From: Labilibacter sediminis
GTDB lineage: Bacteria > Bacteroidota > Bacteroidia > Bacteroidales > Marinilabiliaceae
Reading direction: 5' to 3'
Assembly: GCF_005877885.1 (NCBI RefSeq)
Contig: NZ_VCHY01000001.1
Span: forward strand, 1 to 64,000
DNA: 64,000 bases
Part shown: one piece after another, positions 1 to 64,000 of the stretch
Layout of the letters: each line of letters opens with the position of its first letter
Numbering within the stretch: position 1 is the stretch's first letter
Notes under the pieces: model-generated
The model's database searches: none
Seen by the model: the letters and a program-made list of their open reading frames with translations, nothing else
What the model was told of the DNA's origin: nothing
Program-made: the position numbers and the translations under genes

Positions 1-221
1 CCCAAATGATAACATTTGGAGTGGTGAGCATCAAGAGCAATGATCAAATCTCTCAGACTTTCACGATTGGAAAATTGACCGAACATCAATGCAAGCAGTT
101 GATTCCAACAAGTGAAATGTTTCACGTACTTGTCACCTTTATACATTGCTACAATACGATTGAATTTGCTTCTATTTAAAAAGGCGACCAGTTGAGCGAA
201 AACGTATTTGTCTTGAAACAT
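1..221 (-). mobile_element. IS4-family transposase, N-terminal fragment (DUF4372-type), cut by window edge
   Basis: Reading leftward from an ATG at 221, an open frame continues to the first base of the window and gives about 73 residues. The translation opens MFQDKYVFAQLVAFLNR and contains KYVKHFTCWNQ and RESLRDLIIALDAHHSK. This is the typical start of Bacteroidota IS4-family transposases with an N-terminal DUF4372 domain, in which a conserved HFTCWNQ stretch precedes the DDE catalytic domain. The catalytic part would lie left of the window. No stop interrupts the visible part, so the gene may be intact. Family assignment is from recognition of the motif. Confidence 0.8.
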
Positions 222-657
222 ATGCTATCAGATTAATCTAACCCAAAGCTATAAATTCAAGTCCGTTCGCTCAGAAAACCTCTATAACAAACTAAATTTC
301 AAATATTTCAAAGAACTTTTTTAGACTTTAATGGGACATTAATGTTGTATAATCTATTATAAATGAGCAAATGCCAGTACCGCTTATTGGGTACTGACAT
401 TTTATTGATAAAGGAGCAATCAAAAAAAACGTTTTAGCGTACCAATTGTAAGTATCTAACGGATAATTATATGCAAAGTGGGCGATTGCTGGCTTTAAAA
501 CGCATCAAGCTAAGCAAAAGTTGAAGCGAGCTACAGTCGTTGAATTTATTACGAACTCGCCCATTTTGTATATACATTGTGTGTTTTCGTACTTTTCCTC
601 TTTTATCAATATACCAACAGAGCTAAATACCTGTTTTCCCACTTTTTTTTAAAAAAC
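222..657. other. Intergenic region; probable outer end of the IS element, inverted repeats
   Basis: No convincing gene lies here. TTAATG/CATTAA form a palindrome with a 3-nt centre at 328-342, about 110 bp upstream of the transposase start, a plausible place for the IS end. A near-perfect 10-bp hairpin sits at 372-399 (one mismatch), followed by a short T run. A second inverted repeat pairs CAAAGTGGGCGA (474-485) with TCGCCCATTTTG (557-568). The exact IS boundary cannot be fixed without the other end. Confidence 0.4.
372..399 (+). terminator. Hairpin, terminator-like
   Basis: The arms at 372-381 and 390-399 pair over 10 bp with one mismatch around an 8-nt loop, and TTTT follows at 400-403. 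It lies outside any gene, between the IS fragment and the hydrolase. It could be an outward-transcription terminator near the IS end or simply part of a decayed repeat. Confidence 0.35.
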
Positions 658-1494
658 TCACTCTGACATAATTTCTTTAGATAAGGTTTTCACCTCTCTT
701 AGCAAAAGTGGCAAAGCGGGATACATCATTTGGACATGATTTGAGCCATCTAATTCATAAATTCTCACACGTTTGTGTCTGGCAACTTTCATCATTCGCA
801 TCATATAGGCATTTTCTTCATATCTCCCTAACATTTCAAGATCCCTATCACCAGTAATAATTAATAAGGGTGATGCATCCGCTCTCACATGAAATAATGG
901 TGCCATTTCATCAATTATTGGCTGTTTTCCGGGAATGCCTCTTTCTTTACGAACAGTAAAATGCGTTATAGCGTGCCCTGAAAATGGAATTAATCCAGCT
1001 ATTTCGTTTGCATCAATATCATAAGCTGCTAGATATTTTTTATCCAATCCTACCATATAAGTGAGGTATCCACCTGCTGACATTCCTGATACAAATATCA
1101 GAGAGGGATTACCTCCATATTTTTCAATATTTCTAAATGTCCAAGCTGTAGCTGCTGCTGCATCCTTAATGCACTCCAAACTCTTTACATTTGGGGACAA
1201 ACGATACTCTACCCCAACAACTGCAACTCCTTTATTTTTGAGATATTCTGGTATTTCACGCTTCCCCCCAGTTAAACCACCTCCATGAAACCACACAATT
1301 GTTGGGAAGTTCACAATATTTTTGGGATAATAGAAGTCAACTACGCACATTTCCTGCATATATTTATCACCCTCCATTATGTCTTTACTATAATAATGTA
1401 TTGAAGTTTCTGTTTGGTAATTAATTTCTTCTTGAGCGAAAACACTTGACATTAGTAATGTAAGTGTAAAAAATATTGCTATTTTTATTTTCAT
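658..1494 (-). CDS. Secreted alpha/beta hydrolase (carboxylesterase/lipase-like)
   Basis: The 278-residue protein has a signal peptide ending near SSVFAQ (residue about 21) and is therefore probably periplasmic. It shows the acetyl-esterase/lipase type of alpha/beta fold: HGGG oxyanion motif (about residue 70), nucleophile elbow GMSAGG (Ser about 139), acid GDRD (about 216) and SNHVQ for the catalytic histidine (about 252). This matches the BD-FAE/Aes-like hydrolases that remove acetyl, feruloyl or other ester groups. It stands alone between the IS remnant and the exporter unit, 60 bp from its neighbour. The substrate is unknown; with the other carbohydrate genes nearby, de-esterification of a glycan is plausible but not shown. 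Confidence 0.85.
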   Translation of the reverse strand: MKIKIAIFFTLTLLMSSVFAQEEINYQTETSIHYYSKDIMEGDKYMQEMCVVDFYYPKNIVNFPTIVWFHGGGLTGGKREIPEYLKNKGVAVVGVEYRLSPNVKSLECIKDAAAATAWTFRNIEKYGGNPSLIFVSGMSAGGYLTYMVGLDKKYLAAYDIDANEIAGLIPFSGHAITHFTVRKERGIPGKQPIIDEMAPLFHVRADASPLLIITGDRDLEMLGRYEENAYMMRMMKVARHKRVRIYELDGSNHVQMMYPALPLLLREVKTLSKEIMSE

Positions 1495-1554
1495 CGTTTG
1501 TTTAAACTGTTTTTTAATATTAATCTATTGTTTTGTATGAAACACAACAGGTTA

Positions 1555-2337
1555 TTATTTCTCTAAATAACTTGTGGTAAAGTGACTTTCAGTTAAACTT
1601 GATCCAAGCTGAACCTTATCCATGGTCATTATTGAGCGACGATCGTTTTGTACGTTTTTAACTTCCATTTTCTTGGCCATATATTTCTTGTTAACAGTAT
1701 CGATTAGATAGTAACCTGAATAGGTCATTTCCTTCCATAGGTCTTCATCCAGGTCGTATACAAGTTGCTTTAAGGTTAAAAACTTATCTACAGAAATATA
1801 AGTGATTCGTTTTGCAGAACCATTTTCGTCTGCAATATCCTCATTCACAGGAGTTGAAATTACCTCATAACATTCCTGACCATCAATCACCTGATTTTTA
1901 CCAAGTGTATAATTAAAATCGCTCATTGACGGGATAGACATATCTGAATTGGCAAATTCAGATCCCATGAAGCTTTTAGATTTATCACTACTTACAATAC
2001 GGCGAGTTTTACGTAATGCCGGCATATAAATCCACATGTCATCATTTGATTCTTCATTGTCATAAATTAGCATGCCTGTTCCTTTTACATCAGCAGGCGC
2101 TAAAAATTTCATAAGCGTTTTGGTTTGCTCCCCAAACTTTTTACTTGCGGATGATGTTTTACGAACGCGCTCACGTCCCTTAGCATCAATAATGGTTAAT
2201 GTCGACACCATTTCAAGGGCATCTACTTCGCTAATGTCTTTGGCTTTTTCAGCGATTTGTTTTGCTGTTAAACTACTTTGTGCGTTAATTACCATAACGC
2301 CTAGTAACAATCCGGTTAAAATCAATAAATTCTTCAT
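1555..2337 (-). CDS. LolA-like outer-membrane lipoprotein-sorting family protein (MMPL partner)
   Basis: The 260-residue protein starts with a signal peptide (cleavage after VINAQ, about residue 20). The segment around residues 85-135 (GTGMLIYDNEES, MWIYMPALRKTRRI, GSEFANSDM) is characteristic of the COG2834/PF17131 LolA-like family, which folds as an open half-barrel that carries a lipid in the periplasm. It is the last gene of a unit with an MMPL/RND transporter 57 bp upstream and a barrel protein beyond that. The equivalent trio (DUF1329, MMPL, DUF1302) is common in Proteobacteria. It is probably a periplasmic shuttle for a hydrophobic molecule; the cargo is unknown. Confidence 0.8.
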   Translation of the reverse strand: MKNLLILTGLLLGVMVINAQSSLTAKQIAEKAKDISEVDALEMVSTLTIIDAKGRERVRKTSSASKKFGEQTKTLMKFLAPADVKGTGMLIYDNEESNDDMWIYMPALRKTRRIVSSDKSKSFMGSEFANSDMSIPSMSDFNYTLGKNQVIDGQECYEVISTPVNEDIADENGSAKRITYISVDKFLTLKQLVYDLDEDLWKEMTYSGYYLIDTVNKKYMAKKMEVKNVQNDRRSIMTMDKVQLGSSLTESHFTTSYLEK

Positions 2338-2394
2338 ATTTATAAATATTATGCGTTTGACTTATTAACCTAAGTTCGATTAAAATTTTAGAGC

Positions 2395-4653
2395 TCAGAT
2401 TTTATTAAAAAACTTTGGTTTAAATACGATGGCCAGTGCAGGTATAATAATGATGGCACTTAACAAACAAGATAGAATGGAGAATATAATCAGGAATCCA
2501 AATAGCTTTAGAGAAAGGAAAGCTGAGATAAATAACACACAGAATCCAATCATTACAGAAAATGCATTTAGCACAATACCTCTACCTGTGCTGTTTAATG
2601 TAATTTTCACTGATTCTGCCGGAGTATGACCTGTAGATAACTGATGTCTGTATCTATGCATAAAGTGAATGGTATAATCCACTCCAATACCTATCATAAT
2701 GGACGACAACATTGCTGTTGATGTATCTAATTTTATACCAGCATATCCCATTGTTCCGAATAGTAATAAATCTGCCATTAACAGAGGAATACTTCCAATA
2801 AAGGCAGCCCAAAAAGATCGGAATATAATACCAATCATAATGGCGATTGCAAGTACTGCAAATATTAATGAATTAGTTTGACCCTGTACAATAAAACGTG
2901 CCAAATCATACTGCATCAGTAAATACCCTCCTACCGAGTTGTCGAATTTGAAACCTTCTGTTATTTCATTTACTTTTGCTACAATAGCTTTAGTAGTTTC
3001 CTGCGATGCATCACTTACTCTGACATTTACAATGGCCTGGGTATAATCAAAGTTTACCATCTGTTCAAAATCCTCAGGATCACCATTCATTGAGTACAAT
3101 TCTAAATACTGGGCTATTGCTTCCCTGGTATCCGGGATCTTATTATAAAAGGCATCTCCAGGCTCATTAATGGCCTTACTCATTTCTTTAAGTGCTGAAG
3201 CAATAGAAAATACATCGCCTACACCTTTAAAGCCGTCTAGTTCCTGCTCCACCTTATCCATGGCTTTCATAATAACAGGATCTTTAATATCTCCTTCTAC
3301 CATGATATTGATGTTTAAGCTGCCGCCAAACTCCTCGTTAATCACATTTGTTGAGATCTTTACCGGATGGTCAGCCGGAAACATGTTTGCCGAGTCTGAA
3401 TCTACCTTAATTTTAAATATTCCCATCCCTGCAACTAAGGCTACAATTGCAGTAATAATTAATATGGCTTTAGGCGCTTTAACTACCATATCAGCAATAG
3501 CATTTAAAACACTCGACAAAAAGGATTTCTTATCTTCTGAAAATGAAGCAACGGGCTTCCCTTTCTTTAAGTAGAATAAAAATGCCGGAATAAAAAACAT
3601 GCTTAAAAGCAAGGCAAACACCACTCCTAATGCGGCAACTACTCCTAGCTGACGTGCAGGTTTCATAATATGCGATAACAAACCTAATATACCTACCACG
3701 GTTGTTAATCCTGCCATTAACGTTGGCGCTTTAAGATGCGATATTGTATTTTTTACAATATCACTCATTGACATATTGGGGTGTTTGGCATTTAACTCCT
3801 GATAACGTGCGATATAATGAATACCGTAATTATTGGCTATTGCTATCATCATAATAGGTGCTAAAACAGAAAGCATGGTCACTTTCCAGCCTATTAAAGG
3901 AATTAATCCCATGGCAATAATAATTGATAGAATTACTACTGAGAAAGGAAGCAAAACACCTCTTTTTTCGCGAAATGAGAAATAAAGAAAGAACAGCATG
4001 ATGATTAAAGCAATGGGCATAAGCATGCCAAAATCCTTATTAATATCCTGCTCAATAAACTTTCGAATGTAAGGAACACCACCGTACAACACCTCTTCTT
4101 CTCCCGGAAATTCTTCTAATGCAGCTTCAACCACAGCGGTTAATTGCTGATCATTGATACCTTTGGCAGGAGTGACTACAATACCCGTATACTTAAAATT
4201 CTCAGATACAATCATCCCATAGGCCAATGTATTATTTTTAAGAGTATTTCTTAGCGCTTCTTTTTGCTCATCGTTTCTGGGTATTTTTTTAACCGCAGGA
4301 TCAACCACCATGGCTCCATCAATACCTTTAATATCTTTTGAAGTGAAGAGAGAGGCCATTTTACTCACTTCTTCTTTGCGATTTAATGATTTTGTTATCC
4401 TTTTAATTCGTAATAAAGTTTCACGATTTAAAACATCATCACTTTTAAGTAAAATCATGACAGGGTCGGACGCCCCAAAAATTTCTTCCATCCTATCAGT
4501 ATTGATACGAGAAGGAAGTTCCTTTGGAATAAAGTTCTTCAGATTAGAATCCACACTGGCATCTTTCATGGCCACACCAATGGCTAAAGAAAACAAGATA
4601 GAACCTAAAATGATCCAAAGCTTAAAACGTTCAATAAAATTAGCTAGTTTCAT
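2395..4653 (-). CDS. MMPL/RND-superfamily lipid exporter
   Basis: The 752-residue membrane protein has the duplicated RND layout: one TM helix at about 13-31, a periplasmic domain, a block of five to six TM helices at about 205-370, then the same pattern again (TM near 395-412, loop, TM block about 590-745). The second helix block carries GIGVDYTIHFMHRYRHQ, typical of MMPL/HpnN-type proteins related to sterol-sensing-domain transporters. The length (750-800) is normal for the two-repeat MMPL class without tripartite AcrB docking domains. Proton-driven export or inter-membrane transfer of a lipid or other hydrophobic molecule is expected. It lies between genes for a LolA-like carrier and an outer-membrane barrel, with which it likely works. 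Confidence 0.88.
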   Translation of the reverse strand: MKLANFIERFKLWIILGSILFSLAIGVAMKDASVDSNLKNFIPKELPSRINTDRMEEIFGASDPVMILLKSDDVLNRETLLRIKRITKSLNRKEEVSKMASLFTSKDIKGIDGAMVVDPAVKKIPRNDEQKEALRNTLKNNTLAYGMIVSENFKYTGIVVTPAKGINDQQLTAVVEAALEEFPGEEEVLYGGVPYIRKFIEQDINKDFGMLMPIALIIMLFFLYFSFREKRGVLLPFSVVILSIIIAMGLIPLIGWKVTMLSVLAPIMMIAIANNYGIHYIARYQELNAKHPNMSMSDIVKNTISHLKAPTLMAGLTTVVGILGLLSHIMKPARQLGVVAALGVVFALLLSMFFIPAFLFYLKKGKPVASFSEDKKSFLSSVLNAIADMVVKAPKAILIITAIVALVAGMGIFKIKVDSDSANMFPADHPVKISTNVINEEFGGSLNINIMVEGDIKDPVIMKAMDKVEQELDGFKGVGDVFSIASALKEMSKAINEPGDAFYNKIPDTREAIAQYLELYSMNGDPEDFEQMVNFDYTQAIVNVRVSDASQETTKAIVAKVNEITEGFKFDNSVGGYLLMQYDLARFIVQGQTNSLIFAVLAIAIMIGIIFRSFWAAFIGSIPLLMADLLLFGTMGYAGIKLDTSTAMLSSIMIGIGVDYTIHFMHRYRHQLSTGHTPAESVKITLNSTGRGIVLNAFSVMIGFCVLFISAFLSLKLFGFLIIFSILSCLLSAIIIIPALAIVFKPKFFNKI

Positions 4654-4722
4654 ATTTCTTCTTTAAAATTTATTCACCCTTATGCAGAAGAGTTCCTCTT
4701 CTCACAATGGCACTTAACGTAT

Positions 4723-6078
4723 TTAAAATGTATATTTAAGACTTATGAATCCTCCATTAAAAATTGGAGAGATTAGTTTATACAAAGAGCCTTCATCGCC
4801 TTTAAAATATTCTCCTCCGGCAATCACCTGCACGCCATCATTAATATTGTATGTAATCATCGGGCGAAGCATGTATTCTTCCGTAGTAAAGTTGTAACTG
4901 GCTACAACTTCTGCAGTCAGGTTGTCATATAAAAAGTTCATTGCCGGGCGAATAGAAGCAGCATGGCTTATTTCATCTCGCTGCATAAAATAGGCTCTGT
5001 TTACAAGTGCCATATTGTATTCTGCTACTGCTTGAGGACCATCGGTATATGGATCAGGTTGAACCAATTTTTCGAAATCTAAAACATAACGTCCTATATA
5101 CTGAGCGAGTAAGCTAAAGTCACCCCAAGTACGATCAATTCCAGCCACATAGTATAAATCATCCATGGGCACATAATATTTTCCTTCATCTCTTTTATCT
5201 ATCTTTCTATATGCAGCCTCTCCTCTTAATCCCCATGAGCCAATGGAAGTGGAAAAGTCTGCTCCAATAATTTCATTTTTATATGCTACTGCGGAAATAT
5301 CAATTTCTGTTGAGTAATCATCCGGATCCATATAAAAACGTGACACTGCCATTCCCGGAAGGCAGTTATACCCTTCAAAAAATGAAACTGATGCATCAAT
5401 AGCTGCTCCCTGAAATTTCAATCGAAAAGCATAACTACTATTTTCAAGGTTTTCCTCAGGATAAATATCTTCACCTACAAAAGATCCTTCGGGCCATTCT
5501 AACACATAAAATGGCATAGCTGAGTTACGATACTTTGGCACCCAGATACCTTCGAGTTGCCATTTAGGCGAGATATTATAAAACGAACGCAATAAAGTGT
5601 TCCCAATTCTGATATCATCACTCTCGGGTGAACGAACCACTCCATTTTGGGGTGTAATGTTATCGGTAGGATTAAAACCATCAGCTTTACCCCAGGCCAC
5701 AATTTGTTTTCCAAATCGGAAATCCAATTTTCCAAAAGAAGTTTTTACATAACCCTCACGAAGATCAAATTGAGAAATTCGTTCGCCATATTCAAACCCA
5801 TCGCGGAAACGCAATTCTGAAACAAATTCAGCTACATCCCCTTTTGATGCATTTAGTTTTAAAGCTACTTCTCCATAGCTACTTTTCACTCCCTGTTTAC
5901 CTCCCGGTGTAACTTCTCCTACATACAATACACCGCGTGTATAACCGCCTAAATCAATATTAAGTGAATTTTCTATACTTGTTTCACTATCAGCTGATCC
6001 TGTTGACTCAAATAATCCCTGCGAAAAAATTTGGCTGCTCAAAGCCAACATCCCTAATAATAAATACTTTCTTTTCAT
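4723..6078 (-). CDS. Outer-membrane beta-barrel protein, DUF1302-like role in exporter unit
   Basis: I start the gene at the ATG at 6078 rather than nine codons earlier, because this gives a clean signal peptide (MKRKYLLLGMLALSSQIFSQ). The mature part of about 430 residues is made of alternating amphipathic strands rich in Tyr, Gly and Arg. It includes the segments LDFRFGKQIVAWGKADGFNP and NNLLRSF-like porin strands, and ends in an aromatic residue (SLKYTF), the usual outer-membrane assembly signal. The phrase FGKQIVAWGKADG.NPTD strongly recalls DUF1302 proteins, which sit beside MMPL and DUF1329 genes in Proteobacteria. It is first in the exporter unit, 69 bp before the MMPL gene, and would provide the outer-membrane component. 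Confidence 0.75.
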   Translation of the reverse strand: MKRKYLLLGMLALSSQIFSQGLFESTGSADSETSIENSLNIDLGGYTRGVLYVGEVTPGGKQGVKSSYGEVALKLNASKGDVAEFVSELRFRDGFEYGERISQFDLREGYVKTSFGKLDFRFGKQIVAWGKADGFNPTDNITPQNGVVRSPESDDIRIGNTLLRSFYNISPKWQLEGIWVPKYRNSAMPFYVLEWPEGSFVGEDIYPEENLENSSYAFRLKFQGAAIDASVSFFEGYNCLPGMAVSRFYMDPDDYSTEIDISAVAYKNEIIGADFSTSIGSWGLRGEAAYRKIDKRDEGKYYVPMDDLYYVAGIDRTWGDFSLLAQYIGRYVLDFEKLVQPDPYTDGPQAVAEYNMALVNRAYFMQRDEISHAASIRPAMNFLYDNLTAEVVASYNFTTEEYMLRPMITYNINDGVQVIAGGEYFKGDEGSLYKLISPIFNGGFISLKYTF

Positions 6079-6392
6079 GTTTAAAATTTGTTTCTCAATT
6101 GACACATACCTGTCTTATGCAAGCCGGAAATCCACCATCATATACATTTTCAGTTGTGGAATATTTTCTTATGGCCCGGTTCATGTGTTAAAAATTATTT
6201 TTCATCCAAACATACTCCTGTTCCTTCTTCCTTATGTTCGAGTTGCTGAATACGTACATCTTAATGTATTTGACTATGCTAAAAACAACCACTATTCACT
6301 GTTTATAAAGAACATACACCAACATTCACTTTTTATACTTTTTTTTAGGTTTGATTTGAATAAGAAATTCAATTTTTGTTCACTGTTTTATT
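6079..6392. other. Intergenic region upstream of the exporter unit
   Basis: Very AT-rich, no supportable gene. It carries the presumed promoter of the exporter unit (see 6207-6214) and lies directly downstream of the membrane-bound AraC gene. Confidence 0.5.
6207..6214 (-). promoter_or_regulatory. Putative -7 element (TATGTTTG) of exporter unit
   Basis: CAAACATA on the plus strand reads TATGTTTG on the minus strand, an exact match to the Bacteroidota -7 consensus TAnnTTTG. It lies about 130 bp before the chosen start at 6078. No convincing -33 element was seen. Confidence 0.45.
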
Positions 6393-7547
6393 TTACCCCG
6401 TATTTTGAATGATATCACTCTTCGGTTCAGCGTTTAATAAAGGCTTGTGTGCCTTTCTGTATTCCGAGGGAGTGATTCCCGTTTGACTTTTAAAAAATGT
6501 ATTAAAAGTTGTTTTTGAATTAAATCCTGCCTGAAATGCAATGCCCACTACGGATAAATAGTCGTATTTACTATTGGACAAAAGGTTTTGTGCTTCTTTT
6601 ACTCTGTATTGATTTACAAAGTGATAAAAGTTCATTCCTCTTCGTCGGCTTAACACCTGAGTTATATGATGTTTTGATACATCTAATGCTGTAGAGAGTT
6701 CATATATATTTAGTTCTCCATTTAAATAAGGTTTGTCATTTTCCATATACTGTATGAGCTTCTTTTCCAATTCAAGCTCTTCTTTTTCCTTTAGGCCGGA
6801 AGTAGCATATTTTGGGGTATGATGATGATTTGAATTATTTGGTTTTCCAGTTGACCTAACATGGATAAACAATTCAGGCTGCTTAAAGCCGAAAAAGCTC
6901 ATCATAAAGGATATAATGGTCAATCCTGCGTATACTACAATTTTTAGATCGTAAGGCTGAAGATGAATGATAAACTCAAAATTGGCCAATACCAGTAAAA
7001 GAATATATGCACTAAAAAGAATAATGGCTATTTTCTTTAGCCAGTTTAGACTAACGTTTTCCGAGTTAAAGGAGTAAACCTGACTTATTTTATCCTGATA
7101 TTGCCCAATAGCTTTAGCTGACAAATAAAAATAAGTGGTTAAGGTGACAAAAAATGTACTACCTAATAATAACCTGATGGGTAAAAACTTATCTACTTTT
7201 AAAAATTCATGAAGAAATACATCTGTCTCTTTTATAAAGAAATAAGAAATAACGGCAGCCAATAAAACAGGCGCAAAATGCCATAGTATACGATGATTAT
7301 ATTTACTTATTTTCCCAGATATACTACATACATAAAAATAGAATAGTGGGCCATATGAGTATTCAATAAAGGGGAAATTATAATTCCATAAACTTTTTTG
7401 CGCACCATAGGCCATCATCATTTCAAATGTAACTGTCCATAACCATGCCACAAGAAAATGATCGGCCAATACTTTTTCACGCTTGAGCACAATCATTAAA
7501 CCAGCAAAAAAGGACTGAGCCATACCTATATGTAATACTATCTCCAC
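6393..7547 (-). CDS. Membrane-anchored AraC-family transcriptional regulator
   Basis: The 384-residue protein has about seven predicted TM helices in residues 1-225, a linker, and an AraC-type DNA-binding domain at about 265-365. The first helix-turn-helix is around IYELSTALDVSKHHITQVLSRR, and the second contains VGIAFQAGFNSKTTFNTFFK followed by TGITPSEYRK. This architecture is common in Bacteroidota and implies sensing at the inner membrane. The start is a GTG at 7547; it puts the first helix at the very N-terminus, as is usual in the family, and lies just downstream of a -7 match at 7578-7585. An ATG eight codons later is an alternative. It is encoded immediately before the lipid-exporter unit and is the obvious candidate regulator. 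Confidence 0.85.
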   Translation of the reverse strand: MEIVLHIGMAQSFFAGLMIVLKREKVLADHFLVAWLWTVTFEMMMAYGAQKSLWNYNFPFIEYSYGPLFYFYVCSISGKISKYNHRILWHFAPVLLAAVISYFFIKETDVFLHEFLKVDKFLPIRLLLGSTFFVTLTTYFYLSAKAIGQYQDKISQVYSFNSENVSLNWLKKIAIILFSAYILLLVLANFEFIIHLQPYDLKIVVYAGLTIISFMMSFFGFKQPELFIHVRSTGKPNNSNHHHTPKYATSGLKEKEELELEKKLIQYMENDKPYLNGELNIYELSTALDVSKHHITQVLSRRRGMNFYHFVNQYRVKEAQNLLSNSKYDYLSVVGIAFQAGFNSKTTFNTFFKSQTGITPSEYRKAHKPLLNAEPKSDIIQNTG

Positions 7548-7577
7548 CCCACAATTTTATTTCATTGATTAGTGTTT

Positions 7578-7585
7578 CAAACTTA
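7578..7585 (-). promoter_or_regulatory. Putative -7 element (TAAGTTTG)
   Basis: CAAACTTA on the plus strand gives TAAGTTTG on the minus strand, matching TAnnTTTG, about 30 bp upstream of the GTG start of the membrane AraC gene. No clear -33 element. Confidence 0.4.
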
Positions 7586-7641
7586 GTCAATGACAATAAA
7601 TTTGCGGTGAGAGTTTAGTTCGTATTACAGCGTTAAAAAAT

Positions 7642-8661
7642 TCAATCTGGCAATATTAAAGCATTTTCTGACATATATGACTTAATTTCTTGCAATGAAA
7701 CAGCCCCTCCTGTAGATGTTGGCTCCAAAAGGTTAAACCTTGCTGAAGCATGTGCCAGTTTCAATATATCCTTATACTCCCACCCTTCATGAATACCATA
7801 TAAGCAACCTGCACAAAAGGCATCACCTGCGCCCGTTGCTCCTTTTATTTCATGGGGTTCTACTTTACAAGATGGCACCCAATGAATTTCAAGATTTTTA
7901 TCTACTAAACAGGCACCTTCGGGAGCATGAATGATTACAATATCATTGACGCCCGACTTTATTAACTCCCTTCCTGCCGATTTCATGTTAGCAATATTTA
8001 GTCCCTGTTCATCCCGAATAATGATGTCGGATATTGCAGAAGCCTCAACTTCGTTTATAATTAAATAATTCACATAAGGCAAACAAGGCCTTATTACACG
8101 CTTAAAACGATTACTTTCTTCAGATACCACATCAATGGATGTTTTATATCCTTTTTGCTGCTGTATATTTAACAATCGAGCTGCTTTTACACTGTAATCT
8201 TCATCAAAATCATCCAGTTTATCTAACAATAATAAATAGGCTAAATGAAACATTTTCGCATTTACATCAATATCAGATAATTGATCTACATCTAATAAGG
8301 TATTGGCTCCCCTATAATGAAAAAAAGTGCGATTACCTGTTTCTGCAACAGACATGGCATCGGTAAATGAGGTCGGACATTCCTGACTTACCAGAACATG
8401 GTCGCTATTAATTTTATATTCTTCCATCTTTTGATGAATATATTTTCCGGCTGGATCATCACCAATTAAACCAGCTCCATAAAGAGGGATTCCAACATCC
8501 AACTTAGCCAAATCTGTCAATACATTATTCGGACCTCCCCCAACGGATTGATGCACTTCCAATATATTGGATAACATATTTTCAGATGGAAACCTATCTA
8601 TAACCTTCACATAATCTACTATCCAGTTTCCAGCACTTATAATACCATTTCTTTCCTGCAT
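7642..8661 (-). CDS. PfkB-family carbohydrate kinase
   Basis: The 339-residue protein starts at the ATG at 8661, which follows the upstream stop by 19 bp; a longer frame would need a TTG start inside the preceding gene. It carries both PfkB signatures: an N-terminal glycine-rich substrate region (VGGGPNNVLTDLAKL, then GAGLIGDDPAGKY) and the C-terminal ATP/anion-hole motif GATGAGDAFCAGCLYG with the catalytic Asp. PfkB enzymes phosphorylate sugars or nucleosides (ribose, fructose, 2-keto-3-deoxygluconate). Coupling to a polyol dehydrogenase suggests it acts on the ketose produced, i.e. a fructokinase-like role. KDG kinase is an alternative, because the nearby hexuronate operon lacks one. Confidence 0.85.
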   Translation of the reverse strand: MQERNGIISAGNWIVDYVKVIDRFPSENMLSNILEVHQSVGGGPNNVLTDLAKLDVGIPLYGAGLIGDDPAGKYIHQKMEEYKINSDHVLVSQECPTSFTDAMSVAETGNRTFFHYRGANTLLDVDQLSDIDVNAKMFHLAYLLLLDKLDDFDEDYSVKAARLLNIQQQKGYKTSIDVVSEESNRFKRVIRPCLPYVNYLIINEVEASAISDIIIRDEQGLNIANMKSAGRELIKSGVNDIVIIHAPEGACLVDKNLEIHWVPSCKVEPHEIKGATGAGDAFCAGCLYGIHEGWEYKDILKLAHASARFNLLEPTSTGGAVSLQEIKSYMSENALILPD

Positions 8662-8680
8662 ATTTATTTTTTTAGATTTA

Positions 8681-9877
8681 CTATGAGATTCTTTTTTCCA
8701 TATTTTGTACCTCTTCAAATAAGTCAAGATATCTAAGAGGATTTAAGTCAGAGTATTTTTTTAATACATAGCTACTTCCTTTTGTTTTATATTCTTTCAG
8801 ATACAGCTCATCTCCAGGCAATGAACTTCCATTTTCATTCTCTGCCTGAAAATGCATGGCTGCATCTATTCCTTTTAAAATATTCTGATAAGGCATGTTA
8901 TTTTCAAAGGCAATCCTTAAAGGAGCCACTAAACGGTCATTGTAACTTAATTTTCGTGGAAGGTCCGCCCCAACCCTAAACACGGTATCTCCTAAGGCCC
9001 TATTTTTAAATCTATTGATTAAATCTTCAATATGGTCAGATAGCTTTTTAAAGGTAAATTCATTGGGGTAAAGCATTAGTAAAACATTTGCTGCTTCCGT
9101 CATCCCGGCTCTAACGGTATCACATGTGCCTTTATCCTCAAGTATCTCATACAAATACCTTTTTTCGGGAGAGATTTGAGCCCCAAGAAATGCAGTGATA
9201 GCATGTCCAAGATTATGAATAAACAATTTACGATCGACCCAGGCCTTCATATTTAATTTAGGCGCCAATCCTTTTACCTGTGGAACAGGATTTAGAAAAG
9301 CTTTTTGGTCTAATATGAGTGTATTGTACTCTTCTGCATAAACCAGTAAGGGATCGATCCTTGTAATACTTGATTCCATAATAGGAACCATTTTTCCTAT
9401 TGATGTTTCCACAAAACCGACAAACTGATCTATTGGAAAATCACTATCTATACAGGCTTTTATCTGTTCCTTTAAATATTGATCTGCCTTACGTAGGTTT
9501 TCCGCAATAATAATATCTGTGAAACTATTGGGGTATAGTTTATATTTATTCCACAATCCTTTAGCCAATAAAGGTGCTATTTTTTCTAATCCTTTTACGC
9601 CCACACTAACTGCAATTAGCTGGGTTGTTTCAATTTCTTTAATTACGTCCTCTTCATTTGTTGCTAAAACTCCCCGAACATTGCGTATTACCAGATTATA
9701 AGTTTTAGTATCCTTAATAATTATCTCATATTCTTTTTGACTGTTTAAAGCATTAATTACCCGCTCATCAATATCTACAAATACCACTTCAAATCCACTT
9801 CTGCTAAAAAGTTGTGCAATAAAAGAACGTCCTATCTTACCTGCACCAAACATTAATAATTTCTTTTCTTTAATCAT
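8681..9877 (-). CDS. Mannitol dehydrogenase family protein (MtlD-like)
   Basis: The ATG at 9877 is chosen because it opens directly with the nucleotide-binding strand (KKLLMFGAGKIGRSFIAQLF), whereas the longer frame starts at a TTG. The 398-residue protein has an N-terminal Rossmann domain with GAGKIG and acidic VDID, and a C-terminal helical domain with the family catalytic signature K-x4-N-x2-H (KLFIHNLGH). It belongs to the polyol-specific long-chain dehydrogenases and looks most like mannitol-1-phosphate 5-dehydrogenase. Relatives include fructuronate and tagaturonate reductases, so polyol, polyol-phosphate or aldonate substrates are all possible. It is first of a two-gene operon with the PfkB kinase and divergent from an AraC regulator. 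Confidence 0.82.
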   Translation of the reverse strand: MIKEKKLLMFGAGKIGRSFIAQLFSRSGFEVVFVDIDERVINALNSQKEYEIIIKDTKTYNLVIRNVRGVLATNEEDVIKEIETTQLIAVSVGVKGLEKIAPLLAKGLWNKYKLYPNSFTDIIIAENLRKADQYLKEQIKACIDSDFPIDQFVGFVETSIGKMVPIMESSITRIDPLLVYAEEYNTLILDQKAFLNPVPQVKGLAPKLNMKAWVDRKLFIHNLGHAITAFLGAQISPEKRYLYEILEDKGTCDTVRAGMTEAANVLLMLYPNEFTFKKLSDHIEDLINRFKNRALGDTVFRVGADLPRKLSYNDRLVAPLRIAFENNMPYQNILKGIDAAMHFQAENENGSSLPGDELYLKEYKTKGSSYVLKKYSDLNPLRYLDLFEEVQNMEKRIS

Positions 9878-10002
9878 CCTGTTTATTTCATATTTTGAAC
9901 AAAATTGTGTATGATTACATAAGTATTTCAAAGAAATAAACAATTCTATGGTGTTTCCAGCTTTCAATTACCCACAGATTACACTATTTTAACATTCCTA
10001 TT

Positions 10003-10890
10003 ATGCAACCCATTCCAGAAAAAATTAATAAACCGGATAATCAATCTTTCTTTTTTAAAATAGTAGAAGAAAAACATTTCTCTGCTCCCTGGCATGTTCA
10101 TCCGGAAGTAGAAATATTTTTAGTTATTGAAGGAAAAGGAACACGCTATGTCGGCGATGGTATAGATCATTTCGCACCCGGAGATTTAGCCATTATCGGT
10201 TCGGAAACACCTCATGTTTGGTCGAGCAACAAAATAACTCAAGATGGAAATGATAAGCTATCAAAGGGCATTTGCATACAATTTAATCCCTCATTATGGG
10301 GAAAAGAGTTTGCCAACTTACCGGAGTATACGCTGATTAAAGAACTTATTTTTAAATCGAAACGAGGAATTAAGTTTAGCGGAGATACAAAGAAAATGCT
10401 TCAGGAGAAAATTGAATCATTACCTTCTTTATTAGGAATGAAACGATTACTTAAATTATTTGAGATTTTAGAATTGATGTCAACATCTCAAGAATATGAA
10501 TTTCTTTCGTCCCATTATTACTCAGCTACTAAGATTAAAAAAGAAGATTTAGACAGAATAGAGTTGGTTTATCAGTATGTGCTTAAAAACTATGCCAACC
10601 CAATGCAATTGGAAGAAGTTTCTGCCTTAATTAATCTGGCACCTCAATCCTTTTGCAGGTATTTTAAATCACGAACCAATAAAGTATTCTCAACTTTTCT
10701 AAATGAAGTAAGAATAGGTCATGCCTGTAGCTTATTAATAGAAAACAAGATGAATGTAGCCCAAATATGTTATGAGACCGGCTTCAATCACCTTTCAAAT
10801 TTTAACCGACAATTTAAGAAGATAAAAAAGGTAACCCCTTCTGAATTTCAGAAAAAATACCTGGAAGGCAGTCGTATTATAAATGAATAA
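10003..10890 (+). CDS. Cupin-sensor AraC-family regulator
   Basis: The 295-residue protein has an N-terminal cupin effector domain (WHVHPEVEIFLVIEGKGTRYVGD, then GDLAIIGSETPHVW; residues 25-80) and a C-terminal AraC DNA-binding domain (about 185-285), with LEEVSALINLAPQSFCRYFK and ICYETGFNHLSNFNRQFKK. It is cytosolic, with no TM segment. It is divergent from the MtlD-like/PfkB operon with a 125-bp shared upstream region, so it likely controls that operon in response to its sugar or polyol. Two close paralogues in the window (26733 and 50514) have the same build and the same divergent position next to a sugar operon. Confidence 0.88.
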   Translation: MQPIPEKINKPDNQSFFFKIVEEKHFSAPWHVHPEVEIFLVIEGKGTRYVGDGIDHFAPGDLAIIGSETPHVWSSNKITQDGNDKLSKGICIQFNPSLWGKEFANLPEYTLIKELIFKSKRGIKFSGDTKKMLQEKIESLPSLLGMKRLLKLFEILELMSTSQEYEFLSSHYYSATKIKKEDLDRIELVYQYVLKNYANPMQLEEVSALINLAPQSFCRYFKSRTNKVFSTFLNEVRIGHACSLLIENKMNVAQICYETGFNHLSNFNRQFKKIKKVTPSEFQKKYLEGSRIINE

Positions 10891-10898
10891 TAAAGAAT

Positions 10899-10924
10899 AA
10901 TGCGGTCTTATTAAAAACCGCATT
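10899..10924. terminator. Hairpin terminator between convergent genes
   Basis: AATGCGGT (10899-10906) pairs perfectly with ACCGCATT (10917-10924). It lies 9 bp after the AraC stop and 66 bp beyond the end of the convergent xylose-isomerase-like gene, so it could serve both strands. The T-rich tail is better on the minus strand. Confidence 0.55.
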
Positions 10925-10989
10925 ACCGTACCTCTTATTCCTATAATATCAAGAATTTATTTCATTATGCATAATATAATTCACCTAAA

Positions 10990-12024
10990 TCATGAACCCA
11001 ACAGGGCTTTCATAATGTATAAATCCAATTCTTCGTAATCTCTTTCGCTTTTGCATTTTTCAATAAATGATTCATCCAGAGATCGAGATATTTCCAATAA
11101 TTTAAAGAATACCTCTTTACTATTTCTAAGGTGTTTAGTTGCAACATCATCTTTTTGTGTACGCATGGCTTTTACATCCATACCTACATACTCTCCATTC
11201 TGTCCATAATTATGTTGATCCAGAATACGTACCTGGCTGAATGCGCGACGTAAATCAACGGATCCAAATGACTTATCCTGATCAAATTTTAAGCTGTTTT
11301 GATCATTCAAATGCACGGTCCAAAGCTTATTGTGGGCCAAGGCATACCCCATTTCATCTGAAGGGTCGAGGTTGGCTAATATTGCATGCGCACTTTCAAT
11401 ACATACTCCTACCCGTGATGGATCAACAGTTAAAGCACCCAAACCAATAGCATGTCCTGCCGTAGGAATATAGGTTACATCCATTGGTTCGTTTGGCTTT
11501 GGCTCAATACAAACCCTGATATCGGGATTATATTCTAACATTGTATTAATGGATTCAACCAACCTGTCAACAGCCACCTTGCTATCTTTAGCTTCGCGAA
11601 TATAGGTACCCTCACGAGCCAGCCATAATACTATTAAATTGGTATCTAACTCATGCGCTATATCTATAGCGATTTTAGATCTTTCAATGGCATATTGACG
11701 GGCTTTTGCCGAGTTGGCTGTATACGCCCCATCAATCGTCATTGGATCTTCCCATAAGCGTGGTGCTACAAATTCAGATACCAACCCCTGATTTGCCAAT
11801 TTTGCTTTTAAAAGTTTGGCTTCTTCTGTAATTTGTGATGGTCGAAGATTGTTTAAGTTAGGAACTGCGTCATCATCATGAAACTGAACAGCATCATACC
11901 CTAATTCCTTGTAATACTCTAGTTTTCTATCAAAACTGATTGTTTTTCTAACTTCCGGTCCAAAAGGGTCAGCTCCTTCATGAATGTTCCAGGGACCAAA
12001 TGTAAATTTGAATTTTCCTGCCAT
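10990..12024 (-). CDS. Class I xylose isomerase-like TIM-barrel enzyme
   Basis: The 344-residue protein has the compact actinobacterial class I xylose isomerase pattern. It has an FTFGPWNIHEGADPFGPEVR-type opening and FHDDD (catalytic His and Asp). The two-metal site is visible: Glu and Lys in CIEPKPNEP, Glu and His in CIESAH, Asp in HLNDQN, the Asp pair in FDQDKSFG, and a last Asp in MDVK. It is 40-50 residues shorter than the Streptomyces enzyme, mainly at the C-terminus, and has no signal peptide. Interconversion of an aldose and ketose (xylose/xylulose or glucose/fructose) is expected; the true sugar is unproven. It is a single gene with its own -7 match and lies downstream of a terminator. 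Confidence 0.8.
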   Translation of the reverse strand: MAGKFKFTFGPWNIHEGADPFGPEVRKTISFDRKLEYYKELGYDAVQFHDDDAVPNLNNLRPSQITEEAKLLKAKLANQGLVSEFVAPRLWEDPMTIDGAYTANSAKARQYAIERSKIAIDIAHELDTNLIVLWLAREGTYIREAKDSKVAVDRLVESINTMLEYNPDIRVCIEPKPNEPMDVTYIPTAGHAIGLGALTVDPSRVGVCIESAHAILANLDPSDEMGYALAHNKLWTVHLNDQNSLKFDQDKSFGSVDLRRAFSQVRILDQHNYGQNGEYVGMDVKAMRTQKDDVATKHLRNSKEVFFKLLEISRSLDESFIEKCKSERDYEELDLYIMKALLGS

Positions 12025-12063
12025 AATTGTAGTTAATTTTGTACTGTTTTAAGAATAACAACT

Positions 12064-12071
12064 CAAAAATA
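12064..12071 (-). promoter_or_regulatory. Putative -7 element (TATTTTTG)
   Basis: CAAAAATA on the plus strand gives TATTTTTG on the minus strand, matching TAnnTTTG, 40 bp before the xylose-isomerase-like gene and after the terminator of the preceding gene. Confidence 0.4.
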
Positions 12072-12145
12072 CAGTACCAAACAGGTATTATCCACGCTTA
12101 TTTTGATCACCTATTACACTATATTAACATAGCGCATAAAACAAA

Positions 12146-12172
12146 AAAGCCGGCTCATTACGAACCGACTTT
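12146..12172 (-). terminator. Rho-independent terminator of the TonB receptor gene
   Basis: An 11-bp stem with two G-U pairs (12146-12156 with 12162-12172) has a 5-nt loop. On the minus strand it is followed by a run of T (complement of the A run at 12143-12148). Confidence 0.7.
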
Positions 12173-12259
12173 CTATAATTAAATTAACAAATTTGGAAAA
12201 ACTATAAACCCTTTTCCCCTAATTTTTAGTCCTTTTTATGAACTAAAGTACAGGTTGAA

Positions 12260-14617
12260 TTAAAACTTATACTGAATTCCTAAATTAGCCATACGTGGCA
12301 ATAACATTTGAGCAACTTGCATACTTCCATCATATTTCTCAACATCTGATTCTTTTGCAATTACAGATCCTTGAATCTTTCCTCTTACACCACGTTGATC
12401 CAATAAGTTGTTCATTCCAACACTAACATTTAGTTTTTTGTTAACACGGTAATTTACACCAGCAAAGGTTTCCCAACGCGCTTCAAACTGCAAAGTATTC
12501 ATTGCATTAGCTTGTGTTTCGTTGAAGTAACGAAGACTACCCCAAAGCTTTAATTTACGTTCCATTAGAAAATACGCAGGGTCAATCTCCATTAATACCG
12601 TTGACATACCTGGGATAATATTATCACTAAATTTGTATGTTTCTGTAGGAATTCCAGACCATTCAGGAAACTCAGGCGTAATTTCGTAATCTTTGTATTG
12701 TGGTTTCTGCAATGTTAATAAATAATGTAATTCAAAGTTATTGAATGGCTTGGCAATTATATCCGTAGTCCAACCTAAAGTTTGAATTTCGTAAGTTGTT
12801 GCATACCTTTTTGATTGAATCTGCTCAAATGGGCGAGTATATGAAGCATTACTAAATAAATTAGTTTTTCTCATAGAAGTTAAAGCGGAAACAACATTTA
12901 ACTTTTTATGATTAAGATATGCACCTAATCTCATGAAAGTAATGGTAGTACCTTTACCATCTGCCTCAAGACCATTCTGGTAACCATTTTTTCTATCTCC
13001 ATTAACATGAACAGTATACTGTCCTAACAAACCAACTTTGCTTGTTAAACGATAATCTGCGCTGGCTGATCCAACAAAGTTCCATCGAGAATCATGGTAA
13101 TCAGTAGGTTTACCTTTAAACGGAACATATGGATTTTCAGCTTGATTGGCTTCTCTTTGTTCCTTAGTAAAATAGTCTCCATCAACACTAAAATACTCTG
13201 CACGACCGCCAACAGACAACTTAAACTTTCGTGATACATTTATATCATCAGAAAAATACACCGCCGTAGCTTGTTGGTTGTAATGATTATATTCCAAATT
13301 AAAATTGGTAAAATCCATGTATGGACCAACAATATGTCCTTTATCATTGGTGTGTTGTTTCATCGTAAACGATCCATCCCAATTATAGACAGGAAACTGC
13401 GTTGTATTTCTTAAAATACGCGGATTTTTCTCTAAACTAGTGTAAACAAAAGTGTTTTTGTTATCAAAATCTGCACTATAACCCACATAATTAGTACCGA
13501 AACGTAACGAATGTTTATTTATTTTCTTTGTAAACTCTAATCTACCTGCAATGGTTTGCGTAGGTGTATTATCATTTAAGGCTGACATATTAAAAGCTAC
13601 AGGCCCTTCATAAGCATTTCCATTTAAGTCTTGCCATCCATCCAATGGCTGACCCAACGCATCTCCTGGAGTTTTATCAGCTAATTGAGCAGGAAATACG
13701 AAAGCATTGTCTGAAGTTGCTTTATGGTACCTTCCTGAAAATTTCATTCTCCACTTATTCTTAAATCTGTAATCCACCATTAAATCAATAACATCAGATA
13801 CTGTGTTATTGTCTTTTACCATGTCATAAGAGAATGGTTTTCCTGTAAATGGATCAACTCCTGTCATCTTACCATCTCTTGGAAGAAATGAGTCTTTCCC
13901 TAAATCAAAACCATCAATCTGTTTTACGCTACCATCAGTATGGTATTCGAAAGGAAAAAATCTATCGACAATATTTGACATCTCAGCATGCTTATAGGCC
14001 AACGATATCTTACCTTTACGCTTTGCAAACTGCTTTGTTAACATAAATTTAAAAATTTCACTTGCGTCAGCATATTTACCCACTGAAAGATCTGTAGCTC
14101 CCGGATCTCTTGTTACAGTTGCAGATGCACTATAGAATAAACCATCCGTAACCTTTCCTCCAACATTAGCAGAACCATACATTCTCCCTCTGTTGTTGAA
14201 TTTAAATTCAGTAAACCCTCTGAACTTCTTGGTTCCTTCACGCATATGTGAATCTACAGTATACCCAACTACACCTGTTGTAATAGCTGTTTCTTGGTAA
14301 TTTCTTAATCCAATTTTACCAATAGATTTATCATATCTCCATACCGATAATGGGTTTTGAGGCCAGAATGAACCTACAACTGTATTACCATTCTCAAGAA
14401 TAGTTACATCGCCGGTAAATGGTAAACCAATATTCACCTCACGCGGCCCTGCATTATTCTCTGCATTCAACATCACATTTCTGTTCTTCTCCTCTTTGTC
14501 AAAAGCCTTACTTTTCACCTCTGTTGTATCAGATGGTGCGGTTTGATTGTTTTTCTGTGCTTCTAAAATCCCCAGGCTCACAACAAGCAAACACAAAATT
14601 AAAATACTCTTTTTCAT
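12260..14617 (-). CDS. TonB-dependent outer-membrane receptor, short form without SusD partner
   Basis: The 785-residue protein has a signal peptide (cleaved after GILEAQ). A plug-like region at about 45-150 (NVMLNAENNAGPREVNIGLP, ENGNTVV, AITTGVVGYTVDSH) matches a recognisable class of Bacteroidota TonB receptors. A 22-strand-type barrel follows and ends in LGIQYKF. The N-terminal carboxypeptidase-like repeat domain of SusC proteins is absent, and I see no clear TonB box. No SusD gene follows. It is monocistronic, with a terminator after it and a 495-bp leader region before it. It presumably imports a siderophore, vitamin or oligosaccharide; its position between carbohydrate genes favours a sugar ligand but does not prove it. 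Confidence 0.82.
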   Translation of the reverse strand: MKKSILILCLLVVSLGILEAQKNNQTAPSDTTEVKSKAFDKEEKNRNVMLNAENNAGPREVNIGLPFTGDVTILENGNTVVGSFWPQNPLSVWRYDKSIGKIGLRNYQETAITTGVVGYTVDSHMREGTKKFRGFTEFKFNNRGRMYGSANVGGKVTDGLFYSASATVTRDPGATDLSVGKYADASEIFKFMLTKQFAKRKGKISLAYKHAEMSNIVDRFFPFEYHTDGSVKQIDGFDLGKDSFLPRDGKMTGVDPFTGKPFSYDMVKDNNTVSDVIDLMVDYRFKNKWRMKFSGRYHKATSDNAFVFPAQLADKTPGDALGQPLDGWQDLNGNAYEGPVAFNMSALNDNTPTQTIAGRLEFTKKINKHSLRFGTNYVGYSADFDNKNTFVYTSLEKNPRILRNTTQFPVYNWDGSFTMKQHTNDKGHIVGPYMDFTNFNLEYNHYNQQATAVYFSDDINVSRKFKLSVGGRAEYFSVDGDYFTKEQREANQAENPYVPFKGKPTDYHDSRWNFVGSASADYRLTSKVGLLGQYTVHVNGDRKNGYQNGLEADGKGTTITFMRLGAYLNHKKLNVVSALTSMRKTNLFSNASYTRPFEQIQSKRYATTYEIQTLGWTTDIIAKPFNNFELHYLLTLQKPQYKDYEITPEFPEWSGIPTETYKFSDNIIPGMSTVLMEIDPAYFLMERKLKLWGSLRYFNETQANAMNTLQFEARWETFAGVNYRVNKKLNVSVGMNNLLDQRGVRGKIQGSVIAKESDVEKYDGSMQVAQMLLPRMANLGIQYKF

Positions 14618-15112
14618 AAATTACTTTTAAGCTTAAAAGCTAATTAATACCTTTAAAAAACTTTTAAAAAAATTAAACACTAAATCATTTATATGATTCT
14701 CTCTAACACTCTCACACCAGTATTTCAGGTGTAACAAAACAACAACTTTCACAGCTCAAACTTTGGTTAAAAATGATCAGAAAGGCGGGTAATTTAGTTT
14801 TGAAATCAATTTTTATACTTTTATAACATATTGATATTCAGTTATCAATACGAAACGAACTAATTTACTCTTAAAAAGACTGTTAGTACTCCTCTTGTGG
14901 TTAACCTGAATAGAACACAGTATTACTTTCAGAAGGTTAAGTTTTATACTTATTACTTAATTTGGAGAGTTTGACTTCATAAAAAACTCATATCTATTCT
15001 ATGCGGTCATTTTATGCTTTGATTTAGCAGAGACCTATGTTTTGAGGATTAATACAAAAAAAGGGGCTGCATCAAATATGACACAACCCCTCCAAAACTT
15101 AATACAAACCGT
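14618..15112. other. Intergenic region upstream of the TonB receptor
   Basis: About 495 bp without a supportable gene. It contains the terminator of the GH3 gene at its right end (15056-15090) and must contain the receptor promoter. No exact TAnnTTTG match was found on the minus strand. Confidence 0.4.
15056..15090 (-). terminator. Rho-independent terminator of the GH2-GH3 operon
   Basis: GGGGCTG (15063-15069) pairs with CAACCCC (15084-15090) with one mismatch. On the minus strand a run of T follows (A run at 15056-15062), 23 bp past the GH3 stop. Confidence 0.7.
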
Positions 15113-17008
15113 TTAGTATGTTAATCCAAATCCAAACTTAAACAATGGATTCTTTGAATCATAAGGGACATCTTCTTTTTGCTCTTCTACAGCTTCTAAC
15201 GACGATGGAATCTCGAAAGGTAACTTCCCTTGTGGGGTAAACTTACCATATATCACATCAAATAAAGCTTCGTCACAAGCTCCAAAATTTGCTATATATC
15301 CTTCAACCTCAGCTGTAAGTTCAGGTTCCACTGCCGGACGATCCATATACATGGTGATTACAGAAGGCTTTTGCTTTAAAATTGTCATAAAAGAATCACG
15401 CTCTGCCTCGGTATATGCCAAAGGTCCTTGATGGAATATCTTCTCTAAGCCTTTTGTCATGGTTTTATCATATGGCGCTTTTAATTTCATTACAACTACA
15501 TCTGCATCTTCTATATTATTTACAACAGCACCATATTTAGCAGCTACTTCTTTGTCATATCCCACAACAAACACCTTTGTTGTTTCATTAAGAGGTAAGA
15601 TATTACCCTCGTTTTTAAGCAATACCTGAGAAGCCTTTTGCGAATACAATCCTTTCTCTATAAAATCAGGCGTAGCGCAAATTTCATTGGCGTTTTCATC
15701 ATCTACAAACGGATTGTCAAATAATCCTGCTTCAAACTTAATCTTCAGAATTCGACGAGCTGATGCATTAATGCGCTCTTCAGATATTTTACCTTCCTCA
15801 ACCAACTTAGCCAGTTCAGCACCCCAGTTCTCACCACCAAATTGATCAATACCTGCTTCAATTGATTTAATTAGTCTTTCATCAACTGACAAACTATCTA
15901 CCCCCCAAGGTCTATACTGTATAATGTTCCAGTCCGAACAAATTACACCATCAAAACCTAAACGCTCTCTTAATATTTCTGTTAAAACTTCCTTATTATA
16001 ACCAAAAGCTACGTCTTCTGATGTTTGACCCAACGGAATACCATAATAAGGCATCATTTGATTTCCTCCTGCTTCGATAGCCGCAATAAATGGTTTAATA
16101 TGGTATTCAAAATTGTTACCAGGGTAACATTGGTTACGACCATAATCTAAATGCGCATCCCATCCATCTTCCTGAGGGCCACCTCCTGAGAAGTGCTTAG
16201 TCATACACGACACACTTTCTGTTCCGAATTTCTCTCCCTGGAAACCGCGAATATATGCAGCTGTTAACTTCGCAGACAAATCTGCATCCTCTCCAAAAGT
16301 ACCAATGATTCGCGTCCAACGAGGTTCTGTAGCTAAATCGGCCATTGGGTGTAAGGCCGTACGAATACCTATAGCTCTTAATTCAACACTGGCAATTCGA
16401 CCAAATTCTTCTACAATTGTCTTATCACCAATAGCACCAAAACCTACCGGCTCACACCATTGACTAATTCCAATACCTACTTCGGAAGCCACACCGGACT
16501 GCTCTCTAAATCCATGACGTGGATCAGAACTAATAGTAACAGGAACACCCAATCGGCCTTGCTCGGCCTGCTTCTGTACCTCATTTTGCCAAATAGCCTG
16601 TATGTTAGGTTCCCCTGAGCCCATTACTGCAAAATGAGTGACACACTTTCGTTGTATCAGTGAACGTTTTCTTCTCGTATGCTTGGCAATAAACTTTCTG
16701 GTTAGTGTATCACTTTTAGGATTTTTAGGGAACGCATAGAAAGGGTGTCCCATCAAACCTGTTTTTTCTAACAATGTCATTCTCTCCAAAAGATCCTCCA
16801 CACGCATATCAACACTCAACCTGCGGTCTTCATATCTGTTTAATACGCTATCTTTATTTAAGTCGCGATATTTAAATCCATTTTCATCTAATATAGCAAG
16901 GGTTGTTTTATCCCATTTGCCAACAATGCTATTATCGGGCTTTTGGCAACCTACCAGGCCTACAAGTAACACTGCAAGCGACAATACCCACTGATTCATG
17001 TTTTTCAT
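15113..17008 (-). CDS. Glycoside hydrolase family 3 lipoprotein, two-domain
   Basis: I choose the ATG at 17008, seven codons inside the longest frame, because it begins a normal lipoprotein signal peptide with lipobox LVGC (MKNMNQWVL...GLVGC). The mature enzyme is therefore lipid-anchored. The protein has GH3 landmarks: LGVPVTISSDPRHGF, RWTRIIGTFGEDADL, KHFSGGGPQEDG and the nucleophile in GVICSDW (Asp about 360). It ends at GFGLTY after about 630 residues and so lacks the C-terminal fibronectin-like domain seen in the 726- and 760-residue GH3 enzymes of this window. A beta-glucosidase or beta-xylosidase activity is likely. It lies 100 bp behind the GH2 gene in the same operon and ends in a terminator. 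Confidence 0.88.
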   Translation of the reverse strand: MKNMNQWVLSLAVLLVGLVGCQKPDNSIVGKWDKTTLAILDENGFKYRDLNKDSVLNRYEDRRLSVDMRVEDLLERMTLLEKTGLMGHPFYAFPKNPKSDTLTRKFIAKHTRRKRSLIQRKCVTHFAVMGSGEPNIQAIWQNEVQKQAEQGRLGVPVTISSDPRHGFREQSGVASEVGIGISQWCEPVGFGAIGDKTIVEEFGRIASVELRAIGIRTALHPMADLATEPRWTRIIGTFGEDADLSAKLTAAYIRGFQGEKFGTESVSCMTKHFSGGGPQEDGWDAHLDYGRNQCYPGNNFEYHIKPFIAAIEAGGNQMMPYYGIPLGQTSEDVAFGYNKEVLTEILRERLGFDGVICSDWNIIQYRPWGVDSLSVDERLIKSIEAGIDQFGGENWGAELAKLVEEGKISEERINASARRILKIKFEAGLFDNPFVDDENANEICATPDFIEKGLYSQKASQVLLKNEGNILPLNETTKVFVVGYDKEVAAKYGAVVNNIEDADVVVMKLKAPYDKTMTKGLEKIFHQGPLAYTEAERDSFMTILKQKPSVITMYMDRPAVEPELTAEVEGYIANFGACDEALFDVIYGKFTPQGKLPFEIPSSLEAVEEQKEDVPYDSKNPLFKFGFGLTY

Positions 17009-17109
17009 GTGTCTAAATTTTAATTTCATTTGTCATATGGAAATCTCGATGAATTTTTATCATTCTTTGTGTATTGTAGAATAACAAAATTCATGGTCGT
17101 TTCATTTGA

Positions 17110-19761
17110 TTATTGTTTTATGATTTTAATTGTATTCACAAAGCTGATTCCCTGTTGCTGCTCAAACAGTATTTCGATACCTCCGTTGGTATATATTTGG
17201 GTAGATAATTCCAAAGCAGATGTTTCACCAGCCATTTCCCTGGGGTTAATATTCTCAAACACCAGTTTACCATTAATTATAATGTTGAATCTATTTTCAA
17301 CATCTTCTAAGCTTGCCTTTTCGCTGTCTTCGCCAGCTAATTCATAAGCCAATTTTTCAGTGGCTTTTTTAAACAAATCAGATAAACCTATACTAATTGC
17401 ATAAATACCAGCAGGTACATCTGCCTTAAATGCCTGTGGAGAAACATGTTGTGTCTGAAATAGCGGGTCTTTATTGGTACCGAGAATATTGTAATTTGTT
17501 CCGATACGCCCCGGGCGACCTAACTTGGTAATTAAATTTTGCCCGCCAACAAAACCAAATCCATTTTCAAAATATTCCTGATTCGGCAACCAAACGGCCT
17601 TTTCATCCTTATCCCAAAAGTAACAGTTACTGCCTGCATTTACTCTAATTTCAATATTTTTTCCATTTGCTGCAGTCAGATTTCCTGGTACAATATTAAA
17701 ATCTACTTCATGAGAATCAGCAATCTGTTTGCCTTCTTTTGTCAGTCCGATAGCACAAATACTATTTTTCCCGTTTCTAAATGGCGCTTTCCAGGTAGCT
17801 GTATTATTTTCAACTTTACATTTACCTAGTGTTTCCCCATTTATAAATAATTCTACTTCATTCAAATTTGAAAATACTTCGAACTTTCGCGAACAAACCT
17901 CATTTAATTCTGCATCTTCAATTCCTGATCCATACGACCAGTTTTTGCTGGCTATGGCAACGATAGGTTTTTCAGAAAGTGCGGCTTGGTAGTAATAATA
18001 TGCATCTTTTGGAATTCTATCAAAAGAGACCAATCCTTTACTGTTTATTTTAGGTTCCGAATCACCTCGTTTCTCAGAACCAAAATCAGATAATAACCAA
18101 ACATAACTACCTGTAATAAAATCATTATCTCTAATAGTTTTATACCATTGTTTATGTACATCAACCTGATACTCCAATGAAAAGTCAAATGGATGCGGAT
18201 CATCAGATCTTAAGCGAGGATCTGCACCAGCTCCGTATTCTGTTATAAGAAATGGCTTAGCCGTGTTTTTCTCATAAGTAGTTCTGGCAATACCTTCCAT
18301 CTGATCCGGAGTACCACTATACCATCCCGGGTACAAATTAATAGCTGCAATATCGCCTATATTATGAATTTTAGCCCTTTTGTACAGTGCATAAAACAAG
18401 TGCATAACTGACATGGTTGGACGGTAAGGATCTTCCTTTTTTACAATACTGTCCATTTGTAAAAGCAAATTCCTTAAATAAGTTCGATAATCATTCTTTT
18501 CATCTTTACTCAGATGTTTGGGCATGCGTAACAAAATTTCATTACTCAATCCCCATCCCCATATTGAAGGATGATTAATATCGCGTCGTACAAGATCATA
18601 CAACATATTAATCATGTTTGAACTAAATTCCTCAGTTAAAGTGATTTCATCTATTAATGGCACTTCGCAGGTAACAATAAAGCCCAATTTATCACAAGCA
18701 TCTAAAACTACCGGAGATCGTTGAAAATGACCTAAACGAATACTGTTAAATCCGGCTTCTTTTATCAATTTCAGATCATGCCAATGGTATTCATCCGGAA
18801 CTGCAGTGCCCAAACCTGCATAATCGCTAAATTTATTGATCCCTTTAAGTTTAATGTTTTTTCCATTTAACTTTAAACCTACCTCGGCTGTATATTCATA
18901 CCATCTAAAGCCTACATTATTGATTACCCTGTCGTATACTACATCGGTTTTTGGATTGATGATTTCCGAAACGAGTTTATATAAATATGGTGTTTCCGGT
19001 GACCACAAGGCAGGATTTTCAACTGTTATATTTTGCTCAATCTGATACTTTTTTTCTGAAGCCTTTAATCGATCATCAATAGTTTTTACCACATTACCTT
19101 GTGCATCAATCAAACGATGTGTTACTATTAAATTCTTCCGTTTACTTAATGTATTTGATATTTTGGAAGTAATTTTAACTTCAGCAAGTTTTTCTGATAC
19201 CTCAGGCATAATAAAAGTAACCCCATTTGAACCATGATCTAATCGCTCGAAGTGCACAGCACCAGTTTCAATTAGATTTACATTACGATTAATACCACCC
19301 ATAAAAGTAAAATCGGCGGAAAGTGGAGCTATCTCTTCATGATAGGAATTATCAACTTCTACCCTTATTACGTTACCTCCGTTTTTTGCTGCATCTGATA
19401 TATCAATAGCAAATGATCCGTATGCACCAATATGATCTCCGCAAAATTGATCATTACAATATACCTTTGCAACAGTTGCCGCTCCCTCAAAATACAAAAA
19501 GAACCTTTTCCCAATTACCTGATTAAGTTCTATGGTTTTTGAGTAAATTCCTTTGCCACGAAAAAAGCCTGGTTCTTCATCAAAAGAATCCAATACATTC
19601 CAAGTATGAGGAAGGTTAACAACTTCTTCTGTCTTTTCCGACCCTTTTATAAATGTCCAGCCATTATTTATATTGGTTGTCGAATTACTGCTTTGCTGAG
19701 CAATAATTGCACCGATAGATAAACATAAAAAGCTGGCACAAATTAACAATCGATACTTCAT
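17110..19761 (-). CDS. Glycoside hydrolase family 2 enzyme with C-terminal malectin-like domain
   Basis: The 883-residue exported protein has a signal peptide (to about residue 22, AIIAQQ). The GH2 order is clear: jelly-roll sugar-binding domain (about 30-180, with NLPHTWN), immunoglobulin-like domain (about 190-295), TIM barrel (about 300-600). The acid/base is Glu408 in WGLSNE, and Glu508 in LITEYGAGAD is the nucleophile. A further beta domain follows. The last 190 residues contain VNAGSNCYFWD, GRIGTNYNILGT, FNIIINGKLVFENINP and fit a malectin-like carbohydrate-binding fold. Beta-galactosidase or beta-glucuronidase activity is expected; the second would suit the uronate operon nearby. It is first gene of the GH2-GH3 operon. 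Confidence 0.88.
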   Translation of the reverse strand: MKYRLLICASFLCLSIGAIIAQQSSNSTTNINNGWTFIKGSEKTEEVVNLPHTWNVLDSFDEEPGFFRGKGIYSKTIELNQVIGKRFFLYFEGAATVAKVYCNDQFCGDHIGAYGSFAIDISDAAKNGGNVIRVEVDNSYHEEIAPLSADFTFMGGINRNVNLIETGAVHFERLDHGSNGVTFIMPEVSEKLAEVKITSKISNTLSKRKNLIVTHRLIDAQGNVVKTIDDRLKASEKKYQIEQNITVENPALWSPETPYLYKLVSEIINPKTDVVYDRVINNVGFRWYEYTAEVGLKLNGKNIKLKGINKFSDYAGLGTAVPDEYHWHDLKLIKEAGFNSIRLGHFQRSPVVLDACDKLGFIVTCEVPLIDEITLTEEFSSNMINMLYDLVRRDINHPSIWGWGLSNEILLRMPKHLSKDEKNDYRTYLRNLLLQMDSIVKKEDPYRPTMSVMHLFYALYKRAKIHNIGDIAAINLYPGWYSGTPDQMEGIARTTYEKNTAKPFLITEYGAGADPRLRSDDPHPFDFSLEYQVDVHKQWYKTIRDNDFITGSYVWLLSDFGSEKRGDSEPKINSKGLVSFDRIPKDAYYYYQAALSEKPIVAIASKNWSYGSGIEDAELNEVCSRKFEVFSNLNEVELFINGETLGKCKVENNTATWKAPFRNGKNSICAIGLTKEGKQIADSHEVDFNIVPGNLTAANGKNIEIRVNAGSNCYFWDKDEKAVWLPNQEYFENGFGFVGGQNLITKLGRPGRIGTNYNILGTNKDPLFQTQHVSPQAFKADVPAGIYAISIGLSDLFKKATEKLAYELAGEDSEKASLEDVENRFNIIINGKLVFENINPREMAGETSALELSTQIYTNGGIEILFEQQQGISFVNTIKIIKQ

Positions 19762-19789
19762 ATCTGTCCTAATTAAATTTGTTGTATGT

Positions 19790-19797
19790 CAAAATTA
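19790..19797 (-). promoter_or_regulatory. Putative -7 element (TAATTTTG) of GH2-GH3 operon
   Basis: CAAAATTA on the plus strand reads TAATTTTG on the minus strand, 29 bp before the GH2 start. It matches TAnnTTTG; the -33 element is not clear. Confidence 0.45.
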
Positions 19798-19993
19798 CGG
19801 AAAGCATATCCTTTAGCTGGGGGATAAAGTTCAAAAGACGGGGTAATAAAATATTGTTACCATATCCCTTTATACAATAGGGATATAGAATGCATTTCAA
19901 CACTACACAAGTATAATTTTCTTACTCCATTAAGGCATTTATTTTTCTGTAATTGTTAACCATTATTCCTGACGGGTTATTCATATTTTAAAA

Positions 19994-20001
19994 TAACTTT
20001 G
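19994..20001 (+). promoter_or_regulatory. Putative -7 element (TAACTTTG) of mutarotase gene
   Basis: An exact TAnnTTTG match. Transcription would begin a few bases downstream, which puts the first possible ATG (20003) at or before the RNA 5' end. This favours the second ATG at 20030 as the real start. Confidence 0.55.
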
Positions 20002-20029
20002 CATGATTACTAAAACCAAAAAAACTAAA

Positions 20030-20926
20030 ATGAAAACACTAATCGAATTAACCAATCGATTTGCAATGGAAGGACAGGTTTCCTTCTATAAAAAACAAGA
20101 GCTAGATATTATTCAAATTACCAACAAACATGCTCAAATGGATCTTTCACTGTATGGAGCCCAGGTATTAAGCTTTATTCCAAACAACGAAGAAGACCTT
20201 CTTTGGATGAGTTCATTGAGCGAGTTTAAACAAGGAAAAGCAATTAGGGGAGGAATTCCATTGTGTTTCCCTTGGTTTGGTCCTCATGATTCTGATGATT
20301 CATTACCACAACATGGCTTTGCCCGCCTATCTGTGTGGAATTTAGAAGAAGTCAAACAGCTTGAAGATGATCGTACCAGCGTTACACTTACTATTCAATC
20401 TTCTCCTGACACTAAAAAATATTGGCCTCATGAATTTTATGCAGAACTTACTGTTATTGTAGGCAAAGAACTGGAGGTTAACCTTACAGTTAACAACACG
20501 GATTCTGACAGCTTTAAATACACATCAGCACTACATACATATTTAGCTGTGGGCGATATCAATAACGCTAAAATTGAAGGTTTAAAAAACACTGAATACT
20601 ATTGGGGTTTTGAAGATACGATTCAAAAACAGGATGATGAGCTGTTATCCATTACAAAAGAAGAAAACAGAAGATATATCAATACTTCTAACACTTGCTT
20701 TATTCAGAATAGCCTGAATAATAAAACAACAGCTATTGATAAAAAAGGAAGTAATGTAACAGTAGTTTGGAATCCCTGGCAGGAGACGTGCTTACAGATG
20801 AAAGATGTAGAAAATGAAGCTTATAAATCCTTTGTTTGCGTGGAAGCTGCAAACTATTACTATGATTATATTGTGCTAAAACCGGGAGAAAGCCATACTA
20901 CATCTACCAAAATTAGACTTAAATAG
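20030..20926 (+). CDS. D-hexose-6-phosphate mutarotase (aldose-1-epimerase superfamily)
   Basis: The 298-residue cytosolic protein matches the YeaD branch of the galactose-mutarotase fold. It has LYGAQVLSFIP, DLLWMS, the family hallmark GKAIRGGIPLCFPWFGP, QHGFAR with a catalytic-type His, and SALHTYLAVGD with the second His. A conserved Glu lies near the C-terminus in VCVEAANY. It interconverts alpha and beta anomers of glucose-6-phosphate or related hexose phosphates. The start at 20030 is preferred over 20003 because of the -7 element at 19994-20001. It is monocistronic and divergent from the GH2-GH3 operon, consistent with a role in using hexoses released there. Confidence 0.88.
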   Translation: MKTLIELTNRFAMEGQVSFYKKQELDIIQITNKHAQMDLSLYGAQVLSFIPNNEEDLLWMSSLSEFKQGKAIRGGIPLCFPWFGPHDSDDSLPQHGFARLSVWNLEEVKQLEDDRTSVTLTIQSSPDTKKYWPHEFYAELTVIVGKELEVNLTVNNTDSDSFKYTSALHTYLAVGDINNAKIEGLKNTEYYWGFEDTIQKQDDELLSITKEENRRYINTSNTCFIQNSLNNKTTAIDKKGSNVTVVWNPWQETCLQMKDVENEAYKSFVCVEAANYYYDYIVLKPGESHTTSTKIRLK

Positions 20927-21328
20927 TTCGTATTAAAAATAAAAAAGCACTATCTCATAAACTAGAAAAAATGAGATAGTGCCAAAAAACAACTATTCAA
21001 CTAAAAAACATTGTCCTTAACGCGACAGTATAAAATATTTGTCAGAGCTGTCCTAAAAATATATTGTACCGGGATTTCATCCCAAACCCAACTTACTTTT
21101 TGATCTTGATGTCAAAAACTAAGGAAAAAACATCAAGGCTGCACCTGCTTCACTCAATAAACTACGGTTATTTGACTGAAATCGTTTAAACTCACTTCGT
21201 TCAAACAAAAACGATTTTTAACCGTCAAACTAATCTTGTTTATTGGTTCACCAGCTGAGGCCGAGGCTAAACAAGACGTTCTAACATTAACTAATATTTA
21301 TTTAAGACAGGTGTCAATATTTATAATA
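20927..21328. repeat. Intergenic region with palindromic repeat sequence
   Basis: No gene. CTTGATGT and ACATCAAG form a hairpin around 21110-21145. The stretch around 21165-21225 has an inverted pair (ACGGTTA with TAACCGT) enclosing the phrase AACTCACTTCGTTCAAAC. A similar phrase (AACTCGCTGCGCTCAAAC) occurs in the repeat region at 31541-31880, which suggests copies of one decayed intergenic repeat family. Confidence 0.5.
20947..20982. terminator. Strong hairpin terminator between convergent genes
   Basis: A perfect 12-bp stem (20947-20958 with 20971-20982) has a 12-nt A-rich loop. The A run just before it is a T run on the minus strand, so it is a classical intrinsic terminator in that direction and probably also stops the mutarotase transcript, whose gene ends 20 bp upstream. 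Confidence 0.75.
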
Positions 21329-22405
21329 TTATTCTCCTTTAGTGACAATGGACATTGCAGCTTTCATATAACCCATTGCATAAGCCATACCTGCATACCA
21401 TGCGCCATCACATTCCATTTGTGGAGTATGATCAGGGATTAAGACACCCTGGAAATTATTTTTATGTAAGATTTCTAATATCCTAACCATATCAATATCA
21501 CCTTCATCTACAAATACTTCTTTGTAATTAGGTACCTTACCCACAATATTTCTAAAATGGATGTAGGCTATTTTATCTTGCTTGCTATACTGGTCAGTAG
21601 CTTCGTGCACCTCACCCTCAGTCATTTCAGCAATTGAACCTAAACAAAACTCAAGGTTGTTGCTAGGACTAGGTTTCATATCAATTAATTTCTGATACAT
21701 ATCCGGCTGGTATACCAGGCGAGGTGTATTTCTTACATAAGGCATCGGAGGATCGTCCGGATGTGCAGCCATCTTTACTCCAGCTTCTTCTGCAACAGGA
21801 ATAATGTGGTCAAGAAAATATTGTAATCTCTTCCATAATTCTTCGTGATCAATACGAGGTAATGTTCCTTCCGGAGCATTTGGATCATACACCATATTCC
21901 AAACCATTCCATTAGGAACGGGTGTTTCATCAAACGTACCATTCATACCTACCGATTCGGCACCTGCACGTGCATAAGGTCCAATATCGCGACTACATAC
22001 ACCTGCCAGCGAAAAGTTATATCCAAAAACAGGAATTCCTGCCTGACCAACAATTCTAATTTGCTCCTTTACCAACTCTATTTGCTCTTCCTTTTTAGGA
22101 CCGTCAAGCAAAATGTCGTGCCACATCGCCGGATCAAAATTTTCTATTGCTTCCAACTCCAAACCATGCTTGTTAATATTGGCTTTTAACTGAAGTAACT
22201 CTTCTAAAGACCATAACTGACCTTGTCCCGCACTCCCCCAACCATCAGTATCTCCAATAGGTTGATTGGCATTTTCTTTACTATTTTTTTCGTGACTAAA
22301 ATAATCCACTAAATGTACAACCAAATGGGTTGCGCCACATTGTTTAGCAAATCTATAATGCTCATCATTAAGCATATGTTTATATAATCCAAATCCTAAT
22401 TTCAT
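21329..22405 (-). CDS. uxuA: D-mannonate dehydratase
   Basis: The 358-residue protein matches the short Bacteroidota form of mannonate dehydratase, a TIM-barrel metal enzyme that converts D-mannonate to 2-keto-3-deoxy-D-gluconate. Recognisable parts are the opening LGFGLYKHMLNDEHYRFAKQ, HLVDYF, LELEAIENFDPAMWHDILLDG, GYNFSLAGV, MAAHPDDPP and the closing GVLIPDHTPQM. E. coli UxuA is about 35 residues longer. It is the last gene of the five-gene hexuronate operon, 29 bp after the Nramp-fold transporter, and follows the isomerase and reductase steps encoded upstream. Confidence 0.92.
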   Translation of the reverse strand: MKLGFGLYKHMLNDEHYRFAKQCGATHLVVHLVDYFSHEKNSKENANQPIGDTDGWGSAGQGQLWSLEELLQLKANINKHGLELEAIENFDPAMWHDILLDGPKKEEQIELVKEQIRIVGQAGIPVFGYNFSLAGVCSRDIGPYARAGAESVGMNGTFDETPVPNGMVWNMVYDPNAPEGTLPRIDHEELWKRLQYFLDHIIPVAEEAGVKMAAHPDDPPMPYVRNTPRLVYQPDMYQKLIDMKPSPSNNLEFCLGSIAEMTEGEVHEATDQYSKQDKIAYIHFRNIVGKVPNYKEVFVDEGDIDMVRILEILHKNNFQGVLIPDHTPQMECDGAWYAGMAYAMGYMKAAMSIVTKGE

Positions 22406-22434
22406 TTTCTTTTATTTTGTTAATTATACCCCTC

Positions 22435-23679
22435 TTAACCAATCACATCAAAAATAACTCCTTGTATCCCCTGATACCCCATATAAAGCGCAAACACCAT
22501 TACCAATGCCAACAACACCATTTCTTTTTTATTATTGATCTGGTTACCCATTAACGATTTTTTTGAACTTAAGTAGATGATAGCACCAACAGTTATAGGT
22601 AGAACAATAGATAAGCATGCTTGTGACATCAACAATACAAAAACAGGTTTAAAACCAAACAACACACCCGTAACACTAATAAAACTTAACGCCACCAACA
22701 TTAAACGGTATTTTAGTTGTGACACATCTCTTTTTTCCGATTTGTAATCAATCACTAACCATGGAATAACCAGTAAATTTGGTAAGTGAGATGATATACC
22801 AGCAGCCACAATACCTATAACAAAAATACCCATGGCTCCTTTCCCGGCAATTGGCCCCATTAATTCAACCATTTCAGACACATGATTTAGCTTTATGTCT
22901 TTTACATGTAAGGTAGTTGCTGCTGTAATCATAACTGCTGCACTGATTAAAAACATCAACGAGGCACTTACCCTGGCATCACGATGTTGTAACTTTTTAT
23001 CTTCTATTGTCCACCCTTTTTCCTGAGCTATTTGACTTCGAATAATAAATACAAAAGTAGACACCGTTGTTCCAACCATTCCAGCCAAAATAACTAAAGA
23101 GTTATTGTCGCTTCCAGTAGACTGTTCAGGCAACTTTGGCACAAGACCTTGAGCTATTTCTGATAATTTTGGGAATTTAATAATCATGGTGGCAATAAAT
23201 GCCAGCCCCATAATAGCAACCAATATGGCCAATATTTTTTCAAAGAAAGCTGTATCTCCATTCCACATTAACAATAGCAATATACCAGCTATCCCTATTG
23301 CCCAAACAGAAGCTGAAACACCACCTTCAATAATGGTTTCTGACCAAAGTTGAAGTACATCTGCGACTATCCCCAACACTCCAATTAGTGCACTCATAAT
23401 GATTAAGGATAAAGCACTAATTAAAAACCTGGCTAAAGTCGGATGAATGTGATCACGTATTCCCTGAATGGCTGTTTGCCCCGTAACACTGGTAAACTTG
23501 GCAAAATGAACCATCAAAAAGTAAGTGATAATACAACTAATGGCGATTGTCCATAACAAATCCAATCCGAAATTAGCACCTGATTTAGACATAGCTGTAA
23601 TACTACCAGTACCCACATTGTAGCCAATTAAAAAGATACCTGGTAAAACAGAAGCGATGTATTTTTTAAAATTTCCCAT
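22435..23679 (-). CDS. Nramp-fold transporter lacking metal-binding motifs, probable sugar-acid transporter
   Basis: The 414-residue inner-membrane protein has about 11 TM helices and the overall Nramp/MntH layout, starting SVLPGIFLIGYNVGTGS. In true Nramp metal transporters TM1 carries DPGN and TM6 carries MPH; here the aligned positions read GTGS (TM1) and STF in GTTVSTFVF (TM6). None of the usual metal ligands is kept. It lies 9 bp after the SDR gene and 29 bp before uxuA, inside a complete hexuronate operon that otherwise lacks a transporter. I infer import of glucuronate, a keto-acid or other uronate by a divergent Nramp relative. A non-canonical Mn/Mg supply role for UxuA is the alternative. 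Confidence 0.75.
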   Translation of the reverse strand: MGNFKKYIASVLPGIFLIGYNVGTGSITAMSKSGANFGLDLLWTIAISCIITYFLMVHFAKFTSVTGQTAIQGIRDHIHPTLARFLISALSLIIMSALIGVLGIVADVLQLWSETIIEGGVSASVWAIGIAGILLLLMWNGDTAFFEKILAILVAIMGLAFIATMIIKFPKLSEIAQGLVPKLPEQSTGSDNNSLVILAGMVGTTVSTFVFIIRSQIAQEKGWTIEDKKLQHRDARVSASLMFLISAAVMITAATTLHVKDIKLNHVSEMVELMGPIAGKGAMGIFVIGIVAAGISSHLPNLLVIPWLVIDYKSEKRDVSQLKYRLMLVALSFISVTGVLFGFKPVFVLLMSQACLSIVLPITVGAIIYLSSKKSLMGNQINNKKEMVLLALVMVFALYMGYQGIQGVIFDVIG

Positions 23680-23688
23680 ACTTATTTT

Positions 23689-24447
23689 TTAAAATCCAAT
23701 GGAATTACCTCCATCAACCGGTAAACATATACCTGTAATAAAATCAGCAGCGTCTGAAGCTAAAAAAGCAGCAGCCTTAGCTATATCGTCAGGTGTTCCA
23801 AACCTGCCAGAAGGTGTGCGATCTAAGATTTTAGCTTTACGCGCCGGATCTTTTTCCATAATATCTAAAAACATTTTTGACTCAATAAATCCAGGTGCAA
23901 TAGCATTAAACCTTACTCCTGTACCCGAATACTCTGAAGCCAAAGTTCTGGTCATTCCCAATAAAGCTGTCTTAGAACTACTATAAGCTACAACTTGTGT
24001 TAAACCAAATAGCGCTGACATTGAACTAATATTAATTACAGAACCAGCCCCTCTCTCTATCATAGGCTTTACAGCTGCTCTTGTCAATGAAAATAGACTA
24101 TTCACGTTAGTATCAATTACTGCAGCAAACTCTTCATCTGTAGTTTCCATTGAAGGTTTTTTACAATGACGTCCGGCATTATTTACCAAAATATCAATTG
24201 CGCCAACTTCTTTTTCTACTTCTAAAATAAATTTCTCATGCAAATCTTTTTGAGTTACATCATTTATATAGGTAAAGCAATTGTCTCCAAGTAATTCCTT
24301 GGCTTCATCCAGTTTTTCCTGTACCAAATCTGTTATGACTACTTTTGCACCCACTTTAATAAATTGTTTGGCTATTCCTAAACCAATTCCGGCTGCTCCA
24401 CCTGTAACAAGGGCAACTTTCTCTGTTAAATCAACTAATTTCTCCAT
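23689..24447 (-). CDS. SDR-family oxidoreductase, probable fructuronate/mannonate oxidoreductase
   Basis: The 252-residue classical short-chain dehydrogenase has TGGAAGIGLG for the cofactor, NNAGRH, and the catalytic triad Ser142, Tyr155, Lys159 (YSSSK). Asp40 after the second strand suggests NAD(H) preference. It ends in the usual PVDGGNSIGF. Context places it between uxaC and uxuA: the missing step is reduction of D-fructuronate to D-mannonate, normally done by UxuB of another family, and many Bacteroidota use an SDR here. KduD-like reduction is an alternative. Operon spacing is 28 bp to uxaC and 9 bp to the transporter. Confidence 0.82.
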   Translation of the reverse strand: MEKLVDLTEKVALVTGGAAGIGLGIAKQFIKVGAKVVITDLVQEKLDEAKELLGDNCFTYINDVTQKDLHEKFILEVEKEVGAIDILVNNAGRHCKKPSMETTDEEFAAVIDTNVNSLFSLTRAAVKPMIERGAGSVINISSMSALFGLTQVVAYSSSKTALLGMTRTLASEYSGTGVRFNAIAPGFIESKMFLDIMEKDPARKAKILDRTPSGRFGTPDDIAKAAAFLASDAADFITGICLPVDGGNSIGF

Positions 24448-24475
24448 GATAATATATAACTTCTAAGTTACTTTT

Positions 24476-25885
24476 TTAAATAAATTTGAAATACTCGTTT
24501 GCATTATGGTAGCATATATTTTGTACCATTTGCCCTAACAAATTCATGTCTTTTGGCAATTCGCCATTTGCTACATCCTGCCCCAACATATTACATAGTA
24601 TTCTCCTAAAGTATTCGTGTCGTGAGAATGAAATAAAACTGCGAGAGTCGGTTAGCATGCCAACAAACCTGCTTAATAAGCCCTGTGATGATAAAGCATT
24701 TATCTGCTTTTCCATACCATCTTTTTGATCAAGAAACCACCAGGCAGATCCATATTGCATCTTCCCGGGTACTGATCCATCCTGAAAGTTTCCGAGCATG
24801 GCTGCAACCATTTCATTATCTCTTGGATTTAGATTATAGATAATGGTTTTTGTTAGTTTCCCTTTTTCTTCAAGTCTGTTTAGAAATATCCCCATACTAC
24901 GAGCATAACTAAAGTCGGCTATGGAATCAAAACCACAAGCTTGTCCGATATTACGTACCCCTTTGGTATTTACATCGCGCAAAGCACCAACATGAAACTG
25001 TTGCACCCATCCTTTTTCGTGATTCCACACTGCAAGTTGGTGCAGGATAGCTGTCATAAACTCTTTTTGCGCAATAGGATTTATCCCTTCTCCTGATCTT
25101 AATTTTTGAAATATTTTTTGAATTTCTTTTTCAGTCACCTCTTCAACAGGAAAAGGGAACTCCAAACCATGATCAGATAGACGACAACCATTTTCATGAA
25201 AATAGTCGTGCCTCTGCTTTAATGCAGAAAGAAAATCATCATATGATTCTATGGAACCATTAATTACTTCTGCCAATTGATCCACATATTGATTAAAAGA
25301 CTGCACATCTCCCACAGCCATGGCTTTATCGGGACGCCATGCAGGTGTCACCTTAATACCAATCTGTGTTTTGTTCATTGATTGATGCCATTCCAGTGAA
25401 TCAATCGGATCATCCGTGGTACATAATTTTTCAACATTAAATTTCTTTAATGTTGACTGAACACTCAATTGACCTGAGCTTAACTGATGGGATGCATTAT
25501 CATAAACTTCTTTGGCTGTATCTGCATTAAGCATCTTTTTAATACCAAAAGGTTTAGACAATTCCATATGCGTCCAATGATACAAGGGATTTCGCAATGT
25601 ATTTGGTACGGTTTCAGCCCATTTCAGAAACTTTTCGAAATCACTCGCATTTCCTGTGATATATTTTTCATCAACCCCGTTAGCGCGCATGGCACGCCAT
25701 TTATAATGATCCCCTTCTAACCAAGCCTGAGATATATTATCAAATACTCTGTTTTGCGCAATATCCTTAGGAGATAAGTGACAATGATAATCGATAATGG
25801 GCATTTTTGCTGCAAAGTCATGATATAGCTCACGAGCCACTTCACTTTGAAGTAAAAAATTTTCCTGTACAATTGGATTCAACAT
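24476..25885 (-). CDS. uxaC: Glucuronate isomerase
   Basis: The 469-residue protein is a full-length UxaC of the amidohydrolase-like TIM-barrel family, which isomerises D-glucuronate to D-fructuronate and D-galacturonate to D-tagaturonate. The N-terminus has the metal motif DYHCHLSPKDIAQN, followed by the characteristic GDHYKWRAMRANG and later QFHVGALRDVN and NPRDNEMVAAM. The length matches the E. coli enzyme (470). It is cytosolic. It is the second gene of the operon, 11 bp after the RraA-like gene. Confidence 0.95.
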   Translation of the reverse strand: MLNPIVQENFLLQSEVARELYHDFAAKMPIIDYHCHLSPKDIAQNRVFDNISQAWLEGDHYKWRAMRANGVDEKYITGNASDFEKFLKWAETVPNTLRNPLYHWTHMELSKPFGIKKMLNADTAKEVYDNASHQLSSGQLSVQSTLKKFNVEKLCTTDDPIDSLEWHQSMNKTQIGIKVTPAWRPDKAMAVGDVQSFNQYVDQLAEVINGSIESYDDFLSALKQRHDYFHENGCRLSDHGLEFPFPVEEVTEKEIQKIFQKLRSGEGINPIAQKEFMTAILHQLAVWNHEKGWVQQFHVGALRDVNTKGVRNIGQACGFDSIADFSYARSMGIFLNRLEEKGKLTKTIIYNLNPRDNEMVAAMLGNFQDGSVPGKMQYGSAWWFLDQKDGMEKQINALSSQGLLSRFVGMLTDSRSFISFSRHEYFRRILCNMLGQDVANGELPKDMNLLGQMVQNICYHNANEYFKFI

Positions 25886-25896
25886 AAACTTAGGTT

Positions 25897-26589
25897 TTAC
25901 ATTATTCCGAACTTCTCAAATGCATCAACGGTGCTCATACCATTTTCCAGAGCCTGTTTTACCGTTTGCTCTCCACGTGCTTTTTCTATAGCTCCTTCAA
26001 AAGCTTCTTTTTCAACCTCCTGTGGTATAATAAGTACTCCATCTCTGTCACCATATATAATGTCGCCCGGGTTTACACGAATACCATTAAATTCAATAGG
26101 TACTCTGTAATCAATTACCTTACCTCTTGGCCCCTGATCCTGCGCATAAGTTCCTACAGAAAAAGTTGGGAAATTCAGACTTTCTATCTCATTTGTATCT
26201 CTGGAATAGCCATCCATTACGGCACCGGCAGCACCTAATTTAATGGCACGCGTACTCATTAGTCCTCCCCAAAGCGCATAACGATGAGATGCTCCTGAAC
26301 ATATATAAACCTCATTTTTCTTTAAACTATCTAAAGCCTCGAACATGATACCAAATGGCTTTTTCATCATTGGGTTATTGGTATTTTCCACTTCTTCTGC
26401 AAACACATCAGCTTCTAATACAGGCATGGCTCTGCCAATCATAACCATATCTGTTTTTATAGGTTTCACCTGAGGTGCTAAAAACTGATGCTGATATCCT
26501 AATTTATCCAACACATCACCAACCAAGGCAGTAAAAAGCTCTTTTTTGGCGATATCGAACAACTCTTCATCATCTTTCCACAACTTCAT
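25897..26589 (-). CDS. RraA-family protein, possible pyruvate-type aldolase
   Basis: The 230-residue protein shows the RraA/HMG-aldolase fold: GDVLDKLGYQHQ near the start, GAAGAVMDGYSRDT (about 125-140; conserved Arg-Asp metal/pyruvate site) and VNPGDIIYGDRDGVLIIP near the C-terminus. Members are either RNase E inhibitors or divalent-metal class II aldolases for 4-hydroxy-4-methyl-2-oxoglutarate and similar keto acids. As the first gene of a hexuronate operon it is far more likely to be catabolic than an RNase regulator. The window has no KDPG aldolase, so cleavage of a 2-keto-3-deoxy acid is a reasonable but untested guess. A promoter lies in the 143-bp gap shared with the divergent AraC gene. 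Confidence 0.8.
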   Translation of the reverse strand: MKLWKDDEELFDIAKKELFTALVGDVLDKLGYQHQFLAPQVKPIKTDMVMIGRAMPVLEADVFAEEVENTNNPMMKKPFGIMFEALDSLKKNEVYICSGASHRYALWGGLMSTRAIKLGAAGAVMDGYSRDTNEIESLNFPTFSVGTYAQDQGPRGKVIDYRVPIEFNGIRVNPGDIIYGDRDGVLIIPQEVEKEAFEGAIEKARGEQTVKQALENGMSTVDAFEKFGIM

Positions 26590-26717
26590 ATCGAATTGAA
26601 TTTTAACTATTTATAACTTATGCAATATTATTAAATTTTAACATTTGCTTGTAGTATAATCCATACCAATAACAATACTATTCTAACATATATGTATAAT
26701 TATTGTATTTTTGACGT

Positions 26718-26725
26718 TATATTTG
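26718..26725 (+). promoter_or_regulatory. Putative -7 element (TATATTTG) of AraC gene
   Basis: An exact TAnnTTTG match, 7 bp before the ATG at 26733; the transcript would have a very short leader or be nearly leaderless. It lies in the intergenic region shared with the hexuronate operon. Confidence 0.45.
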
Positions 26726-26732
26726 TACTGTT

Positions 26733-27581
26733 ATGAAACCATTTTTAATAGATACTACCCCACAGCTTCAAAAGGGCTATTCGGTTAAACCATTTAATGC
26801 TGTGGCATTTGCCCTTCCTTATCACATGCACGACCGATATGAAATAACATGGATAATGGAAGGACACGGGACCCGGATCATAGGCGATAATGTTTCTTCA
26901 TTTAAAAGTGGTGACATTTTAATATTAGGGCCCATGTTACCACATCAATGGCAATCATCTACTGTAAATAAAAATGAACGCGCCCAGTCTGTTTCCATCT
27001 TTTTTAATGCCGAATTTCCATCCAAAGACTTTTGGTTTCAGAATGAAATGCGTGCCATGAAAGAGGTAATAGATTTGTCTACCAGAGGATTACATCTTAA
27101 AGGCAAACTAAATAAATCAATTGCAAGAAAAATTAAAAAGCTTTCCAATATTTCAGGAGCCAGAGGAGTACTGCTAATACTTGAAATGCTTCAGGATATT
27201 TCGGAATCAGATCAATATGAAATTTTAGCCAGTGAGGGTTATAAATGCCGAAAAAACCTGGACACAGACAGAATCAATAAAATCACCAACTATATTTTTG
27301 AAAACATAGAGCAAAAAATTTCTTTACCCATATTAAGTGAGATGGTGAATTTGCATCCTAATTCTTTAGCTCGCGAATTTAAACGAGCCACGGGTTTTAG
27401 TGTAGTAGATTATATTAACAATGTACGTATTGGAAAAGCTACACGACTTTTAACCGAAACTTCAAAAACAATACTGGATATTTGTTACGAATGTGGATTT
27501 CAGAACTTATCACATTTTAACCGTTATTTTAAAAAGGTTAAGAATACAACTCCTTCATTATACAGAAAAAGCCGCCTGTAA
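26733..27581 (+). CDS. Cupin-sensor AraC-family regulator of the hexuronate operon
   Basis: The 282-residue protein has an N-terminal cupin (YHMHDRYEITWIMEGHGTRIIGD, GDILILGPMLPHQW; about 30-80) and an AraC DNA-binding domain (about 180-280, with LSEMVNLHPNSLAREFKR and ICYECGFQNLSHFNRYFKK). It is divergent from the RraA-like/uxaC/SDR/transporter/uxuA operon, so a hexuronate or intermediate is the likely inducer. It is paralogous to the regulators at 10003 and 50514. Its second-domain phrase CYECGFQNLSHFNR is nearly shared with the one at 50514. The stop codon lies inside the terminator hairpin. Confidence 0.88.
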   Translation: MKPFLIDTTPQLQKGYSVKPFNAVAFALPYHMHDRYEITWIMEGHGTRIIGDNVSSFKSGDILILGPMLPHQWQSSTVNKNERAQSVSIFFNAEFPSKDFWFQNEMRAMKEVIDLSTRGLHLKGKLNKSIARKIKKLSNISGARGVLLILEMLQDISESDQYEILASEGYKCRKNLDTDRINKITNYIFENIEQKISLPILSEMVNLHPNSLAREFKRATGFSVVDYINNVRIGKATRLLTETSKTILDICYECGFQNLSHFNRYFKKVKNTTPSLYRKSRL

Positions 27582-27595
27582 AATTTACAAACGGC
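27571..27595 (+). terminator. Terminator overlapping the AraC stop codon
   Basis: Arms 27571-27582 and 27584-27595 pair over 12 positions with two mismatches, followed by TTT. The stop codon (27579-27581) is within the left arm. Confidence 0.55.
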
Positions 27596-27600
27596 TTTAA

Positions 27601-28038
27601 ACCTGCAATATATATATTAAAAATCCCAGCCTGCCGTCTGGCCATAGGTGTCAAGCTAAGAATAACTATATTGTTCGGACCTACCATTTTTCTCATCTTT
27701 TATACATATAAATCATCAAGAATAAAATAAATGCAGGCTGAAGGCCTAGCTCATCGCAGCCCCAGGTAAAACGCAGTGACACCTGGGGTTTGTCAGTTTT
27801 GTTAATCAGCGTCCTGAAGGGACAGCTCAAAATAGGGTTGAGCTGTCCCTTCAGGACGCTGATTCCCTTCTTGCATAACCCCATGCGTTGCATGGGCTGG
27901 GATAAGCTGTGCCTTCAGCACGTTATTCCAGATACTTTCTCAAAAAATCTACAGCCTTAAGTAATAACGCTTTACTAAGTATAAGATAGTTTTAGCTAGA
28001 CGGCTATGGCCATCTGGCAGGTGTTACATATTGCAGGT
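27601..28038. mobile_element. 438-bp non-coding element with terminal inverted repeats and nested hairpins (MITE/REP-like)
   Basis: The ends are exact inverted copies (ACCTGCAATAT at 27601-27611, its complement at 28028-28038). Similarity continues inward through CCTGCC, TGGCCATAG and AGCTAA on both sides. Inside are a perfect 27-bp stem with a 7-nt loop (27804-27830 with 27838-27864), an 8-bp hairpin (27760-27767 with 27781-27788) and a 7-bp hairpin (27880-27886 with 27890-27896). No transposase is encoded; a 66-residue frame through it follows the hairpins and is not a gene. No clear target-site duplication was seen. It fills the gap between the AraC regulator and the chemoreceptor gene. 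Confidence 0.65.
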
Positions 28039-28067
28039 CAAAATTGCACTTATTTAGGTTAATTGTG

Positions 28068-29567
28068 TCACTTAATTTTAAAATATGAAACCAAACTTTT
28101 CAAGTGTTCTGCTTTTTCTAACAAATTATCGGCACTTGATGATAACTCCTCAGACGCAGTTGCATTTTTCTGCGTAGTATTATTAAACTCCTGAATACCA
28201 TTATTTATCTGGTTTACACCTTGTTTTTGTTCTATACTTGAAGAAGAAATTTCCTGAACCAGATTAGCGGTGTTTTCTATTTCCGGAATTATTTTAAATA
28301 AAAGATCTCCTGAATTTTGTGTTGAATCAACACTGTTTCCTGCCAGATTCACAATTTCTTCAGCTGCATTTTTACTTCGCTCAGCGAGCTTACGTACTTC
28401 GGCTGCAACCACAGAGAAACCACGTCCCTGCTCCCCTGCTCTTGCAGCTTCCACCGCTGCATTTAAAGCCAAAATATTGGTTTGAAAAGCAATATCGTTA
28501 ATGATGGATATTTTATCTGATATGGCAGATACGGCATCCAGACTCATTTTAGCAGCTTCATTAACTTTATTTACCCCGTTAGCTGTGCTTACGGCAATAC
28601 GCTCTGTTTTTTGAGCATTGGTACTATTTTGATCAACATTTGCCGAAATTTCTTCCATTGTTGATGAAATCTCTTCTACTGAAGCAGCCTGCTCATTACT
28701 TCGTTGTGCAAAAACTTCTGATGTTCTGCTTAATTGCATACTTGTAGATGCTATTAATGCTGAACCATCCTGCACCCCGGAAATTACCTCTGTTAATTTA
28801 TTTTTTAAGGTATATAATGCTCTTGCTACATCTCCTGTTTCATCTTTAATTTCAAGAATATCCTTAGAAAAGCGTGCTGTTAAATTGCCATTGGACACCT
28901 GATCAATTTTTTCGATAATCACATGAATGACTTCTATAATCGACTTTGTAAGAATCCCTGAAACCAATATAAACACAAGCAACAAAACAGCCAAAACCAG
29001 GCTTACCAATAAACGAGATTGCTTTGCGTACAAACGTGTAGCTTTAAACTCCTCATTCATTTTTTGTTTTGATTCTGTCGTTACATTTTCCAATAAAGTA
29101 CGCAACTGATTAAACTGCTTCACCATTTGTTGCAGGTTATCATTAAAATCATCCGCGAATTCATCATTTATCATGGCCAGGGATACTTTTTTAGCCATTG
29201 TATGGTAATCTGTAAACAACGTTTTTAACGAATCAATAACCGGATTATTTTTACCCACCAGTGTATTCTGTGCACTATCGGCAATAGCAATAAAGTTATT
29301 GGCCAAATTAGCCGTTTTCTCTATTTTATCTTCATCTTGTTCTGCTACTCCATCCTGAAATTCGCGCCTAATATTCTGCTGAATAGAAGTCAGTTGGTTA
29401 CATGCCTCTACATAAGGAATATAACCTTCAGCCAGCAAAGTAAGTTGTTGATTATTTTTACTATTGCTCCATTGCAGTACAAAAAACACAACCAATACTG
29501 CAGTAAAGAAAAGTACCGGAAAAATACGAATCTTGGATTTTAATCTTAAACCATTTAAAAGTCTCAT
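28068..29567 (-). CDS. Methyl-accepting chemotaxis protein
   Basis: I start at the ATG at 29567, four bases after the upstream stop; the longer frame needs a TTG overlapping that stop. The 499-residue receptor has TM1 at about 14-34, a periplasmic four-helix-type sensor domain (about 35-185, rich in Gln/Asn/Lys), TM2 (about 190-212), HAMP, and a long coiled-coil signalling domain. The conserved hairpin tip [20 protein letters not shown] lies near residue 380. It relays ligand binding to CheA/CheW, which are not in the window. It is the last gene of a three-gene unit with a short phosphate-binding-like protein and a barrel protein, which may capture or deliver its ligand. Confidence 0.88.
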
Positions 29568-29571
29568 GGGA

Positions 29572-29994
29572 TTACTCAATTATCTTAATAACCTTTACCT
29601 CTGACACATCACAACCTGAGGAAACATATCCTATTGCCCCTGAATGACTTTTAACATACTCGATAATTTCGATATCAGACTTTTTCTCTACCGGTGGGGT
29701 TCCTTTTCCTGAAAAAATGGCTTGCTGCCAATAGCTCTTTACGGCACCAACCGACTTTTTATGAACTCCTTTACTAAAATCAACTCTAACAGAAGAGTTT
29801 GCTTTTAATTCAACAGGACTTACTTTTTGGCCATTGCCCCATTTTGTTTTCTTTTTAAGAAAATAACTCGATACTTCTTTTGAAGTGATAGAAGTACTTT
29901 GGTTACCCTTATTAACGATTACCTTGTAACTCTGACTATAAAGACCAATTGTACTTAGAAATAAACCCAGAGCAATCATTATTAAATATTTCAT
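29572..29994 (-). CDS. Short PstS-like periplasmic binding protein
   Basis: The ATG at 29994 gives a clean signal peptide ([21 protein letters not shown]) and sits 8 nt behind a perfect AGGAGG, so it is the certain start; total length 140 residues. The mature part (about 120) resembles one lobe of the phosphate-type binding fold (COG0226): [45 protein letters not shown] and GAIGYVSSG. Full PstS proteins are about twice as long, so this half-size form is unlikely to be the ABC transporter subunit. It lies between a barrel gene (16 bp) and a chemoreceptor gene (4 bp). I infer that it presents a ligand to the receptor. Confidence 0.75.
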
Positions 29995-30002
29995 ATCCTT
30001 CT

Positions 30003-30008
30003 CCTCCT
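30003..30008 (-). promoter_or_regulatory. Strong Shine-Dalgarno site (AGGAGG)
   Basis: CCTCCT on the plus strand gives AGGAGG on the minus strand, 8 nt before the ATG at 29994. Strong SD sequences are rare in Bacteroidota, where the anti-SD is normally masked on the ribosome, so this site is notable and decides the start of the short binding protein. Confidence 0.7.
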
Positions 30009-30010
30009 GT

Positions 30011-31135
30011 TTAAAATGAAAATACAAACGACAACAACACATTATCAAAATCTACCTGATTATGAAAATACCTCTTGTACTCTAACTTGGTCATCAGTTC
30101 AAAAAACGGTCTATAAGACATGCCCATAGTGAAGGCACTTAACTCATTATCTTTCTCTGTTAAATCCTGTCTAAAAGCATCTAATTTGATATCATTTATA
30201 TAATCATACTTTAAAAACGGAGTTACTTTTCCCTTTGAATAGATCAATTCAGCATAATAGCCTTCGTATTCTTCACTCAGCTCCGGAGAATGTTCCTTAG
30301 ATGAAGCTTCACCAAACCAATATTCAGCATTAAATTTAAAATCTGATACTGAAACATGAATATCCGTGCCAAATGATTTTCTGTATGAATCGACATATTT
30401 GATATTAAAATTTTCATATGTAGTTAAAATGCTATTCCCCAGAAACATGTTATACCCCATGGTTAACCAATTATTATGATTGTATGCTAACCTAAAAGTT
30501 CCGCCCAAAGGAAAATCAATAGCATCTTCAACGTTTCCACTTAAATCGAATTGGTCACCAAAAATGATTCTTGACTCCTCCAGTCCGTGAAAGTTTAATA
30601 CGCCGCTTGGTCGGTGATGTACATTCAGGTAATTACCAAAAGTCAAGTTATACTCAAACGACTTTACATCTCCCAGTACACCATTTACCTGAAATCCGCT
30701 TAATGATTGAGGAAAGAAAGCATGGTGAGATACGAGTAAAGGTGTGGTTGCACTATGATTTAATGGAGCATAAAAATACAGGTTAACCGGACTTAATGGC
30801 GTTAAAAAACGTCCTGCCCCAAAATTAAAGGCCTTATCCATTTTATACATTCCGTATGCTTCAACTATCACCTCATGAATATTAAGCACTCCGGGCTTAT
30901 ATACAAATGTGCCTTTAAACTCAACTTTCTCCAGGGGTTTATATGATGCTAAAAAACCAGCCTCACCGAGTCCCATTCCAAAATCTTTTTTCAAATTATC
31001 CAGACCAACCCATTCCATTTCCGTTACCAGGTATCCGGTAATATGGGTTTGCGGCTCCCACTCCTGTTGCGCTAAAACAACATTTCCAATAACCATTTGC
31101 ATCAATGCAAATACCAACAACTTTGTTTTTTTCAT
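30011..31135 (-). CDS. Outer-membrane beta-barrel (porin-like) protein
   Basis: The 374-residue protein has a signal peptide (to VVLAQQ, about residue 23) followed by amphipathic strands throughout. Typical strand pairs are NFGAGRFLTPLSPVNLYFYAP and TPFLKYDYIND, and the protein ends in VLLSFVFSF with the terminal Phe used for barrel assembly. No named porin family can be assigned from the sequence alone. It is first in the unit with the short PstS-like protein and the chemoreceptor. Similar groupings of a barrel, a short phosphate-binding-like protein and a chemoreceptor are known to me mainly from marine Gammaproteobacteria. Ligand entry for the sensor is the likely role. Confidence 0.7.
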   Translation of the reverse strand: MKKTKLLVFALMQMVIGNVVLAQQEWEPQTHITGYLVTEMEWVGLDNLKKDFGMGLGEAGFLASYKPLEKVEFKGTFVYKPGVLNIHEVIVEAYGMYKMDKAFNFGAGRFLTPLSPVNLYFYAPLNHSATTPLLVSHHAFFPQSLSGFQVNGVLGDVKSFEYNLTFGNYLNVHHRPSGVLNFHGLEESRIIFGDQFDLSGNVEDAIDFPLGGTFRLAYNHNNWLTMGYNMFLGNSILTTYENFNIKYVDSYRKSFGTDIHVSVSDFKFNAEYWFGEASSKEHSPELSEEYEGYYAELIYSKGKVTPFLKYDYINDIKLDAFRQDLTEKDNELSAFTMGMSYRPFFELMTKLEYKRYFHNQVDFDNVLLSFVFSF

Positions 31136-31224
31136 TTGATTTAAATTATTAATTACTTACTCATAATTTAAAAGGTATTTGATCTGGTTGATAATTGTTG
31201 ATTGGGTAATTCATACTTTAGTCA

Positions 31225-31394
31225 AACCCACAATATGCATTAGAAAATCTATTACACATTGAAATTCCTTCAAAACAAGTCACTTCGTTACTTCACCTCA
31301 ACTCACCAGAACGATGCTATGCCTCGTTTCGGTAAAGTCTTGTTTTATTGCACTTTCAATCCTCATGACGAAGTTCTAATACATAATGCGGGTT
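31225..31394. repeat. 170-bp element with 21-bp terminal inverted repeats
   Basis: Left end 31225-31245 (AACCCACAATATGCATTAGAA) and right end 31374-31394 are inverted copies with four differences. Further inside, ATTGAAA and AAAACAAG are also mirrored. Too short to encode a transposase. It looks like a MITE or large palindromic repeat. Confidence 0.6.
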
Positions 31395-31540
31395 AAAGCA
31401 TAGAAATACTAATGCTTATCATTGATTGACAAACTTGTAATAAGCACGATCCGTATCTTAAATATATTGGGGAAACTAAAAGAGCAGAGCAATAACTCTT
31501 AAACCTATTACATTAGGTTGTTATTTATTTTTCACTATTG

Positions 31541-31880
31541 TCCGGTTAAAATTCATCTCATCAATAATATTTCATTTTTGTCTCTAGCCGACGGGCTTTT
31601 ACTTTTTAGTTCACAAGGTTTACTTTTTCAAAGTGTTCATGATTTCCACTTCGCTACAATTCGCTGCAGCTCGAAAAAGTAAACAAAAAGAGCCGCCGCT
31701 GACATGAAAAAGCTAAAAATCAACGCTCTTCACTAAAAGAAAAGAACTCGCTGCGCTCAAACAACTTTTCTTTTTTAACGCTACGTTTCCTGATTTTCTT
31801 AACCCTTTTACATGAAGGCGGATAAGTTACCCCATCTTGGCGCAAAACCTTGCATCTCCCTATTTTTTGGGAATCTTACA
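31541..31880. repeat. Palindromic intergenic repeat
   Basis: GTTTACTTTTTC near 31618 is mirrored by GAAAAAGTAAAC near 31673, and AAAAGAAAAG (31735-31744) pairs perfectly with CTTTTCTTTT (31765-31774) around an AACTCGCTGCGCTCAAAC loop. The loop phrase recurs in altered form near 21190, which points to one dispersed repeat family. Confidence 0.55.
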
Positions 31881-31915
31881 GATATAACTTCTTTTTTTTA
31901 CCAGACACTAATGAT

Positions 31916-32842
31916 TTATTTTGTATTATTTTCTATCAATTTATATATCTCTTGAGCAAATTGTTCACCTAAATGTATGTACCCTTCGCTATTGTAATGC
32001 CATTTATCTGAATAACCGTAGTTACTTGTTGACCTTACAATAGATACGTTGGTACCTTCCTGGCTAAATTTTTCTTGTGCATATTGTACCAATTCGCCAT
32101 AATCCCAAACCCTACCGTCTATATCATCGCCTGAATCTGAAATTTTTCCCAATACAATAGGTAAATCATTGTTTAAGAGACTCGCACGCAATAAACTCAT
32201 GAGTCGTTTTAAATTATATCCATAACGCATAGCTACTTCTTCAGTAAAATCAGCATCACTCTCCCCTTGCATCCATATTATTCCTTGAGGAATTAAACAA
32301 TCATCTATTCCATTTTTATTTATGTCATTATAGCTAAATGCATTTTTAATGGTTGTCAAAAAATGATCATATTGATTTAAACCATTGCCTCTATTATAAT
32401 CGACATCCCAACAACCAAACCGACGCGCAGAAACACTGTCAATAGATGTTCCCCCTCGCGAATATTTAATAATTGCTATTTTATCATTAGGATACAACTG
32501 TCTAAGTAAACTAGCAAAAGAAAGCTCTACTCCGAAGCGCTCAGAAAGCTGATTAGTGATTCCATCAGATTTAAATCCTGTCCCATGACCTGGTTTTAAT
32601 GGCTCCCAAATGCCTTTGCCTCCTTTGCGCATTCTATCTGGAGCCGGATTTCCATGGAAAATCCAAACATCCTTAAATCCCTCCTTTAAAGAATCCGGTA
32701 ATTCGGAGTTATAACCAAATCCATCCATATTTGATTGTCCGCCTAAATAAAAAACTTTGATAGTATCCTTCCGAACTGTTTGTGAAAAAATAAAGGAGGG
32801 AAATATAACTATAGCGATTATTGTAATTACTTTGTTTTTCAT
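31916..32842 (-). CDS. SGNH-type carbohydrate esterase (sialate O-acetylesterase-like)
   Basis: The ATG at 32842 starts a proper signal peptide (MKNKVITIIAIVIFPSFIFSQ); the longer frame would run back into the upstream gene and give no export signal. The 308-residue protein has the family blocks GGQSNMDG (catalytic Ser), IIWMQGESD and DKWHYNSEGY (catalytic Asp-His), as in DUF303/PF03629 esterases that remove acetyl groups from sugars. A short DINKNGIDD loop (about residue 170) looks like a calcium-binding EF-hand-type loop. It lies 19 bp after a GNAT gene. Periplasmic deacetylation of a glycan is the likely role. Confidence 0.82.
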   Translation of the reverse strand: MKNKVITIIAIVIFPSFIFSQTVRKDTIKVFYLGGQSNMDGFGYNSELPDSLKEGFKDVWIFHGNPAPDRMRKGGKGIWEPLKPGHGTGFKSDGITNQLSERFGVELSFASLLRQLYPNDKIAIIKYSRGGTSIDSVSARRFGCWDVDYNRGNGLNQYDHFLTTIKNAFSYNDINKNGIDDCLIPQGIIWMQGESDADFTEEVAMRYGYNLKRLMSLLRASLLNNDLPIVLGKISDSGDDIDGRVWDYGELVQYAQEKFSQEGTNVSIVRSTSNYGYSDKWHYNSEGYIHLGEQFAQEIYKLIENNTK

Positions 32843-32861
32843 TTCTATTGTCTGTAAGTCT

Positions 32862-33281
32862 CTAAATATTCTTTTCCATAATAACATAATCAATACCTCC
32901 TTTGGAAAACTTTTGATCCGTTTCATACATTCCAATTTTATGATAAAATCCGGTTTTATTAACCCGGGCATTACACCATAATTTTGTTACACCTTTATTT
33001 TGTGAAAGTGTAATAATATGATCTAGCATTAATGATGCATAACCATTACCCTGGTGAGCCGAAATAGTCGCTAACTTTCGGAACTGCGCCTCTTCGTTTT
33101 TAACGAATAAAGAAACAACAGTAACCAATTCACCATTTAATTTCAAACCAAAATGAAGACCTTCTGAATCATCCTGAAGTTTAACATATTCTAAAGGTTT
33201 TCCCGGCCACATCACATCTCTTCTTATTCCCAACGTTTCTTCAGCTGCAATTTCTTCTATGCTTAAATTAATGTCTTTCAT
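32862..33281 (-). CDS. GNAT-family N-acetyltransferase
   Basis: The 139-residue protein has the acetyl-CoA binding motif A around residues 85-105 (LATISAHQGNGYASLMLDHII; Q-x-x-G-x-A variant) and the C-terminal GFYHKIGMYE segment typical of small GNAT enzymes. No signal peptide, so cytosolic. The substrate is unknown. It is followed at 19 bp by the SGNH esterase and preceded by a long-loop inverted repeat, so the pair forms its own short operon. Confidence 0.82.
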   Translation of the reverse strand: MKDINLSIEEIAAEETLGIRRDVMWPGKPLEYVKLQDDSEGLHFGLKLNGELVTVVSLFVKNEEAQFRKLATISAHQGNGYASLMLDHIITLSQNKGVTKLWCNARVNKTGFYHKIGMYETDQKFSKGGIDYVIMEKNI

Positions 33282-33311
33282 TCAAGATTATTTTTTTGCA
33301 ATAAAATAGAT

Positions 33312-33389
33312 AACACCCGGGAGTTTAACAAGTTTATTACTACAAAAACGCAACATAAAGAGCAACAAACTATTTAACCCCCGGGTGTT
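33312..33389 (-). terminator. Inverted repeat with long loop, possible terminator
   Basis: AACACCCGGG (33312-33321) is perfectly mirrored by CCCGGGTGTT (33380-33389), with a 58-nt AT-rich loop, just 11 bp past the stop of the 726-residue GH3 gene. The long loop is unusual for a terminator. Confidence 0.45.
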
Positions 33390-33399
33390 GGAAAACAAT

Positions 33400-35580
33400 C
33401 TAATTAATAATAAATGAAGTTCTTTTTAAGTCTTTACTCTCTGATGAATTTCCAACAAACAACTGATATTCCATTTTTTCAACTTCCCACTTCCTTGTAT
33501 CCGGATTATACCAATCCATATCCTGAGCTTTTACCTGTAGCAAGATTTCTTTAGATTCTCCCGGTTGAAGAGAAACGCGTTTAAAATTACGAAGCAACTT
33601 CTTTGGTCTCTCTACCATAGAGTTTTCAAAACCAATATATAATTGAACAATCTCATCGCCACTAACATTACCTGTATTTTTAATATTTACACGAACATTT
33701 AATGTGTCATTTTCTGTTAATTCCGTTTGTTCAATTACAGGCTCAGAAATGCTAAAAGTTGTATAACTTAAACCATGACCAAAGGCGTAAGCCGGTTTCA
33801 TTTCTTTTTCATCAAATAAAGTATATCCATGGTAATAACCATAGGTTACTTCTTTGGCAAAGGGATCAAAATTGGGCAACTGATCCTGACTCACAGGAAC
33901 TGTAAATGGCAGTTTTCCACTTGGATTTACATCACCAAAAATAATGTTAGCCAATGCATTTCCTCCTTCCATACCACTGTACCATGCCATAATAACAGAT
34001 GATACTTTATCCTTCCAGTTTTCACAAATGATAGCACTTCCTCCTACTAGTGAAACCACAACATTTTCATTGAGCTTCGAAACCTGATCAATCAGGTTCT
34101 CATCTTTTTCAAGTAGCGTTAAGGAAAAACGATCTCCACCTTTATTAATAACATCTTGCTGTGTTCGCCCTTCAACAGCTTTATCATTCATTAAAAATTC
34201 ACCCTCTTCCTTTGGCCCATAACCTGCCACTACAATAACAGCATCTGCATCTGCAACAGTTGCTTTTAACTCTTCCGGGTTAGTACCATCGGAATATACC
34301 ACTGAAGCCAGACCACTTAAAGCATTAGTAATTCCCTCCAAAGGAGTAACCACATATTTAGGTCTAAAATAACTACTTCCCTTATCTCCGGTTTCTTTAC
34401 TCGTTGCAAGTTGACCAATTACTGCAACTTTGCTCAGCTTCTTTTTATCTAATGGCAATAATTGGTTTTCATTTTTAAGCAGTACCATACTTTTTTCGGC
34501 TGCTTCTAAAGCCAATTTACAATGTTCTTCGTTTGCAACCAAGTCTTTGGTATATACCATTGGATCTTCCCGGGTCAAATATTTCAGTTTAGTCTCTAAT
34601 ACACGTTTAACGCATTTATCCACATCCTCAGTGCTAAGCGTTCCTTCATCAATATATTTTTGGAGTTTCTGACCTGAGTGCATTTCCATTGGCATCTCTA
34701 CATCCATACCGGCTTTAATGGCTTTTACACCGTCATAGATGCCCCAAATCCAATCAGAGGTAACAAAACCTTCAAATCCCATTTCGTTACGCAATACATC
34801 GGTTAAAAGCCATTTGTTATGACCACAATATTCTCCATTTACCTTATTATAGGCATTCATTATAGAGGCTACACCTGCATCAATGACCATCTGATAGTGT
34901 GGTAAATATACTTCACGCAATGTGCGATCATCCACCTTAACATCCACATAAAAGCGAGAATCCTCAATACTATTTAATGCAAAATGTTTGGCGCAGGCCA
35001 TTACGTTATGCTGTTGAACACCCTCGGTAACTGCAACACCCATTTTACCCATCAGCCATGGATCTTCCCCATAGCTTTCCTGGGCACGTCCCCAACCTGG
35101 ATGACGTAATAAGTTGATACAAACACCACCAAAATAGTTGGCATTTTGTGCACGGGCTTCCTGACCAATCACATCTCCTACCCGATTCTCTAAATCAGTA
35201 TCCCAGGTGGCAGCGCGAGCCATAGCTACAGGAAAGTTTGTTGAAGGACCAACAGTAATACCCCGCGGACCGTCAGAAAAGGCTATGGGCTGAATACCAT
35301 TCTTTTCATCGCGACCGGCATAGTTTATGCAAAACTGTTTTATTAATCCGAAACGAATACCCAGTTTAACGTACAGAAGCTGACCTGTATCACCCGCCAG
35401 TTGTTTTAGCTTGTCTTTTAATGACATGGTCTTCAACAAGTGATTCACATGCTTTTCTACATCATTTTCTGATACTTTTGTTTGAGGTTTTACCTCATGG
35501 TTTGGATTGTACAAAGCGTAGGCAAACATGCTTCCTATTAAAAGCAATATTATACCTATAATGATAAGAGCAATTTTCAT
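33400..35580 (-). CDS. Glycoside hydrolase family 3 beta-glucosidase, three-domain
   Basis: The 726-residue protein begins with a hydrophobic segment (residues 3-23) that is either an uncleaved anchor or a signal peptide. GH3 features: PIAFSDGPRGITVG, HPGWGRAQESYGEDP, KHFALNSIEDSRF and nucleophile Asp276 in FVTSDW. A second alpha/beta domain follows (KSMVLLKNENQLLPL onward). The C-terminal fibronectin-like domain (about 620-720) includes GDEIVQLYI and RPKKLLRNFKRV. This full-length architecture suits a periplasmic beta-glucosidase or beta-xylosidase. It lies 50 bp after a sulfatase gene and appears co-transcribed with it. Confidence 0.9.
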   Translation of the reverse strand: MKIALIIIGIILLLIGSMFAYALYNPNHEVKPQTKVSENDVEKHVNHLLKTMSLKDKLKQLAGDTGQLLYVKLGIRFGLIKQFCINYAGRDEKNGIQPIAFSDGPRGITVGPSTNFPVAMARAATWDTDLENRVGDVIGQEARAQNANYFGGVCINLLRHPGWGRAQESYGEDPWLMGKMGVAVTEGVQQHNVMACAKHFALNSIEDSRFYVDVKVDDRTLREVYLPHYQMVIDAGVASIMNAYNKVNGEYCGHNKWLLTDVLRNEMGFEGFVTSDWIWGIYDGVKAIKAGMDVEMPMEMHSGQKLQKYIDEGTLSTEDVDKCVKRVLETKLKYLTREDPMVYTKDLVANEEHCKLALEAAEKSMVLLKNENQLLPLDKKKLSKVAVIGQLATSKETGDKGSSYFRPKYVVTPLEGITNALSGLASVVYSDGTNPEELKATVADADAVIVVAGYGPKEEGEFLMNDKAVEGRTQQDVINKGGDRFSLTLLEKDENLIDQVSKLNENVVVSLVGGSAIICENWKDKVSSVIMAWYSGMEGGNALANIIFGDVNPSGKLPFTVPVSQDQLPNFDPFAKEVTYGYYHGYTLFDEKEMKPAYAFGHGLSYTTFSISEPVIEQTELTENDTLNVRVNIKNTGNVSGDEIVQLYIGFENSMVERPKKLLRNFKRVSLQPGESKEILLQVKAQDMDWYNPDTRKWEVEKMEYQLFVGNSSESKDLKRTSFIIN

Positions 35581-35630
35581 AGTACTATTATTTTAGAATA
35601 TTCTTTGACATTAAGTTTTAATTGATCCAA

Positions 35631-37034
35631 TTATTTTGCATCTGCGATTCCACAAGGACGTTTCTCAGCCTCCAATTGAGCCATCTCCTCCTCTGCTCTC
35701 TTTTTGATCTTTTCTACCAACTCAGGATATTGTTTTGCCAGATTATTGGTTTCACCAATATCGTCTTTAAGATTATATAACTCCCATTGCAACCTTACAC
35801 TCTTGGCTTTACCCTTTTTGCCGTTTTTACCCGGTTCTGTAATTGTTCCATAGGATTTTGGGAAACCCAGCTTCCAATCTCCCATTCGGGCAGCTTCAAG
35901 TTTTGTTCTGGTGATGTATAAAAATATTTCATGTGGTGATGTTGCTTTCCGTTTACCTTTTATGATACGACTAATGTCCTTCCCATCAATTTTATTTGCG
36001 GGTAATTCTGTTCCTGTTAACATCGCCATAGTTGGTAAAATATCCATTGCTGTCACCAACTCATCACATTCTTTGCCGGCAGGTATTTTCGCAGGCCAAC
36101 TCATAATACAAGGTACCCTTTGTCCTCCATCAAAACTGGTTGACTTACCTTCGCGCAATGGACCCGCACTTCCGGCATGTTCGCCATATATTAACCATGG
36201 TCCGTTATCCGACGAAAATATAACCAGGGTATTATCGTACACTCCATTTTCTTTTAAAGCCTTTATGACCTCACCAACTGACCAGTCAATTTCCATGATG
36301 ACATCTCCATACAAACCATGTTTTGATTTTCCTCTAAACTTATCGGATACATGTAGAGGTACATGAGGCATAGGGTGAGCTAAATAAAGAAAGAACGAAT
36401 CATCACTTTTACGATTGATAAAATCTACTGCTCTTTCGGTAAACCGGGTTGTTAGTTGATCCTGATCCGGGTTTTCCTCGATAGTTTCCAATCCCTCAAT
36501 TAATGGTAATGCAGGAAAATTTAAAGGCTTACCTGGAAGCATATCATTGGAGTAAGGCAAACCAAAGTATTCATCAAACCCATGACTTGGAGGCAAAAAC
36601 TCAGGTAAATGGCCCAGGTGCCATTTGCCAACACATGCTGTCGCATATCCTTCACCTTTTAACATTTCGGCTAAGGTTGTTTCATCAGTATTAAAACCTC
36701 TATTGGCTTTATTATGTGTCCACTTAGGGCCTTTAGGAAAAAGCACCTGGCCTAAACCAACTCTATTGGGATAACACCCTGTAAGCAAGGCAGCTCTGGA
36801 TGGTGTACAAACCGAAGCACCCACATAAAAGTCGGTAAAACGCATACCCGTATCTGCGAGCTTATCAATATTCGGTGTTTCAAATCCTTTGGCTCCATAG
36901 CAGCCTAAATCAGCATATCCCTGATCATCGGTAAAAATAATAACCAGGTTAGGCGCTTTTTTTATTTTGGCTTGAACTACTACTGTAGATATTGAAAGAA
37001 GACCTATTAAAAGGTAGATTTTGAAATTATTCAT
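35631..37034 (-). CDS. S1-family sulfatase (arylsulfatase A-like)
   Basis: The 467-residue protein has a signal peptide (to about residue 22) and the S1 sulfatase core: metal Asp pair in FTDDQGYADLG, the formylglycine site C76-T-P-S-R, VGKWHLG, HPMPHVPLH and SSDNGPW. The C-terminal subdomain has YNLKDDIGETNNLA. The cysteine must be oxidised to formylglycine by a maturase encoded elsewhere. It removes sulfate from a periplasmic oligosaccharide; the position on the sugar cannot be told. It is first in a two-gene unit with the GH3 gene, 50 bp apart, which suggests desulfation before glycosidic cleavage. Confidence 0.9.
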   Translation of the reverse strand: MNNFKIYLLIGLLSISTVVVQAKIKKAPNLVIIFTDDQGYADLGCYGAKGFETPNIDKLADTGMRFTDFYVGASVCTPSRAALLTGCYPNRVGLGQVLFPKGPKWTHNKANRGFNTDETTLAEMLKGEGYATACVGKWHLGHLPEFLPPSHGFDEYFGLPYSNDMLPGKPLNFPALPLIEGLETIEENPDQDQLTTRFTERAVDFINRKSDDSFFLYLAHPMPHVPLHVSDKFRGKSKHGLYGDVIMEIDWSVGEVIKALKENGVYDNTLVIFSSDNGPWLIYGEHAGSAGPLREGKSTSFDGGQRVPCIMSWPAKIPAGKECDELVTAMDILPTMAMLTGTELPANKIDGKDISRIIKGKRKATSPHEIFLYITRTKLEAARMGDWKLGFPKSYGTITEPGKNGKKGKAKSVRLQWELYNLKDDIGETNNLAKQYPELVEKIKKRAEEEMAQLEAEKRPCGIADAK

Positions 37035-37237
37035 ATTTTCATGCGTTTAAAATTTTCAATTGCTGCATGGAACTCCCAAGAAAATTTAATCATTCTCTAA
37101 TGTGTAAACATGGCTAATTAAATTTTACATGGTCGTTTCATATTGTTTGATTACAATACAAAAATCATCAATCAAGGCTTATGTAATAGCCTAATTTCTG
37201 GTTGATATAGGGGTAAAAAAATTCAATATTAAAAAAG

Positions 37238-37270
37238 AAAAGGCCGTAGATATCGTACCCACGGCCCTTT
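37238..37270 (-). terminator. Terminator after the CruF-like gene
   Basis: AAAAGGCCGT (37238-37247) pairs with ACGGCCCTTT (37261-37270) with one mismatch; a T-rich tract follows on the minus strand. It lies 27 bp past the CruF-like stop. Confidence 0.65.
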
Positions 37271-37296
37271 CCTTAAATTTTCTGATAATTAAATTA

Positions 37297-38253
37297 TCAG
37301 GATGTTCTTATATTCTTTTGCGTCTTATTTAATTTCCCCTGTTTATAAATATAAAACAGATAAAAGGCATGCAACACTGTCACTACAATCATTGGGACAT
37401 ATGCTTCTGATAATCCTCTGGCAAATCCCACCAATACATATACCATATTAAATGCCATAGGTACTATAAAGCCTACAGCATCTTTTTTAGCATTAAACGA
37501 TTCGCTTATCTTTCGGTATCTTATAAGAATAAACAATGCCACAGTGCAATGAATACATAACATGATTAACTCCGGAATTCGTTCACTTATTACCTGGCCG
37601 TTAAATGATCCATATAACAAAATTGTACTAGTAGGCATTACCATGAATAACATACTGGTAACCGGCAATAACCAGGGATAGATATACCCTATCTTCTTAC
37701 TGTAGTTGAATTTTTTATGTACCCATTCTCCAATATTCACGGATAAGGCAAACCATAACATCAGGAATATCCAACCAGAGAAATTATAAAAAGGAACACC
37801 AAAAAAGTTATCTGAATAATCCGGTGTCCACATCCATTGTGTATGCCTTACATCTTCGTACATATAGGCATCCCAATGCATAACAGGGTCAACTACAAAA
37901 TCAGCTACTGAAGCAAGAAAAGCGATGGCAAAAGGTTTCAGAAACCCAGGCATCTTTAAATTTCGTACCAGCACATAGGCTGAATAAAAAAGAACTGCTT
38001 CCATCATGGATGTACCTAATCCAATGTTTCCAACCCGTAATATCCTGTAAGGCGAGTATGGATGCCAACCCATGGCATGACCAATATTTTCGAAAATTCC
38101 TGAGTAGATTAAAAATGCAAATAATGTAAAAACCTTTGGTATTGGTGTTTTCTCCGTTTTAATAACATGTACTATACAGTACATAAAAAGAAAGAACGAA
38201 ACCATGTCAATAATTACCCAGGTTAAGGGTAATTGTGAAAATGATGTAATCAT
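37297..38253 (-). CDS. Polytopic membrane protein, carotenoid-biosynthesis (CruF/DUF422)-like
   Basis: The 318-residue protein has about eight TM helices and no signal peptide. A central segment (about 115-165) contains ADFVVDPVMHWDAY, then FFGVPFYNFSGWIFLMLWF. Earlier, GHAMGWHPYSPYRIL follows a conserved Glu. These motifs resemble the CruF / bisanhydrobacterioruberin hydratase family (PF04240), membrane enzymes that hydrate carotenoid end groups. No other carotenoid gene is near; it stands alone between two sulfatase genes with its own terminator. A distinct function in this locus is quite possible. Family link moderate, function unknown. Confidence 0.55.
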   Translation of the reverse strand: MITSFSQLPLTWVIIDMVSFFLFMYCIVHVIKTEKTPIPKVFTLFAFLIYSGIFENIGHAMGWHPYSPYRILRVGNIGLGTSMMEAVLFYSAYVLVRNLKMPGFLKPFAIAFLASVADFVVDPVMHWDAYMYEDVRHTQWMWTPDYSDNFFGVPFYNFSGWIFLMLWFALSVNIGEWVHKKFNYSKKIGYIYPWLLPVTSMLFMVMPTSTILLYGSFNGQVISERIPELIMLCIHCTVALFILIRYRKISESFNAKKDAVGFIVPMAFNMVYVLVGFARGLSEAYVPMIVVTVLHAFYLFYIYKQGKLNKTQKNIRTS

Positions 38254-38564
38254 AAATTTAACTTTAATGTTGTGTTTAAAATGAATTGTATAAGATTATC
38301 TGTATTGAATAATCTCACTTACAAATTTCCCATAAAGTCAGCTTATGAATACCTAATTATTGTTTGATTTTATACGCAATAAAATTCGGATAATATCATT
38401 AGATAACCCCTTAAAAAATGACATTACACCGAAACTAATTCTAAACCAAGCTTATTCACAATATCCTCTTTAATACAGTTTCTCGAAGATCTACGCAAAA
38501 TAAGAAACCGGACCTATATCAACTCATTTGTATTAGTCTCACATTAAATTTATCCAACATTCAT
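38254..38564. other. Intergenic region, nothing recognised
   Basis: About 310 bp of AT-rich sequence between the CruF-like gene and the next sulfatase. No gene, strong hairpin or exact -7 motif was recognised. Confidence 0.4.
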
Positions 38565-40106
38565 CTAAATTCCATTACGCACCTTGTTTAATTCATCCCT
38601 GAGTTCTTTGGCAACTTGAGGATATTCTTCAATCAGGTTACTTTTCTCCCCTGGATCTTCTTCCAGATTATATAGGGCATCCTTTAGAATATCATCCGGA
38701 CGGGAAAGTTTATATAAAGAAGTATTTCTCAGATTGGTTGTACCCTCAATAAACTTCCATTTTCCTTTTTTAATAGCAAACAGGTATTCTTCTCCGCTTA
38801 GCAACACGGATTTTCGTTTCTTTTTGGCTTTGCAAGTCCAATACAACTCATTGCTAAAGTCATAACTGTCTTCTGCGGCTTTATCAGGAAGTTCAACTCC
38901 AGTCATTGAGGCAATGGTTGCCATAAAATCGGTAAAGCAAACTGTTCTGTTACTGACCTTACCGCTTTTAACTTTTGCGGGCCATTTTACAATCATTGGC
39001 ACCCGATGTCCACCTTCCCAAATATCACGTTTGATTCCACGAAATACATAACTACTCTCATGACCATATTTGGCAACTTGGGGTTTCTCCCCCCATCGCG
39101 CATCCTTTGTTTCATATTCTGGGCCATTATCACTCGTAAAAATGATGATTGTATTTTCGGCAATGCCACACGAATCAATGGTGGCCAAAACTTTACCAAT
39201 AAAATCATCCATCTCCACAATAAAATCACCATACAAACCGGCTCCACTCTTCCCTTTGTAATCATCTAAAGGCACAACAGGTGTATGAGGGGCTGTTAAA
39301 GCCCAATACAAGAAAAATGGCTGCTCGGTTTTGCTCTGTTCACGAATCAGCTCCTGGGCTTTCTCGGTAATCACAGGCATTACCTGTTCATGTTGCCAAC
39401 CCGGCGCCATCAGCCCGGCATCTCCATACATCGAACGGGGTTTTCTTTCAGTAGGTTTCTTCAGAAACTGTTTATTTTCAATCCAGGTATAAGGCGGAAA
39501 ATTAGGTACATCATCGCCAAAATAGTAATCAAAACCTACATCAGTCGGTCCTTTGAGTATTGGTTCGTCCCAATTAATCTTTTTGCTGAATTGTCTGCAT
39601 TGTTTCATGAACAGCTTAAAATACCCGGTCTCAAATCGTTCTTCATCAGAAAAACTTAGTACAGAACCATCAGAGGAATTCCATTGCCACCCCAGGTGCC
39701 ACTTACCGACACAAGCCGTGTAATAACCATTCGCTTTAAGCATTTCCGGTAAAGTCGCAATGCTATCCTCAATCAGTGGAGCCTCCCAAGGCATCAATAC
39801 TGAATGCCTGAGTCGGCTGCGCCAGGCATAACGCCCGGTTAAAATACCGTAACGGCTGGGTGTACAAACCGCAGCATTGGCATGTGCATCGGTAAATAAC
39901 ACACCCTCTGATGCCAATTTGTCAATATTGGGTGTTTGTACTTTTGAGTTTTCATTCAGACAACTCACATCACCATACCCCAAATCATCGGCCAGAATAA
40001 AAACGATATTTGGTGCCTTTTTCTTGTCTTTTGCCAACATAGGAAAAGAACAAAACAGAACTATCGCTAGTCCTGTTACGAATTTAAAACTTGTAATTTT
40101 TGACAT
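38565..40106 (-). CDS. S1-family sulfatase (S1_15-like)
   Basis: The 513-residue protein has a signal peptide (to about residue 25, LAKDKK) and all S1 motifs: ILADDLGYGDVSC, formylglycine Cys81 in CTPSRYGILTGRYAWRSRL, VGKWHLGWQW, ALTAPHTPVVP and TSDNGPEYET. The CTPSRYG...WRSRL pattern is typical of the branch often annotated as S1_15 in marine Bacteroidota; the subfamily is from memory. It is encoded 9 bp after the 716-residue GH2 gene, so the two enzymes probably act on the same sulfated glycan. Confidence 0.9.
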   Translation of the reverse strand: MSKITSFKFVTGLAIVLFCSFPMLAKDKKKAPNIVFILADDLGYGDVSCLNENSKVQTPNIDKLASEGVLFTDAHANAAVCTPSRYGILTGRYAWRSRLRHSVLMPWEAPLIEDSIATLPEMLKANGYYTACVGKWHLGWQWNSSDGSVLSFSDEERFETGYFKLFMKQCRQFSKKINWDEPILKGPTDVGFDYYFGDDVPNFPPYTWIENKQFLKKPTERKPRSMYGDAGLMAPGWQHEQVMPVITEKAQELIREQSKTEQPFFLYWALTAPHTPVVPLDDYKGKSGAGLYGDFIVEMDDFIGKVLATIDSCGIAENTIIIFTSDNGPEYETKDARWGEKPQVAKYGHESSYVFRGIKRDIWEGGHRVPMIVKWPAKVKSGKVSNRTVCFTDFMATIASMTGVELPDKAAEDSYDFSNELYWTCKAKKKRKSVLLSGEEYLFAIKKGKWKFIEGTTNLRNTSLYKLSRPDDILKDALYNLEEDPGEKSNLIEEYPQVAKELRDELNKVRNGI

Positions 40107-40115
40107 ATTAAATCG

Positions 40116-42266
40116 TTACTTCACAAATACTTTTCTCACTGATTGAATTTTTTCCTGAGTAACCGGATCTGTAACTTCACCAATCAACAAGCAATTACCT
40201 GCCCTTTTAGGGAACTTAAAGTTGACGTAACAAACCTGTTTTCCACTTCCGTTTAAATTATAATCAGCACGCTCTTCTGCCAACACTTCTCCATCTTTAA
40301 CCAGTTTCAAGGTAACTTTTCCGGTATAACTCTCTGTATAGTCATTAAGCACCACCACAGGAATTTTATAACCGGACTTTTTCATACTCAAGAACTTATT
40401 GTTCCAGTTAAATACACATACTCCCATTGGGTTAAATGCGGGCCGAACATATTTCTCAAAATATGGAGTAAACTCAAGAGTTTCTATATTCTGGAAATTA
40501 TCTGAAGTATAGCAACCATCAAATGAATGAGCTAATCCACAGAAATGATGTAAAACAGCCGGACGCTGAGTTCTCCAAAACTCAGTTAAAGAGGCTAAGG
40601 TATAGCCATAAAACTCAAAACGCTCATCGGCAGTGGAATTAGGGAAGTTTATCTCGTAGCCCTTTTCTGTTAATAAAGTTGGTTTCCCATCGCGAGATAA
40701 CCATAACCAACCGTATTCATTTAAGCAAAGTGGATTTCCAAATTTTCCTGAAATAATTGTTAGAGGATCACGTTTATCTAAATGTTCAAGTTCGAATGCA
40801 CCATCTCCCATCTTCATTCCTGCTTTAAAAGCTCCGTAAAAAAGATAAGGGTGTTCTTCCCAGGCATCCGTTGGATCATTATACATACTCCACCCCAGGT
40901 TCCATGGTCGATTTGACAGATCCAGATGACGCACTTCTCCAACAGCCTCTTTTATCTGCTCATTTCCTTTCTCAGGTGATTCATTTTGGGCATCCCAAAT
41001 ACAAACAGACGGGTAATTCCAATGATCAGCCATCATACCCGTATATTCTTTTACCAACTGCTCTTTTGTATGGCCTAATTGACGATTGTTAAATACCCAT
41101 ATATTGTATTCATCCTGTATAATCATTCCTTCTTCATCTGCAATACGATACCACGATTCAGGTGGAAAACCAAGTGTAAAACGCACACTGTTCCAGTTCA
41201 TATATTTAAATTGACGGAATAACTTACGAACCCATTCTTCATCCCATGGCTTATCGTCTCTGTGATGATCTTCTACAAATCTGAAAAAACATATGTTTGT
41301 GCCTCTCAAATAATATTGGTTATTATTTAATGCATAGGTATTGGTTCCTTTCATGACTTCGAACTTGCGCATTCCGAAACGCGTTGTCTTCTTATCTCCG
41401 GAAGTTTCAAGTTCAAGATTATATAGGTGAGGCGTTGAAGGCGACCACAACTTACAGTCAGCAATGACAACATCAACTTCTACCTTTTTTGACGCTCCTG
41501 CAGCAAGAACAATCTTTCTTAATTTATTCGATCCACTTAAAACATCATCAGAATAACCTTTGACCGTAGCACTAAGGTATGTTTTTTGGGTTTTAGACGT
41601 TTCATTTTTCAGTGTAACAACAGCCTTTGCTGTTTTGGTATCAATATCTGGTACTATTTGTACATCAACAATGCGTGGCGAATTCGACAAAATTAGTTCC
41701 ACATCATCATAAATTCCAGGTAGATATCTTAGTTTTTCATAATCCAATCCGGAAATCACTTCTTTACCAAATCCTTCAACAGAACTCTCCAAACGTACGA
41801 CAAGTGTATTTTCCTGATTATTCCCTTTTAATGCACTGGTAACATTAAATTCACCTGAAGTAAAGTTTAGCGGTTGCTCTCCAATTTCTGCACCATTCAG
41901 CCATACTTTTGCACTATACTTAGCTTTCCATATTTTTATTTGGGCAAAATCAGGTACTTCTCCTTCAATTTTAAATGTACGTTTATACCAAAAAGCTTCT
42001 CTTAATGAATCTTTTGCCGGAATCACCATACCTCCCGAATCTTTTGATAACCAATCTCCAACTCTTTTGAAACCTGGAGTAGCCATATCCAAAAATCCTG
42101 GAACCGGGCATTCGTGATTAAAACTATTAGGCATCTCTGTAAGATTACCTTCTTGTACCTGCCATATACCATTTAAACTAATAGTTTGGCGTTGCGCCTG
42201 AACAGACAATGAAACTGTCATCATCAACAGGCCAATAATACCTAACTTAAAATTTAGATTTTTCAT
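40116..42266 (-). CDS. Glycoside hydrolase family 2 enzyme
   Basis: The 716-residue exported protein has a signal peptide (to SVQAQR, about 25). It has a jelly-roll domain (about 30-195, with FWYKRTFKI and YLPGIYDDVELI), an immunoglobulin-like domain (about 200-300, LWSPSTPHLYNLELE), and a TIM barrel with acid/base Glu429 in WDAQNE and nucleophile Glu517 in LCLNEYGW. It ends with a short beta domain. The barrel is divergent from classical LacZ (RGTNICFFRF, SVRFTLGFPPE). Beta-galactosidase, glucuronidase or mannosidase activity is possible. It is co-transcribed with the sulfatase 9 bp downstream and has a -7 match at 42292-42299. Confidence 0.87.
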   Translation of the reverse strand: MKNLNFKLGIIGLLMMTVSLSVQAQRQTISLNGIWQVQEGNLTEMPNSFNHECPVPGFLDMATPGFKRVGDWLSKDSGGMVIPAKDSLREAFWYKRTFKIEGEVPDFAQIKIWKAKYSAKVWLNGAEIGEQPLNFTSGEFNVTSALKGNNQENTLVVRLESSVEGFGKEVISGLDYEKLRYLPGIYDDVELILSNSPRIVDVQIVPDIDTKTAKAVVTLKNETSKTQKTYLSATVKGYSDDVLSGSNKLRKIVLAAGASKKVEVDVVIADCKLWSPSTPHLYNLELETSGDKKTTRFGMRKFEVMKGTNTYALNNNQYYLRGTNICFFRFVEDHHRDDKPWDEEWVRKLFRQFKYMNWNSVRFTLGFPPESWYRIADEEGMIIQDEYNIWVFNNRQLGHTKEQLVKEYTGMMADHWNYPSVCIWDAQNESPEKGNEQIKEAVGEVRHLDLSNRPWNLGWSMYNDPTDAWEEHPYLFYGAFKAGMKMGDGAFELEHLDKRDPLTIISGKFGNPLCLNEYGWLWLSRDGKPTLLTEKGYEINFPNSTADERFEFYGYTLASLTEFWRTQRPAVLHHFCGLAHSFDGCYTSDNFQNIETLEFTPYFEKYVRPAFNPMGVCVFNWNNKFLSMKKSGYKIPVVVLNDYTESYTGKVTLKLVKDGEVLAEERADYNLNGSGKQVCYVNFKFPKRAGNCLLIGEVTDPVTQEKIQSVRKVFVK

Positions 42267-42291
42267 TACTATTTACGTTTCTAGTTTTAGT

Positions 42292-42299
42292 CAAAATTA
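42292..42299 (-). promoter_or_regulatory. Putative -7 element (TAATTTTG) of GH2-sulfatase operon
   Basis: CAAAATTA on the plus strand gives TAATTTTG on the minus strand, 26 bp before the GH2 start, matching TAnnTTTG and just downstream of the preceding gene's terminator. Confidence 0.45.
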
Positions 42300-42369
42300 A
42301 GATCCTTTAACTTTCATTACTACACTGAATAATCTTATTCTAAGGGTAAATAAGTTCGCGAAGGCAAAA

Positions 42370-42405
42370 AAAAGGGAGAATAGCCTAAACAGCTTCCTCC
42401 CTTTT
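42370..42405 (-). terminator. Rho-independent terminator of a sulfatase gene
   Basis: AAAAGGGAG (42370-42378) pairs perfectly with CTCCCTTTT (42397-42405), and on the minus strand a run of T follows (A run from 42366). It lies 25 bp past the stop of the 525-residue sulfatase. Confidence 0.75.
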
Positions 42406-42429
42406 GAAAATAATTGAAACTCAAGTATC

Positions 42430-44007
42430 TTACCAATCTTTGGCCGTTTGCTTTTGTAGCTCAGGATAGGTTTCATCGCTATCCCCCAAACTATTTTTTT
42501 GTGTTTTCAATTGCTCCTTTAATTCGTCAATAACCTTATCATACTTCGGATTACCATACAAATTATTCATCTCAAAAGGATCTTTCTTTAAATCAAAAAA
42601 CTCCCATTCTGAAGGTGTTGGTTTAATCATACCTGATTCCTTATTATATAAATCAATACGACGTGCAGTCCCTCTCATTCCCAATGGCAATCCATAGTAA
42701 TATGTAAGCTTATATCTTTCAGTACGAATACCATAATGTGCTGGAACTCCTACATCTGTCATATGCATCCAATATCTATAATATACAGACTTACGCCAAT
42801 CTTTTATCTTCTTTTTACTTATTAAAATAGGCTTAAGACTTACTCCTTGCATATCTTCAGGTATATCTACGCCCGCAAAATCTAAAAAGGTTGGAGCAAA
42901 ATCAGTGTTAACCACTAAATTCTTCACTTCTTTATTGGCCATAATAACATTGGGATACCTAACTACAAATGGCATACGTAACCCCTCTTCATATATCAAT
43001 CGCTTATCATACCAACCGTGTTCTCCCAGGAAAAATCCCTGATCAGATGTATAAATAATTATTGTGTTTTTGGCTAAACCACTTTCATCAAGATACTCAA
43101 GCAACTTACCTACATTATCATCCACAGCCTTACAGCAAGCCAAATACCTTTTTATAAAATGCTGATATTTAAACGACGTTAACTCCTCACCAGTTAAACC
43201 TTCAGGTATTTCTGTTCCAATATCAAAGGCTTGCATATCTTTACCTATCTTATTAAATGCAGATTGCGCCCACTTCCCTTGCCCCGAATTATCATCATGC
43301 AAATTAAATGGTTCAGGAACCTTTACATCTTTCAAAAAATCTTTATAACGAGGTGCAGGATCCCATGGACGATGCGGTGCCTTAAAATGGCACATTAAAA
43401 AGAATGGCTTATCTGCAGCTCTGTTTTTCATCCAGTTAACAGCCTTATCTCCTATAATATCAGTTGAATAACCTTCGTATTGCTCTCCTCTATCCAGCTT
43501 AAAACTACGCTTTAGTTTAGCCTTATTTTTAAACTTTGGATTGTAATATTTTCCCTGTCCTGGTAAAACATCAAAATCATCAAATCCATAAGGTTCAGTA
43601 TGAAGATGCCACTTACCAATAACGGTTGTCATATAATCATTTTGTTGCAAAACAGAAGCAACATTTTCCTGATCTCTGATCTTACCCAATAATGTATACA
43701 CTCCATTTTTATGACTATACTTACCTGTTAATATGGTCGCTCTACTTGGCGTACAAATAGCATTTGTAACAAAGCAGTTTTCAAGTTTTACTCCTTCATT
43801 GGCTAACCTGTCAATATTGGGTGTTTTAAATACCTCTGTCAGGTGACTACCATAAGCACTAATGGCTGATGTCGCATGGTCATCAGACATGATAAAAATA
43901 ATGTTTGGTCTTGAAGTTTGTGATAGAGCATTTGTGCATATCATGAGTATCAGACCTAACAGACTCAAAAATCGAATTCTTTTTAAATAATATATTTCAA
44001 GTTTCAT
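42430..44007 (-). CDS. S1-family sulfatase (N-acetylglucosamine-6-sulfatase / mucin-desulfatase-like)
   Basis: The 525-residue protein has a signal peptide (to NALSQ, about 30) and the S1 core: FIMSDDHATSAISAYG, formylglycine Cys85 in ICTPSRATILTGKYSHKNGV, IGKWHLHTEPYGFDDF, HFKAPHRPWDP and TSDQGFFLGEHGWYDKR. The KYSHKNGV and GEHGWYDKR phrases fit the subgroup containing glucosamine-6-sulfatases and several algal sulfatases. The sugar target is not determinable. It is monocistronic with a strong terminator, between the GH2-sulfatase operon and the hexose operon. Confidence 0.9.
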   Translation of the reverse strand: MKLEIYYLKRIRFLSLLGLILMICTNALSQTSRPNIIFIMSDDHATSAISAYGSHLTEVFKTPNIDRLANEGVKLENCFVTNAICTPSRATILTGKYSHKNGVYTLLGKIRDQENVASVLQQNDYMTTVIGKWHLHTEPYGFDDFDVLPGQGKYYNPKFKNKAKLKRSFKLDRGEQYEGYSTDIIGDKAVNWMKNRAADKPFFLMCHFKAPHRPWDPAPRYKDFLKDVKVPEPFNLHDDNSGQGKWAQSAFNKIGKDMQAFDIGTEIPEGLTGEELTSFKYQHFIKRYLACCKAVDDNVGKLLEYLDESGLAKNTIIIYTSDQGFFLGEHGWYDKRLIYEEGLRMPFVVRYPNVIMANKEVKNLVVNTDFAPTFLDFAGVDIPEDMQGVSLKPILISKKKIKDWRKSVYYRYWMHMTDVGVPAHYGIRTERYKLTYYYGLPLGMRGTARRIDLYNKESGMIKPTPSEWEFFDLKKDPFEMNNLYGNPKYDKVIDELKEQLKTQKNSLGDSDETYPELQKQTAKDW

Positions 44008-44178
44008 AATTATTTGTTTTTATTGTTGAAAGTTAGAAAAAGAGCATGTTTTTTACCTCATGCTATAATTCCCTAATTAGGGTATAATCATTCACTTATT
44101 TATGTAGATGATGTCATTCATAGAGAATTAAAAAAACTTGTATTCATATAAAAAGTATGTTCTTTCTGTCACGAATAT

Positions 44179-45510
44179 CTAATTAAGCCCCAACTCTTTT
44201 TCAATTTCTTCTAACGATTTCCCTTTGGTTTCTGGTATATATTTGACAATAAATAGGAAAGCTAAGAAACTGAAGAATCCAAAAATTCCAAATGTAATTT
44301 CATTTCCTAACTGATTTATCATCATAGGAAGAAACTGTACAGTAATAAATGTAAATAACCAACATGCTGCTGTAGCTAATGACATAGCCAATCCTCTTAT
44401 GCGGGTTGGGTATATCTCAGATATAAGCACCCACATAACCGGAGCAAGCGAAGCTGCAAAAAATGCAATATAGCTTAACAAGGAGATTAATACACCGATA
44501 TTATACTCAACGTAGGAAGTCCAAACTAAGCAAACTATTGATAAAGTCATACCAGCAGTTCCCCATAGTAATAGAAGTTTTCTTCCCAACTTATCTATTA
44601 ATCCTAATGCTACTATGGTAAATAGGAAATTGACTACACCTACCAATATAGATTGCATTAATGCTTGATCTCCACCAACTCCGGTATTACTAAAAATGGT
44701 AGGAGCATAACTAATGACTGCATTAATTCCTGTAATTTGTTGAAAAGCAGCAAGGGCACATCCTATAAGAACCACTTTTGCTAATTTACCTTGAAACAAC
44801 TCCTTAAGCCTAACTTTCTGGTTATCTGATGACGACGTGGCTTGCTTTATATTCTGAAGTTCTTCCTCGGCAAAAGCCTCTCCTCCAATTTGTGCCAATA
44901 CTTTTTTGGCTTTTTCAAATTTATTTATTTTAGCGAGCCATCTTGGACTCTCCGGAAACGAGACAATTAATAAAAGTAAAAACAGAACACTAAATACTAC
45001 AGGTGCTCCCATCATATACCTCCAACCATGATTAACTTCGGCAAAACCAAAATCAATAACGTAGGCTAAAAGTATACCGATAACAATAGCAAATTGATTA
45101 CCTGTAACCAGTGTACCACGTTTTCCGGCAGGTGCAATCTCTGAAATATAAGTTGGAGCCAGCACAGAAACAAACCCTACCCCTACACCGGATAAAAACC
45201 TGCTTAAAACAAAAGCTACTAAGGAATCAGCGATTGCACACCCAAGCGAGGATATAATAAATATAATAGCCGAAATAATCATCATTAACTTACGACCATG
45301 CTTATCACTTAGCGATCCTATTACCATAGCTCCTGTTAAACACCCCAGCATAATGGAGCTAACTGCTATACCCAAACTCACATCTGTTAATCCAAAATAA
45401 TCTTTAATCAACGGAACTGCTCCAGAAATACCAGCCATGTTCAAACCAAAAATTAATCCACTTTGTACGGCTATAAATGTAATCCAATATAAATATCTAT
45501 TACTTTTCAT
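44179..45510 (-). CDS. MFS sugar porter (XylE/GalP type)
   Basis: The 443-residue inner-membrane protein has 12 TM helices and the sugar-porter signatures: GSLSDKHGRK between TM2 and TM3, RFLSGVGVGFVSVLAPTYISE, FPESPRWL after TM6, the QQITGINAVISYAP segment in TM7, LIDKLGRK, and the closing PETKGKSLEEIE. This is the proton-coupled hexose/pentose symporter family. It is the last gene of the hexose operon, 15 bp after a cupin isomerase, and would import the sugar that the ROK kinase phosphorylates. Confidence 0.92.
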   Translation of the reverse strand: MKSNRYLYWITFIAVQSGLIFGLNMAGISGAVPLIKDYFGLTDVSLGIAVSSIMLGCLTGAMVIGSLSDKHGRKLMMIISAIIFIISSLGCAIADSLVAFVLSRFLSGVGVGFVSVLAPTYISEIAPAGKRGTLVTGNQFAIVIGILLAYVIDFGFAEVNHGWRYMMGAPVVFSVLFLLLLIVSFPESPRWLAKINKFEKAKKVLAQIGGEAFAEEELQNIKQATSSSDNQKVRLKELFQGKLAKVVLIGCALAAFQQITGINAVISYAPTIFSNTGVGGDQALMQSILVGVVNFLFTIVALGLIDKLGRKLLLLWGTAGMTLSIVCLVWTSYVEYNIGVLISLLSYIAFFAASLAPVMWVLISEIYPTRIRGLAMSLATAACWLFTFITVQFLPMMINQLGNEITFGIFGFFSFLAFLFIVKYIPETKGKSLEEIEKELGLN

Positions 45511-45525
45511 TTTTGTTGTTTTAGT

Positions 45526-46305
45526 TTATGGAACAAACTTCTCCCATACATCATTTTTTAATTGTGGTTTAGGCACATATAAGAAACGATCAGGGTTTTC
45601 TTCAAACAGCTGATAGATTGATTTTCCTTTTTCAATGGCAAGGTCTTCGTAGCTTTCAGGTCCTTTTATAATTAATTCAGACTCTTCGTAATTTTCATTT
45701 CTGTGCCACTCAAAACCACCATCTTCTTTAATTACAGGGAACCATGCCAAACCTTTATGTGCACGTACATCAAAATAATCAAATCCATATTCACGGTCGC
45801 ACCATGCTCCAAATGTTAAGGGCTGTTCAGGATCGGCACTAATAGTTGCATGCGCCCAACCAGGAGGTACAATTACAACTTCTCCAGGACCAGCTTCAAC
45901 AGCATAACATCTTCCTGGATTATCCTTGGCTGTTTCCTGCATGTAAATAATGGCTCTTCCCTGCCAAATTTCATATACCTCAGGAGTAGACATGTTACAA
46001 TACGGAGAAACACTATGTATATGCCCCTGACTACGAATAGGCTCATCTCCTAACTGACCTGCTGCATAAGTTACAACACCATATAACAAGTGCATATTAT
46101 TTAAAAGCTCCTGATGCTCTTTTTTACCACAATCCATTGCAATACTATAAACAGTCTCCGGCCCGTCACAGTTAGGGTCTTTTAAACTTTTACGAATAGC
46201 TTCAAGGGTACGGTTTTCTACTTCCGGACCAAATACATCTTTTCCATATTTAAATCCCATTGGCTCAACCAATGGTTCTATTTCAAAACCTGGATTAAAC
46301 TTCAT
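45526..46305 (-). CDS. Cupin glucose-6-phosphate isomerase family protein (long form)
   Basis: The 259-residue protein has the archaeal-type GPI cupin (PF06560): QGHIHS (two metal His), EVYEIWQG (metal Glu) and PPGWAHATI (metal His), at about residues 95-155. Flanking extensions at both ends make it longer than the classical 190-residue enzyme, which is encoded separately in the same operon (49790-50347). It may act on another phosphosugar such as mannose- or fructose-6-phosphate. Cytosolic. It follows the mannose-6-phosphate isomerase fusion by 60 bp and precedes the sugar porter. Confidence 0.8.
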   Translation of the reverse strand: MKFNPGFEIEPLVEPMGFKYGKDVFGPEVENRTLEAIRKSLKDPNCDGPETVYSIAMDCGKKEHQELLNNMHLLYGVVTYAAGQLGDEPIRSQGHIHSVSPYCNMSTPEVYEIWQGRAIIYMQETAKDNPGRCYAVEAGPGEVVIVPPGWAHATISADPEQPLTFGAWCDREYGFDYFDVRAHKGLAWFPVIKEDGGFEWHRNENYEESELIIKGPESYEDLAIEKGKSIYQLFEENPDRFLYVPKPQLKNDVWEKFVP

Positions 46306-46365
46306 TACTTAATAATTTTAGCCAAAAACACCCGCATACCGTAAGGCATACAGATGTTTCTATTA

Positions 46366-48144
46366 TTAACAGTTATTTCTTACATATGCTTTTAGTGTAG
46401 CAATCTCTTTTCCTTCAGACTCACCGTAAGGACGAATCGTATATTCTCCAACGTTAGCAGGAACAATAAATGTTTCGGCATAGTGAACTACATAAGGTTC
46501 AAAAGCATTTGATGGACTTTCAACAATGGCTTCAGCTCCCTCAATTAGGTTCAATACATTTACTCCCGCATCAGTATTATGAGTAACTTTCTTAGAAAAC
46601 CAATGACGACGAGTTTCGATAAACTCACGATTATGAAGACCTGTACGTTCTTCTCTCCATCCATCACCTTGAGCTATTTGCTCTACCTGATTAACGATAT
46701 TGTTTTTCGACCAATCTTCATCACGATCCCACTGAATCACATTTTTACCATGTGCAATATTAATCGGACGTGGTTTTCCATCCATTCCCATACGTCCCCA
46801 ATCATACAATTTAAATGTAAAGATGTAAGGTGTAGCACTAATTTCAAGAACCATACTATTTGAACCTGAACAGTGGATTGTTCCTGCAGGGATTAACACG
46901 TGATCGTGCTTTTTAACCGGCCATACACCAATATGCTTCTCAGCATCGAACTCCTCACCTGTATCCTGCGCATTTTGAAGATCTTTAATCACTTCATCAG
47001 GATTGGCACCATTTTTAAGACCTAAATAAACAACAGCATCATCTTCAGCCTCTAGCATGTAATAACTTTCATCCTGAGTATAAGGAATTCCAAATTTTTG
47101 TTGGATATACTCAGTCAAGGGGTGAACCTGCAAACTTAGATTACCACCTTGCATGGTATCAAGGAAGTCGAAACGGATTGGAAATTCGTCCCCAAATCGA
47201 CCGTGAACTGCATCTCCTAATAATTCTCTTGGATGTTGAAAAACTAAGTTTATTGACGGTAATTCAAAGATAGAGTCTCCAAACTTAAGATTTAAACTAT
47301 TCTCTTCTGGTACACAATCAAAGCACCAGGCATAGTTTTCCTGTTCTTTATCCAGGTCACATACTTCTTTCATCCATTGACCACCCCATGGACCAGGGTC
47401 AAAGAAAGGTACAACACGGAATGGACGATTAGTTGACTCTTTTAAACCTGCTCTAATAGCCTCTCCTGACACCATTTTTGGTTGACCAGGAATAACAGTA
47501 TCCAGTACGAGATCCATTTGATTCAACAATGTTCTTTTAAGACGGTCGCACACTCTCCAATCAACAAAAAATCCTCTTTTATATTGCAAAGAAGCCTTTA
47601 GTTCCTTGTTATTAACTCCAAGGTTACTTACCTCATTGCGACGGTAACGCAACTGACCTTCCCATCGGGGCATATCAGCGTATACTAAAAGATCAGCCTC
47701 AGGTGCTACAAGAGCAGCTCCGGCGCCATATACAATGGTAATACCTTTATTTGTCTTAAATTTATCTGAAAGAGCTTCTAACTTAGACGCATTATAAAAC
47801 TGATCTATGTTTAAACGAGTAAGAAATCCAAAAATATCATCATCAGTAACATCCTGATGAGTCAATTCATCGATTTCAGCTTCACTTTTCATGGCTTCTT
47901 CAGCATTCTGAATCTGATCAGCCTTAAGACCTTTAGTTAAAGCATTAATAATTTCGTCTTTGTTTACACAAGGATAAAATTCAACAGCTACAACACAATT
48001 TTCTTTGTTCAATTTTGAAACTTCACTGTTAATGCGAGTACAAATTCCCTCCCAGCCAGTTACGCAATCATTTTCATATCCTTTTACCTCAACAAAAGGA
48101 ACTTTATCGTAATTGGGTTTTCTACCTTTTAAATAACTTTTCAT
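46366..48144 (-). CDS. Class I mannose-6-phosphate isomerase with N-terminal kinase-like domain
   Basis: The 592-residue protein combines two parts. Residues about 260-590 form the zinc cupin of class I phosphomannose isomerases, with NLSLQVHP and IPAGTIHCSGSNSMVLEIS for the metal site. Residues 1-230 look like a degenerate P-loop nucleoside/uridine-kinase fold. The first strand ends in VEFYPCVNKDEI where a P-loop would be, and ITIVYGAGAAL, ADLLVYADMPRWEGQLRYRR and FVDWRVCDRL match later strands and the lid arginines. The missing P-loop suggests a regulatory or structural role. Similar long forms occur in Firmicutes and Bacteroidota. It converts mannose-6-phosphate to fructose-6-phosphate and lies mid-operon. 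Confidence 0.85.
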   Translation of the reverse strand: MKSYLKGRKPNYDKVPFVEVKGYENDCVTGWEGICTRINSEVSKLNKENCVVAVEFYPCVNKDEIINALTKGLKADQIQNAEEAMKSEAEIDELTHQDVTDDDIFGFLTRLNIDQFYNASKLEALSDKFKTNKGITIVYGAGAALVAPEADLLVYADMPRWEGQLRYRRNEVSNLGVNNKELKASLQYKRGFFVDWRVCDRLKRTLLNQMDLVLDTVIPGQPKMVSGEAIRAGLKESTNRPFRVVPFFDPGPWGGQWMKEVCDLDKEQENYAWCFDCVPEENSLNLKFGDSIFELPSINLVFQHPRELLGDAVHGRFGDEFPIRFDFLDTMQGGNLSLQVHPLTEYIQQKFGIPYTQDESYYMLEAEDDAVVYLGLKNGANPDEVIKDLQNAQDTGEEFDAEKHIGVWPVKKHDHVLIPAGTIHCSGSNSMVLEISATPYIFTFKLYDWGRMGMDGKPRPINIAHGKNVIQWDRDEDWSKNNIVNQVEQIAQGDGWREERTGLHNREFIETRRHWFSKKVTHNTDAGVNVLNLIEGAEAIVESPSNAFEPYVVHYAETFIVPANVGEYTIRPYGESEGKEIATLKAYVRNNC

Positions 48145-48218
48145 TATCCTATTTTTTTACAGCAATCTAATTCTTCAATCAGTTAAAAGTTAATAAGCTG
48201 ATTCTAATTTAAACTATA

Positions 48219-48845
48219 TTAATAGATATTCACTCCCTCTGATGTTTTATAATACGGAGTTACATCAGTGAGTAACATTCCTGCACTTAGTGCAGCATCA
48301 AAACCATTTTTAGCATCCTCGAAAACCTGACAGTATTTAGGATCTATACCCATTAATTCAGAACACTTTAAAAAAGTATCCGGAGATGGTTTATGATTAG
48401 CCACATCTTCGGCAGAAACAACAATATTAAAATACTGGTCTAAACCTATGGCCTGTAATATTAAATGCGCATTTTCTTTTTGACTTCCGGTTCCGATGGC
48501 CATTGGTATTTTCTCGAAATACATATGTACAAGATTACAGACCGGAATTATTGGATGAATAAGGTGCAAACTACTTTTGACTTCCATATCTACCTTCTCA
48601 AGCACTTTATTTTCTTCTAAAGAAATACTATACTGCTCATTAAAAAAGTTGATACACTTTGTCAAAGAAACACCCGCCATACTATCAAAGAGTTCTTTTG
48701 TGAGCATCACATTATGCTGTGCCAGTATATCTTTCCATACTTTGTAATACACGGGCATTGAATCGGCTAATGTACCATCCAAATCAAAAATAAACGCTTT
48801 GGCTTCCTGATGCTTAGTTAGTATTTTAGAGCTATCCTTTATCAT
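48219..48845 (-). CDS. HAD-superfamily phosphatase / beta-phosphoglucomutase-like
   Basis: The 208-residue cytosolic protein has the HAD motifs FDLDGTLADS (nucleophile Asp), GTGSQKENA (motif II, Thr/Ser) and HKPSPDTFL with FEDAKNGFDAALSAGM (motifs III and IV), plus a helical cap as in beta-phosphoglucomutase and fructose-1-phosphatase YqaB. It may interconvert glucose phosphates or dephosphorylate a sugar phosphate. Its ATG overlaps the stop of the ROK kinase gene (ATGA at 48842-48845), so the two are translationally coupled. Confidence 0.85.
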   Translation of the reverse strand: MIKDSSKILTKHQEAKAFIFDLDGTLADSMPVYYKVWKDILAQHNVMLTKELFDSMAGVSLTKCINFFNEQYSISLEENKVLEKVDMEVKSSLHLIHPIIPVCNLVHMYFEKIPMAIGTGSQKENAHLILQAIGLDQYFNIVVSAEDVANHKPSPDTFLKCSELMGIDPKYCQVFEDAKNGFDAALSAGMLLTDVTPYYKTSEGVNIY

Positions 48846-49783
48846 TTAGTTAGTATCTCTTTTAGTAAAAAATAGCCTCCTACAATAGAAGCATCTTCGC
48901 CTAAAAAGGCATGCTCTATCTTTATTTCATCAACATTTAACCAACAGTACTTATCCACTTGCTTTCGTATATAAGGCACAATGATATCTGCACTATTTAA
49001 GATACCTCCACCCAGAACAAGCACCTGAGGATCATAAGAATGAATCATATTAATAGCTAATACACCCCATACATGCATACACTTATCGGCTACGCGGATG
49101 GCGCCTGCATTACCTTCGCGATACAAATCAAACAACCACTTAAAATTAATTACACTATCATCATCTTTCACCAATTCATTCAGCTCTTCATCCTGCTTTA
49201 CTAATTGAGGTAAACTCCAACTTGATGCCAATGATTCTGCACAACCAAGGTTATTACACTGACATCTATCTCCGTTAATATCAAGTGAAATATGACCAAA
49301 TAAGTTACCGGCTCTGTAACCGTTACCTCTTAATCTTTTACCATCAACCGTTGCAAAGCTTCCTATACCTGTACCTAATGTAATCATAGCCATATGCTTG
49401 GTACCCTCTCCTGCTCCAACATGCCACTCTCCAATACCGGCCATACGGGCATCATTAATAAGTGCCAATGATGTATCCCAATTGTCTTTAGCCCATTTAA
49501 TAAAGTCAAAATCAACTGCTGTTGGATACTTATGTGTCATGGTGACTTTCATATTATCATAATCCACCAAACCAGGAAAGGCTATAGCAATACCATTTAG
49601 CTCTAATGCATTTACATCAGCTATTGAAAGCAGACGATTAATTTCGTCGGTAATTAAAAGTAGGGTGGCTTCGAAGTTCCGGTTATCTTTAACCGGAATT
49701 CGACCTTTCTTTAATATTTTTCCATTGGAGACAATACCTGTTTTCACAAAGGTGCCTCCCATATCTATACTAATAGAAATCAT
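48842..49783 (-). CDS. ROK-family sugar kinase (glucokinase/fructokinase-like)
   Basis: The 313-residue protein shows the ROK kinase pattern: DMGGTFVKTG (ATP phosphate 1), IAIAFPGLVD, NDARMAGIGEW with the catalytic Asp, LGTGIGSFATVDG, and the ROK zinc site GHISLDINGDRCQCNNLGC. VLGGGIL closes the adenosine pocket. No helix-turn-helix is present, so it is an enzyme and not a ROK repressor. It phosphorylates a hexose (glucose, mannose, fructose or N-acetyl sugar) delivered by the MFS porter. It starts 6 bp after the first cupin isomerase and overlaps the HAD gene by 4 bp. Confidence 0.9.
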   Translation of the reverse strand: MISISIDMGGTFVKTGIVSNGKILKKGRIPVKDNRNFEATLLLITDEINRLLSIADVNALELNGIAIAFPGLVDYDNMKVTMTHKYPTAVDFDFIKWAKDNWDTSLALINDARMAGIGEWHVGAGEGTKHMAMITLGTGIGSFATVDGKRLRGNGYRAGNLFGHISLDINGDRCQCNNLGCAESLASSWSLPQLVKQDEELNELVKDDDSVINFKWLFDLYREGNAGAIRVADKCMHVWGVLAINMIHSYDPQVLVLGGGILNSADIIVPYIRKQVDKYCWLNVDEIKIEHAFLGEDASIVGGYFLLKEILTK

Positions 49784-49789
49784 GACTAT

Positions 49790-50347
49790 TTACTTTGAAG
49801 GAATTAAAGTTGGAACGCCATCTACCTCTTTAAGGCGCGCAGTAAAACCATCTGTAGCAATAGTTTCATAATCGTGGCCGGCATCAGATGGCCAACACGC
49901 TCCAAAAGAAAGTAACTCATCGCCTACGTTAGCCACTCTATGTGCAATATGCGAAGGAATATAATGTAAACTACCCGGATACATTTTCTCACCCCATGTA
50001 TTACCATCTCTATCCATAAGAATTAGCACACCATGGCCTTTAATTCCCCAATAATACTCTGCTCTTTCAGATTCTGCATGAAAATGACCTTTGGTCATAA
50101 AATACTCATCTCCTACTTTTCCCGGATATAGCTTAGTAATACCAAAAAATAAGCCACCTAGCGTTCCTTCTTCAACCGGGAAATGGCAATCCACTTCATA
50201 TGCAAATTGATCTTGATCCATACTTGCGCGAGCCGACTCATCTTGAAAGATTCCTGCAATATCACTTAGTTTTCTTTCTGCGTGCACAATTTCTTCACCT
50301 TCTAATTGGTCGTCCAAAAACACCAACTCTTTATCAATAATCTTCAT
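49790..50347 (-). CDS. Glucose-6-phosphate isomerase, archaeal-type cupin
   Basis: The 185-residue protein matches the compact metal-dependent GPI of Thermococcales type (PF06560). It has GGLFFGITKLYPGKVGDEYFMTKGHFH with two metal His, then AEYYWGIKGHGVL with the metal Glu and IPSHIAHRVAN with the third His. It interconverts glucose-6-phosphate and fructose-6-phosphate and is unrelated to classical PgiA. It is the first gene of the six-gene hexose operon, divergent from a cupin-AraC regulator across a 166-bp region. Confidence 0.9.
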   Translation of the reverse strand: MKIIDKELVFLDDQLEGEEIVHAERKLSDIAGIFQDESARASMDQDQFAYEVDCHFPVEEGTLGGLFFGITKLYPGKVGDEYFMTKGHFHAESERAEYYWGIKGHGVLILMDRDGNTWGEKMYPGSLHYIPSHIAHRVANVGDELLSFGACWPSDAGHDYETIATDGFTARLKEVDGVPTLIPSK

Positions 50348-50403
50348 TTTTAAAAATTTACTTTAATTTATAATGTCCTGAATTTCAACCTTATCCTGTT
50401 TGA

Positions 50404-50411
50404 CAAATTTA
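50404..50411 (-). promoter_or_regulatory. Putative -7 element (TAAATTTG) of hexose operon
   Basis: CAAATTTA on the plus strand reads TAAATTTG on the minus strand, 57 bp before the first gene of the hexose operon. It is an exact TAnnTTTG match within the region shared with the divergent AraC gene. Confidence 0.45.
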
Positions 50412-50513
50412 AACCATAATAAATGTTAAAAATTGGTGATTATTAGCTAACACTAATGCATTATTAACGTCATTGAATTATATTTTGATTATTTTTGAAA
50501 ATAATGCATTATA

Positions 50514-51401
50514 ATGGAAGCGATTTATCAAGATTTAAACAGACCCATTGGGGCTTCAATAAGTTTTTTACATGTTGAGTTACCTCACTTTGTGGTTCCC
50601 TGGCACTACCACCCGGATATTGAGATACTATTGGTTACAAAGGGAGAAGGCAGACGTATTGTTGGTGATCACATTGAAAACTACTATCCCGGTGACCTTT
50701 GTATTTTGGGATCAAATTTGCCACATGTATGGAAAAACGATCCTAGTTATTACCAAAGCAATCCCGATAAAATAGCTGAATGTTTGGTGATTCACTTTCG
50801 GACCGAATTGTTTGGGGATGCATTTTGGCAATTGCCTGAAATGCAAAAGACAGCAAGCTTTTTAAATTCTGCCAACAGAGGCATTAAATTTACCGGCGAT
50901 ACAAGAGATATGTTGGCTCACAAAATAAAAAGTGGGTTTCTTAAAAATCCGGAAGAAAGACTTTCTCATGTGTTGGATTTACTTTATTCTATGGCCCAGT
51001 CTGAAGAAAGAAATTTTCTGGCTTCATCAGGGTTTACCAACGAAGTACAGTCATCTGACGGGGAACGTTTCCAGCGTGCTATTGAATATATTGCGCTAAA
51101 CTATCAGCGCCCTATATTATTGGAGGAAATTGCAGAACACGTTCACCTTACGCCAACTGCTTTTTGTAGATATTTTAAAGAACGAACCGATAAAACCTTC
51201 CTTCAGTATTTAAATCATTACCGAATTGGGTTGGCACGCAGACTGTTGATTGAAGGTCAATTAAAAATACAGGAAGTAGCCTTTGAGTGTGGTTTTGGTA
51301 ACCTGTCGCATTTTAATAAGCATTTTAAAAAACTTACTGGTATCACACCAAAACACTATAGAATAGAACATCAGAAAGGTCATTATCAACTTAATTCATG
51401 A
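50514..51401 (+). CDS. Cupin-sensor AraC-family regulator of the hexose operon
   Basis: The 295-residue protein has a cupin domain (PWHYHPDIEILLVTKGEGRRIVGD, GDLCILGSNLPHVW) and an AraC DNA-binding domain with LEEIAEHVHLTPTAFCRYFKERT and AFECGFGNLSHFNKHFKKLTGITPKHYR. It is closest in look to the regulator at 10003 (same length; PWH-HP and FCRYFK motifs shared). It is divergent from the hexose operon, so its effector is probably a hexose or hexose phosphate. Confidence 0.88.
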   Translation: MEAIYQDLNRPIGASISFLHVELPHFVVPWHYHPDIEILLVTKGEGRRIVGDHIENYYPGDLCILGSNLPHVWKNDPSYYQSNPDKIAECLVIHFRTELFGDAFWQLPEMQKTASFLNSANRGIKFTGDTRDMLAHKIKSGFLKNPEERLSHVLDLLYSMAQSEERNFLASSGFTNEVQSSDGERFQRAIEYIALNYQRPILLEEIAEHVHLTPTAFCRYFKERTDKTFLQYLNHYRIGLARRLLIEGQLKIQEVAFECGFGNLSHFNKHFKKLTGITPKHYRIEHQKGHYQLNS

Positions 51402-51504
51402 TATACAATGCAGCCCTTTTGTATACAAAAAGAGACCATCTAATTTCGACTATCTCTTTGATCATTAAAATTTAACTGATTAACTGCCAAATTATAGAGC
51501 ATAA

Positions 51505-51536
51505 AAAAAGGCAAAACCGCGAGATTTTACCTTTTT
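51505..51536. terminator. Bidirectional terminator between AraC and phoR genes
   Basis: AAAAAGGCAAAA (51505-51516) pairs with TTTTACCTTTTT (51525-51536), one G-U pair, 8-nt loop, with T-rich tails in both directions. It separates the convergent AraC gene and the phosphate regulon. Confidence 0.75.
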
Positions 51537-51555
51537 CTTATATAGCTAATCTTCT

Positions 51556-53340
51556 TTACTGTAAAAATTTTGGCAAACTAAAATAAAATTCAGCTCCGCC
51601 ATTGGCTCCATTTTTAACCGAAACTTCACCTTTATGCAAATTAACAGCATGTTTAACAATAGCTAAACCTAAGCCGGTACCTCCCATTTTTCTTGAGCGA
51701 CCTGCATCAACACGATAAAAGCGTTCAAATATTCTCGACAAGTGTTTTGTAGGAATTCCTATGCCATTATCAACAACAGAAAAGTAATAAAATTCATCAT
51801 CCTCATGATACATATCTATGACTACTTTAACCCCTTCTCCCGCATAGTTTAAAGCATTACCGATTAAGTTTTGAAACACCGAACTAACCAGTGATTTATT
51901 TCCTTTAACAATAACAAGATCATTTATCTTATAATCTATTTCAGCCTGTTCTTGTTTAATCATCTTCTCGCAACCCTCAATCACCTCCTGAACCAATGGC
52001 TTCACCGGGAGTGCACTAAATTCATAAAATTCCTCTTCCTCTTCAATTTTATTAAGGACAGCAATATCTTCAATTAAAGAAACCAGACGGTTACATTGCT
52101 TGTTGGCTTTTGTTATAAAATAATCCTTTTTATCCTGATCAATATCTTTATTGTTGAGTATCGTTTCAAGGTAACCACTTACTGAGGCTACAGGTGTTTT
52201 TAATTCATGTGCAATATTTGAAGTCATTTGTTGTTTTAACAACTTTCTCTTTTCCAGTTTAGTTGAGTCATGAATATAAATCTCAAAACTCTTATCTTGA
52301 AATATGATGCATTTAATCTCAAAATAAAACCCACTCTTTTTTATGGTAAACTCTATTTGCGGTAAATTATTAACCTGGATAGTTAAATCTCCCTGATCAA
52401 CATACTTCTTAATAAACTTCTGAAGTTCCTTTAGCTCTTTAATTTCAAATATCTGCTCCGGGCTTAAAGATGATTTTTCACCAATTATATTTATGTACTG
52501 AACAAAATGAGTATTGGTTAATATAGCTTTTTTATCACTCGCAAAAAAACCAATACCTTCGTTTAATACATACAAGTGTTTAATTAATTTTTCCTTTTCT
52601 AAAATCAAAGCATTTTTTGCTTCCATAACCTTTTTATACATGGAAACAATTTGTTTACCAATAACTCCTAGTTCATTTTTGGGAAACTGATAATCTTCAT
52701 CCAAAGGTTTATTTTGCCTTAACTGCACAGCAAAATCCTGCAGTTTGGTAATACTCTCACTCATCTTACCGGTTACATAGGAAAGAATTAACCAGGTAAT
52801 TAAAAATAAAAATGCAATAAATATAAAAAACGGTTTTTCAGCACGTAGAAAGTTTTTTACTTTCACATCATATACCACGGCAGCTCTTACAAAATAGTCT
52901 TTATATAGGTGAGCATAATAATAAAAGGCCTGTCCTGTAGTGGCTGATTCTCTAACGTATGATCCGGCTCCATTATCAGCAAATTTAGCCTTTTGTACTT
53001 CGGGACGATTTAAATGGTTTTCCATTTTTTCATATTCATCCACAAAACTATCAAACAGGACTATGCCATTTTTATCTATAATTGTAATCCTTGTATCAAC
53101 TGCTGGTATAATCTGTAACAACGAATCCATTAAATAAATTTCATCATCTGCAATTATATTATTCTTAGACACAAAGTTATCGCAAAGCTCTGTAATAGAA
53201 TGCAATGTATTTTCTAATTGAACAATTTTAAATTGTTTCTCTCTGTTATACTGAAAAACAATAAAAGTTAATGTTACAATAAAGAATATTGAAAAGTAAT
53301 AAAGAAATAGTTTTCTTTTAAAATTTATCTTGAATCCCAT
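51556..53340 (-). CDS. phoR: Phosphate-regulon sensor histidine kinase
   Basis: The 594-residue kinase has TM1 (about 10-30), an extracytoplasmic sensor domain (about 31-168), TM2 (about 169-190), a HAMP-like linker and a PAS-like region (about 255-360). The HisKA domain has phospho-accepting His378 in SNIAHELKTPVASVSGY. The ATPase domain has NLIGNALNYAGEG, DNGIGIP and GGTGLGLAIVKHA. E. coli PhoR lacks a large periplasmic domain; this two-TM form is usual in Bacteroidota. It lies 115 bp after phoB at the end of the pst-pho cluster, so sensing of phosphate status through PstB/PhoU is expected. Confidence 0.9.
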   Translation of the reverse strand: MGFKINFKRKLFLYYFSIFFIVTLTFIVFQYNREKQFKIVQLENTLHSITELCDNFVSKNNIIADDEIYLMDSLLQIIPAVDTRITIIDKNGIVLFDSFVDEYEKMENHLNRPEVQKAKFADNGAGSYVRESATTGQAFYYYAHLYKDYFVRAAVVYDVKVKNFLRAEKPFFIFIAFLFLITWLILSYVTGKMSESITKLQDFAVQLRQNKPLDEDYQFPKNELGVIGKQIVSMYKKVMEAKNALILEKEKLIKHLYVLNEGIGFFASDKKAILTNTHFVQYINIIGEKSSLSPEQIFEIKELKELQKFIKKYVDQGDLTIQVNNLPQIEFTIKKSGFYFEIKCIIFQDKSFEIYIHDSTKLEKRKLLKQQMTSNIAHELKTPVASVSGYLETILNNKDIDQDKKDYFITKANKQCNRLVSLIEDIAVLNKIEEEEEFYEFSALPVKPLVQEVIEGCEKMIKQEQAEIDYKINDLVIVKGNKSLVSSVFQNLIGNALNYAGEGVKVVIDMYHEDDEFYYFSVVDNGIGIPTKHLSRIFERFYRVDAGRSRKMGGTGLGLAIVKHAVNLHKGEVSVKNGANGGAEFYFSLPKFLQ

Positions 53341-53455
53341 AAAATACTGTTTTATTTAAAATTTTATCTCATTACTATTTTGCCTTATTGAGGTATTTGA
53401 TGGAACTCACATATAAATTTAAAATTCCCCCTTAGGTAGATATAGATATTAAACT

Positions 53456-54151
53456 TTACATGTTCATTTCAAAATAGTATCCTAAACCAGGGCGATTTTT
53501 AAGATACTCACCATATTGTTTTATTTTTTTTCTAAGTCTTGTAATATTTACATCAACGGTTCGGTCAGTTACTACAACATTATCGCCCCATATTTTCTCC
53601 AATATCTCTTCCCTGGAATATATTTTATTTTCATTTTGGAACAGTAACTTCAATATTTGAAATTCTTTTCTTGTCAATTCAACCTTCTCGTTATCTATAG
53701 TCACAATCTTTGAGTCAAGATCCAAAATCATTTGATCAACCTGTAATATTTTTGTTTTCTTCAATTCTGAAGCCGACACACTACGTTTAAGTGCTACCTT
53801 CACTCGTGCAAAAAGTTCTTTAAGAGAGTAAGGTTTAGTGATATAATCATCAGCTCCTAAATTAAAACCGGTAAGTAAATCGTTTTCTTCGCTTTTCGCA
53901 GTTAAAAAAATCACAGGCATATCTAATTTTCGTTCTTTTCTAATAATGTCTATTAATTTAAAACCAGACATTTTACCCATCATTACATCTAAAAGCAATA
54001 AATCAAAACTGTTCAAATCCTTTTGCAAGGCTTCTTCAGCTGAATATGCCACTTCTGTTTCGTAGCCTTCACTCTCTAGGTTAAATTGTAAAATTTCGCA
54101 AAGATCTTCTTCGTCATCAACAATTAAAATTCGCTTATTATTCTCTTTCAT
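53456..54151 (-). CDS. phoB: Phosphate-regulon response regulator (OmpR/PhoB family)
   Basis: The 231-residue protein has a receiver domain (acidic VDDEED, phospho-acceptor Asp55 in LLLDVMMG, Thr/Lys in FLTAKS and KPYSLKEL) and a C-terminal winged helix (about 135-228, with LTRKEFQILKLL, REEILEKIWG and VDVNITRLRKKI). The cluster with pst genes, phoU and a PhoR-type kinase identifies it as PhoB. Its likely targets are the three 11-bp repeats before pstS and the porin gene. Confidence 0.92.
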   Translation of the reverse strand: MKENNKRILIVDDEEDLCEILQFNLESEGYETEVAYSAEEALQKDLNSFDLLLLDVMMGKMSGFKLIDIIRKERKLDMPVIFLTAKSEENDLLTGFNLGADDYITKPYSLKELFARVKVALKRSVSASELKKTKILQVDQMILDLDSKIVTIDNEKVELTRKEFQILKLLFQNENKIYSREEILEKIWGDNVVVTDRTVDVNITRLRKKIKQYGEYLKNRPGLGYYFEMNM

Positions 54152-54195
54152 GGAAACTATAGTTTGTCCTAAAGTAAATGAATTTCCACGAAAAA

Positions 54196-54882
54196 TTAAT
54201 CATCTTCGATGTTTTGATGGCGAACATCCCGACCTTCCTGTGCAAATATTGAGGCCTCTGCAATATGAGCTGCATGATCGCCAATTCGTTCTATTTTTGA
54301 AATAACACCTTTAAAATTGATTAAATGAAGGAGCACTTCCCGGGCTTCATCCTGTAAATTTGACTTTTTGATACCCTTCTTCATCAATTTTTTGTTCATC
54401 TCATCAATGATTTCATCATTCTTAATCGTCCAAATTGCCGAATCCGTATCTTCTTTAATGAATGATAACAATGCTTTTTCAACCATACTACTACTTGATG
54501 TAACCATATTAAAAATCACATCTGATAATTCTTCGTATAGATTAGAATCTTCTATTTTCCGAATAAGATAAACGATATTTTGTATCAGGTCACCTATGCG
54601 CTCCATGCTTACCACGATACGGTAACAGGCCATTAGTCCTCTCAATTCAGAAGCTACAGGATGATGTAAAGTAATGGTACTGATGATCTTCTCACTAATT
54701 TTTACTTCGTATTTATTCAGCTTCTTCTCAACTGCATCAATCCGTTTAATATCTTCGTTGGAAATTGAGTTAGAACCACTTTGAACAATATTCTCTAACT
54801 CTCCTAACTGTTGAATCATCAAGTCTGAATAACTTTTAAAGTTATCCTTTATTTCTTTTATTGCTTTTTCTTTTTGTATCAT
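54196..54882 (-). CDS. phoU: Phosphate signalling protein PhoU
   Basis: The 228-residue all-helical protein fits the PhoU fold of two three-helix bundles, with recognisable ACYRIVVSMERIGDLIQNI and IGDHAAHIAEASIF segments carrying the E/D-rich metal-binding motifs. It links PstB activity to PhoR and represses the regulon in high phosphate. It lies 34 bp after pstB and 44 bp before phoB. Confidence 0.92.
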   Translation of the reverse strand: MIQKEKAIKEIKDNFKSYSDLMIQQLGELENIVQSGSNSISNEDIKRIDAVEKKLNKYEVKISEKIISTITLHHPVASELRGLMACYRIVVSMERIGDLIQNIVYLIRKIEDSNLYEELSDVIFNMVTSSSSMVEKALLSFIKEDTDSAIWTIKNDEIIDEMNKKLMKKGIKKSNLQDEAREVLLHLINFKGVISKIERIGDHAAHIAEASIFAQEGRDVRHQNIEDD

Positions 54883-54916
54883 GATTTGTTGCCTTTACTC
54901 TGTGAATTTTAATAAA

Positions 54917-55702
54917 TCACCCAAATTTTCCGGTTAGATATTCTTCTGTTCTCTTGTCACGGGGATTAGTAAACATCATTTTTGTTTTACCATATTCTAC
55001 TAAATCACCTAAATACATAAACATTGAATACTCAGAAATACGAGCCGCCTGTGCCATGTTGTGTGTGACCATCACAATGGTATAATCTTTCTTCAGTTTC
55101 ACCAAAAGATCCTCTACCTTCGATGTAGCAATAGGGTCTAAAGCCGAAGTAGGTTCATCCAGCAAAATAACATCCGGTTTGAAGGCTATAGCTCTCGCAA
55201 TACATAATCTCTGCTGTTGACCACCGGATAAAAAAGTACCTTTCTTATGAAGTGAATCCTTTACCTCGTCCCACAAAGCAACGCTTCGTAAGGCTTCTTC
55301 CACAATCTTGTCCTTTTCGCTTTTTTTTATGCGGATACCATTTAGTTTGTATCCAGCAATCACATTATCATAAATGCTCATAGTAGGAAATGGATTAGGG
55401 CGCTGAAAAACCATTCCTATTTTTCTTCGAAGATGAATAGGCGACATCTTCATAATATTCTCTTCATTTAGGTAGATGCCTCCCTCTGTTTGAATAGCCG
55501 GATAAAGTTCATGCATACGGTTAATAGCTCTTAACAAAGTACTTTTCCCACATCCGGAGGGCCCCATAATTGCGGTAATCGCATTTTTTTTAACCGTAAC
55601 ATTTACATCTTTAACAGCATATTTATCCGTCTTATTATAGGCAATATGAAGCTTATCAATTTTAAGAACCGGACTGTCTATTATGTCTATATTTTTATTC
55701 AT
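54917..55702 (-). CDS. pstB: Phosphate ABC transporter ATP-binding protein
   Basis: The 261-residue ATPase has Walker A GPSGCGKST, Q-loop in MVFQRPNPFPTMSIYDNV (the NPFP.SI.DN pattern is specific to PstB), signature LSGGQQQR, Walker B VILLDEPTSALD and the switch His in VTHNM. It energises phosphate uptake with PstSCA. It is tightly packed: 13 bp after pstA. Confidence 0.97.
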   Translation of the reverse strand: MNKNIDIIDSPVLKIDKLHIAYNKTDKYAVKDVNVTVKKNAITAIMGPSGCGKSTLLRAINRMHELYPAIQTEGGIYLNEENIMKMSPIHLRRKIGMVFQRPNPFPTMSIYDNVIAGYKLNGIRIKKSEKDKIVEEALRSVALWDEVKDSLHKKGTFLSGGQQQRLCIARAIAFKPDVILLDEPTSALDPIATSKVEDLLVKLKKDYTIVMVTHNMAQAARISEYSMFMYLGDLVEYGKTKMMFTNPRDKRTEEYLTGKFG

Positions 55703-55715
55703 TAGTCTTATTCCT

Positions 55716-56603
55716 TTATCGTTTAGCGATTATACGTTTAGAAATGATATTCAAGGTTAATACAAAACCCATTAAAAATAAGGATGAGCTCCATATTAAA
55801 TCAACCATATTAGGATCGTTATAAAAATCCCAAATTAACAAGGGCACAGCACTGGTTGGAGCTGTAGCATCCCAGTTAATCATTGGGTTACCCAAAGCAG
55901 TTAGCAATAAGGGAGCTGTTTCTCCTAAAATTCTGGAAATCGACAACAAGATACCAGTCATCAAACCACTAAAACCAGAAGGAATCAATACGCGAAGAAT
56001 CACTTTGTAATAAGGCACTCCCAAAGCCATACCTGCTTCTTTTAGGCTTCCGGGAATCATCTTCATGGTTTCCTCAGTGGCTCGTATAATGAGTGGCAGC
56101 ATCATTATAGTTAAGGCTACACTTCCGGCAAAAGCTGAATAACCATGGGTTATCCCTTTAACTACCCATAGGTATGCGATCAAACCTAAGACAATAGAAG
56201 GTACTCCTTGCAGAATATCTGACAGGTTTCTAATCAGGTTGGCATATGGTTTTTGACCGTTCTCAAATAAAAACAAACCAATTAATATTCCGATCGGAAT
56301 AGCCATCAATGATGCTACTCCTACAATTAAAAGGGTACCGGTTATTCCATTTACAATTCCTCCAGGTATAACCTCATTATTGGACACTGCAATCATGGCA
56401 TCATAGGTACTTGGCGTAACTTCAGTAAAAAATGAGAAGTTAATTTGCCTGAAACCTTTCCATGCCAATTTTCCGATAATAAGGACAATAGGAGAAATAG
56501 TTATTAGTGAAACCACAATAACTGCCCAAAGAAATAACTTATCTTTTAATCTTCGATAAGCGCTATTATCCTTTAACTCAATAGTATTTTGTTTTACTCC
56601 CAT
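55716..56603 (-). CDS. pstA: Phosphate ABC transporter permease PstA
   Basis: The 295-residue inner-membrane protein has about six TM helices and the EAA-like loop KEAGMALGVPYYKVILRVLIPSG contacting PstB. The N-terminal cytoplasmic stretch and first TM (about 25-47) are as usual for PstA. It forms the channel with PstC, whose gene ends 7 bp upstream. Confidence 0.95.
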   Translation of the reverse strand: MGVKQNTIELKDNSAYRRLKDKLFLWAVIVVSLITISPIVLIIGKLAWKGFRQINFSFFTEVTPSTYDAMIAVSNNEVIPGGIVNGITGTLLIVGVASLMAIPIGILIGLFLFENGQKPYANLIRNLSDILQGVPSIVLGLIAYLWVVKGITHGYSAFAGSVALTIMMLPLIIRATEETMKMIPGSLKEAGMALGVPYYKVILRVLIPSGFSGLMTGILLSISRILGETAPLLLTALGNPMINWDATAPTSAVPLLIWDFYNDPNMVDLIWSSSLFLMGFVLTLNIISKRIIAKR

Positions 56604-56610
56604 GATAATA

Positions 56611-57462
56611 TCAGGACATTTTTTTAATCACCAATTTTCCAACTGCATTAATTATACCTGTAATCACAAAAAGTAATAAACCAATAGCAATCAATGCACT
56701 CATTTTCAGCCCATCTGCTTCTCCAAACTGATTAGCTATAACACTCGCCATACTATTTCCTGTGCTGAATAATCCGGTTGGAATAATGTTTGCGTTACCT
56801 ATAAGCATGGTTACAGCCATTGTTTCACCTAACGCACGACCAAATGCTAATATAAAACTGGCTATAATGCCTGAGCGGGCGTTAGGAATAACAACATACT
56901 TAATCACTTCTAATCTGGTTGCTCCCAAAGAGTAGGCCGCTTCCTTAAGCTCATTTGGCACCATGGAAATTATTTCACTGCTAAGTGAAGTTGCATAAGG
57001 TATGATCATTATAGCCAGAATAAGTCCTGAAGTAAATATTCCATACCCCTGAGGATCGAGCCCCAACTCAACGATAAACGGACGTAAGGTGTAAAATCCC
57101 CATAATCCATATACAATAGAAGGCACTCCGGCTAATAAATCAACCATTGAACCGATTACTGACGCGAAAGAAGATTTACGGAAATACTCAGCAATAAATA
57201 AGGATGTTGCAAAAGCCATGGGTAAACAAATCAAAAGTGCAAGCACTGAAGTTGTTATTGTTCCGGCAATAAACGGTAAGGCTCCATAACTTTCTCTTCC
57301 CTCTGTTGGATTCCATTCTGTTGATGTAATAAAACGCCACCCAAACTTTTCAAATACCGGTACTGCGTCTCCAATCAATGAAAACACCATTCCTCCCGAC
57401 ACCAATAAAATTACAACAGATGATATAAATAAAACGTACTTCGTAATCGTATCGCTCTTCAT
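56611..57462 (-). CDS. pstC: Phosphate ABC transporter permease PstC
   Basis: The 283-residue inner-membrane protein has about six TM helices, GVPSIVYGLWGFYTL and the coupling loop KEAAYSLGATRLEVIKYVVIPNA. The periplasmic segment WNPTEGRESYGALPFIAGT is typical of PstC. It follows pstS after 125 bp and precedes pstA by 7 bp. Confidence 0.95.
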   Translation of the reverse strand: MKSDTITKYVLFISSVVILLVSGGMVFSLIGDAVPVFEKFGWRFITSTEWNPTEGRESYGALPFIAGTITTSVLALLICLPMAFATSLFIAEYFRKSSFASVIGSMVDLLAGVPSIVYGLWGFYTLRPFIVELGLDPQGYGIFTSGLILAIMIIPYATSLSSEIISMVPNELKEAAYSLGATRLEVIKYVVIPNARSGIIASFILAFGRALGETMAVTMLIGNANIIPTGLFSTGNSMASVIANQFGEADGLKMSALIAIGLLLFVITGIINAVGKLVIKKMS

Positions 57463-57587
57463 ATTATTTAATGATTCAATGTAATCTAAACGGTAAAGAG
57501 CTTAATACAAACAGCAAAAACCAAGTCCTGTACGAACTTAATTTTTGCCTTATTTTTTTTACAAGCCCTAACTGATGGTTATTAAAT

Positions 57588-58643
57588 CTAGTTCAATAAT
57601 GTTTCTCCATTGTATGTAACAGATCGAAGTATAGACTTCGCCTGAACTACAGCCTTTTCGGGTAGTGGAGCATAATTTACTTTAGGTGCTACTGACTGAG
57701 CATCTGCACTGATAATCCAATCCATAAATTCTAATGTTGCTTTTGCCTGAGCTTTGCTTCTTCCGTCATACGCTTGGTTTTTATATACAATTAACCAAGT
57801 AAAACCACTAATCGGATATGCATTTGGATCATCAGAATTCGTTAACATTACACGAGTATCGGCTGGTAATTCCCCCTGAGCAGAGGCGCTGATTGACTCA
57901 ATTGTTGGTTCAATGTAGTTTCCACTTTTGTTTTGTAGTAATGCTACCGGAATGTTTTGTGCAAAAGCATACTCACTTCCAATATATCCAATTGCTCCTT
58001 CGGTTGATTTAATAGTACCTGCAACCCCGGGATTACCTTTAGCACCCATACCTACAGGCCACTGCAAAGATTTACCTTTACCAACAGCATCTGCCCACTT
58101 AGTACTGATTTTACTCATAAAATCACTAAAGATGTAAGTAGTACCACTACCATCAGAACGATGTACAAAAGTAATCGCTTTATCAGGCAATGCTAAACCT
58201 TCGTTGTTGGCTTGAATTTTCACATCATTCCACTTAGTGATTTCACCCATTGCAATACCTTCCAATAATTCATTGGTTAGCTTTAAACCCTCTACTCCGG
58301 GCAAATTATACGCTATTACAACAGCACCTAAACAAGTTGGGATATGAACAATTTCCGAAGGCATATCAGACAGTTTTTCATCAGACAAATAAGCATCAGT
58401 AGCTCCAAAATCGACTACCTTATCTTTTAAACTTTTGATACCTCCACCAGAGCCGATTCCTCCGTAGGTTACCAACATACCTTTTTCTTTAATATAATTC
58501 TTAATTACCATATTATAATAAGGCATAGGAAAGGTTGCTCCTGCCGCTGTAATACTCTTTGCTTCTTTAGTGCTTTCCTTCTTTCCATTTTGACAAGAAG
58601 CCAGAATGGAAACTATTAACAGAGTAAATAATATTTTCTTCAT
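57588..58643 (-). CDS. pstS: Phosphate-binding lipoprotein PstS
   Basis: The 351-residue protein has a lipoprotein signal with lipobox LASC (Cys17), so it is anchored on the periplasmic side. Phosphate-site motifs are present: TAAGATFPMPYY, GIGSGGGIKSLKD, VDFGATDAYL and HRSDGSGTTYIF. The length matches E. coli PstS rather than the shorter form common in Bacteroidota. It is first gene of the pst-pho cluster with a Pho-box promoter 120-175 bp upstream. Confidence 0.95.
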   Translation of the reverse strand: MKKILFTLLIVSILASCQNGKKESTKEAKSITAAGATFPMPYYNMVIKNYIKEKGMLVTYGGIGSGGGIKSLKDKVVDFGATDAYLSDEKLSDMPSEIVHIPTCLGAVVIAYNLPGVEGLKLTNELLEGIAMGEITKWNDVKIQANNEGLALPDKAITFVHRSDGSGTTYIFSDFMSKISTKWADAVGKGKSLQWPVGMGAKGNPGVAGTIKSTEGAIGYIGSEYAFAQNIPVALLQNKSGNYIEPTIESISASAQGELPADTRVMLTNSDDPNAYPISGFTWLIVYKNQAYDGRSKAQAKATLEFMDWIISADAQSVAPKVNYAPLPEKAVVQAKSILRSVTYNGETLLN

Positions 58644-58760
58644 TTTATTTCTATTTTTAGAACTATTAATTGAATAAATTCTTTAGGTTTTAGAGTATGA
58701 TAATTTAATGAGCCAATTGCTTTTGATTTTAAATTCATATTTCTCTTTGTTTTTCTAAAG

Positions 58761-58817
58761 CAAATATATGGGTGAGTTATTACACATTGGTTAAGCAATT
58801 GTTACAATATTGTTACA
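58761..58817 (-). promoter_or_regulatory. pstS promoter: three Pho-box-like repeats plus -7 element
   Basis: On the minus strand TGTAACA occurs at 58817-58811 and 58806-58800, 11 bp apart, with a degenerate third unit CTTAACC at 58795-58789. Twenty bases further on is TATATTTG (58768-58761), an exact -7 element, so the third unit covers the -33 position. The porin promoter at 60375-60431 has the same units and the same spacing. This is the layout expected for PhoB-activated promoters (direct repeats of 11 bp replacing the -35 box). Confidence 0.75.
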
Positions 58818-59074
58818 TTGTTATGTAATTGTAAATCACTAAAAAAGCACCATATTACTTTTAAACTCATATTAAGCTTGCATTTAAAAAAAACTTGTCA
58901 ATAACTTCATAAAAACCACTTTCTAACTCATCTTATTAGTTGAAAATAGAGCAATAGATTTTTAGAAAGCCTATTTATTAATCCTACTGTAGAAAAGAAA
59001 GAACTATAAACAAAAATGAATAACCTATAAAGGATATTGAAATGACTTTTGATAACCAATAAACAGAAATAAAA

Positions 59075-59104
59075 AAACCTAAGCCTCATATAAGACTTAG
59101 GTTT
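59075..59104 (-). terminator. Rho-independent terminator of the porin gene
   Basis: AAACCTAAG (59075-59083) pairs perfectly with CTTAGGTTT (59096-59104), followed on the minus strand by a T run (A run at 59071-59077). It lies 27 bp past the porin stop. Confidence 0.75.
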
Positions 59105-59130
59105 ATATTTATTTTTTTAAAATCCTTGGT

Positions 59131-60276
59131 TTAGAATTGCAATTCCATCTGAAACCTTGTAATTATACTATTTTGACCAGCAACTACCTCGCGATAAGTA
59201 ACATCGCTCTGAAACTTAAAGTTATGCCCAATAATATATTTACTTACCCCTATAGTATAGTCCTTAATTTTGTCATGAAAATCAGTTTCGTTAGGCGTTG
59301 TAAATGCATAACGTCCTGATAATTCCCAGTTATTTTTAAAAACATAACCGGTTTGAATATTAGCTCCAAAGCCAGTGTAAAAAGCATCTATTATTTCATT
59401 ATCTGCGTCATAAACAAATTCATTGTCATCTGTAACAGACCTGGTTGCAGCTTCAATCATCAGTGAGTATCCTCGGTATTTTAGAAGAAAATCACCACCT
59501 ATATTTAATAAATCCGCTTCACCATCAATTACACTACCAACCTGACCTCTGTCTTTGTAAGCAGCTGCATTATAATTCACATAGCCTGCAAAAGCGATTT
59601 TAGGTGTTTCTTCTCTAGCCAAATCGGCAGATTTATAAAGACCTTTCGAGCTAAAATCTCCCAATGGAAGTACTTCTAGTTTTCCAGTTAAACTAACCCC
59701 TGGTGCATAGTCATTATTCCTGATACCATTTCCTGAGGAAACAGCCCAACGATCATATACAATTGCTTTACCAATGTTAAATTTATGATGTAGTTGAATA
59801 CCCGCGTCCCTGTCAAGCGTATAGTTTTTGTTAAAAATTGAACGATCGACCATTTGCATATTACCAGATGATACAACACGTTCTCTGTTACCAGGTAGTT
59901 TCCCTTGTCCGAACCAAAGCTCAAAGTTATCCTTCTTATACTTGAACAAGGCATCTCTTACATAACCACCAGCAACATCGTATTCAATTTTATAAACAAG
60001 GCTTTTATTAAGGAAGTAACCATCAAACTTTAAGCGAGAACGTTTTACCCATGCTTTATTTTCAAAGTAAGCATCAGCAGCTGAATTATCCAGACCATTT
60101 ACAAAATCCCATCTGGTTTGAATACGCGTGGTGAATTTTAAGTAAAAAAGATCATCGTCAGTTTTAAATCGAATACCTTTTCCAACCTGTGCTGACAAGT
60201 CATTAATTGTTTGTGCGCTAACACTGCCAATAAATACCAACACCACCAAAGCGCTTAATAATAAAATACGTTTCAT
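59131..60276 (-). CDS. Phosphate-selective porin (Porin_O_P / OprO-OprP family)
   Basis: The 381-residue protein has a signal peptide (to SVSAQ, about 22) and a 16-strand-type barrel ending in RFQMELQF. The family pattern is visible in FTTRIQTRWDFVNG, KAWVKRSRLKFDGYFLNKSLVYKIEYD and LWFGQGKLPGNRERVVSSGNMQMVDRS, as in the OprO/OprP porins. It gives phosphate or polyphosphate access across the outer membrane. Its promoter carries the same repeats as pstS, which supports a role in phosphate starvation. It is monocistronic with its own terminator. Confidence 0.88.
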   Translation of the reverse strand: MKRILLLSALVVLVFIGSVSAQTINDLSAQVGKGIRFKTDDDLFYLKFTTRIQTRWDFVNGLDNSAADAYFENKAWVKRSRLKFDGYFLNKSLVYKIEYDVAGGYVRDALFKYKKDNFELWFGQGKLPGNRERVVSSGNMQMVDRSIFNKNYTLDRDAGIQLHHKFNIGKAIVYDRWAVSSGNGIRNNDYAPGVSLTGKLEVLPLGDFSSKGLYKSADLAREETPKIAFAGYVNYNAAAYKDRGQVGSVIDGEADLLNIGGDFLLKYRGYSLMIEAATRSVTDDNEFVYDADNEIIDAFYTGFGANIQTGYVFKNNWELSGRYAFTTPNETDFHDKIKDYTIGVSKYIIGHNFKFQSDVTYREVVAGQNSIITRFQMELQF

Positions 60277-60374
60277 CTTATTCCTGTGTTTTTTTTCTTT
60301 TAAATCTGAAGAACTATCTGTTCTATCTGATTGTTAATATTAAATTACGATTAATTTTACTTTATTTTCTGGTG

Positions 60375-60431
60375 CAAACATACCATCGTATAATTACAGA
60401 ATAGTTAAGCAGATGTTACATTTTTGTTACA
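60375..60431 (-). promoter_or_regulatory. Porin promoter: three Pho-box-like repeats plus -7 element
   Basis: On the minus strand TGTAACA occurs at 60431-60425 and 60420-60414 (11 bp apart), then CTTAACT at 60409-60403, then a 20-nt spacer and TATGTTTG (60382-60375). Units and spacing equal those of the pstS promoter. The phrase TGCTTAAC is identical in both. Confidence 0.75.
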
Positions 60432-60757
60432 TTTTGCATGCAAAAAAATACAATCTATATCTTTTAGTACACAATAAAATCATAAATAACTGAATATCTG
60501 CAAATAACACATCTCGCCTCGAAGTTACAACTCTGCCTTCAATTATTACAAGTTCTCTCCAAAATGTTTTAAAGTAAGATGACATATATTTTTATCAAGC
60601 TATCATGCATTTCTTGGGAGATGTTGTTTCCTTTACGCTCCTCCACTAAAGATCTACTGCATTGCATTCAGGCAAGAATGTTTATATACAGTATACTACT
60701 AATAAAACCAGCCTTATGTACCTAATAATTATGATGCTGATCACTCTTGAGGGCTCC

Positions 60758-60803
60758 AATAAAAAAGCCACCTTCATCATATGTGAAAAGTGGCTTTTTT
60801 ATT
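60758..60803. terminator. Strong bidirectional terminator
   Basis: AATAAAAAAGCCAC (60758-60771) pairs perfectly with GTGGCTTTTTTATT (60790-60803), an 18-nt loop. T runs follow in both directions. It probably ends the transcript of the small protein gene at 60988-61191. Confidence 0.75.
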
Positions 60804-60987
60804 ACACAATTAATCTATTCCATTTTAATCATAAACCTCACTGAATAAAATAAACATCGCGCTTTAATGAATAAATCAGATATTGTCTTACCTATAACTA
60901 TATATGCAGAAGTGCTTGTAAAGTGTAATATTAATCAGTAACACTTTAATTAAACAATTTCATACAAAAAATAAAAAGGCATCATAC

Positions 60988-61191
60988 CTACTTACAATAG
61001 CATTTTTTTACTTGGTTAAAAAAATATCGTATGGATGACTCATCTGAAAAAACATATCGACCTAAACTATCTTTATTTTGCATTACATGTTTAAACATAG
61101 ATCTAGAATGTTGAGGGATACAGTTTTCTTGCTCTAAAATTTCCTCAACTAATTCATGTATCCAATTCCTGCAATTTGTCACCTTAATCAT
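60988..61191 (-). CDS. Small hypothetical protein, coupled to a lipoprotein gene
   Basis: A 67-residue protein with no family I recognise. It is rich in charged and aromatic residues, has four cysteines (CRNW, ENCIP, KKCYCK at the very end) and no signal peptide or TM helix. The start codon overlaps the stop of the upstream lipoprotein gene in an ATGA arrangement (61188-61191), which argues that it is a real, translationally coupled gene. A terminator lies 185 bp downstream. Function unknown. Confidence 0.5.
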   Translation of the reverse strand: MIKVTNCRNWIHELVEEILEQENCIPQHSRSMFKHVMQNKDSLGRYVFSDESSIRYFFNQVKKCYCK

Positions 61192-61571
61192 TTCTTCTTT
61201 CGAATTCCTTTTACTTTAAAAAAACCAAACATCTTACCTTCAAAAGCATTTGGAGTAGAATCGTTCATCTCAACCTTATATGAAGTTTTGTGACCTCCCC
61301 AGTCATACTTCACCTTCATTTTATTTCCATCAATAATAATTTCAGAGAACTCAGTTCTACCTCCATTATCTTCTGTAAAATAACCTGTTAGCACAGAATC
61401 TTTAGGTATAAAGAGTGTATGCAATACTTTATCTCCTACTTTAGGAAGCTCATAAACAACTACTTCCCATTCTCCTGCAAACTTCTCAATATCGGCCGGC
61501 ACTGATTTCTTTCTGCTACATGATGCCAACACTACAATTGATCCTAAAATTGCGAATAAAAGATTTTTCAT
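61188..61571 (-). CDS. Small hypothetical lipoprotein (lipocalin-like size)
   Basis: I start at the ATG at 61571, which begins a lipoprotein signal peptide MKNLLFAILGSIVVLASC with lipobox LASC; the longest frame adds nine basic residues before it. The mature 110 residues look all-beta: GEWEVVVYELP, VLTGYFTEDNGGRTEFSEIIIDGNKMKVKYDWG, SYKVEMND. This resembles small lipocalin-like or DUF4488-type proteins, but no family can be named with confidence. It lies 130 bp behind a GH3 gene and is coupled to the 67-residue gene. Confidence 0.65.
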   Translation of the reverse strand: MKNLLFAILGSIVVLASCSRKKSVPADIEKFAGEWEVVVYELPKVGDKVLHTLFIPKDSVLTGYFTEDNGGRTEFSEIIIDGNKMKVKYDWGGHKTSYKVEMNDSTPNAFEGKMFGFFKVKGIRKKK

Positions 61572-61701
61572 GTGTTTAAATTTACATGCTCGTTTCATAT
61601 TTTAAAATTTAGTTTCAAGCTACTGGTATTACCGACACCATATTAGTACATTAACTATGCTTTGTGTTTTTATAAGGCGTTTTACCAATATCGAAATAGG
61701 T

Positions 61702-64000
61702 TTATTTAATGAATTCAAATTGAGTTTTTAAATACTTATCTGAACTTGTTCCTACAAAAACATTGAAATCCCCGGCATCAGAATCATATTTCATATCCTT
61801 ATTCCAGTACTTCAACTGTTCTTCTGTAATAGTAAATTCAACTGTCCTGTTTTCACCAGACTTTATCATTACTTTCTTAAAATCTTTAAGCTCCTTTACA
61901 GGACGAGCAACAGATGCTACTATATCATGAATATATAGCTGAACTGTTTCTTCACCGTCGTAGTCGCCCGTATTCTTCACATTAACAGAAACCTTTAGTT
62001 CCTTGCCTGATTTTAATCGATGGTTTGAAATGGTTATATCTGAATATTCAAATGTGGTATAGCTCAATCCATAACCAAATTCATACAAAGGCTTATTAGG
62101 AATATCCATATATCGGGATACAAAACGGTTATTATCACCTTCGGTATATGGTCGACCGGTATTTAAGTGATTATAATATACCGGACATTGACCTACATGA
62201 TAAGGGAAGCTCATCACCAACTTTCCGGATGGGTTTACATCTCCAAATAACACATCAGTCAAAGCATTTCCTGTTTCTGTGCCCGGAAACCAGGCACACA
62301 ATATGGAAGGAAAATTATCGTGATACCATTTCATCACCAATGGACGCCCGGTAAAAACCACTAGTATCGTTGGTTTATTTAATTTCAGAATTTCTTCTGC
62401 CAACTCTTTTTGTTCTCCTGGAAAATCAAGTTCTGCCCTTGAAGCTGCCTCTCCACTATACCCCTGAGGTTCGCCCATGCATAACACCACTAATTCAGAT
62501 TCTTTTGCTGCCTGCAATGCCTTATCCCAATCTCTTCTTTTACCTTGTTTCCCCCGATAACGATAACCTTCAACTACTTTTAAGTCAAAATCTTCACCCA
62601 AGCGGTTAACAAAACCTTCTTTTACAGTTACTAAATGTTTTCGATCGCCCCATGCCCATGCACCTTCTATTTCTTTTGTTTTTACAAATGGTCCTATTAA
62701 GGCAATGGATTTCGTATCCTTAGAAATAGGAAGTAAAGTTTTTTGCGTTTCAGTAATGGTATCATTCTTTAGCAACACCATTGACTTTGTGGCAATTTCT
62801 CTGGCTGCTTTTTTATGTTCCGGAGCACAATGTATGGTTTCCTCTCCTTTTATATCGATGTACCTGTATGGATCATCAAACAATCCTAACTCAAACTTAT
62901 AGCGTAATATACGTTTAACAGAAGCATCAACCTGATGTAAAGATACCTTACCCTGCTTAACTAATTTTTTCAGGTTTAAAACATAAGCCTGAGATACCAT
63001 CTCCTGATCCAACGTTGCATTCATGGCTAAAATAGAAGCTTCCGCATCATCTTTAGCCAAACCATGAATGACCAACTCATGAATAGAGTTAAAATCGGAA
63101 AGGTATATTCCCTCAAAGCCCCATTCTTCTCGTCCAACAGTTTTTAGCAACCATTCGTTACCTGCACATGGCACACCATCAATTACATTAAAGCTAGGCA
63201 TTAAAGATCCTATTCCTTCGTCTACTGCAGCTTTAAAAGGCGGAAAATATATCTCTCGTAAAGTACGTTCCGAAATATCCACTGTATTATAATCCCTGCC
63301 GGCTTCCACTGCTCCATAGGCAGCAAAATGTTTACCACAGGCGATCATTGTATGCCTGTCCGTTAGATCATCACCCTGATAGCCACGTACGCTGGCTCTG
63401 GCGATAAGACTTCCCAAATACGGATCTTCACCAACACCTTCGGTACACCTTCCCCATCTCGCATCTCGCGATACATCAATCATGGGGCCATTATGAAAAT
63501 TAGTACCTGACACTGTTGATTCTTTTGCCGTGATGGCACATGATTGCTCAACTGCATCCATATCCCATGAACAGGCAAGTCCAAGATTTACCGGGAAAAT
63601 AGTTTTATGACCATGTATTACATCAAAGTCAAAAAATAGCGGAATACCTAGTCTGGTTTCTTCCACTGCATACTTCTGCAATTCATAAGCCTTTAATGCA
63701 CTCTTATTCCCCAGAATAGATCCTACACATCCTTTTTTTAAATAATATGAAGGATCACGTACGTCATTCACCTCTCCCAAGTCCGATACATCTCCCATAG
63801 GTGTGCCAATTTGGTATAACTGACCTATTTTTTCATCTAAACTCATTAGAGCCAATACAGAATCAACCTTTTCATATATCTGTTTCTTAGTCCAATTAGG
63901 TACTGGCTTTATTTCTTTAGAAGCCAATTCCTCTTTGAGTTTATCATTTTTTTGGGCAGATACACTACTGATAAAGAGCATAAGTGCTATCCATATAGAA
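61702..64000 (-). CDS. Glycoside hydrolase family 3 beta-glucosidase (BglX-like), 5' end beyond window
   Basis: The frame stays open to the right edge. Before the internal ATG at 63981 it encodes SIWIAL, which continues a signal peptide into LMLFISSVSAQ, so the true start lies outside. The visible 765 residues contain MSLDEKIGQLYQI, the barrel motifs ARWGRCTEGVGEDPYLG and KHFAAYGAVEAGRDYN, and the nucleophile in GIYLSDF (about residue 296 from the internal ATG). A second domain starts KSMVLLKND, and a C-terminal fibronectin-like domain contains GEETVQLYI and RPVKELKDFKKV. This is the full BglX layout of a periplasmic beta-glucosidase or beta-xylosidase. Confidence 0.92.
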   Translation of the reverse strand, partial: SIWIALMLFISSVSAQKNDKLKEELASKEIKPVPNWTKKQIYEKVDSVLALMSLDEKIGQLYQIGTPMGDVSDLGEVNDVRDPSYYLKKGCVGSILGNKSALKAYELQKYAVEETRLGIPLFFDFDVIHGHKTIFPVNLGLACSWDMDAVEQSCAITAKESTVSGTNFHNGPMIDVSRDARWGRCTEGVGEDPYLGSLIARASVRGYQGDDLTDRHTMIACGKHFAAYGAVEAGRDYNTVDISERTLREIYFPPFKAAVDEGIGSLMPSFNVIDGVPCAGNEWLLKTVGREEWGFEGIYLSDFNSIHELVIHGLAKDDAEASILAMNATLDQEMVSQAYVLNLKKLVKQGKVSLHQVDASVKRILRYKFELGLFDDPYRYIDIKGEETIHCAPEHKKAAREIATKSMVLLKNDTITETQKTLLPISKDTKSIALIGPFVKTKEIEGAWAWGDRKHLVTVKEGFVNRLGEDFDLKVVEGYRYRGKQGKRRDWDKALQAAKESELVVLCMGEPQGYSGEAASRAELDFPGEQKELAEEILKLNKPTILVVFTGRPLVMKWYHDNFPSILCAWFPGTETGNALTDVLFGDVNPSGKLVMSFPYHVGQCPVYYNHLNTGRPYTEGDNNRFVSRYMDIPNKPLYEFGYGLSYTTFEYSDITISNHRLKSGKELKVSVNVKNTGDYDGEETVQLYIHDIVASVARPVKELKDFKKVMIKSGENRTVEFTITEEQLKYWNKDMKYDSDAGDFNVFVGTSSDKYLKTQFEFIK

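Follow-up and report, generated by a model that had tools for sequence, protein, structure and literature searches.

The 64,000-nucleotide window analysed here, the first 64,000 positions of a contig of Labilibacter sediminis, carries a single-strand operon of five genes in the order RraA-like, uxaC, SDR, Nramp and uxuA-like, with intergenic gaps of 9-29 bp. The first gene encodes an RraA-like or aldolase-family protein (25897..26589, minus strand; PF03737, 119 bits) and is followed on the same strand by the glucuronate isomerase UxaC (24476..25885; PF02614, 665 bits; NF002794, 610 bits, cut-off 387), an SDR oxidoreductase that is a candidate fructuronate reductase (23689..24447; PF13561, 208 bits), a putative Nramp-related transporter of 414 aa and of the class that we call GTGS (22435..23679; assigned by PF01566, alignment and an AlphaFold2 model), and a short, 358-aa protein of the UxuA or mannonate dehydratase-like family (21329..22405; PF03786, 188 bits). 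A divergent AraC-family gene (26733..27581, plus strand; PF12833, 86 bits) is the candidate regulator of the operon. The original prediction had set the Nramp gene between the SDR and uxuA genes of an operon with the glucuronate isomerase, reductase and dehydratase; the position and the isomerase stand, but the dehydratase is short and scores under the model cut-offs, the reductase activity is putative, and the RraA-like gene belongs to the operon as well.

The UxuA-like protein falls below both NCBIfam cut-offs (158/191 and 123/200 bits). Compared with nine others, it retains the His, Cys, His and Asp-His positions, which we take from the ManD structure to be the metal ligands, and, in common with the four other short forms among them, it lacks about 24 residues after the YNF motif. 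Short uxuA genes (at most 375 aa) make up 8 of the 44 uxuA genes lying within five ORFs of the best 80 of 542 relatives of the Nramp gene, and all eight accompany Nramp genes closely related to that of the window. The short UxuA-like subfamily goes with the Nramp subclade of the window (window 21329-22405 and loci L033, L034, L035, L036, L042, L045, L047 and L081).

The Nramp gene is the only PF01566 match in the L. sediminis genome, which also encodes FeoB and ZIP. The genome has a second, canonical hexuronate cluster, uxaC-kdgK-kdgA-uxuA with the TRAP genes DctM and DctP (contig C99, locus L203), and the window operon is therefore an additional hexuronate operon. The expected lack of any other transporter is thus true within the operon but not of the genome, where a separate hexuronate operon is served by TRAP. 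The Pfam scan, which took in part of the window ORFs, showed one further inner-membrane transporter, of the MFS type (44179-45510). No Rfam family, metal-sensing riboswitches such as the M-box included, reached its gathering score in the window; the M-box accompanies only some NRMT members. A scan for promoters and terminators gave counts no higher than in shuffled sequence. Three sulfatase genes with GH3 and GH2 genes at 33400-44007, about 7-17 kb away from the hexuronate genes, likely form a sulfated-polysaccharide locus.

Fold and metal-ligand positions

The minus-strand ORF from 23679 to 22435 is real, and the opposite reading of the region is riddled with stops. Its product matches the Pfam Nramp profile PF01566 over the full length (203.3 bits, cut-off 29.8) and passes the cut-off of the NCBIfam equivalog NF037982, 'Nramp family divalent metal transporter' (83.6 against 50 bits), a name that is given by similarity rather than by functional test; it fails the cut-offs of MntH NF001923 (108/430 bits) and TIGR01197 nramp (44/272 bits). 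A PDB sequence search returned ten matches with E values up to 1, all of them divalent-metal Nramp-family entries. The AlphaFold2 model, built on an alignment of 53 sequences, has a mean pLDDT of 88.3 and a pTM of 0.87, and its top Foldseek matches are EleNRMT (7qia, TM 0.82/0.84) and then DraNramp (TM 0.81/0.85), which places the protein in the Nramp/LeuT fold, in agreement with the predicted Nramp scaffold. The alignment of 53 relatives contains 36 invariant columns, and the ORF has at least 406 aa in 79 of the best 80 relatives (in the 80th, L051, the wrong ORF was picked) and in 21/21 GTGS loci of the family and order. Broken or cut copies are few, namely L223, split over two ORFs, and G077:C58, with an internal TGA. 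A similar-locus search with the single protein returned 28 stretches, none of which was a relative.

Alignments with DraNramp and between classes put the motif GTGS (residues 23-26; 23602..23613, minus strand, counted from the ORF start at 23679) at the DPGN position of TM1, and STF (residues 207-209; 23053..23061, minus strand, counted likewise) at the MPH position of TM6. The ligand columns are thus occupied by G23 (Asp), S26 (Asn), S207 (Met) and F209 (His), and that of the TM3 Glu by G100. The protein therefore lacks the TM1 DPGN, the TM6 MPH and the TM3 Glu of the proton pathway that mark canonical Nramp/SLC11 proteins such as DraNramp and BfraNramp, with which it shares the fold and the family profile. 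The replacement of DPGN and MPH and the loss of the usual metal ligands were as predicted, with the TM3 Glu lost in addition; intact DPGN or MPH residues in displaced positions were ruled out, none being seen in either alignment.

These columns were followed in 102 GTGS rows (the window, 80 and 21 loci, including five overlaps and L051 with its wrong ORF). The TM1 Asp column is Gly in 102/102 and the TM1 Asn column Ser in 101/102, a constancy that is partly built in because one of the two patterns used to search for relatives contained GTGS. The TM3 Glu column is Gly in 99 rows; Phe, Ser, Ala or Gly fill the TM6 Met column in 101 rows, and Gly, Phe, Ala or Val the TM6 His column in 94. By contrast, DPGN-class rows keep the Asp (19/19), the Glu (18/19) and both His (19/19), and DAGG-class rows keep Asp and Glu (15/15). 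The column of the second TM6b His is occupied in the window protein by Arg214 (codon 23038..23040, minus strand; class alignment) and is Arg in 101/102 GTGS rows, L051 being the sole exception, while other Nramp classes have His, Gln, Met or Gly there.

The best solved fold match, EleNRMT, stands for the NRMT-like Mg2+ transporters. Thr204 is common to the GTGS and DAGG classes, but of the NRMT signature (TM1 DxxG and TM6 TxxA/T) the window protein lacks the Asp. According to excerpts of its description, EleNRMT keeps both Asp55 of TM1 and Glu133 of TM3 (PMC8806188); the GTGS proteins have neither, and their site is therefore further from a metal site than that of NRMT.

Classes and phylogeny

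The family search covered 71 genomes, 16 of them with an Nramp match, and the matches were divided by TM1 motif into GTGS (window plus seven), GPGT (seven), DPGN (three) and one fragment without TM1. In the order search, 107 of 295 genomes matched at E <=1e-20. From family and order, 72 loci were fetched and 70 classed (GTGS 21, GPGT 8, other GPGS/GPGT 7, DAGG 15, DPGN 19); L153 and L191, whose Nramp ORF was not called, were dropped. Only the family and the order supplied control loci, with the best-scoring order rows taken for DPGN and DAGG, and five of the seven family matches plus three others for GPGT. In an unrooted tree of 91 rows, for which the program treekit warned that long branches meet, GTGS, DPGN and DAGG are each split off by a 100/100 branch, and the window protein falls in a group of 13 rows supported at 100/99. 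In excerpts of the literature, the Nramp-related proteins are paraphyletic with respect to the canonical ones (PMC12873925). Since the GTGS clade also stands apart from the canonical one in our tree, the idea that its site was 'stripped' from a canonical Nramp is probably wrong.

Members of the GPGS class, mostly with Gln at the Arg214 position, adjoin a DHDPS-family gene (L161) and an acetate/butyrate-kinase-family gene (L163), with L162 and L164 similar by gene lengths. This class is possibly a further organic-acid carrier.

Gene neighbourhoods of the GTGS clade

Neighbourhoods were compared for the best 80 of 542 relatives confirmed by contig search, with six GTGS loci common to two locus sets. 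Five ORFs on each side were labelled with family HMMs, which were built from neighbours of these 80 loci (for PxpA, from five GPGT loci) and so favour those sets. On this footing uxuA lies within five ORFs in 44/80 of the best relatives against 0/49 non-GTGS Nramp loci (Fisher's test 1.2e-12, relatedness of loci ignored), and it is adjacent on the same strand with a gap of at most 150 bp in 28 of the 44. Chance proximity to uxuA was ruled out by the 0/49 in the control classes. Single-linkage clusters contain uxuA in 20/40 cases at 80% identity, 7/17 at 70% and 4/7 at 60%. The same 80 loci also have nearby a ManA-like isomerase (23), PL7 (11), PL17 (11), a UxuB-type dehydrogenase (10), a sulfatase (10) or UxaC (7). 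Any hexuronate gene is found at 49/80 of these best relatives, 4/21 GTGS loci of the family and order, and 0/49 non-GTGS loci; with alginate, ManA-like, gluconokinase and RraA genes included, the counts are 60/80, 8/21 and 1/49.

In the survey of homologues, which had been proposed as a check, uxuA is also absent within five ORFs at 36 of the best 80 relatives and 19/21 family and order GTGS loci (present in 2/21), some loci being cut by contig ends, and none of the seven other GTGS genes of its own family is on a contig with uxuA. No gene of the wider sugar list is found at 20 of the best 80, some again cut by contig ends, including L041 and L043, where the neighbours are URO-D and FA desaturase/Rieske genes, respectively.

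ManA-like, or class I mannose-isomerase-like, genes (including L054, L060, L063, L065, L070 and L110) accompany alginate lyases at several loci, and may encode a D-mannuronate/D-fructuronate isomerase that supplies UxuB and UxuA. At L054, L065 and L085 a second GTGS gene stands by a gluconokinase a few genes off, so that one locus holds two paralogues with different partners.

Within the subclade of the window, the set of RraA, uxaC, SDR, Nramp and uxuA is found again, in varying gene order, in Bacteroidota (L033, L036, L148), Pseudomonadota (L042), Kiritimatiellota (L045) and, incompletely, Planctomycetota (L047). That the linkage stems solely from a single recent transfer was rejected, as gene order and partner genes differ between loci. 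In two Aquimarina loci (L037, L039) GH88, KduI and SDR genes precede the Nramp gene and uxaC and uxuA were not seen within five ORFs, and at L038 of the same subclade GH88 and KduI are joined by a heparinase-like gene; at these three loci GH88 and KduI, another uronate route, take the place that uxaC and uxuA have elsewhere.

A phylum sample of 395 genomes, of which 21 including that of the window matched at E 1e-70, gave 21 further places. At six of them a GH2 neighbour is 70-100% identical to the L226 protein, an NCBIfam beta-glucuronidase (625 bits, cut-off 544), and six of the 21 have an SSF symporter nearby, among them five of the six GH2 loci. Alginate lyases, gluconokinase, KdgK or KdgA occur near the GTGS gene at L229, L231-L233, L237 and L243, with DGOK and gluconolactonase-like genes at L237, NagB-like or GH20-like genes at L225, L236, L239, L240 and L242, and RraA at L224, which is the same locus as L105; at L238, L241 and L244 no gene was labelled by the HMMs. 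Elsewhere, NagA-like, Nramp and NagB-like genes are grouped in L023, L143, L144 and L145, and an alpha-L-fucosidase adjoins the GTGS gene at L147. At L223 the GTGS gene is flanked by enoyl-CoA hydratase and FAD genes, with a CoA-transferase also near. Taken together, the neighbours link the GTGS clade to the use of carbohydrates, for the most part but not exclusively sugar acids, with exceptions.

The L223 gene (CP054241.1, 807214-808415; 43% identity) consists of two overlapping ORFs and is absent from the gene table, and its 834-kb record is labelled as an E. coli plasmid yet contains the chromosomal-type genes dnaB, alr and dusA. The plasmid search yielded 24 records, and among the matches listed, 14 besides the first are haloarchaeal with 27-29% identity.

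The transporter slot of hexuronate operons

Nineteen other family uxuA loci, mostly top-ranked, were hand-picked from the 61 places besides that of the window. Eight carry a DctM-like TRAP protein of 434-486 aa (Pfam-confirmed in L203) and five an ExuT-like MFS protein (Pfam-confirmed in L211); in the remaining six there is another polytopic protein near uxuA (L216, L217), a distant one (L220) or none (L204, L221 and L205, the last at a contig end). These TRAP and MFS carriers of uxaC/kdgK/kdgA/uxuA clusters (DctM, MFS_1) are unrelated to the window protein. None of the 19 has an Nramp gene, as was already implied by the choice of contigs, none of which was a GTGS contig; hence UxuA has no general need of one. 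Around the best 80 of 542 relatives, a second polytopic protein of at least 300 aa within five ORFs, judged by hydropathy count, is absent from 30 of the 44 uxuA loci and present in 14.

Discussion

Our best-supported reading is that the window protein is a sugar-acid importer, an Nramp-related permease, to which we give a probability of about 0.68. It draws on computed results for a protein of this fold class, namely the linkage of its clade, in several phyla, to genes for hexuronates and other sugars, the slot filled elsewhere by TRAP or MFS carriers, and the loss of the metal ligands. Against it count the NCBIfam metal-transporter match, the GTGS loci that lack uxuA or any listed sugar gene, the neighbours with no link to sugars, the other polytopic or SSF proteins near part of the loci, and the TRAP-served hexuronate operon elsewhere in the genome. 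Of the original proposal of an Nramp-derived sugar-acid importer, the importer thus keeps its support and the derivation by stripping does not. The GTGS proteins would be inner-membrane LeuT-fold permeases of a clade importing sugars, chiefly sugar acids, and the window protein would bring in a hexuronate, most likely D-glucuronate or a close relative. UxaC would isomerise the imported compound, the SDR would reduce it and the UxuA-like protein dehydrate it to 2-keto-3-deoxygluconate, which KdgK and KdgA, both encoded in the C99 operon, could finish. We infer transport, its substrate, the coupling ion and the role of Arg214 from these data: the breaks in TM1 and TM6, rich in Gly, Ser and Thr, may form a wider pocket hydrogen-bonding hydroxyls, and Arg214 may hold the carboxylate or serve coupling. 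As Arg214 is kept also near amino-sugar genes, it cannot alone set acid specificity.

The closest precedent is PxpT/YcsG (MntG) of the 'G-motif 3' group, likewise Nramp-related and encoded in a catabolic operon. Excerpts of one report state that deletion of pxpT in C. glutamicum abolishes growth on 5-oxoproline and is complemented, that PxpT is 50% identical to YcsG, and that metal transport is left possible (PMC13274462), while excerpts of another describe YcsG/MntG as a Mn2+ importer whose over-expression raised cell Mn2+ (PMC10448178). We equate our GPGT class with PxpT/YcsG on the strength of its oxoprolinase-type neighbours. It differs from GTGS by the motifs GPGT and VPYN, with Asn in the TM3 Glu column and His in that of Arg214 (8/8), and lies outside the GTGS clade. 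All eight GPGT loci (L028-L032, L158-L160) have such neighbours, PxpA in six and a single-chain 1252-aa hydantoinase/oxoprolinase in two (L158, L159); PxpA is near 6/8 GPGT loci, five of which supplied the PxpA model, against 0/80 best relatives (of 542) and 0/21 GTGS loci. The window protein thus shows neither the pxpABC linkage of the PxpT/YcsG group nor the motif and clade of our GPGT class. The pairing of GPGT with two unrelated enzyme types is easier to explain by an organic cargo than by a metal one, with a substrate that is itself conjectural because hydantoinases proper share the oxoprolinase domains; as expected of a substrate carrier, it supports the importer reading by analogy. The PxpT/YcsG link to 5-oxoproline use lessens the novelty of a sugar-acid permease, which would not be the first protein of this fold with a proposed non-metal cargo. 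Our literature search, mainly of open literature, found no proposal of an Nramp-related sugar-acid importer; besides the 5-oxoproline papers, only an alginate-cluster legend for Alteromonas sp. 76-1, in the excerpts at hand, was relevant, and it lists an 'Nramp, metal-ion transporter' (PMC6431674). That gene, likened to ours by legend, is labelled a metal transporter.

UxuA is a metal enzyme, and the window protein could instead be a divalent-metal importer feeding Mn2+ or Fe2+ to the metal enzymes of the operon, UxuA above all. Its PF01566 membership and NF037982 equivalog match would agree with this, as would the absence of any other Nramp from the genome, though FeoB and ZIP are present. 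The Mn2+ effect of YcsG points the same way, and so does EcoDMT, which with an NRMT-like site still carried Mn2+, its Asp being retained, in excerpts of the study (PMC8806188). We nevertheless consider a metal importer unlikely, as the GTGS clade has lost both acidic residues that NRMT keeps, none of the 19 other family uxuA loci has an Nramp gene, no metal-sensing riboswitch was detected in the window, and GTGS genes also stand near genes for gluconokinase, DgoK and beta-glucuronidase. To our knowledge, these three enzymes have no common need of Mn or Fe.

A permease for another compound of the pathway, such as an unsaturated or 5-keto uronate, an aldonate (e.g., mannonate) or a uronate-bearing disaccharide, is suggested by the GH88 and KduI genes at L037-L039 of the same subclade and by the beta-glucuronidase, gluconokinase or DgoK partners of GTGS genes elsewhere; moreover, since the genome already has a TRAP-served uxaC/uxuA operon, the window operon may serve a different compound. 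The uxaC gene of the operon, however, points to an intact hexuronate as the entry compound, and we regard this alternative as improbable. A role in sensing or regulation, or decay of a gene that persists through linkage, rather than transport of a growth substrate, would fit the few broken or cut GTGS copies, but is made very unlikely by the near-constant ORF length, the invariant columns and the persistence of the gene through changes of gene order.

Should the sugar-acid importer be confirmed, the Nramp fold would carry sugars besides metals. Because the NCBIfam equivalog names the protein a divalent-metal transporter, such sugar-acid operons may lack an importer on paper. The GTGS and GPGT findings also bear on the dispute whether YcsG/PxpT handles Mn2+ or 5-oxoproline, and a comparison of the pockets of GTGS, GPGT, NRMT and canonical proteins would make the origin of metal selectivity testable. 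In a broader view, to which we give even odds, GTGS proteins would be widespread Nramp-fold carbohydrate permeases whose subclades serve hexuronates, glucuronides, aldonates, products of alginate or amino sugars. A fold that binds bare metal ions would then accommodate whole sugars in a sister lineage, and the ancestors of canonical Nramps may have been carriers of organic solutes.
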